Shown here: piece after piece, positions 1 through 64,000 of the stretch
Layout of the letters: the number at the start of each line of letters is the position of its first letter
Numbering within the stretch: the first letter of the stretch is position 1
Source: Branchiostoma floridae
Lineage: Eukaryota > Chordata > Leptocardii > Amphioxiformes > Branchiostomatidae
NCBI RefSeq assembly: GCF_000003815.2
Contig: NC_049992.1
Coordinates: forward strand, 13,307,105 to 13,371,104
Length of the DNA stretch: 64,000 nt
Reading direction: 5' to 3'
Notes under the pieces: generated by a model
What the model saw: only the letters and a program-made list of their open reading frames with translations
Databases searched by the model: none
Told to the model about the DNA's origin: nothing
Made by a program: the position numbers and the translations under genes

Positions 1-385
1 AGTTTCCCAAACACCTGTCATGCCTGTCCCCAGTTTTGAAAAGGGGCTCAGACTTTATTGTACTTGGAAAATCTTTCCGTACATGTAATTCTAGAATCAG
101 TACAGAAAGCTGGACCTGCATGAAGGCAGGAAAAGGATGTATCCTAAGGCCGTGGCTCGTACAAAGAGACTCGGTCGTGCAACACAATGCAAAGCAGGTT
201 GTACGATTTGTTGTGAGCCGGCGTGGAACAAAGGACACGCGAGCAAGCATTTTAGGCCCGCACAGCTCTGAATAGCAGGACTGTCACAATTAATTTTTGT
301 TGACAGGCTGTGTATTTTGTATGCCCATCCATTGTGCTGGCCAGTGGTATTAATGTGCCGCCACCCTTCTTTGTTCGTCCCGTAG

Positions 386-24299
<23,914 letters not shown>

Positions 24300-27110
24300 C
24301 GGATGGACCTGCCCCCTAAACCAGCTGTAGCCATACAACAGTTCTTCTCTGTAGAAACTTTGGCATCATGAAACTGCACAATCAGGCAATACAGACTTAT
24401 GGTTCAGGAAACCTTTAATGGCCAGACGTTCCACCAACTTCAACCCTGAGTACAGATGGACACAGTCAGACATTCCCCATCTTACACTTCAGCAGGGTTG
24501 GTAGGACTTCAACACTGCAACATGATCACATGCATCATTGCAGACATGTGTGTGTGGGTGGGTGGGTGAAGATGGCGCTAATACTAGGCAGTGCAGTTTG
24601 GGACAGCTGAGCCTATGTTGTTTGCCTGTGGCAGATATCTAGGAAAATTGTGACAGATTAGAACATACTGTAAGCAACTGTATGTAAGCTGTAAAAAAGA
24701 AAAAGTGTAAATTATTCTTGTTGTCCACATTTGCAATCAAAGTCCCTTGGTGATGAAGATGTACATGTCCAAGTAATTAAGATGCATCCGTCAATATGAT
24801 AGCAATTTTCGGGGAACTCCTACAGAGTTGTTGCTGTCCAACCTCCTGTGTTAGTGTGTGAAACAATGTTATTCTAGATGGTGTAACATGAGGCCATCCA
24901 GCCACTGTACTTCTCAGTTGTTAGTGTGATTGACATGCAATATGGACAAGGTCCCTTCAGTTGGAAGCATGTACTGTGATCAGTGCACTGCTAGATGTAA
25001 ACTCTGCCTTAGCTCTCATGTAGAAAGGACTCTATTTGAATTTTGATATACAAACATTTTATCCATGCTTACAGTGTGTTATGGTATAAACAAATGCAAC
25101 AATACATGTTTTAAATGTCAGCTTCTCCAACTGTTGCAACTGGTAAAAACACACTTTTTTTGTGCAAGGAAAAGACATCTTAGTGGATGTATATGTGGCA
25201 ACTAATCAGATCTCTCCAACAGTGCAAAGTCAGAATCTGTTCAAGATAGAATGCAGTAGTCACATCAGAATGTAACCAAGGTTGTCCTTTCTAAAGACTT
25301 ACATAGTTTATCACAGAAGTGAGTCAGCTTGTTTGAAGCGTTATGAAAAGTTTGCTACTGTATTTTCAGGAGATCTTTCAAAGGTGCTGTATGTATATTG
25401 TATAAAAAGAAGCATTGGTCTAACAAAGTGTTACATTGTACCAGACGTTCTGTGGATGTTGTTTGTGTCTGGATAGCTGTACTGTGTATGGGACCAGCAA
25501 TAGGTACAATGTACATGTATGTAGATGTGCATTATTGCTAATTTTCTCAACTTGTTTGATCACAGTAGTCTTTACAGCTTTGACTTGTTACGATTTAGTT
25601 TCTCAGTCAATTCATCGTTACCAAAACCTTGTTAGGTGATAATGATTCACTTTCAGATTAAAATCTTTTACTAGAGAGTTAATAATTGAATAAAAGCAAT
25701 GAAACTGTTTCAACATATAACAAATTGTTTTTAGAAGAAGTATTATTTTGATATCTTCTCATGGTAACAGTTATGTCGAAAATAAGTCAATTTGAGAGCC
25801 AGAAAATGTGAAGTTGTAATTAATTTCATTAAGGGAATATGTTGGTTAGATATAAGTTCTTCAGTGTATTCCCTATGTCACACACTGAATTAAGTGTCAC
25901 ACCATTCAGTTGAAGGAGTTAGCTTTAGCGTTGTCCAAAAACATCACTTTTTAGCAACTTTGCCTTGCTTTAGAGTATGTGGAAGTTGTAAAGACAAGTG
26001 CAAGAATGTGATCATTGTGACCATGTGGTCATTGATACCGCATTGATACATTGATATGCATCATTACTATGGAAAAGATGTCAGATTTCCTAAGTTTTGC
26101 CTCCAGAGAATATTGTACAAAGTGTTTTTATAACCAAAGTACCCTGCACAATGTGACCAAATGTGTTATCTCTAGAACAGGAAATTTCTCAAGGCAGTGC
26201 AATTTCTACTGACATTCGCTGATATGTTTTATGCCAATAGAAATACAGAACTTGTGTGCCCCCCCCCCTCCCCCTTCACTGCACAATTAGCTTTTTCCTC
26301 ATAACTCAACCAGCATAATGAAAGGTCAAAAAGTGATCATATTTTTTAAAGCCCTAGAGTTGCACATTGTGGAATTTAAATGTTGTTTATGTTGTAAAAT
26401 TTAATTCTCAGCATAGCACAGGTGACTCCACACTGCCAAATTGGTACTGCTACATAAAAAGCATTGTAATTTTTTCACTACAGTTACGTATTGTGCGTGT
26501 AGTATCTTTGAGATTACCAAGCAACTTGATCACACATTTTATTGAAATTCCAGTTAGCGCTCGCGTCATTCAAAATCATCCATTCCTGTATCTCCATAGG
26601 CCATTCCCTGTTTGATATCATTCCAGCTGTACTGTACTTAACATTCGTTTTTTTCTTCTTTGTGTTCTTCAAAGGCAGAGCTTGTATGCAATTGTACTAA
26701 ATTATTGTTCCACGATGTGGATGTTAAATGCTAGGAAAAAGCTGTGTTCACTCTGTAGATTTTGACAATCGGTAGTCACTGAGAAGAAAGTGTGTTTGTA
26801 CTATATCCAAGTGGCAAGTGTGGTATAAAGAAATATATCTATAGATATATCTATATATATATACAAAATAGATGTAGATGTTGCCTGTGTATATGCATCA
26901 ATCCCTTCTCAGTAGAAAGATAAAGAATGTATAGAGACAGCATATTCTCGGGCGGTGATATACGTGAATATCCCCCATGTCTGTATATATTAGGTACCAG
27001 CTGTGCAGCCTTACATGGCCTGTCTCCATAGGGTGTACCTTGTGTTGATGTGTAGTCTGTACTTTGTATTTTTCTATTTGTGAAAAATAAAGTGAACCTT
27101 TTGAATGAAT
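24300..27110 (+). other. RERE: Probable RERE 3' UTR
   Basis: AT-rich, non-coding sequence runs from the RERE stop to a polyadenylation signal at 27086-27091. It includes a GT-rich run (near 24548-24568), a C-rich run (near 26261-26276) and an AT palindromic run (near 26832-26862). An AATAAA at 25689 could serve as an earlier end. The extent is inferred from signals only. Confidence 0.6.
27086..27091 (+). terminator. RERE: Polyadenylation signal AATAAA, candidate RERE 3' end
   Basis: The AATAAA hexamer is followed within about 30 bases by T/GT-rich sequence (cttattggttgtactgtta), as expected of a cleavage region. It is the most distal good signal before the intergenic repeats. Confidence 0.55.
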
Positions 27111-28549
27111 TCTGCTTATTGGTTGTACTGTTATTTTCAAAGATATTTGATGGATCATTGCATAAGGGTTATCTCCTTCCTGTCTTGAAAAGGGAGAAGG
27201 AGAGAAGACCCAACCCTAGCACAGCCGTTGGATGCCCAGTGTGAACATGTGCCTCAGCGTTTGGGCTGCAGTCAGACCTGCTGCGCCATCGCAGAGTGAT
27301 GGACATCCAACAAAAAGGGTTATCTGTAGCTATTGATATCAGTTAGGTTCATCCTTATTATTAGGTGACACCTACAGAAGTTCTCTACAATGCTCTGTCC
27401 TACATAATCACCTTTTCTAAAAATGTTATTTTACATCCATTTTGCAAATGAGGACCTCATTATAAAGATCAAATGTAGATGTAAGTGATATGAATTTGAT
27501 ACTTATAGCATTTGAGGGTTAAGTCAAGGTGAACATAAGTAAACGTACATGATGCAAATTAGCCTTATTGGCATAATCAAGAAATTGCTGGAATAGTTTG
27601 CTAAGACAAGACTCGTACTTGAGACATCTTGTGTTTGCATACAGAAGATCAACTGACATATGAAATCTTCATTTACATAATCAGTGAGAAGCATCAACTA
27701 TGCATCAGTCGAAGAGGACATATCATGTGGCAAAGGTATGAGTTCGTGGAACTCTAGTTCTGGTTTTACCAAAAAAGGGCCCTGCTGCAGTGAAGTCACA
27801 CCCAACAACACCGTGGATGATTTGCAGGAAGGAGCTGCTGCTCAAATATTTTTATTGGTGGGAATATCCATCATTCAGAATGCACTCCCGATCCCGTGAT
27901 CCCTTTTCCCAAGGAGGTTAACATCAACCTCCTTGCTTTTCCCAACGGATACAACATAGTGAGACGTTTTTTTTTTTTCTTCTTATTTGAAAAGGCCATG
28001 TCGTTATTGCTATCTGGTCTGGACTAACATCTATGTTAATCAACATCGAGGTTACTAATATAAGGCGATGAGCTGCATCTTGACGACGGCTCAAAAGCGC
28101 CACATAACGGCCAAAATTATCATTGCAGGAAATCCCGCACCGAATAGAGGCATTTATTACTTGAATCGCTAGGGGTCCTCACTGACACGTGTAGTAACTG
28201 ACATATTGCGACTTCATATATACAGTGAATAAAGCGTGACTGAGACATTGAGATCGGCGGTCATGAAGTTAACAAATAATCTGATGTATCTTTCTCTGTG
28301 TTTTTATCAGATTTGACGGAACAGAGGGCAACGTATTTATGCTACACACGGGTACAATGTATTACAAATATGTTGCTTTGATTGAATTATAGTTTTCTAA
28401 CGCACAGTCTTATTTTTCTGCTATACAAACATTTTGACAGTCTTTCTGCTTTCTTCAGCAGTCTACATTTGTAACGTTATAACAGAAAAATGTGACTGTG
28501 ACTAGAAAAACTATGTACAATTGATTAACCAACCAAGTCTGTAACGCTA
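27111..28549. other. Intergenic, RERE to tandem array
   Basis: No gene recognised. Contains the palindrome at 27910-27935, which is flanked by 10-bp direct repeats. Confidence 0.6.
27903..27945. repeat. Palindrome AAGGAGGTT/AACCTCCTT flanked by 10-bp direct repeats
   Basis: cttttcccaa occurs at 27903-27912 and 27936-27945. The intervening sequence pairs with itself through ggaggtt and aacctcc arms. This is the same architecture as 20148-20193, with the same arm family as 24144-24167. Confidence 0.8.
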
Positions 28550-31500
28550 CTGTGCATTCTGTGGACTGGTGTTTTTTAATCACATTTGCAAATGATCATG
28601 AACAGTTGAGGAAAGGCAAGGTTGTCAGGGGAAAGAGAAAGATGTCCAAACATATCCTTATATGACAAAAAACTACTTATTTCATAGAAAAATTGACGCG
28701 TACATGAATACAGGCGGCGCTTCTCCGGGCCGCCAAGATGTGACTTGGGCTCCTCGTGCGGCGTCTAGAAATCGATCCTTCTACTGTCGACTGTCGTTAT
28801 AAAAAGCCTGAAAGGCCATTCAACATGTTCAAGAAGACACCTGGGCTTTCCTGGGATAAATTTCACTAGCTTTAAGCCTAGTGTCTTGTAAATATTCACA
28901 TTTTTGTAAGTCGGAACCATATACCCTAACAGAGCCTAATCTGCAGTACCGCTCCCGGCCGCGACCGGAAAAGTGACTAAGACGACCGCCAAATTGCCAA
29001 ATTTCGATCATTTCGTGAATGGGGAACTCGCCAAAGGCTCGGAAAGGGGTTTGAATTTGTTAACCTTATTCACCTTTGTTTTCGAATATGAGACCATCAG
29101 AAAATAAGAATGACTGTATTTAAGAGATTTCACAATCAGGACAATTGGACATTATGTAATAAATGGTATATTTCCTTCGCATTTACCAAAATTGGCGGTC
29201 AAGTGTACATTTCCTATCAATTGTCGCTTTCCGAAGGGCTATCACATCCAAATGTCAATCCCATGTTGTGAAACAAAAAGACGTTGAACAGACACAATAT
29301 GTCTGCATGTATGTCTTGCAATAGACCCAATCTAACTCTCAAAAATGCTGACACGTGATATTTAACGCTATATCTTTAGCCGCCAAGGAGAGTCACCAAA
29401 TTTATACAATGGTTTAAAACAAGACAACCTACCTCCTAATGAAAAAAAAAACTATTTATCATACCGCATGTATGCTACGTGAGTTTAATGACTTGATAAC
29501 CTTGTTATCACTTAGATTTTAAACGTTTTTTAAATTTTTTCTGATCTTAACTGCATTCGCCACTATTAGTTTTGGGATGTCCAGAGGATGTCATTAATCA
29601 TGAAAATCAAGTCAGTGTGAAATGAATCCAGGAGGCGGAAAGACGCACGTATCTCGCTAACGGTGCGTCGCTCATTCCCACGTTTGGCCATCCTGTAAAT
29701 AACTTGTCAGACGAGATGGTCTGTTGTGGAGGTTTACGTGCCTTTCTTGATTTCTCTTGTTCTTGATCTTGAGGTTAAACCGACCACCTAAATAATGTGA
29801 CTCAATCACTGCTAACCCGCGCTATAGCTGCATACTTGCTAATTTTGAGACACGTATCATCAGGAGATGGGCTAGGGCGAACAGTAGAATGTGGGGATTT
29901 TTACCATTTTTTAAACATCGGAGTTCCAATAATGTTCCACACGGAGCTTCATAATCGGTGCATACACCTTCTCTCGTCGCTTAGAATACTGACAAAGGAC
30001 TTTGCCAATGCCATCACACAAAATACAATGGAAACATGTAAACTTTCAATTCATTTCAAACTATCGGTACAATATGTAAAACCCAATCACATAAATGCTA
30101 TCTCCCTCGCACAACTCGGTGTCTTCTATGCACACACTGATTTTAAACCGTGATCCAAAACTACATAGTATTCTTCAATAAGCGAAAAAATGTCATAATG
30201 TAAGCGATCCGACTCTCGATCGCCCAAAAATATCTATACACCCTAGTCTGCATTCTGTCCATGCATGAACAGTTGAGCAAAGGCCAAGGTTGTCAGAGCA
30301 AAGTGAAAGATGTCAAAACATATCCTTAAATGACATAAAACTACCCATTTCGTAGAAAAATTGACGTGTACATGAATACAGGCGGCGCTTCTCCAGGCCG
30401 CCAAGGTGTGACTTGGGCTCCTCGTGCGGCGCCTGGAAATTGATCCTTCTACTGCCAACTATCGTTATAAAAAGTCAAAAAGGCCATTCAACATGTTCAA
30501 GAAGACACTTGGACCTCTCTTGGATACAGTTTACTAGCTTTAAGGCTATCGTCTTTTATACATTCACATTTTTGTAAGTCGGAACCATATACCCTAACAG
30601 AGCCTAATCTGTAGTACCGCTCCCGTCCGCGACCGGAAAAGTGACTAAGACGACCGCCAAATTGCCAAATTTCGATCTTTTCGTGAATGGGGAACTCGCC
30701 AAAGGCTGGGAAAGGGGTTTGAATTTTTTTACCTTATTCACCTTTGTTTTCGAATATAAGACCATCAGAAAACGAGAATGACAGTATTGAAGACATTTTA
30801 CAATCAGAACAATTGGATATTTTTCAGTAAATGGTATATTTCCTTCGCATTTACCAAAATTGGCGGTCAAGTGTACATTTCCTATCAATTGTCGCTTTCT
30901 GAAGGGCTATCACATCCAAATGTCAATCCCATGTTGTGAAACAAAAAGACGTTGAACAGACACAATGTGTCTGCATGTATGTCTTGCAATAGATTCAATT
31001 TCCCTCTCAACAAACCTGATACGATAGTTAAGAGTTATATCTTTAGCCGCCATGGAGAGTCGCTTGATTTGTACGGTCCTTTAAAGTAAAACAAAACAAC
31101 CTACCTCCTGATGAAAGAACACAAATAAAGGATGTATCATATTACACGTATATTCCGTAAGTTTATAAACCTCATGACCTGTTGTTATCACTTAGATGAA
31201 AAAAAAGTTTACTATTTTTCTAATCTTTCTTGCATTCGCCACTATCAGTTTTGGGATGTCCAAAGGATGCCATTAAACATACGAATCAAGTCAGTGTGAA
31301 ACGAATACAGGAGGCGGAAAGGCGCAGGTATCTCGCTAACAAAGCGTCGTTCATTCCCAGATTTGGCCATCCCGTGACTTGTGAAACGAGATGGGCTGTC
31401 ATGGGGATATAGGTCCCTTTCTTGATGACTCCTGTCCTTGATCTTGAGGCCTAGCCGGACCACCTAAATAATGTGACTCAATCGATAGATGAACCGTCCT

Positions 31501-34500
31501 AGCTACTGGCATGTTAGTTTTGAAACATGTGGGCTAGATATAGAGCGAAAGGTAGAATTTGGGGATCTTTCTTCAGTTTCACTGATGTTCCATACAGAGC
31601 TTTATAATCGGCGCACATATAATTTCTTGTCGCTTAAAATACATGTACGACATCACATTCAAAATACACTGGAAACAGTCTATTTCAACTATCGGTACAA
31701 TATAAAACCCAATCATGTAACTAAGTGCTATCTCCCTCGCACAATCCGTTGTCTTCTACATACACACTGATTTCATTTAGAACAGTGATCCAAAACTACA
31801 TAGTATTCTTCAATAAGCGAAAAAAAAATTAGAATGGAATAAATCATAACTCTCGATCGCCCTGAAATATCTATATATACCCTAGTCTGTACTTCATGCA
31901 TTCTGTTGTCTGGTGTCCATTTATTACATTTGCAGATGATCATGAACAGTTTAGGAAATGCTAAGGTTGTCAAAGAAAAGAGAAAGATGTCAAAACATAT
32001 CCTTATATGACATAAAACTACTCATTTCGTAGAAACATTGACGTGAACATGAATACAGGCGGCGCTTCTCCAGGCCACCAAGGTGTGACTTGGGCTCCTC
32101 GTGCGGCGCCTGGAAATTGATCCCTCTACTGTCAACTATCGTTATAAAAAGTCTAAAAGACCAATTGACATGTTAAAGAAGACACCTGGGCCTCTCTGAG
32201 ATAGATTTCACTAGCTTTAAGCCTAGCGTCTTTTATATATTCACATTTTTGCAAGTCGGAACCACATACCCTAGCAGAGCCTTATCTGCAGTACCGCTCC
32301 CGGCCGCGACCGGAAAAGTGACTAAGACGACCGTCAAATTGCCAAATTTCCATCTTTTCGTGAATGGGGAATCCACCAAAGGCTCTGAAAGGGGTTTAAC
32401 TTTGTTAGGCTTATCTAACTTTGTTTTCGAATATGAGACCATGAGAAATCAAGAATGACAGTATTTAAGACATTTCACAATCAGAACAACTCGATATTAT
32501 GTAATAATTTGACTATTTCCTTCGCATTTACCAACATTGGCGGTCAAGTGTACATTTCCTATCAATTGTCGCTTTCCGAAGGGCTAATACATCCAAATGT
32601 CGTTCCCATGTTGTGAAACAAGAAGACGTTGAACAGACACAGTGTGTCTACAGATATGTCTTGCAATATAGGCCCACTTTAAATCTCAAAAATGCTGACA
32701 CGTGATATTTAACATGAACAGTGCAGTGAACGTTATATCTTTAGCCGTCAAGGAGAGTCACTAAATTTATACCATGCTTTAAAACAAGACAACCTACCTT
32801 CCGATGAATGAGAAAAAAAGGATGTGTCATACCACATGTATGGTCCGTAAGTTTAATGACTTGATAACCTTGTTATCACTCACACATAGATTTAAAACGT
32901 TTGGTAATTTTTTTTTCTGATCTTAATTGCATTCGCCACTATTAGTTTTGGGATGTCCAGGGGATACCATCAATCATGAAAATCAAGTCAGTGTGAAACG
33001 AATACAGGAGGCGGAAAGGCGCACGTATCTCGCTAAGGAAGCGTCGTTCATTCCCAGATTTGGCCATCCCTTTAACTTGTAGACGAGATGGGCTGTTATG
33101 GGGGTTTACGTGCCTTTCTTGATTTCTCTTGTTCTTGATCTTGAGGTTAAGCCGGACCACCTAAATAATGTGACTCAATCACTGCTAACCCGCCATAGCT
33201 GCATACTTGCTAATTTTGAGACACGTATTATCAGGAGATGGGCTAGGGCGAACGGTAGAATGTGGGGACACGATGGTCAAATTTGGCCGAAAAGTTTCCA
33301 TTCGAACGCAGAGTATCGGGTTACCGGGGCTCCCGCGCGGTTCCCGCGGAGGGCTGACGGTGACTGAAACATCTTCTAAAATATCGTGATAGTTTGAAAA
33401 ACAACCTCTCGCACGTGCCTCGTCGATATTAAATGAAAACAGGCAGTGTGTACACGTCAAATCTTACCGTGTACGTGTGCTACACAGTTTTGTCTCAATG
33501 TCTTCTGAAATGTGCATAGTTGGTTGATTTAGAAAGGGTGTTCGGTGTGCCAAAAAAGCAAATACCATATTTAGATTGGTCCTAAATTTGACTGAAAATC
33601 CAAATCTTTTATTTCATATAGGTAATGATATTAAGATCAAACTTTCTGTCTTAGGGATTTTTCAACTTCTACTTAAAACTATTTTTAAAGCCAATATAAG
33701 GTCGAAAAATCGTCATTTTTTCAAGTTTTCACACTCAAAGACTCGTAATTCAAAATTGCCTCGATGTTCCAAAAATCCCTAAGACACAAAGCTGGAGATA
33801 TTAGTTTCCGACAATATAAGTCCTGAAAGAGTTGATTTGCACGCGTTTTGCAAGCGATTTAAATACCATGTTTGGTCCTATGTCGAGTCGCACTGATAGT
33901 GACATAGAGTAATTGATACCGCCGTAAACAAGTGTTGTAACATTCAAGGTCACCAATAATGACGCCAGCAGCTTTGTTACATGTCACATGTTCCAAACTA
34001 AGCGGCAGCAAAACCAAGCTTGCCAAATAACGGTTTATATTTGTGAAAATGTTTGTTTTTCTTCTGACGCACGGCACCCGGGAAAATGAGGGCGTTTTCT
34101 GCGTGTTTACTGTAACAACCTGCGGGTGACCTCGGATGACCCCAAATAGAACGCCTGTTCTGTTCGATCACGCCAGCGTTCTGTTCGATGGAAGATGATT
34201 CGTGTTCTAAATCCCCACATAGAAGTCTGGAAATTTTGGGGCCAAATTTTACCATCGTGGGATTTTTACCGGCATTTTTTTTAACATCTGAGTTCCAATA
34301 ATGTTCCACACGGAGCTTCATAATCGGTGCATACACCTTCTCTCGTCGCTTAGAATACTGACAAAAGACTTTGCCAATGCCATCACACAAAATACAATGG
34401 AAACATGTAAACTTTCAATTCATTTTAAACTATCGGTACAATATGTAAAACCCAATCACATAAATGCTATCTCCCTCGCACAATTCGGTCTCTTCTATAC

Positions 34501-35550
34501 ACACACTTATTTTAAACCGTGATCCAAAACTACATAGTATTCTTCAATAAGCGAAAAAATGTCATTATGTAAGCGATCCGACTCTCGATCGCCCAAAAAT
34601 ATCTATACACCCTAGTCTGCATTCTGTCCATGCATGAACAGTTGAGGAAAGGCCAAGGTTGTCAGAGCAAAGTGAAAGATATCAAAACATATCCTTATAT
34701 GACATAAAACTACTCATTTCGTAGAATAATTGACGTGTACATGAATACAGGCGGCGCTTCTCCGGGCCGCCACGGTGTGACTTGGGCTCCTCGTGCGGCG
34801 TCTAGAAATCGATCCTTCTACTGCCAACTGTCGTTATAAAAAGTCAAAAAGGCCATTCAACATGTTCAAGAAGACACTTGGACCTCTCTGGGATACAGTT
34901 TACTAGCTTTAAGGCTATCGTCTTTTATATATTCACATTTTTGTAAGTCTGAACCATATACCCTAACAGAGCCTAATCTGCAGTACCGCTCCCGGCCGCG
35001 ACCGGAAAAGTGACTAAGACGACCTCCAAATTGCCAAATTTCGATCTTTTCGTGAATGGGGAGCTCGCCAAAGGCTCTGAAAGGGGTTTGAATTTGTTAG
35101 GCTTATCTAACTTTGTTTTCGAATATGAGACCATTAGAAATCAAGAATGACAATTTTAAAGACATTTCACAATCAGAACAATTGGACATTAGGTCATAAT
35201 TGGTATATTTCCTTCGCATTCCTAAAACTGGAGTGTACCTTTCCTTTCCTTTTCACCTTCTGAAGGGATGTACCACGTCCAGATTCAATCCCATGATGTG
35301 AAACAAGAAGATGTTGAACAGACAGAATGATGTTATGGGGAGTTTGATACTATACATAACGCACCGTGGATCTGGTTCGAGATTAATTGAACCGTGCAAT
35401 ATAGCTTTTGCCGCCAGGGAGAGCCGCTTTTGAAACAAGACAACCTATCTCCTGATGAAAGAACGAAGATAGAGAGTGTGTCATACTTTGTTCCTTGGGT
35501 TTAATAATTTCAAAACCCTGCCATCACTTAGATTCAAAACATGTAGCCTT
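28550..35550. repeat. Large tandem repeat array, four diverged copies of a ~1.67-kb unit
   Basis: The anchor gaacagttgagg recurs at 28600, 30267, 31944 and 34636. The spacings are 1667, 1677 and 2692 bases; the last is about 1698 once the 991-bp transposon at 33269-34259 and its 3-bp target duplication are removed. The fourth copy is partial. Conserved blocks include ggcggcgcttctcc with cgtgcggcg, a gttataaaaag TATA-like box (28797, 30465, 32141, 34833) and ccgcgaccggaaaagtgac. Copies differ by many substitutions and small indels, so the array is not new. No known protein or RNA was recognised. Confidence 0.9.
33269..34259. mobile_element. 991-bp non-autonomous DNA transposon with terminal inverted repeats
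   Basis: The left end CACGATGGTCAAATTTGGCC is answered by an inverted right end, ggccaaattttaccatcgtg. The trinucleotide GGA flanks both ends (33266-33268 and 34260-34262). Copy 1 of the host array preserves the empty site (gtggggattttt near 29893), which gives exact borders. A 3-bp target duplication and CAC-type termini recall the CACTA/EnSpm superfamily, but that assignment is tentative. Internal inverted words (tgtcttagggattttt near 33647 and its complement near 33772) add a hairpin. No transposase is encoded. Confidence 0.88.
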
Positions 35551-38476
35551 TTTCTGTGAATGTCGATGTGACCAAGGATGTGACCGTGTCAAGTATCAAA
35601 GTTATAAACCTACCTACAAAGAACTAACGCGTTCACAATTTCGTTTTCCACTAGAACTAACGTTATAGTAGAGTGGAACTCGTTGCCACAAAGTACGTAC
35701 TATAGGAGGTTGTTTAGTGTAATATAACCAGCTGCTGCTAAAGTGCGTGCCTGCCAAGCTGTTGTGTTTTGCCCAATGGCGGCCAACCGGTTACGTAGAT
35801 ACATACTATCATAAAAGGCATTTGATATGATACTAAAAAGTTCATGACCTGTCGCAAGAAGGCGTTTCTACACAACCCTGTGCTGCCGCAGTGTGAGGCT
35901 GGTATTTCATCTCCATCCTGTTCACTGTTTCTTCATTCATCTCTTTGGCCTTGTAGCGCAGATATCACGATGAAGTTAATTTGAAAATTACAATTTCCGT
36001 TCATACTATCTCATAAGACGCAAACATGTAGTATAATCTATTTGTTGATAATCTAACTTACTAGTATTCTAATACTCTGGAAAAAAAGAAACACAAACAC
36101 ATTACTTTTTTGTTTCTCTTCCGAACACTATAGATTTTCTACAATGTCGTTAATAATGTAACGAGAAGTAACTAAACCCTTGCCAATACATGTTCATGTA
36201 ATACTATATAAATTATATAGAGAGAAATATCTTTGATATACCATTCATATTTTTTGTAAACTGAAGCATGAAACTACTCTTTTGACCAATCAAGATATGA
36301 AGAAGAATGCAAGGTTGGGGATAAAAGTAAATTCTAGGAAGGGTAGTACCAACGTAGTTTAAGCAATACATCTATTACATGTACAGCATTCAGTCTAATA
36401 CTTGGGGTCATTATTTCAATATCTCAAAAAGAAGGGGCCAAGAAACATTTCTTCCTGAATTACCTCTGAACACTCTTAACAGCCTTTCAAAAACCTTCTC
36501 AAATTGCTTGGAAAGAAACCTTCCTGACAACCCCTCTACAACTTTCCAATGGAATAGCCTGAAATTCATACATGGAAATGGAAAACAATAGATAATGTAG
36601 AGAGAACTGTTTTGATATAGAAAGGTATAGAAAAATGAAATTGGCTTTGAAGATTGTAATGGTATTTACAAGTATAGCGTGTTGCCATTCAGATCTCAAC
36701 CATTCACACCACCTGACCAATCTACATACAACAGAACACCATTATTCTCAGGTTCTTACCTCTTTTACAACATACTTTCTGGCAACTGTTTCATACCCAC
36801 AGCACTTTTTCACAATGACACTTTGAAAGACAAAGTTCGTGTACTTCTCTAGAATTAAATACAGTAAAACAGAAGTCAATGTATGCAAAGAAACTTCTCT
36901 TTTCTGGCAAGTTTTTAGCATTTTGATAGGGTTTACTATTGGAAGACAGCAGGGAAAGTTTTTTTTCATATACATATATATAGTCTGTATTTTAAGCAAT
37001 AAAATGTACAATGCCAATATGATGTACATGTAGTTAGCCTTATGCACAATACACATTAAATGCTTTTTGTAACCTGGCCTGTTAAAAAAATATGCAAGGG
37101 CCACCCCCTATCCACTTGTGTTGGAATGTAGTAGAACTTTAGTCTCTTAAATGTTTAGAAAGAACAGTTTCATATTCCGTGTTTCCCTTGAACAGTAGTA
37201 AGATATACCACACTTCTATTCATGCAACTATAAGGCATTTCCTTCCAAACGTTCATACAATAAACATATCCTTAATATTGCTGTAATCAATGAATACTTT
37301 TGCTTGAACAAAGATGTATATGAATGCAGGCATAACATAATATAATGTAATGTGAGTTGAGGTTGTATGTTAGTATGGGTACCATCCGATTTCTACCAGG
37401 GCTTCTTACACTCGCTACACTAAAAAAAATATTTTTAGGGTAGCGAGTGTACATTTGTGTAAGGAGCCCTGGTAGAAATCAGATGGTACCCAGGCTAGTT
37501 GTATGTGTCATCAGCTATTATTAACTTAAGTGATTAACTGAGTTATCAACACTAAACTATATGTTAGTGATGTTATAGAACAATGATGTCATCAACAAAT
37601 TGTTAAAACTAGAGCGATAATAATTACCAGGTCATAAATACATTATATCAGCAGAACATGGCAAATCTGACTCTGAGTCTATGGCAACGTTCTCATGAAA
37701 GGAATGGCATTCTTTACAATACATGTACATATACATATGCAAGCTTTTACAGGAAAGCAACATGTCATATAGGGTTTTAATAGCTCTGCTGGTTTACTCA
37801 CTCACTGGTTAGTTTTGGAAAGAGAGACAACTACAAGCTTAATGATATCTATGTTTTTGAGTTGTCCAAAACCAACATATGCCAAATGGTTCTGGTTCAG
37901 ACAAGTCAATTATCATGACAAGATAAGCAACTGTTGATTGGAGTACCATAAAGATGGTGAGACAGTAGAAAATTCCTGTACTAGTAGTTTTAGATTCTAC
38001 CAATGCTTTCTTAAAATTTATCATCAGTTTCTGATAATTACTTGTCTTTGACAATACAGTGCATCTGAGTTTAAGCCTCATGGCCAAAAGCTTTGACATA
38101 CGGTTCAAATTTGATTTGATTGCTGTTAGCAGTACATACCCCTGTCCAGCACATTATGTTGTTGACCAGCTATTTAGGCACAAAATTACAACTACTGTTT
38201 TATACAGCATCTGAGTCTATAACCTTTACCTGCATGTGTAAGACATTACGGCTTCCACGTGTCTGTCAGTAAACATTGGACACTTTTACAGACAGACACA
38301 GGAATTGAGAAGTCTTCCTTTCTAGGTGTGAGCCAACTTTAAATAGGTATGCTGAAGTACACTTACTTTACATATGAACATGAGAGACAAGCATGACTAT
38401 TTCCTATTCCACGTGTATTGCTGACGTGTTGAGAGCTGTATGTACTGTACAATGTGAGTGATCCAATCATGTGTGT
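35551..38476. other. Intergenic / SEC62 3' UTR side
   Basis: AT-rich, no gene recognised. The part nearest 38476 should be SEC62 3' UTR on the - strand. A - strand ATTAAA (plus-strand tttaat at 37776-37781) is a possible but weak polyadenylation signal. A hairpin element lies at 37377-37491. Confidence 0.5.
37377..37491. mobile_element. Foldback (hairpin) MITE-like element
   Basis: The left arm starts gggtaccatccgatttctac and the right arm is its inverted copy, ending ctggtagaaatcagatggta. The arms are about 45-50 bp with few mismatches, around an A/T-rich centre. They contain CCAGGGCT/AGCCCTGG, as do the ends of the 42812-44033 element. Confidence 0.85.
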
Positions 38477-39015
38477 TCAGTCCTGTGTTTGTGTGACGTC
38501 CCCCTGCCCCTTGTCCCCAAGCCCCCCCACTTCCAACTCTTCTTTCTTTATAACTTCAAACCCGTTGTCACCATTAGTGGTATCAGTCCCTCCCCCATTC
38601 CCATCCCCATCTTCCGTCTGTTCTTCCATTTCCTGGTCTTCACTTTCCGACCCGTCTTCATCCTCACTTCCTTCCTCATCTTCATCTCCTTCTAGGTCGT
38701 CATTTCCGTCTTTTTCAGACCCTGATTCGTCCTGGTCCTTGGGAGTCTCCTCTCCCTTTTCCGTTGTTTCTTTGTCGTCTTCTTTTCTTTCCACATCTTC
38801 CACGTGTTCTTCCTCCCTCTCTCCCTTTGCTGTTTCCTCCGAGTCCTTCTGGTCATCCTTCTTGTCCTTGTCCTTGTCTGGTCCCTTGTACTCGTACAGA
38901 TAGAGTGGTCTGAAGGAGTCCAGGAAGCCGACGTCCGCGGTGAGGTTGGGGAGGAACCAGAAGTGGTGATGTCCTCCTGTTCCTGCCCAGATCAGGCAGA
39001 ACAGGATCAGACGGA
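38477..39015 (-). CDS. SEC62: SEC62 exon 8: end of span 2, signature motif and acidic tail
   Basis: Starts RLILFCLIWAGTGGHHHFWF, then LPNLTADVGFLDSFRPLY, then about 140 residues dominated by Asp, Glu and Lys, with NGFEVIKKEELE near the end. The stop codon is at 38477-38479. The last codon is followed by no further conserved sequence. Confidence 0.94.
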
Positions 39016-42000
39016 CTGGAATAAAAAACAGGAATACAACATGTTTACGAAAGTGAAACAATCTACATAGAAAAAAAGGAGCTGGGAGGGAAAACTGTAG
39101 CTTAGAACAAGAGACAACAACAGCATACAAGGAGAGAATAACTACAATAAATACGTTGTAAACGTTCTTTACTTTTACCATAAGCACATTTTGCCATCTT
39201 CCCTAACTGGAACTTGACTTTGTAATGGTTATGACTGATACATTTCATATTGATGAGAAATCTGAATGTCTAGTCAAGTCTTGCTACTAACAGTATCACC
39301 TTACCAAGTTAATGGCTGGCTAACACCTGATTTGTTAGTTAAATGGATGATGTGTTTATTTGTTGACTAGTAAATACTTGGTTTATTGCTAGAAAAATAG
39401 TCAAATTACATGTATATTGAAAGCGTGACTTACCGACAGCCAAGAACAGGATGAATCCGATGAAGAAGGCTGCGGCCAGGCTGAGATAGTACACGCCTTG
39501 TCGTGCCTCGTACGGCCACAGTGGGAACAACACCACAACAACGGCAGCAACAACTAGCGTAAGAACACACAAAACACTTTTAATCAAGTACACACACTTA
39601 ATGTTAACACTGTTCTGCAAATTCTACAGTTACTCCCAAAAATCTAACAATTCAAGCTGCTTTGTTCAACACTATTATAACACATATCAAACTAGAGTTT
39701 GGTGACCTCATCTACCTCCATGAAATATCTAGAGCTTTTGTAGTTATGCAAATGACATACAGTAACACTCTTACATGATTTATGCATGGTGGTGTCCATC
39801 ATTGACTAGCTTACACATGTGACATCACTCTGTATCATCTATCATGAAGCGCTTGTGTCATTTTTGCATTAATTATTCAAATAAGTTCCTCATTTTCATG
39901 TTTGGTATCTTATGTTCCACCAGTCATGAATTACATGTTACATTTATTGCAGTCCAGTAATGGAAAACAATGGAATTATATAAGTGCCTCATTAATTATG
40001 CAAATTAGGTATAAACACTAGTGAAAATTTAAGTTTGAAATGAATATTTCATGGAGGTAATATCAAATACCACAAGCCTGACGTTTCTCAGTCATATCAC
40101 TCAAGATAGAAACATTTGTCTTGAGTTCCTATAGATAGATTTAGTTAGTTATTACTGTGAGTCTAGACCCTGATATTTGGTAAAATCTGTTACTTACCCA
40201 GAGCCAGGCCCAGAGCAAAAGTCTTGGGGTGGATGGGGTCAAACACCCAGACATACAGCTGTGGGGACAGAAAAAAGCATGCTGCATTCATTCAGGAATA
40301 TCCTTTATATGTACAAGTGAAGAATCTTCAGCAATAATTAAAGATAAGATTTGTAAAGCTTGAACGGGATGAAAACACTGCTAATGTCCAGAACAGCAAA
40401 TAAATGCTGTGCATATGCGGATGAATGTTAGACATCTAGGTGATATTAACATACACAAGAGAACTGTTAGTCGAGCATCTGGATAGAATTGGAAGTGGCC
40501 AGACATCTGTATAAATTTTGTATTCTGATTTCAACACATTTTCCCGGGAAATTTTACCATCCTCATGTTTCTAGTTACTCATTACCCACGCTCGTACCCA
40601 GCGCCGCGAAGAAGCCATAGGTTTAGATTGTGGGCTCAACCAATACACAAATAAAACTATATGGAATCCACGGCTGTCATTTTGTTTTGTTTTGTTTTTG
40701 TCTCAATTACCTTAGCAAATCGCAAGTTGTGTGACCATTGTGTGCGTCTCTATACAACGTGTGACTGTAACGTTACCCTAGTTAGCTAGTATTTTCTACA
40801 GTTACCGGGGCGAAAAACAAGACGAAAGTTCACTATTTCGGGGGTAAAATGTTGTCACAATGGTGATACGTTATATCAAAGGGAAGTTTAAAATGTACCT
40901 AATTTGGTGGCGCTGCGAGGGTGTTAGATTACCCTTCTAGATTGCCGAGAGGGGAGTTATGTCACGGAAGGGAGTTTGCTACGGTAGGTTTATATCGCTT
41001 CCCCCAGCATGCTTTGCGCGGAAAAGATACGCTCGTACCCAGGTTACCCAGGACACAAAGACTTGGTAAACACGAAAAGGCGCCCCGCTATGTTCAGTGG
41101 GCCCGGGGGGTGGATCTAATTAAAGGACGCTGTGGAGGAGCGTGCTCATTACCTAAACTTCTGTGACCACACAAACCTCATTTGCATCCAAGAAGAGTTG
41201 TTCCTCGTGGAATTCCAACTTTATTTTCCTCTTGCCTTCCTTCTTCTTCTTTCCGCTGGGCGTGTCTTCTACACCCTCCTGGAAAAATGTCAAATCTTAC
41301 TTTCCATTGGACTCTCAATATACTATACTGTTACTAAGAAGTTATAGTAGACAGAGAACGTCTTAATTTTCAAACTTAGAATTTGAAACAATGTGGAACC
41401 ACGTTGTGTTGTAATGCAGGCAGAATTTGTGTTGTTGTGCTCCCCTGACATGATGACCACTTATATGTGAATACAGAGTTCTACATTAATTTGGTTCTCC
41501 TTTTAGTAGGGGTCCTATACACATTTCTCATGCAGCCGCTATGATAGATCAAAACCCAGGTCAATGAGGCAAACAAAAGACTGGCCATCATAATTAGCAG
41601 TTCAACAAATGATAGCATGGCAATTAGGAAAGTGCCCAATAAGAGAATGGCTGTCTTTCCATCAAATATTTGTATTATTATGTTTTTATTTTGCATCTCT
41701 TAAGGGACTATGGGATCAGTCTACACTTCTCTAAGTTGCTACATATTTGGGTATATAACACTAGTTATGATATTATAATTTGATCTTGTATTGTGAAAAT
41801 TTTTGTGGTTTGGGGGAAGACTAAATGGGAGCTGATTTTAGAAATACTTTTTGTCTATTTGCCTCATTGGCCTAATTTTCAATCTATCATGGCCGTCGTG
41901 TGAGAAATGTGTATTGGCGATATCACCACCCCCCTCCCCCATGTGTACCCAGAGTGTATACAACAGCAGGAAGAGAGAAGGTAGGCAGTGTAGGAGGAGT

Positions 42001-45000
42001 TTCTGCCAGATTTTGGAACCGTTGTTCTCACCTCCTCCCTACTGGCAGGCTCCTCCACTGCCTCCTGAGGGCACAAAAAACACACAACATCAACAATGTC
42101 TGCTGTCATCTAACACCGGGAAAGGGTTTTTTAGGAGCCTGTCTCTGTAGTCTTTTATTGTGAGTGAAACTAACTGTTACTGGTAGTAGATCCACATTGA
42201 AAAAATACAGAGCTTTAGCTCTTTCCTTGTTTCTTTTGCATTTTAAAGCAAAGTATTGACTGGAAAAACAACTCTTAAGTTTAAGGAAAATAAAATGTAG
42301 GAAAGATGATTTTGACAGTGGTAGGATTTTTCAACTATGCATAAGAACTTTCTATTTTTAATGAAGATTTTCTCAGAGATTAAAGATATGTTGAGGATTT
42401 TTTTTGCAAAGAAAAGGTCCCGTGCCTATCATAACGGTGGAACCCTTATAAACAGTTTAAAACAGAAATTCAAGGGTGTGGCCTGATATATGTAGTCATG
42501 GTAACACACATTACCTTTTTTCCAGAGGTTTCTGTGTCTTCTTCTTCAGCCTTCTCCTTGGTCTTCTCTTTCTCTCCCTCCTTTTCTTTCTCCTTTTCCT
42601 TGGTCTTCTCCTTCTTTCCTTCCTTCTTTTCTTCTGTCTTCTTCTCCTCCTTCTTTTTCTTGTCTTCCTTTTTCACCATCTTCTTGGCTCGGTAAAACAT
42701 CCCTTTTTCCAGAAGTCTATAGAGGAAGGCAAATACCACAATTCATACCATAAAGGGTCACTATCTATAGGCTACAAAATTAAGCAAAGTCAGAATGAAA
42801 CAATGTACGGTCCAGGGCTCCAGACTAACTTTTTGGCCTAGGAGCACTGCGCTCCTAACTCTAAAAACTTAGGAGCACCAGCAAAAATTTAGGAGCACCA
42901 CTGTAAAAATTGGTAGTAAAAGCAAAAAATCTAAGTATCATTATTGATCACCTGGAATAGCATATTTTCATACAGTAATATGAAAGAAAAACAGTCTTTG
43001 CTTTAAATACGTGAATGTGGAAATACATTGATGTGGTGGTTCTTGGGGATAGGAGGACACAGGTTTTTTGCTACAGACGNNNNNNNNNNNNNNNNNNNNN
43101 NNNNNNNNNNNNNNNNNNNNNNNNNNNNNNNNNNNNNNNNNNNNNNNNNNNNNNNNNNNNNNNNNNNNNNNNNNNNNNNNNNNNNNNNNNNNNNNNNNNN
43201 NNNNNNNNNNNNNNAAACCAAGTTACACAGACAAAAAAGTAATTATGCTTTCTTATTGTAAGAACAATGAAAAATAACTGATTAATCCCAAATTACCATT
43301 TAAATTGAAAAAAAAAAACACAAATAAGTATAAAGGTACAAGTGTCTGACAAAATGGGTGAAATTGAACTGAAAATGGAAATAGTGCAGGCCGCTCTCCA
43401 ACACCAAGATCGTATCTCAAGAATGTTTTTTTTCCACCCTACCATTTTTTTTATAAAGGCCTACTTGTTCACTGTCTCAGGGGCTGCAACATTGTTGTCT
43501 AAAAAGTCATGTTACAAAAGTTTTGTTACTGCCTACTGGACCTCCACTTATCATGCTGTCATAGCATATCATACCATACCATACTATATCAAGGAGGTTA
43601 TTTCCTATACATGAAATCTCCTTGGCCAAACCAAGGCTCTTTCTTCAACCTCCTTGGCCAAACCAATATATATATATATCATGTATACTCTCAAATTTCC
43701 CTATCTGTTTGGACAAACTCACAAAGGGAATACAGTAAATAAAGGTCCAGTGGAAAAACATTTTTTAAACCTCCTTGGTACATGTAATTGAAGACAGTAC
43801 AGACACATGGCAGGCCTTAATGAGGTGTGACCCCCCTGCTGACCATCCCTGTCAGGGGAAGAAACTGATACCTGGCAGGGACAGCCTTTCCCTGCAAAGA
43901 TTCTACTTGGCTGGATGATAAATGATGATTAATTGTAATAGGTCGCACAGTGCGACTGTGGTTACAGATCTGGTCGCACCAGGGGAATTCTACTGGCATA
44001 TGCGACCAACTTGGTCGCAGTCAGGAGCCCTGGTACTACCATATATTTAGTGTTGATCATTCATTCATTCAAACATTGTCTAAGAGCAGCTTATTAATCT
44101 CCAAGCATATCTTGCCTGGCATAAGATAGTATCATAAGCTGGGGAAGTAGTTTAGCCAGCAGAGGAGATAATTGGCTACGCATGGCTCAACTCCTTCCCC
44201 AGCTTATGATACTATCTTATGCCACGCAAGATCTGCTTGGAGATAACAGCTAATAAAGTAAAAGCTCATTTTTTTTCACAACAGACCAACTTACTTTTAG
44301 ATTAACCTGTATTGTAAAATAATAACAATATGGGTAACGACTATTTCAAGAAGTAAGACAATCTTAGCACCCCCTCCAATCTATGCAAAGTAGTATATTG
44401 TGACATGAATACTAAGTATGGTGTGCTCTACGAAACTATGCCTGAAGTAATATGATCCCTTCACCCACACCTGGAGTCCGAGCACCTGTTTCTCTATGTG
44501 TAACTACTTACACAATTCCAGAATACAAGATTAGCAGCTTCTACTGTCCCTGCCTGAGTCAACCAACAATATAAAAGAAAGAAAGGAGCATTTCCCATGA
44601 ATATAGAGAATGCTTATTGAAACTAATGACTGTTGTACAATGTTGTTACCTCTGGCAGTAGTTGACAGCAGACTCCCGATGAGTGAACAGCACTTCAGTT
44701 TTCCCCTTCCCTTCTGCCCACTTGGAGTCCAACAGACAGTCCACAGCTTTGGAGGCTGTAGAAGAAAGAAATGAGTCTCTTGGTAATACAGTAACTGTAT
44801 AATCTTTTATATCACTCATTAAAAAGAGGTTTAAATTTTGAAAGAGAGTCAATTGTTATTAAATCACTCATTAAAAAGAGGTTTAACTTTTAAAGAGTTA
44901 AGAGAGTCAATTGTTATGCCAATGAAGGTTGGGTAGAAAGAATTCCCAAAAGGGCGAAAGACTTTAAACAGTAAATTTAGACCTAATGTCAAAAGGTTGC

Positions 45001-46459
45001 AAAAAAACAAACAACCCATTTCATTACTTATTATTACCATTTCATTATTTTATTTCCACTTTTATTAGTAGAAGAAATCAGGAATTCAGCTTCTGCCATA
45101 TGGAACTACAGTAACATTAAGTGTTGTTTATCAAGGTGAGCTTACCTGTGAAATACTCCACATTGTTCCTCATGATGGAGGTTTTCTTGGTCGGCACATT
45201 GAACCTCAGATATTTCCCAACAGCCGTCTCCTCTTTAGAAACACCATCAGAGTCAACCTGATGACAAAAAAACAACAAAATGTACCATTCTTAAACAAAG
45301 TTTTGAACTGCCATGGGCATGACTTCCAGTGGATAAGTAACTATGATCTGTAAATGTGTAATTGCAGCTTAAATCTGGACTATTCCAATCTTAAGTTAAA
45401 GCATCATATTTTGATAGACAGTCAAGAAAATGTCTTAAAATGAAAAGTTTCATGCCTATCATTCATCAAAGAGAAAGAGTTTTGCAGCCAAAATATATTT
45501 GTGCTCATCAGAGTTATCTTACTAGTATGAGGGTACAGTTGTACTGCACATGTTGTAAGAAGTACTGTGTGGGGCAATGGTTAGACCATTTGGCCTAGAA
45601 CCAAGAGGTCCTGGGTTAGATCCCCTGACATGCCACTTCATTAGTCGGCTACAGGTGACATGCGGGGTGACCTAGGCTTAGGTTTACCCATCACACTTAT
45701 AAATTCCTTTCCGACATGATAGGATCAAGCCTCACAGTCTACAGCCTATGGGCTACAAGATCTTCACTTAGTTGAATATGGTAGTCTCAAAAGGAAGAAG
45801 GAGAAGTACAGTGAGTATTATCAGCTCTAGATCTGGACTGTACAAATTTTAAAATTTAGAGTTCATAATATGAAGAATGATGCTAAAACTAGCTAAAGTC
45901 ATCATTTCTTGCACTAGGTCTGACTGTTTTTTTACATTTCCGGTAGAACCTCTTTAATGGCTCACGTTAGAGACACGGAATGTCAACACAACAGACCCTG
46001 TCCGTAAACATATGGCAAAGTCTTTGACCTCCATTCTGGTAACAAACTTGCGCAATATTGTCAACACAATTTCACACCACGCCAGTGACGCCACCATCTC
46101 ACATGGCGTGGTTGGTGATCATGATCGCCTGTATCTGGAGACTCTACACAGATATGACGGTCCACAAGTAAACCGTTCAACTTCAAATCTGGAGCCGTTC
46201 ACAACAAACTTTCCTTACAGCAGTCAAAAATTATTTCCACTTTCATAGTCACCAAGCCAGCTGATTGCGAATAGGTAAACAATGACACTCATACGCCGTA
46301 ATAAAAAAGGTGTGGAGTTCTTTTTGGTCTAAAATATCCTAGAAAATTGTAGATATCCATGGAGAGTAGTGTCATGTCATATGAAGCTGCATTTGGGTGG
46401 GAAAGGCGAGGATTACTTACGTCTTTAGCCCTCTGCTTCTTTTTCCTTCGTTCCGCCAT
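38477..46459 (-). CDS. SEC62: Translocation protein SEC62, complete eight-exon gene
   Basis: In transcript order the exons are 46421-46459, 45146-45257, 44650-44755, 42515-42716, 41177-41278, 40198-40258, 39434-39553 and 38477-39015. They sum to 1281 nt, 426 aa (human SEC62 has 399). SEC62 is an ER-membrane partner of the SEC61 translocon and SEC63 in post-translational import; in vertebrates it is also an ER-phagy receptor. The sequence shows MAERRKKKQRAKD, the Sec62 domain (KYLRFNVPTKKT, ASKAVDCLLDSKW), a Lys/Glu-rich linker, membrane spans at about 200-217 and 229-257 around LFPLWPYEARQGVYYLS, the signature HHHFWFLPNLTADVGFLDSF, and a long acidic cytosolic tail with FEVI at 400-403. The start is chosen because the human protein begins MAERR. 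All junctions are GT-AG with matching phases. The 5' flank carries a tandem array. Confidence 0.96.
39434..39553 (-). CDS. SEC62: SEC62 exon 7: membrane spans
   Basis: Reads VVAAVVVVLFPLWPYEARQG and continues VYYLSLAAAFFIGFILFLAV, the end of span 1, the lumenal loop and most of span 2. Acceptor gctag, donor gtaagt. Confidence 0.93.
39691..40059. mobile_element. MITE-like element in a SEC62 intron, with 7-bp target duplication
   Basis: The left end actagagtttggtgacctc with acctccatgaaatat is inverted at the right end as atatttcatggaggta. atatcaa flanks both ends (39684-39690 and 40060-40066). The ends match the larger element at 12749-13858. Confidence 0.75.
40198..40258 (-). CDS. SEC62: SEC62 exon 6: start of first membrane span
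   Basis: Reads LYVWVFDPIHPKTFALGLAL; human has VYVWIYDPVHFKTFVMGLIL. 61 nt, ends in phase 1. Too short for an ORF scan. Confidence 0.92.
40259..41176 (-). other. SEC62: SEC62 intron
   Basis: No exon or RNA recognised. The stretch 40560-41110 is CpG-richer than the neighbouring introns. Confidence 0.6.
41177..41278 (-). CDS. SEC62: SEC62 exon 5
   Basis: Reads EGVEDTPSGKKKKKEGKR then KLEFHEEQLFLDANE, matching human KLEPHDDQVFLDGNE. 34 codons, phase 0. The donor is the less common gtttgt. Confidence 0.9.
41279..42514 (-). other. SEC62: SEC62 intron
   Basis: AT-rich, with nothing supported inside. The open frames around 41850-42160 match no family. Confidence 0.6.
42515..42716 (-). CDS. SEC62: SEC62 exon 4: lysine/glutamate-rich linker
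   Basis: Starts LLEKGMFYRAKKMVKKED, then a long Lys-Glu repeat tract. The human counterpart is RLLKKQFFHRALKVMKMKYD and a similar charged linker. Ends in phase 0 at gtaatg. Confidence 0.92.
43080..43214. other. Assembly gap (135 N) in a SEC62 intron
   Basis: 135 consecutive N, lying inside the putative element 42812-44033. No exon is expected here, because the flanking exons join in phase. Confidence 0.99.
43590..43624. repeat. Imperfect palindrome of the CAAGGAGGTT family
   Basis: caaggaggttattt pairs with the downstream gaaatctccttgg. Two more ctccttggccaaacc words follow (43618-43632 and 43652-43666), with another aacctccttgg near 43769. Confidence 0.7.
44087..44252. mobile_element. Foldback MITE-like element in a SEC62 intron
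   Basis: The left arm contains cataagatagtatcataagc. The right arm is its inverted copy, gcttatgatactatcttatg. The arms extend for 55-60 bp with a few differences and end in ctccaagca/tgcttggag. The loop is about 50 bases. No coding capacity. Confidence 0.87.
44650..44755 (-). CDS. SEC62: SEC62 exon 3
   Basis: Reads ASKAVDCLLDSKWAEG and then EVLFTHRESAVNYCQR, almost the human sequence. The first alanine and last arginine codons are split by introns. Confidence 0.94.
44811..44918. repeat. Short tandem duplication, ~50-58-bp unit
   Basis: atcactcattaaaaagaggt and agagagtcaattgttat each occur twice in order. The second copy is slightly longer through a local aagagtta insertion. It lies in a SEC62 intron just upstream (transcript sense) of exon 3. 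Confidence 0.85.
45146..45257 (-). CDS. SEC62: SEC62 exon 2
   Basis: Reads SKEETAVGKYLRFNVPTKKT and then SIMRNNVEYFT, like the human KYLRFNCPTKSTNMM segment. Acceptor catcag, donor gtaagc; ends in phase 1. Confidence 0.93.
45577..45800 (+). mobile_element. tRNA-derived SINE
   Basis: The 5' part (ggggcaatggttagacc, then aggtcctgggttagatcccc) has the spacing and words of pol III A and B boxes (TGGTTAGACC and GGTTAGATCCC, close to GGTTCGANTCC). A tRNA-unrelated body follows. It does not fold into an intact tRNA by eye, so it is called a SINE rather than a tRNA gene. It lies in SEC62 intron 1, opposite to the gene. Confidence 0.72.
46421..46459 (-). CDS. SEC62: SEC62 exon 1
   Basis: Encodes MAERRKKKQRAKD (13 codons, phase 0), then a gtaagt donor on the - strand. 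Human SEC62 begins MAERRRHKKR. The tandem array begins 13 bases upstream of this ATG. Confidence 0.93.
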
Positions 46460-46560
46460 TTTGTCCAACACAGCAGGGGTGACGTAAGCATTAGCGCAGG
46501 CGCCTAGAGCCCACGGTGAGAGATCTCAAATAAAAACAAGGCTTTAAACCATTGAAAAGC
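46460..46560 (-). promoter_or_regulatory. SEC62: Candidate SEC62 promoter/5' leader
   Basis: Directly upstream of the ATG on the - strand lie ttacgtcacc (ATF/CREB-like) and ggcgcctgcgc (similar to an NRF1 site). Both are common in housekeeping promoters. Most of this segment is inside repeat unit A1, so it is present two further times upstream. The transcription start is not known. Confidence 0.45.
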
Positions 46561-49500
46561 CTTTCTTGGTGGGATTTTATGTGAAATCTGGGCATTTTGG
46601 GAGTGGCTGCAGTAGGAAAGAGCCTACACTGGTAGAATTAGTTGTAAAAAATGACCTTTCTCCATCGAGGGGGTTTCCGCACCCCCCTGAAATAGTGGTA
46701 TCGTCGCCAGAATGCTGTTTTCAGCCAAATGGGCCAATCCAAGGGCTCTAATTAGGGGGGTGTATCAAAAGATTAGCCGTATAGAAATTCTTGCCAAGGA
46801 ATTTGCCGAGACTGGACATATTAGGCTATCATTTGAAGGTAAGTTTGTATGGCTTGAACTTTTTATTCTTGAGATAATTGCATATTTGTTTCCTCAACTC
46901 TCCCATTGGAACGCATGTATTAGTGGCTGAAATTCTAATGGCCTCGTCTCCCCTGTAGTGATTCAGGTAGGCATGGATTAGGCCATTCCTGTTCATTTTA
47001 AGGGCTTTTTTGTCATGGATCTGTTACCTGAGCAAGGTATAGGGTTCAGGTGACTGTCATTTACTTGAGATTTACCCCATTTTTTGTTATTTTTGGCTCT
47101 CTTCCTTGTTTTTTAGCCATCCCTCCAATCAGTGCCAGACTGCAGACCAGGGACAGTGTACAGAGGACTTGATTTTGGTATTCTGGGGGTAAATTGTTGG
47201 GGGGGGGGGGGTGATTCCCCTATGGGAGGGGTCCTAGACCAGGTGAATGTTGTGATTTAGCCTTGCAACACTCTTTTTCATTCTTTTTGCCTTTTCTATG
47301 ATTGTCCCTATCCACACGAGTAGTCATTATAGACCCTTCAGGGCCCTTGAATAGACTTTAGGCTTGCCTTGAAAGTGTCTAGAAAGGGGATGTAGGAGTC
47401 TAAGTGAAGGGAACAATGTCTCCATTAGCTTAGGTGACCAACTTTTGGCTTTATTCACTTGTTTCTGTCAAATTCCACCTGTAGCCAGCATCCCTAGCCC
47501 AGGTCCACAGTGCAGGCCTGGCACAGGTAGGTCATCAATCCCCAGGGGAGTGTTTCTTATCAGAGGTCTTTGATATTGATGGTTTTTACTTCACACCCCT
47601 ACCCCGCAGTGGGTTATATGATTGACATCTGTCAATTGTGAACTTGAATTTACTTGTAGTGATTCAGGTAGGCATGGATTAGGCCATTCCTGTTCATTTT
47701 AAGGGCTTTTTTGTCATGGATCTGTTACCTGAGCAAGGTATAGGGTTCAGGTGACTGTCATTTACTTGAGATTTACCCCATTTTTTGTTATTTTTGGCTC
47801 TCTTCCTTGTTTTTTAGCCATCCCTCCAATCAGTGCCAGACTGCAGACCAGGGACAGTGTACAGAGGACTTGATTTTGGTATTCTGGGGGTAAATTGTTG
47901 GGGGGGGGGGGGTGATTCCCCTATGGGAGGGGTCCTAAACCAGGTGAATGTTGTGATTTAGCCTTGCAACACTCTTTTTCATTCTTTTTGCCTTTTCTAT
48001 GATTGTCCCTATCCACACGAGTAGTCATTATAGACCCTTCAGGGCCCTTGAATAGACTTTAGGCTTGCCTTGAAAGTGTCTAGAAAGGGGATGTAGGAGT
48101 CTAAGTGAAGGGAACAATGTCTCCATTAGCTTAGGTGACCAACTTTTGGCTTTATTCACTTGTTTCTGTCAAATTCCACCTGTAGCCAGCATCCCTAGCC
48201 CAGGTCCACAGTGCAGGCCTGGCACAGGTAGGTCATCAATCCCCAGGGGAGTGTTTCTTATCAGAGGTCTTTGATATTGATGGTTTTTACTTCACACCCC
48301 TACCCCGCAGTGGGTTATATGATTGACATCTGTCAATTGTGAACTTGAATTTACTAGAAGGGGTGACGTAAGCATTAGCGCAGGCGCCTAGAGCCCACGG
48401 TGAGAGATCTCAAATAAAAACAAGGCTTTAAACCATTGAAAAGCCTTTCTTGGTGGGATTTTATGTGAAATCTGGGCATTTTGGGAGTGGCTGCAGTAGG
48501 AAAGAGCCTACACTGGTAGAATTAGTTGTAAAAAATGACCTTTCTCCATCGAGGGGGTTTCCGCACCCCCCTGAAATAGTGGTATCGTCGCCAGAATGCT
48601 GTTTTCAGCCAAATGGGCCAATCCAAGGGCTCTAATTAGGGGGGTGTATCAAAAGATTAGCCGTATAGAAATTCTTGCCAAGGAATTTGCCGAGACTGGA
48701 CATATTAGGCTATCATTTGAAGGTAAGTTTGTATGGCTTGAACTTTTTATTCTTGAGATAATTGCATATTTGTTTCCTCAACTCTCCCATTGGAACGCAT
48801 GTATTAGTGGCTGAAATTCTAATGGCCTCGTCTCCCCTGTAGTGATTCAGGTAGGCATGGATTAGGCCATTCCTGTTCATTTTAAGGGCTTTTTTGTCAT
48901 GGATCTGTTACCTGAGCAAGGTATAGGGTTCAGGTGACTGTCATTTACTTGAGATTTACCCCATTTTTTGTTATTTTTGGCTCTCTTCCTTGTTTTTTAG
49001 CCATCCCTCCAATCAGTGCCAGACTGCAGACCAGGGACAGTGTACAGAGGACTTGATTTTGGTATTCTGGGGGTAAATTGTTGGGGGGGGGGGGGTGATT
49101 CCCCTATGGGAGGGGTCCTAGACCAGGTGAATGTTGTGATTTAGCCTTGCAACACTCTTTTTCATTCTTTTTGCCTTTTCTATGATTGTCCCTATCCACA
49201 CGAGTAGTCATTATAGACCCTTCAGGGCCCTTGAATAGACTTTAGGCTTGCCTTGAAAGTGTCTAGAAAGGGGATGTAGGAGTCTAAGTGAAGGGAACAA
49301 TGTCTCCATTAGCTTAGGTGACCAACTTTTGGCTTTATTCACTTGTTTCTGTCAAATTCCACCTGTAGCCAGCATCCCTAGCCCAGGTCCACAGTGCAGG
49401 CCTGGCACAGGTAGGTCATCAATCCCCAGGGGAGTGTTTCTTATCAGAGGTCTTTGATATTGATGGTTTTTACTTCACACCCCTACCCCGCAGTGGGTTA

Positions 49501-50020
49501 TATGATTGACATCTGTCAATTGTGAACTTGAATTTACTAGAAGGGGTGACGTAAGCATTAGCGCAGGCGCCTAGAGCCCACGGTGAGAGATCTCAAATAA
49601 AAACAAGGCTTTAAACCATTGAAAAGCCTTTCTTGGTGGGATTTTATGTGAAATCTGGGCATTTTGGGAGTGGCTGCAGTAGGAAAGAGCCTACACTGGT
49701 AGAATTAGTTGTAAAAAATGACCTTTCTCCATCGAGGGGGTTTCCGCACCCCCCTGAAATAGTGGTATCGTCGCCAGAATGCTGTTTTCAGCCAAATGGG
49801 CCAATCCAAGGGCTCTAATTAGGGGGGTGTATCAAAAGATTAGCCGTATAGAAATTCTTGCCAAGGAATTTGCCGAGACTGGACATATTAGGCTATCATT
49901 TGAAGGTAAGTTTGTATGGCTTGAACTTTTTATTCTTGAGATAATTGCATATTTGTTTCCTCAACTCTCCCATTGGAACGCATGTATTAGTGGCTGAAAT
50001 TCTAATGGCCTCGTCTCCCC
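46472..50020. repeat. Near-identical tandem array A-B-B-A-B-A upstream of SEC62
   Basis: Unit A (482 bp) is at 46472-46953, 48356-48837 and 49539-50020. Unit B (701 bp) is at 46954-47654, 47655-48355 and 48838-49538. Copies match almost base for base, including a run of 13 G in each B; one difference seen is tagacc versus taaacc (47232, 47937, 49120). A1 begins agcagggg and A2/A3 begin agaagggg, so A1 holds the original junction with SEC62. The open frames in A (61 and 72 codons) are the same sequence repeated three times. Either a very recent duplication or an assembly error. Confidence 0.95.
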
Positions 50021-51125
50021 AGCACTGTCTAGTCTCGCAGAGGTCTCGCGAGAACAAACGAGAGTAATCTCGAAGCAGATGTTGGGATGGGACATCAGGC
50101 CATGGGCTATGGGGCATCGTATTAAAGGTCATTAAAAGGTCTTCATTTATTCATTAAAAGTTTCAGCATCTCAGACAGTCTAATGCCGCCGGGGAGAAAG
50201 CTGGTTCAAAACTTGGGTACAACGTGAATTAAGGATGTAACGTTATATAGATAAAACACACCAGACTTTGCAACAGACCAAGAGAAAGAAAACCGGACCG
50301 TAGGCTCTAGAATCTTGGCTTTGTGAAGTTAGCAAGTAACGTTACATCGTATGTTCACAAGATTCCCCGTCATGATGTGTGATGATGTCCTCTAATGTGT
50401 CTCTTAACCAAGCACGTTGCCCTGGATGATAATCTGAATTTCAAATCAAAAACAATGAGTTCATATCAAGAATGGCCTACAAGTACAATACATAACGTGT
50501 TACTAAAATAGTTTTTTCACATTAAGATTTGTTTTTGTTCCAATACAAATTATCTTTGAACTTCGTACAATCTAAATGTTTGTTACCAGTATCGACATGC
50601 CAATCTTGACATAAGAGGCCGGCATGTTATGACAGGTTTTTGTTGACCTGTTTGTCTTTAGTGAGTTAATGCCGTGTTGTCGTATTTTCTAACTGCTATT
50701 GGGTGACTGTCAAGCAGACGGGGTGACTGTCAAGCATATGTATCACAGTTGGAAGGAGAACAATGTAGAATCTTGATTAATAGTTGATTGTAACAATTCA
50801 AAGCATGTTTTTTCTTTGAAATGTGTCCAGATAGCTGGAGACGATAACGCAAGGCCTTCCTCGTCTGCCCACCTTCTTCAAACGTCGAACTTAAATCCTA
50901 GGAGAGCAAAAACCAAAGAACAATGACATCACCTGTCATATGAGTTCATCTACCTTTGACCTCATTTGGGTCGACCGGTCAGAACGAGCCTGCCCATTCT
51001 GTCCCGGGACAGCGCATAGGTGGGGTGTATCAACATGTAGCTCTGAAGCTTTCTTTAATAATCTACCCCTTATCGGGTAATCTATGCTGCTTGTTTCCTC
51101 TGGTGCGTAGTTTAGGACTTCGAGG
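50021..51125. other. Intergenic, array to TNFR-A
   Basis: No gene recognised. The last few hundred bases should hold the TNFR-A promoter; no TATA box stands out. Confidence 0.55.
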
Positions 51126-51161
51126 ATGTACTGTGGAGTGATTTTAGCGATTGGAGTGGCG
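51126..51161 (+). CDS. TNFR-A exon 1: signal peptide
   Basis: Twelve codons (MYCGVILAIGVA) and a perfect gtaagt donor, phase 0. TNFR-B and TNFR-C have signal exons of 36 and 42 nt at the same place, which supports this start. Confidence 0.8.
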
Positions 51162-54100
51162 GTAAGTGAGAAAAGTGACGAAGTTTTTAAGTGTTTACAC
51201 AGTAGCGCTAAGTGCGTTCTCCGATTTCCACTCAGTGCAACTCGTGTTGCGCAATGTCGACTGTAGGATTCCAAAACTTTGCCGGAATCATGATTTAAGG
51301 GAATAGATTTGTTTTCGTGAACATGTAGACAGTTCTAGACAACATTTAACACATAGGAATCACGTAGGTGTTGAGTTGAACCCCGTAAAAGTACGAACAG
51401 CAAATCACGGTGACGTCACTCACTGGGTGGCCGGAGTGAGAGATAGATCTAGATCTATACGTTTTGCTTATTTTAGCGAAACGGCGCTCTTCCAAAGCCA
51501 TCAAAGGTTATAAAACGTGAGCATGTTAGTCTTCGGTGTTCTGCATTGCATTCCAAAGAGCCATTTTTATGATGGCGCGTTTGGAAAACTACATGTACGC
51601 CAAAAGTTTCCCGTGACTCCTGGCCTGGCCCCGTTAGTCATTTCCGGTTGTTGCAGCTGGCGTGTTTAGCACACGTTGTTTTCGTGCTCCTGTGAATCGG
51701 TCGTGAACTTCATTACCCTTAAGTTGAATGGTTTTATAATCTAAACCTCATATGATGATACATTAATACAAACTTTGTAGTTTTTGCTGTTTTACGGAAC
51801 GCCGTGCTTGGTGCGGCATGGGACGGCTGGGGAATTCCGATGACGTCACCAGCAATCTAGGGCCTGCTGTTCGCCACGCTCCCAGGGTCACGGGCGGGGC
51901 AATGGGGTGGGCTCTTGTTGACAGTTAAGATTTCAAAGGATTTCAAAATCGTAGAAACATGCGTGTTACCTACTTTCTGTTTCCGTAAAAATGCCATGAC
52001 AAATATAAGACGTCCCCGTATTAAAGAAATGTTCCATTAAACAACAAGCAATGTCAATCAATACCCCTTTGATAACTTGGGATAGAAAATTCTAGAAAAG
52101 AGTGATTGAATATAAGTTTGAAAGTATGCAGAAACTCGGAGGACAAAACAACAGTGTCAGACGATTTTTTGTTGTTTATCAATTCTTCAGGTTCTTACTG
52201 GGGTTGTGAGCGGTGATGGACAAGATGAACATTTAGCCACGCCCCCTCCTCCGTGGAGACATGGCGATCTGCTCTGTGATTGGTGTCCACCAGGACAACG
52301 CATGAGCAGTCCCTGCACCGAGCAGTCGCAGACGCAGTGTGTCCCATGTCGGGAGAACGAATATGCCGAGTACTACAACCACCTGTTGGAATGTCGGCTG
52401 TGTAGGGCATGCGTCAGGGTAAGTCTAGAACCCCAAAATTGCCATCTCTCTTCAAATAAGATTTCAGATGTCTTTGGCTATTAGTTGTGAAATGGTACAT
52501 ACTTTTATTTGAGATGAATGTCACTCAAGAGTTCAAACTATTTTAATAATTGCACTGTAACTATGCAGCAGTTGGATACCCAATCATAAATAAACTGAAA
52601 TCATACTCATGTGTAAGTCACCCTTTGTCTTCAAAATACAACTTTCCTCTAAATCAATTATTGAGTTAAGACCTCAGTGTTCTAATTCAACGCCTTTCAT
52701 GTTTTTCCCAAAGCATCACGAACACGACTCGGAAAACTGCACCTCCACCACCAACAGAGAGTGTGAATGTGACCCAGGCTACTACTTATCCGGTGACGTC
52801 TGTGAAGCTCACACGAAGTGTTCCGTCAGATACGGGGTGAAGGAACAAGGTATTGGTGTTGGAACACATGTAGAAAATGCTAACTTTTCCAAACATTGGA
52901 GCATAAAAGTTGGTTAATTTACCCTATGGTACGTTGTATAATTGAATTGTAAATGAAAATACCTAACAGCAAACCAGCTAGTCATATCATGTTTGTTAAC
53001 AGAAAATGACAGTGAACAGTGGTAAATTAATCATTTTATTTCCAGTTAACGTTACATCTTCTACTCTCTGACCATGATAACTTTGAATTCACATTCAGGA
53101 ACGCCCACAAGTGACACCAAATGTGCGCGCTGTGAATCCGGGACCTTTTCTGACGTCATTTCCAGTACAGAGGTCTGTAAAGACCACACCGACTGTACGG
53201 ACTTTGGGCTGTGTGTAGTGGAGAAGGGAAACAGACGTAAAGACAACACCTGTGGAAACTGTACAACCAACGGGACAGGTAGGATACTTAATAGTATATT
53301 CGTTGCATTTTCGCTTGGAAAATAACTTCGACATGTACTTTTTGTTGTTTTGTATATGTCAATTATAAAGAAATAATCGTGCTACTTTAATCAAGTAACA
53401 TAGCACGCTTAAAACTGTTCATTTTCAAAAGCGTTGTTCAGGTTTTATAGATAATGGTATTTTAAACGGTATTCAACAAACCATAGTAGCAAAAGAAGGG
53501 ACATCAAATAGAATAGCACCAAAGCTAAATGAATGACCAAATGTACTTCGTTTTCAGTGACCATTATGACAACTGTCTCTACACCGACAACGGCTTCCAT
53601 AGGCAACTCATCCATAGATACAGGTATGGCATTATATGCATGTTCAAATAGAGTCAATAAAGTGACGTAGTGGCCGTCCTTTTTTAAAAGTGTGATTGGT
53701 TTTGAGTATAGTGTATAATGACAACGTCTGTGATGTTTTTCAGTGACCAAATATTTTAACTGGTCTTGTCTGCGTTTTACAGAAAACTCCACAGCTTTGG
53801 GCAACATTGAGACCCCGACAGATCCATTTACAAGGGGATACATTACACTAGGATGTGTATGTGGTGTTGTCGTCTTACTAGTCTGTGCAGGCGTAGTGAA
53901 AAGGCACTGGCTCCGTGCAAAGTTCAACGAACTTTTGGGGCGAACGTCACAGGACGGACAAGGTCAAAGTCAGGTGGACGGCGGCGTGACCATGCAGCCA
54001 CTGATGACGCAGCGCTCTGGACAGGCGCAAGCAGTTTCTGGAGAGGCACAAGCCGTTGGTGACCGACCGACCGATAGTGTACTCGTTCTGGGATGCTGTC

Positions 54101-54573
54101 CTATCCGCTCTAGTCCCAGACTGCGAAGAGGAGTGTCACGGAATGACGAACGTATGTATCTTCATTTCCCTCGTATATTACTTATCACTAAGTCTTAAGA
54201 CAATGTTTAATCAACAAGGGACTACAGGAATCGTTTTGAAAATTGCTTAAGTCAATTTGTTTCCCATCATGACTTTTCAGACGTTCGTGCAAGGATGGTG
54301 ACGACTGATGACCTGCCCGCCATCGCGGCTGACATAGGGGGCGCATGGAGACCGCTGGGGCGGAGACTGGGCTTCAGTGACGGCAGGCTGGACGGCTTCG
54401 AAAACGACTACCGTTACCTGGAAGAGATGACTCACCAGATGCTCCGCAAATGGATCAACGAGAGCCGGGAAGAAGCGACAAGAGGCAAGCTTGCGGATGC
54501 GCTTGTGGAAGTGAATAAAGAAGCCGTGGCCAGGACTCTGCTCGGACTCGCAATCGGCGAACACAGCGAATAG
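51126..54573 (+). CDS. TNFR-A: transmembrane death receptor with OPG/DR6-type ectodomain
   Basis: Exons 51126-51161, 52191-52418, 52714-52849, 53099-53278, 53558-53623, 53783-54151 and 54281-54573 join in phase to 435 aa. A short hydrophobic leader starts MYCGVILAIGVA and runs into VLTGVVSG. Four cysteine-rich repeats follow (LLCDWCPPGQ; CVPCRENEYAEYYNHLLEC; CECDPGYYLSGDVC; KCARCESGTFSDVISSTEVC), then a Thr/Ser stalk, a span at about 235-254 and a death domain from about 345 (WRPLGRRLGFSDGRLDGF). The repeat spacing and words such as LLCD-C-PPG and HTDC follow vertebrate osteoprotegerin and DR6 (TNFRSF11B, TNFRSF21). The family binds TNF-type ligands at the cell surface and signals through death-domain adaptors. 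It has a membrane span and one death domain, so in architecture it is DR6-like rather than a secreted OPG. The ligand is unknown. Confidence 0.9.
51411..51418. promoter_or_regulatory. Perfect CRE octamer in TNFR-A intron 1
   Basis: TGACGTCA, the palindromic ATF/CREB site, 250 bases after exon 1. A second copy is at 51841-51848. Confidence 0.5.
51829..51848. promoter_or_regulatory. NF-kB site next to a CRE in TNFR-A intron 1
   Basis: GGGGAATTCC (51829-51838) fits GGGRNNYYCC exactly and is followed after two bases by TGACGTCA (51841-51848). Adjacent Rel and ATF sites are typical of stress-induced enhancers. Function here is inferred. Confidence 0.5.
52191..52418 (+). CDS. TNFR-A exon 2: first cysteine-rich repeat
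   Basis: 228 nt, the same length as TNFR-C exon 2. Reads from VLTGVVSG through LLCDWCPPGQRMSSPCTEQS to CRLCRACVR. Acceptor cttcag, donor gtaagt. Confidence 0.92.
52714..52849 (+). CDS. TNFR-A exon 3: cysteine-rich repeats 2-3
   Basis: 136 nt, identical in length to TNFR-C exon 3. Reads NCTSTTNRECECDPGYYLSG and ends GVKEQ with one base of a glycine. Confidence 0.92.
53099..53278 (+). CDS. TNFR-A exon 4: cysteine-rich repeat 4
   Basis: 180 nt in all three paralogues. Reads TKCARCESGTFSDVISSTEV, then CKDHTDC and GNRRKDNTCGNC. Confidence 0.93.
53558..53623 (+). CDS. TNFR-A exon 5: stalk
   Basis: 66 nt, phase 1 at both ends, a Thr/Ser-rich stalk (TTVSTPTTASIGNSSI), likely O-glycosylated. TNFR-C has a 66-nt and TNFR-B a 60-nt stalk exon. 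Confidence 0.82.
53783..54151 (+). CDS. TNFR-A exon 6: membrane span and cytosolic tail
   Basis: 369 nt. Reads ENSTALGNIETPTD, the span YITLGCVCGVVVLLVCAGVV, a stop-transfer KRHW and a Gln/Gly-rich tail. In TNFR-C an intron divides this region; TNFR-B keeps one exon. Confidence 0.88.
54281..54573 (+). CDS. TNFR-A exon 7: death domain
   Basis: Reads DDLPAIAADIGGAWRPLGRR, then LGFSDGRLDGFENDY and HQMLRKWINE, ending at TAG 54571-54573. The Trp in the first helices and the Leu spacing fit a death domain; p75NTR has GDTWRHLAGELGY at this point. Confidence 0.92.
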
Positions 54574-54929
54574 ATGTGCCAAAGACCTAAGCTGCTACCT
54601 GTTAGAAACCAGGCCTTCCTACGGCCGGGGGTACGGGGATCGTAGAATTAGGCAAAAAATCGGGAAATTAGCCATAGGAGTCAGTTCATGCTAAGGTAAA
54701 TGTTTCCCCTCTGGTCGGCCGTTCAACTCCTCTGGCAAATTATTCTCCCTAGTATAGCCAGCGTAGTCGACGTCAGTATGATAGAGTAGTACAGAATACT
54801 GCATCAGATGTTTCCGTTCCTATCAAATACTTATGTCAGGTGTCTTGTATAATATTTGTTGTTTCGTGGTGCCGTTGATCTAAGCCATTTCGCTTAAGTG
54901 AGGCACCACTCTGTACTGTTGTATGTTGC

Positions 54930-54935
54930 AATAAA
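54930..54935 (+). terminator. TNFR-A polyadenylation signal
   Basis: AATAAA about 360 bases after the TNFR-A stop, followed by GT-rich sequence (cgttgttgttacagtg). Confidence 0.6.
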
Positions 54936-55694
54936 GAAAGAAGAAATGGACATCGTTGTTGTTACAGTGAGCCTGACAGCAAAGCGCTGGCAATAGATGT
55001 CGGAAAATGAAATGGAAAAATTCCATAATATATGCGTTGCACATTGTTGCCATAGGATCGATTTTTGTATATATTTGTACAAAGTGAAACAAATAGATTG
55101 ATAAGTTATTACAGCTTTTGGTGTTTTTCTTCTAGATACATTTACATCGGTAGTACCCTATCTGTGATAACAATATTCCCTGCCGGTCAAACATTCGCGT
55201 GGCATATACATAAATAATAATTTTAAAGATATTGCCTTCACGTAAAGATATTCAAGTCTCGGAGGTGTTGCCAACTTTTTGTGCAGTCACTATTTTTTGT
55301 ATAACTATTTTGTATGTAAAAAGATATCAAAAGTGCAAAACGTAGCAGAAACTCGAGCTTGTAATATGTCATCAGCAACAATTAGACAAACATCACAAAA
55401 TATAACAAGTAGCAAATTGAGTCAACTTATCATTTCGAACGCATTTAATCCAAGACAACTGTATATTCCATTTGCTGCAGCAAATAACATTAAGTCTAAA
55501 TTCCAGCAAATGTTGTCATGATCTGTTCAGGTCCAACTTGATATCACAGCTGTTTTCTTAAAGTTGACAACAGACATGTATTATCTTCCTATTTGTACGC
55601 TCAAATCTAGTTGATACATATCATTACAACAAGGGAATGAATATGTAAAAAAAACACTTCATTACTGTTCAAAAATCCAAAGACATACTATAGA

Positions 55695-55700
55695 TTTATT
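55695..55700 (-). terminator. TNFR-B polyadenylation signal
   Basis: tttatt on the + strand is AATAAA on the - strand, about 105 bases past the TNFR-B stop codon. Confidence 0.5.
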
Positions 55701-55805
55701 TCGAAAATATATCAAAAGTGTATGTTGTTATTTGATGAAGGCACATCAATCATTTTGAGAAGTGGAATTTCAATAGAAGTGATGAATAGTATCTTGACAG
55801 GCGGA

Positions 55806-55985
55806 TCAAGAGGAAGGGTTTTGTCCGGATCCGTTCCTCGCGAAAGTAAACAGCTTCTCTGCCACATGACGCAGTCCGACGTTCTCCAATGCGTCACAAA
55901 GGTCCCCAACTGTGGGGGGCTGAGACTCCTCTCTCCTTACATAGGCTCGCAACATCTGATACACGATCTCCCTCTGTCCGTTGAG
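55806..55985 (-). CDS. TNFR-B exon 7: death domain, second half
   Basis: Reads LNGQREIVYQMLRAYVRREE, then TVGDLCDALENVGLRHVAEK, ending in TGA at 55806-55808. The helix spacing continues the first half without loss. Confidence 0.87.
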   Translation of the reverse strand, partial: LNGQREIVYQMLRAYVRREESQPPTVGDLCDALENVGLRHVAEKLFTFARNGSGQNPSS

Positions 55986-58900
55986 CTACATATGTATAAG
56001 AACGTATAACAGGAATTGAGATTAGCAAATTTAAGAAGTCAGTATTGTGGTTTCATAGTTTTGATGAAATTGCATATTTTAAAACCTCAATACATAGAAA
56101 GATCGTATAGCAAGGTTTGAGTTCTGTCACAGTGAAAACAACTCTACCATCTATTATTGAACTGTACTTTACATGAAATTGTTCTGTGGTGAAGTAAATT
56201 GAAGTAGAACACATGTACACCTGATAGTCATGGTTGAAGCCGTCACAGTTTCCCTCTGAGAAGTCCAACTGTTCCCTGGCTAGCTGTCTCCAAAGGTCGC
56301 CAACTTCACCACAGATATGGCCAACATGATCCAGTGTCAAACTCATCGCAAATAAATCTGTAAAGTATAGATAGTTGTCGTGAAGACACTTGTATATAGA
56401 TTTTACAGTAGCGTAATTTTGACAACGTTTTGGTGAGTGTAAATAGGTATTAAGAAGAAAAAGGCAAGAGATAAAAGAAGGAATTTCAAAAAGAAAAAAA
56501 AAATCAAGGATGTGCACGGTAAATCTACCTTCGGGTGCAGACATGGATTGGGTTGTCTCTCTACCATCCACAGAGTCCGTACCACCGGCGCGGTACCTCA
56601 TCCCTGCTGCTCCGCGGAGTAAGAGCTGTGTGTTCTCGGTGTTTGTGTCGTTAGCCGGCTGTTGGTCGGGGAGGTGGGCTGGCGGCTGGCGCCGAGACAT
56701 CAGATTTGTTCCCTCCGTTTCAGCGGCAGTGTTATCTGAACTAGACGATGTACGGACCCTACACGGTAGTGGTGTGTCTTTTTTCGTTATGGCAACAACA
56801 AAGTACACAATAAGTCCGATTGGAACTGCAATGAGAACAATAAGTGCGAAGAATCCAGGGTTGGAGAAGTTGGGCTGAATAACGCCAGCCGTGACGTTAT
56901 TCTTCGTTGTAATATTGCCTGGAGAAAAGTAGAAAAGAACATTCGATCACTTGTAAACATGTATTTGATGGGGATACAAATTTATCTACTGATGCGGTAG
57001 ATAATGTATCATGTACATGTGGTTTTACAAGCACTGATGTAATCTTTATATTCAACTAATCACCGGTAGTCTTGTAACATCAAATGTTTTGAATATAATT
57101 ATTTGCATGAAATACAACAATGAGTCATGTTCGCTTACCTGTAGCGATTGTCGCATTGTCAACAGTTTCCGGTGTATTGGTGCCCCTTGCGTTGGCAACT
57201 ATCGGAAAAAAATAGTTGACATGATATTGCAAATATTTGCTGACTGTTCGCGTATTTGCTCCCCCAAGAATGCAAATATGCTGTTTCAACAACCGTTTTA
57301 GAACCAAGTACATTATCTATAAAAACATCATTGAGGTTTAAAAAAAGAATAGAAAACATTCATAAAATGCGATCTGAAGAAACTTTTTACCTACGATAAA
57401 ACCACAACATGACAAAAAGTTATTCCCACCTGTTCCATTTGTTACACACGTGCCGCACAAGTTGTCCATCCTACGGTTTCCCCTGCGCACCACACACTCG
57501 TCCCACACACTACAGTTGGTGTGACTTCTGCACGGCTCCGTGGCAGATATCGTGCTGGAAAACGTACCCGTCTTACACCGGCTGCATTTCGTGTCCTTCT
57601 CCGGTGTGCCTTGGAATTGTAAGGTCAAAAGCATTTCTAAAAGTCTACATTCACGTGAGAAAACTTAGTACGTTTCTCTAACGTTACATGAAAATGTGAT
57701 AATTTATAAAGCTTGTCGTATTTTCACTAACCCACGTGACTGCTGGAAGCAAACAAGTACATTGTAGACGTTTCAACTGACTTTCAACAAACAGACGTAC
57801 CCGGCATAAATGATGGCTAACAAAATACAGCAACAACAACAAAAGGGCTCTCTTTGAAGCAATAAACTTTAACATCTACTCAAACGTTGTGTATAAATAT
57901 GTACAGCTTTTCCCTAGCAGGTATATACAATGAAAGTGCTTAGAAAAGAAGCTTGTCTTATGTAAATGAAATCGTCGGTGTTTACACAACAGACTCACAA
58001 CTAAACTGGCATACCTGCACGTCCGTAAACAAAACGAAATCTCTGAACGTATTTTTGATAGGATCACTTCTTTCAGTAAAGTTGGTGACTAGGAGTATGA
58101 CTACTAGTATGTATGGTGAAAATGCAGGAAAAAATGATAATCATTATTGTCAAGGAATAACTAATATTAGTGTTATGAAGTAATTTGACGATGAGACTGT
58201 GCAACGATAGAGCTATCTATTGTGACGGACAAGTAAAAATATGTGTCCTTACCTTGCTTTGTTACGCCGTGCCCGATTGGACACTTTTTGTGAAGAAGGC
58301 AGAACTCAAACAGTCTGTAGTAACCATCGTCACATTGGCATATCCTGTTGTTTGTAGCCGAACATTCTATCTTAACATGTTCATGTTCGCGGCGGCAGTC
58401 CGAACAACGCCGACACTCATATTCTCGGTTATAGTGTTCCGTGTACTCGTCCCATGGACAGGGTAGACACTCAGTAGCAGTCCGTTCCGTGCATACCCTG
58501 TTCATATAAAAACCTGGCTCGCACCAGTCACAGAACAGAATGGTGCCAGATAGCGGATCGATGTGACGCCATTTTTCGGGACGCTTGTCTTGACTTGTCG
58601 ACTCAGCACCGATGACAAAAGCCTGGGGAAGACAATAGAGAAAAAGATATAATCTTATCATATCAAATTGATAATTTCTATCGATATCTTTAATCTAGTA
58701 CTTAGCATTATATGGCTTCATGTGTCGAGAAGGTTACTCCCCTCCCCAACAAAAATATATACTTCCGCGTTCTCTTAAGGGCATAAACCACTTGAACATT
58801 GCATGATGCTAACAACACTATACACAATATAATACATAACATTTTGTGGTAATATACATTCTATATATTCCTCATTAAGTCCACAATAAGTATAGTAACA

Positions 58901-59071
58901 AAATTAATGACAGAAATGTTTTAAAGAACTTTTGACCTCGCCCCGTTGCGTAACGTTGCGCAATCTGCATCGGAAGCATTGTAGAAGACGTTACCGCCAC
59001 TTAAAGAAAACCAAATGTCAGGAGTCCTTACTTACCGGGACAAACAATATCAGGGAGGCTTTTGATATCAT
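55806..59071 (-). CDS. TNFR-B: transmembrane death receptor, inverted paralogue
   Basis: In transcript order: 59036-59071, 58253-58622, 57430-57609, 57139-57198, 56529-56918, 56221-56357 and 55806-55985, 450 aa. The leader is MISKASLILFVP then AFVIGAES. The four cysteine-rich repeats include FCDWCEPGFYMNRVC, CLPCPWDEYTEHYNREYEC, CQCDDGYYRLFEFC and KCSRCKTGTFSSTISATEPC. A stalk, a span at about 238-258 (FFALIVLIAVPIGLIVYFVV), a Ser/Thr/Gln tail and a death domain (GDLWRQLAREQLDF ... VYQMLRAYVRRE) follow. Like its neighbours it is an OPG/DR6-type receptor with a death domain. It lacks the intron between repeats 1 and 2 and has an extra phase-0 intron inside the death domain. The ATG at 58659-58661 gives an alternative in-frame start but reads through what looks like an intron polypyrimidine tract. 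Confidence 0.88.
56221..56357 (-). CDS. TNFR-B exon 6: death domain, first half
   Basis: Reads LDHVGHICGEVGDLWRQLAR, then EQLDFSEGNCDGFNHDYQ, aligned to the death domains of the paralogues. Ends in phase 0, where the others have no intron. Confidence 0.85.
56529..56918 (-). CDS. TNFR-B exon 5: membrane span and cytosolic tail
   Basis: 390 nt. NITTKNNVTAG, then the span FFALIVLIAVPIGLIVYFVV, then a polar tail with QPPAHLPDQQPANDTNTEN. Donor gtagat. Confidence 0.85.
57139..57198 (-). CDS. TNFR-B exon 4: stalk
   Basis: 60 nt, phase 1 both ends. Reads ANARGTNTPETVDNATIAT, with one N-glycosylation sequon (NAT). Acceptor cgatag, donor gtaagc. Confidence 0.78.
57430..57609 (-). CDS. TNFR-B exon 3: cysteine-rich repeat 4
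   Basis: 180 nt as in both paralogues. Reads TKCSRCKTGTFSSTISATEP, then HTNCSVWDECVVRRGNRRMD and CGTCVTNGT. Confidence 0.92.
58253..58622 (-). CDS. TNFR-B exon 2: fused cysteine-rich repeats 1-3
   Basis: 370 nt, equal to 228 + 136 plus two codons, so it combines exons 2 and 3 of the paralogues. Acceptor tctattgtcttccccag. Reads WRHIDPLSGTILFCDWCEPG to CPIGHGVTKQ. Confidence 0.88.
58946..58963. promoter_or_regulatory. Paired C/EBP-type sites in TNFR-B intron 1
   Basis: TTGCGTAA (58946-58953) and TTGCGCAA (58956-58963) lie two bases apart. The second is the palindromic C/EBP consensus. Location about 75 bases inside the first intron. The function is inferred. Confidence 0.4.
59036..59071 (-). 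CDS. TNFR-B exon 1: signal peptide
   Basis: Twelve codons, MISKASLILFVP, then gtaagtaagg on the - strand. The length (36 nt) and phase match TNFR-A exon 1. It is too short for an ORF scan and was found by looking for the paralogous exon. Confidence 0.75.
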
Positions 59072-59713
59072 ATTGGCACATTATTACGCTGCAAATCCTA
59101 TATACAAAACCTAGATATTCCACCAAACGTCCAGTCTGCATACAGGACGATTTTTACATGTCTGGGCAAGTTAGGTGAATTTACCGGAACAGGTGTCAAA
59201 GGGCAGTACCTTAAGACCGCACGGACATGTGAATGTTGTTTAGTTATCTAAGCCATACAATTTTATGTTTATGACCGCGTTTCATATGTACAGTTCATTC
59301 TATTACCACTGATTATGCTTCAAACATGTTGATACAACAGTTGGTCTTATTTACTACTTAGTTCACTGCAATCTGAGACGTCATTTCACCATGAGAATAT
59401 GCTGGAATTCCTCTAAGACGAGGCCCAATTGTTTTTATGCGTCACGAAAAGACAGCAGGGCTAAGTTCGTAATTGATCAAATTATGCAATCCAAAACTTC
59501 TTGTAACGTTACTGTACTGCCTTTTATATTGGCCAGTGAACTACAGGTCAATGAACTTTAACCTTTAACTTGATTCAAAAAGCACGCAACATTCCGTGTT
59601 GGGACGGTAGAGGTGGGAGGGCGGCTGTCATGTAGCGGGATTTTTCCCGAACGTTCTAACACATTTAGAGGTAGATTCTACTCTTCTATCACAAGGTTCA
59701 GCCAGGAGTGGAC
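59072..59713. promoter_or_regulatory. Shared head-to-head promoter region of TNFR-B and TNFR-C
   Basis: Only about 640 bases separate the two start codons. It includes ggaattcc (59404-59411) and gggatttttccc (59637-59648, about 65 bases before the TNFR-C ATG), both close to Rel/NF-kB words but not exact 10-mers. No TATA box is obvious. Confidence 0.45.
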
Positions 59714-59755
59714 ATGTGGGCACTGTACACAATATGCTGTGGAATTCTATTGACC
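59714..59755 (+). CDS. TNFR-C exon 1: signal peptide
   Basis: 14 codons, MWALYTICCGILLT, and a gtaagt donor, phase 0. It joins INLLVRCEADEPP to make a typical leader. Confidence 0.82.
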
Positions 59756-62700
59756 GTAAGTAAGTTACTGTATTTAACGTTTAAATATATATGATGCTAA
59801 AACATCGGGTGTAGTTTCGATAACGTTACCGTTATAACGTTATATAGCAGGGGTTATCCCTGGCACCTCCTTGGTTATGATCAGTACGTAACGTTAAATC
59901 GAGTAAGTACATGTAACGTTACATGCTTCCAAGATACACATAAGTGTATTTTAACGTCATTTTAAAATGACATCTTTGGTATATAGCAATCCACTGTCCT
60001 CCGATTTTATCAATATCACTGCACTGTCAACCTCCCAGACCATCAGAAACTAAAACAGCAAACATGTTGGCCAGCTAATGTAACGTTATATGACAATCCA
60101 GAGTAATAGGCACAGTAAAATCTTTGCTACAAGTTTGCTATATTGATATAGTTTGCACTTGAGACAATTAAGTGACGTCAGACTTGCACGGCGCCGACAT
60201 TACCTCACCTGATGTGTTCAGTGAACCGTGATGAATATAAACAAGACTGATAGCTCTGTACTGTTCTCTGTATCTGAATCTATATAGCCGGTATAACTGC
60301 CCGAAAAGCTTCAGCCCAACAACAGGTGGTTCTGTGATACTATCACAGTACTAGACTGAACGACTTGTCACACATAAACCTTTGCACATTTAGTTGTAAT
60401 GAAGGTGATCCTATAGTAATAGGCAATGTATTCCACTTAACGATATTTCAGGGGAAAAACTAATATTTGAACAGCTTAATAACTCTGGTTACTCGAAGGC
60501 ATGACTACTTCTTGTTTTGCAGATTAATTTGTTAGTAAGATGTGAGGCAGACGAACCACCCCCCAAATGGGAATACTACAACCCGCTGTCAGGTGTAACA
60601 CTGCTCTGTGATTGGTGCGCTCCTGGGGAGTTCATGGTCACGGAATGTACGGAAACAACCGTCACACAGTGTCGCACATGCGCAGAGAACGAGTACACAG
60701 AACACTACAACCACGTCAGGGAGTGCTTCCGATGCAGGGAATGTCTGAAAGTAAGTGTCATTGTCATAAAAATCATTTTCTTTAAACATTACATGTATTT
60801 TATTTCATTTCCCATTGTGCGGTAGAAGGCCATATCGCAACACGAAGAACGGCAAGCTTTTTATATTTCAAATAATCGTGCATGTCTCTAGCAACCATAA
60901 CATCAGTTAGTTAAAAAACGTAGTCTGTCTAGTACTATTTCAGTATAGTAGTGTGATAACAGTGATTTTACCCCCTGTGAACCCAGGCCCACGAGCACGT
61001 CTTGTTAGGTTGCACACCTACCAACAACAGACAGTGCGTGTGTGAAGACGGCTACTTCCTGGCCTCAGAGTTCTGTTTTCAGCACACGAAATGTCCCATA
61101 CGCTATGGGGTCGTACAGAGAGGTACAGTATGCCTGTCTTTCTTAGATTAAATGTTAGACGGTTAACGACAATATTTGAAATGGAGATAATGCATAGTTT
61201 CATTGTGATATTACTTTCCCATTTTAGAATATATCCCTATTTTTGAGGATGCGTTATGCTTTAAAACAATGAATGCCATTTGCATTTCTCTATGAGTGCT
61301 AGCCTTACTGAAAAAAAGTCAAGAATTGTACATTTGAAAATATTCTTTCTCCTAAGGTACCCCCTGGAAGAACACCAAATGTAGACGGTGCAGTTCAGGC
61401 ACATTCTCTAACGTGGAGTCCAGCATGGCCACATGTAGGAACCACACGGACTGTGGGCCCATGGGGCTGTGTGTCACACAGAGGGGCAACAGGGGGGTGG
61501 ACAACGTCTGTGGAATATGTCCCCACTATAACACAAGTAAGGATGTATTTCGTGAACGTTGGGCTTACAGATCTAGATGAGATGAACACAAAATAAGATC
61601 TGGAACCGCTACCCAAACGCAATTTCTATCAATTCAATGCACGCTGTATTTATGAGTGGATTCCTAGTTCAACCCATTCTGTGGTAGATTTGTTGTCACA
61701 TTAAAGTGCACTTGCCCATCTTTTACACATAAACTACAGCAGCAGCACCAAAGTCTGAAGACAAAACATCTGTATCTACGGCAGGACCTACAGAGTTTGT
61801 CTCCGGTATGTGTGGCTTCAGTATCGGTAATGTTTGAGAGTTTGGGGATAACTAAAAGAATGCTATGGTATTATGGATGTCTTGGTGCACAGAATAAGAA
61901 TAAAATAAGGATATGCTAGATGACCAAAGGTAAGCTTTACCGGTCGACTATTCAAATATGCAAAGTAGATATCTTACACGTAGTCTGTGTAACACAAACT
62001 CTGCTGTCCAGGGCTGTAACTGACCCCTCCCCGCCGGCGGATGCTGGGCGGGCTGCTATAAGCGAGATTTAATCAGGCTATCTTACACGGTATTGCATTT
62101 AGACAAATGGGACGTCGGAAGCTATAGTTTATTATGCGTTTGTCAATCCTAAAATGATATTTTATATCAGCACCTAGGCAAGAAGACAACAACAATACTC
62201 GGAAACACGTCATTGTGACAGATGTAAGATGGGAGCCGATAGTTTACGTCACCATTGCCATAGTCATCCTTGCAGCAATCATAGGTATGTAAGGCACGGA
62301 TTTAATTCTGTAATTAGTTTCGTCAGGTTAGAAGAATTGGAATTGGCAAATTCTTCTTTACAACGATTCTTTCCTGCGTATGGGACGTTACGATTAACCG
62401 GGACGAGGGTGATACAAACTTAGTCACGTTTGGGATTCTGTTTCGCCGCAAAAGCGCCACCTATATCGGCTTCATAAAGCATAGATAAGCAGCACCCCAG
62501 TAAAGCTCTGAGTAACGTGTCTGACAAGCATTGAAATTTAAGCAGGAAAGATTCACTAGTTGTGAAGAAGAATATATCTTATTTCTTCACGTTGATGCTT
62601 GAAAATTTGTTCTGCCACATAAATATAACCATGTAATAACTTGTTACGACATGTTACGAAAGATTTCAAGAAAACTTCTTGTTCTTGTTTTCTTATTTTT

Positions 62701-63626
62701 TTGTTTTTAAGAAAACAATGGAATTTTGATGACACAGTACACGACATGTTACGAAAGATTTCAAGAAAACTTCTTGTTCTTGTTTTCTTATTTTTTTGTT
62801 TTTAAGAAAACAATGGAATTTTGATGACACAGTACATCGATTGATGTGAACTTAATCTTGGATGTTTTTACAGTTGCCGTTTGCTGCATCGTAAAGACAT
62901 TACGAAGACGACGGTCTGATACATCACATGGACTTCCGCCCCTACAGACAACGTTAGCAGGGAAGACACCCATAGTATCGTTTGTACATGTAGGAAAACC
63001 AAAAGGAAAGGAAAGTCCCCCCACCGAGCCTGACCAAGTAGGCTTCGAGACCCACCACACCCATGCTGCTGCTGCTGCAAGACAGACAACTTCCACTAGG
63101 AGAAACCCGTTAGCAATGACCCGTTTGGGTACTCCAACTGTGCCGAGACTTAGGAGAACAAAATCACGACAAAACGACGATGGTGAGTTTGCTACCGATA
63201 GTGTATCACAAAATGCAGATCTAAACACCTGAGCTACCTTAAACGGTCCTCTTAAAAACGTTGTAATTGCACGGTGATTAAAGGTAAGAAATTCATATTT
63301 ATAACACACTATTACTAATGCCAATGTTGTGTTACCAATTTCCAGAACTACGCCGCCGCCCCGGCACCCTAAATGATGTCGAACTCATCGTGGACGACAT
63401 CGGCGGCACCTGGAGGCACCTGGGCCGGGACCTGGGCTTCTCTGACGGCCGGCTGGACGGGTTTCAGAATGACTACCCCCTACAGCTGAGGGAAGCCGTG
63501 TTTCAGATGCTGCGCACGTGGATAGAGGAGAGGAGAGGGGACGTAACATTAGGGAGACTCATGGACGCTTTGAACAATGCGGGGAAACCGGAGCTGGCTG
63601 AGGCTCTACTTGAACAAACATCATAG
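59714..63626 (+). CDS. TNFR-C: transmembrane death receptor with OPG/DR6-type ectodomain
   Basis: Exons 59714-59755, 60523-60750, 60987-61122, 61357-61536, 61740-61805, 62171-62284, 62874-63182 and 63346-63626, 451 aa. Leader MWALYTICCGILLT into INLLVRCEA. The ectodomain is very like osteoprotegerin (PPKW-YYNPLSGVTLLCDWCAPG; CVCEDGYFLASEFCFQHTKC; KCRRCSSGTFSNVESSMATC; RNHTDC). The span is at about 242-263 (IVYVTIAIVILAAIIVAVCC), followed by a basic tail with a run of five alanines and a death domain from about 368 (WRHLGRDLGFSDGRLDGFQ). Vertebrate OPG is secreted with two death-domain-like modules, DR6 has a span and one; this gene has the DR6 plan. An intron inside the membrane span is unique to this copy. 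Confidence 0.92.
60173..60180. promoter_or_regulatory. Perfect CRE octamer in TNFR-C intron 1
   Basis: TGACGTCA within the first intron, as in TNFR-A. Shared position class rather than shared flanking sequence. Confidence 0.45.
60523..60750 (+). CDS. TNFR-C exon 2: first cysteine-rich repeat
   Basis: 228 nt. Reads WEYYNPLSGVTLLCDWCAPG to CFRCRECLK; osteoprotegerin has PPKYLHYDEETSHQLLCDKC. Acceptor ttgcag, donor gtaagt. Confidence 0.94.
60987..61122 (+). CDS. TNFR-C exon 3: cysteine-rich repeats 2-3
   Basis: 136 nt. Reads CTPTNNRQCVCEDGYFLASE, then CFQHTKCPIRYGVVQR, closely like osteoprotegerin around ECKEGRYLEIEFC. Confidence 0.93.
61357..61536 (+). CDS. TNFR-C exon 4: cysteine-rich repeat 4
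   Basis: 180 nt. Reads TPWKNTKCRRCSSGTFSNVE and RNHTDCGPMGLCVTQRGN, with RGVDNVCGIC. Confidence 0.93.
61740..61805 (+). CDS. TNFR-C exon 5: stalk
   Basis: 66 nt, same length as TNFR-A. Reads AAPKSEDKTSVSTAGPTEFV. The acceptor is an acagcag tandem site, so a one-codon shift is possible. Confidence 0.78.
62171..62284 (+). CDS. TNFR-C exon 6: juxtamembrane and first part of membrane span
   Basis: Reads APRQEDNNNNTRKHVIVTDV, then RWEPIVYVTIAIVILAAII. The intron falls inside the hydrophobic span, which the next exon completes with VAVCCIV. Confidence 0.85.
62646..62835. repeat. Perfect 95-bp tandem duplication in TNFR-C
   Basis: The unit starting acgacatgttacg and ending gatgacacagtac occurs at 62646-62740 and 62741-62835 with no difference seen. 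It ends 38 bases before the exon 7 acceptor and doubles a T-rich stretch. Confidence 0.95.
62874..63182 (+). CDS. TNFR-C exon 7: cytosolic tail
   Basis: Reads VAVCCIVKTLRRRRSDT, then a basic tail with KGKESPPTEPDQVGFE and HAAAAARQ. Acceptor tttacag, donor gtgagt. A 95-bp tandem duplication lies just upstream. Confidence 0.85.
63346..63626 (+). CDS. TNFR-C exon 8: death domain
   Basis: Reads LNDVELIVDDIGGTWRHLGR, then DLGFSDGRLDGFQNDY and QMLRTWIEERRGDVTLGRLM, ending at TAG 63624-63626. It closely matches the TNFR-A death domain. Confidence 0.94.
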
Positions 63627-64000
63627 CATACTGACACATACTGTTTGAAATGCATTGTATTTTGCAATGAATTCATGTAAAAGTATGAAATGTACAAATA
63701 TATACAAATATTTGTAAGAAATCCACCGGTAAAATTATTTCTTTTTACATTAACTACTAGTAGTAACTTGAAGGATAACAAAACATATCCCTCGATGGTA
63801 TCACCATATACCACAAGTATAAGTACAATTCATTGTAATAAACTAACAAACATTTTTGTCATGTTAACAAGTTTTAACGTGATATTCCCCTTACTGATAT
63901 CAACATGATATGCACCCATATCATGTATACAACTACAATGTATATCATACGTTATTGCAGCATTGTCCAATAGCAGCCTTATTATTTTTTAAAATGCTGC
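63627..64000 (+). other. TNFR-C 3' UTR and window end
   Basis: Non-coding AT-rich sequence; nothing further is recognised after the polyadenylation signal. Confidence 0.6.
63837..63842 (+). terminator. TNFR-C polyadenylation signal
   Basis: AATAAA about 210 bases after the TNFR-C stop codon, followed by T-rich sequence (catttttgtcatgtt). Confidence 0.55.

Follow-up and report, generated by a model that had tools for sequence, protein, structure and literature searches.

Here we describe a cluster of five TNF-receptor genes, A to E, in the amphioxus Branchiostoma floridae. The best explanation of the locus as a whole, to which we give a probability of about 0.72, is that A to D are functional type I death receptors with ectodomains of the OPG/DR6/DcR3 type and that E is probably a secreted decoy. 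Genes of this type are of an already known kind; the apparently secreted sister E and the synteny are the new part. The OPG-like outer parts and the apparently soluble sister together suggest that one receptor type would exist in both membrane and soluble form outside vertebrates. Excerpts of PMC7205035, PMC3196919 and PMC2772990 contain nothing on this receptor cluster.

The window, that is, the 64,000-nucleotide stretch analysed, cuts the cluster. D (-) and E (+) lie beyond its right end, both within 8 kb, and were modelled from flanking sequence. The genome searched comprises 513,431,437 bp in 431 contigs, with the window on contig C14.

Gene models and cluster organisation

An earlier note, made from the letters of this DNA, had read an A(+) B(-) C(+) trio of receptor genes. 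Gene models and Pfam searches bear this out, revealing three intact TNF-receptor genes (Table 1). All 19 introns of the three models have GT donors and AG acceptors, and the frames are open from ATG to stop. Coding exon lengths (A/B/C) are exactly as the note gave them: 36/36/42, then 228+136 (A and C) or a fused 370 (B), then 180, then 66/60/66. Intron phases match at corresponding positions. The membrane and linker part occupies a single exon in A and B and two exons in C; the death domain is split over two exons in B, whereas A and C each encode it in a single exon. The Pfam families TNFR_c6 (E 5.4e-15 in A, 1.3e-15 in B, 5.2e-20 in C) and Death (3.7e-12, 3.6e-11 and 1.6e-11) are matched above their curated cut-offs in all three, and each protein has one hydrophobic span besides the signal. 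The proposed layout of a cysteine-rich ectodomain, one span and one death domain therefore holds for A, B and C, with a signal peptide as well; signal peptide, cysteine-rich repeats, single span and cytoplasmic death domain, the features of a death receptor, are found in each of A to D.

Table 1. Features of the window (positions are those of the whole stretch)
Feature	Coordinates	Strand	Description
GATA zinc finger open frame	12050..12328	+	26.5 bits against a cut-off of 26.8; taken as upstream atrophin exon
Atrophin (RERE/ATN1 type) exons	22150..23910	+	Pfam Atrophin-1 at 22150-22452, 22714-23301, 23404-23790
Sec62 exon	38480..39202	-	PF03839, 2.2e-16; between atrophin and receptors
TNFR-A	51126..54573	+	7 exons, 435 aa; signal, CRDs, TM, death domain
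TNFR-A exons	51126-51161, 52191-52418, 52714-52849, 53099-53278, 53558-53623, 53783-54151, 54281-54573	+	gene model
TNFR-B	59071..55806 (span 55806..59071)	-	7 exons, 450 aa; last two exons split death domain
TNFR-B exons, high to low	59071-59036, 58622-58253, 57609-57430, 57198-57139, 56918-56529, 56357-56221, 55985-55806	-	gene model
B/C head-to-head gap, start codon to start codon	59072..59713		642 bp; putative shared promoter
TNFR-C	59714..63626	+	8 exons, 451 aa; gene model, Pfam, PDB matches
TNFR-C exons	59714-59755, 60523-60750, 60987-61122, 61357-61536, 61740-61805, 62171-62284, 62874-63182, 63346-63626	+	gene model

By the gene models, the cluster extends beyond the right window edge in the order A(+) B(-) C(+) D(-) E(+). 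The local duplication that the note proposed for the trio is supported as the origin of A to D in a cephalochordate host; the single inversion proposed with it is too simple, since strands alternate across five genes. The phylogeny agrees in part: A, B and C form a clade in the first ectodomain tree (80/57) and in a 13-row tree (76/72) but not in a 10-row tree. The 20-row ectodomain tree groups A to D with two further amphioxus relatives, G and H (91/88). A comparison of the B/C and D/E intergenic stretches revealed no similarity worth the name. The sequence TAACGTTA was observed 14 times, where equal base use would predict 0.98.

An intron of C contains a perfect tandem duplication of 95 bp. 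It might be taken to mean that the cluster genes are decaying or silent duplicates, which is very improbable given that open frames, GT/AG splice sites, the shared cysteine columns of the family and death domains are kept in 5 of 5 modelled genes (A to E).

Ectodomains and death domains

Judged from sequence, the ectodomains of A to E are of the OPG/DR6/DcR3 type. OPG is the best PDB match for those of B (E 1.8e-43) and C (1e-39), followed by DR6 and DcR3 (7e-31 to 3.5e-27) and then by CD40 and TNFR2 (1.4e-20 to 3.9e-16). It is also the top PDB match for E. For A, the three highest scores among 12 human and mouse rows belong to OPG, DR6 and DcR3. Cysteine columns were read from a 20-row alignment of eight amphioxus receptors, five OPG/DR6/DcR3 sequences and seven other receptors. 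The CRD1 cysteine of column 19 (first CRD1 disulfide) occurs in 0/8, 0/5 and 7/7 of these, respectively. The CRD3 cysteines of columns 98 and 106 are likewise missing from every amphioxus and OPG/DR6/DcR3 row; CD40, TNFR2, LTBR and HVEM have both, RANK has 106 only, and TNFR1 and NGFR have neither. An extra CRD4 cysteine is confined to A, B, C, D and G (5 of the 20 rows), H being without it. An excerpt of PMC12333066 lists 19 OPG residues contacting RANKL, of which B keeps 7, C and D 6 each, E 5 and A 4, a count that discriminates little, DcR3 having 5/19, RANK 4, CD40 3 and DR6 1.

OPG, DR6, DcR3 and the amphioxus genes group as a clade at 79/84 in the first tree, 90/90 with D and E, 88/89 in the 20-row tree, and 38/69 and 73/79 in the 13-/10-row pair. 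The concatenated tree breaks this clade (5.5 log units worse with it, p 0.18); support at the deep nodes of the trees is weak, and a number of alternative clades survive testing. The suggestion that C stands nearest to OPG fails on scores: against human or mouse OPG, C reaches 133-137 bits, B 147-152, E 156-165 and F, a further amphioxus gene, 168-169. Trees show no preference for C+OPG but leave it unrejected at the 0.05 level (12.5 log units worse, p 0.085 in the first tree; 7.8, p 0.23 in the 13-/10-row set). B+OPG alone was also discarded (p 0.082 in the first tree, 0.031 in the 13-/10-row set).

The OPG/DR6 type that the earlier note had assigned to these genes thus stands for the ectodomains, by scores and missing cysteines, and not for the death domains, by scores. 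Death-domain matches are led by RIPK1, FADD and TRADD in A, B and C, and are to RIPK1 and FADD in D. The A-C domains score 41-43 bits against RIPK1 and 9-17 against DR6, which ranks sixth or seventh of 12 human death domains with an approximate query. A to D, with one death domain each, give at most 5.2 bits against either OPG domain, again with approximate queries. The comparison set is human, and the amphioxus genome itself has at least 150 death-domain matches. Trees of the death domains are poorly resolved: they reject neither a DR6-type (p 0.26) nor an OPG-type (p 0.16) assignment, neither of which the scores support. Nor do they unite the A-C domains with those of RIPK1 and FADD (7.3 log units worse, p 0.08). 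The death domain of C gave a predicted fold of only fair quality (mean pLDDT 69); its best Foldseek matches are FADD and RIPK1, none of them reaching E 0.001. The RIPK1/FADD likeness of A to D may reflect merely canonical domains.

In the mechanism that is likely for A to D, a trimeric TNF-family ligand would contact mainly repeats 2 and 3 and draw the cytoplasmic death domains together. Clustered death domains would then recruit adaptors of the FADD/RIPK1/TRADD type through death-domain contacts, with caspase-8 or NF-kB as the putative output. According to an excerpt of PMC10923776, citing Yuan 2010, FADD proteins of amphioxus are active in HeLa cells.

Gene E, competing readings and synteny

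The model of E combines an OPG-type ectodomain with one death domain, itself weakly OPG-like, and has no membrane span or TM exon, which makes it probably a secreted decoy that would compete for ligand as OPG does. Its closest match is the membrane gene F (C14:6.43 Mb), at 196 bits in the ectodomain and 39 bits in the death domain. Because the largest tree, of 20 rows, pairs E with F, secretion of E probably arose independently of vertebrate OPG, with the caveat of weak deep nodes. As to the idea that the cluster resembles the pre-vertebrate state that gave rise to secreted OPG and membrane DR6, an apparently secreted OPG-shaped gene does stand beside the membrane receptors, but with its link to F it is at most a candidate forerunner of OPG.

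Two other genealogies deserve weighing. E may be a direct orthologue of OPG and DcR3, the secreted decoy being pre-vertebrate and inherited by vertebrates. Its missing TM would fit, as would its score of 165 bits with human OPG, higher than the 127-144 bits that E itself reaches with A-D, and E is the best match of DcR3 and TNFR2 among A-H. OPG domain 2 is the best human match of its death domain (18.9 bits, approximate query), and the two share an LPGK-V stretch. We nevertheless consider such orthology unlikely: F is closer in both domains, and E+OPG+DcR3 without F is rejected in the 20-row tree (p 0.033, one among many uncorrected tests), although it survives when F is outside the set (p 0.46 ectodomain, 0.27 concatenated). 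More doubtful still is the reading of the cluster as a duplicated DR6 (TNFRSF21) gene, with A, B and C as its co-orthologues. They join DR6 at 86/91 in the first ectodomain tree and at 83/95 and 82/88 in the 13-/10-row pair, ABCD+DR6 reaches 82/67 in the tree with D and E, and the membrane and death-domain layout is common to them. However, the DR6 branch is very long (2.7-6.1 changes per column), the link drops below 80 once F, G and H are added, and the concatenated tree puts ABCD+DR6 2.6 log units worse, without rejecting it (p 0.18). Pairwise scores rank OPG over DR6, the death-domain scores favour RIPK1, and the A-C proteins end soon after the death domain, beyond which DR6 has a further C-terminal region.

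Atrophin, GATA and Sec62 were the notable matches among the non-receptor frames scanned in the window (10 chosen; 107 of 512 by length; 129 of 136 plus-strand frames left of 13.2 kb), and no ELM2 or SANT exon appeared there. Neither Rfam nor a tRNA scan gave a match in the window. The 10 flank frames scanned, of 2,348, included two hyaluronidases and one SRCR and no vertebrate synteny marker. The atrophin, 27 kb from the cluster, is the sole one in the genome above a short match. Human RERE (1p36) lies near TNFRSF9, and human ATN1 (12p13) presumably near TNFRSF1A/LTBR/CD27. Since both human atrophins adjoin TNFR genes, the atrophin beside this cluster hints at a pre-vertebrate TNFR locus. We tentatively propose, at less than even odds, that the vertebrate receptors spread from such a locus and that OPG-type soluble decoys arose more than once by membrane-exon loss, once in vertebrates and once here, E coming from an F-like receptor.

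With deep nodes as weak as those found here, the origin of OPG, DR6 and DcR3 is hard to read from trees alone. Membrane receptors and an apparently secreted one, all of that ectodomain type, lie side by side at this cephalochordate locus, which offers a concrete outgroup, and the one substantial atrophin copy beside it a marker for synteny comparison. The locus thereby allows one to ask, via synteny and expression, if secreted decoys are ancient or evolved convergently, and it bears on how TNFR clusters multiplied in genome duplications.

Comparison with known receptors

OPG (TNFRSF11B) is secreted and has two death-domain-like regions. Its human exon 2, which we take to be c.31-400, measures 370 nt, the size of exon 2 of B. 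An excerpt of PMC12333066 gives that exon as amino acids 11-123, which misfits c.31-400, so the 370-nt match is not counted as evidence. The likeness lies instead in the best PDB match of the B, C and E ectodomains, in the same missing cysteines and in a first coding exon that is short and ends in phase 0 (human 30 nt; c.30+5, same excerpt). A to D differ from OPG in having a membrane span and in their single death domain, which is RIPK1/FADD-like; E has the shape of OPG but, again, a single death domain. With an OPG-type ectodomain joined to a RIPK1/FADD-like death domain, DR6 or OPG would be a misleading name for such genes.

DR6 is, like A to D, a membrane death receptor with the same ectodomain type, but its death domain is not close to those of A-C. 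DcR3 (TNFRSF6B), without a membrane span or a full death domain, shares the ectodomain type and is soluble, as E is predicted to be, while A to D have both span and death domain. Bbt-TNFR1 and Bbt-TNFR2 of the Chinese amphioxus are also cephalochordate TNF receptors. Amphioxus TNFR-caspase hybrids (Brafl1_82667 and relatives; excerpt of PMC2575513) share their layout with H (C15:15.65 Mb). The ectodomain of H falls in the B/D branch, and the hybrids differ from the cluster genes in that an intracellular caspase replaces the death domain.

Gene content of the cluster

Three TNF-receptor (TNFR) genes in the window, A, B and C, were described in an earlier note as a cluster of death receptors of the OPG (TNFRSF11B)/DR6 (TNFRSF21) type, each combining a four-repeat ectodomain, a membrane span and a death domain. 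Gene models place all three where that note had read them and with the same exon sizes, with an exact match at both outer ends, the start of A and the end of C. All 19 of their introns are of the GT...AG form and the reading frames are open. In each gene the first exon is signal-like; beyond it come a cysteine-rich ectodomain, a single hydrophobic span averaging 2.8-3.3 in hydropathy over 19 residues, and a death domain. The four repeats claimed for each appear when A-C are aligned with OPG, although Pfam TNFR_c6 alone, at the threshold used, gives three stretches in A, three in B and four in C. The cluster is genuine and its reading sound; it is of a kind already known.

The cluster exceeds the window, and two further genes, D and E, follow C. 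We fetched 100 kb on either side and searched the resulting 264 kb using the A, B and C proteins; every match with E of 0.01 or lower lies within 52.2-70.5 kb on the window scale. The five genes are arranged A+ B- C+ D- E+ over 20 kb, with head-to-head starts 642 bp apart for B/C and 682 bp apart for D/E. D is a fourth membrane death receptor, nearest to B among the cluster members; its exon 2 is fused (379 nt) and, as in B, its death domain is split. The stretch between D and E (L019:3257-3938) contains a single NF-kB-like site, GGGGAATCCC with matches overlapping it, which could be due to chance; none was found in the B/C intergenic stretch or in the 1 kb upstream of A.

E looks secreted because its model has no membrane exon or span and splices the last cysteine-rich repeat (CRD) exon straight to the death-domain exon. 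The 241-bp intron between these exons is closed by stop codons in every frame, and inspection by eye shows no hydrophobic span in it. Beyond the signal, no 19-residue stretch of E has a mean hydropathy reaching 0.8.

Features in and around the window (window numbering, extended past its edge; C14 and C15, contigs of this genome; L numbers, stretches fetched beyond the window)
Feature	Position	Strand	Description
SRCR exon	L009:7159-7494		left flank
Hyaluronidase (Glyco_hydro_56)	L011:848-1342, L011:7235-7738		left flank, two open frames
GATA finger	12050-12328		assigned to atrophin gene; score just below cut-off
Atrophin gene	22597-23910		Atrophin-1, 1.6e-40
Sec62	38480-39202	-	2.2e-16
300-nt repeats	46472-49838		between Sec62 and A; two sets of three, 100% identical within set; spacing 701, 1183 or 1884 bp
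Gene A	from 51126	+	435 residues
Gene B		-	450 residues
Tandem duplication	62646-62836		95 bp, perfect; C intron
Gene C	to 63626	+	451 residues
Gene D	67256-64340 (L019:3256-340)	-	465 aa, membrane; gene model
Gene E	67939-71093 (L019:3939-7093)	+	305 aa; signal, four CRDs, death domain, no membrane exon
Open frame	L021:6295-9294	-	right of cluster; 1000 codons, no Pfam match at E 0.01
Gene F	C14:6.43 Mb (L039, L030)	-	membrane receptor; parts on one strand, within 5 kb
Gene G	C15:3.16 Mb		H-like as far as a run of N
Gene H	C15:15.65 Mb (L036, L041)		TNFR-caspase hybrid receptor, ectodomain of B/D branch

Kinship of the ectodomains and death domains

Against PDB, the C ectodomain matches OPG (1e-39), DR6 (7e-31), DcR3 (TNFRSF6B; 3.5e-27), CD40 (4e-18) and TNFR2 (6e-18), and that of B matches OPG at 1.8e-43. 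With a fixed row set, the OPG scores are 104-109 bits for A, 148-152 for B and 135-137 for C, and all three genes reach 98-105 against DR6 and DcR3 and at most 77 against the other seven receptors; human DR6 has no preference among the eight amphioxus genes A-H (99-107 bits). In the 20-row alignment, OPG, DR6, DcR3 and all eight amphioxus genes lack the cysteine of column 19, which the seven other receptors have. The same set lacks the cysteines of columns 98 and 106, as do TNFR1 and NGFR; CD40, TNFR2, LTBR and HVEM have both. An extra CRD4 cysteine is common to A, B, C, D and G and to no other row. A 15-row tree groups A-C with OPG, DR6 and DcR3 (79/84), while the 20-row tree gives an A-D+G+H clade (91/88) and E+F (83/86); few deep nodes are firm. 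Counter to this grouping, a 10-row set does not recover the ABC clade (0.35 log units), the concatenated tree unites TNFR2 with E, OPG and DcR3 (81/93), and smaller trees place A-C with DR6.

The OPG/DR6 label, which suits the ectodomains by scores and missing cysteines, does not extend to the death domains. For those of A-C, RIPK1, FADD and TRADD lead in PDB, and among 12 human domains RIPK1 scores 41-43 bits, DR6 9-17 and OPG at most 5.2. The D domain scores 50 bits with RIPK1, 30 with FADD, 26 with DR5, 26 with TRADD and 21 with DR6. The comparison covers human domains, the host genome itself having at least 150 scored death-domain matches, and the death-domain phylogeny proposed as a check gave trees too poor to name any sister. 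The RIPK1/FADD/TRADD-like scores indicate that these genes pair an OPG-type exterior with a death domain of a different kind.

Gene E and related copies elsewhere

Across the genome (513,431,437 bases, 431 contigs; the window is C14:13307105-13371104), the E ectodomain has 33 matches, 21 on C14, 8 on C15 and 4 elsewhere. Fourteen of the 21 lie in this cluster and the remainder near 6.43, 11.2 and 15.2 Mb. Three further genes, F, G and H, were read in part, F not being spliced in full. Both the ectodomain and the LPG-bearing death domain of F are E-type, and F also has a long linker and a membrane span. Among those compared, it is the nearest relative of E. In H, the membrane span and the start of the caspase domain share one open frame, and its two caspase pieces, joined, match Pfam at 8.5e-40. 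Amphioxus TNFR-caspase genes, cDNAs included, are already known (PMC2575513).

E itself matches OPG (4.6e-47), DcR3 (6.1e-43), TNFR2 (1.5e-31) and DR6 (5.2e-31) in PDB. Its death domain (34 bits, cut-off 22.6) is weaker than those of A-D and, among human domains, is closest to OPG death domain 2 (18.9 bits), then DR5 (13.0). When F is left out, a grouping of E with OPG and DcR3 is not rejected (p 0.46; concatenated data, p 0.27). Once F is included, the 20-row test rejects an E+OPG+DcR3 clade that excludes F (p 0.033, one of many, uncorrected) and rejects neither EF+OPG+DcR3 (p 0.20) nor a single clade of all amphioxus genes (p 0.27). The simplest reading is that E may have lost its membrane exon from an F-like gene, independently of vertebrates; it is only a lead, because many such tests were run with no correction.

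Host, literature and neighbouring genes

The octamer TAACGTTA, typical of amphioxus, occurs 14 times in the window versus 0.98 expected at equal base use. B. floridae is credited with 10 TNFRs, four with a death domain (PMC4979521); in B. belcheri, a TNFRSF6B-annotated gene is up after poly(I:C) (PMC5752451). Among literature titles and abstract openings, none mentions the cluster, an OPG-like amphioxus gene that is secreted, or a connection with atrophin; the 2007 and 2010 amphioxus TNFR papers and the 2008 amphioxus immune-gene survey fall outside this scope, and the negative is no proof of novelty. The 300-nt repeats beside A are either a recent duplication or an assembly artefact.

The value of the cluster lies in its secreted-looking sister E outside the window, its mixed domain kinship and its atrophin link, all testable. 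Atrophin-1 has six matches genome-wide, three from this gene and three short, elsewhere and barely above cut-off (32 vs 29.9 bits). Human ATN1 is at 12p13, near TNFRSF1A/LTBR. According to two sources, human TNFRSF1A adjoins VWF at 12p13 and rat Ltbr, Scnn1a, Vwf, Vamp1 and Eno2 share one region (PMC4880288), and a table gives the human 1p36 gene order as TNFRSF9, PARK7, ERRFI1, RERE (PMC2360241).
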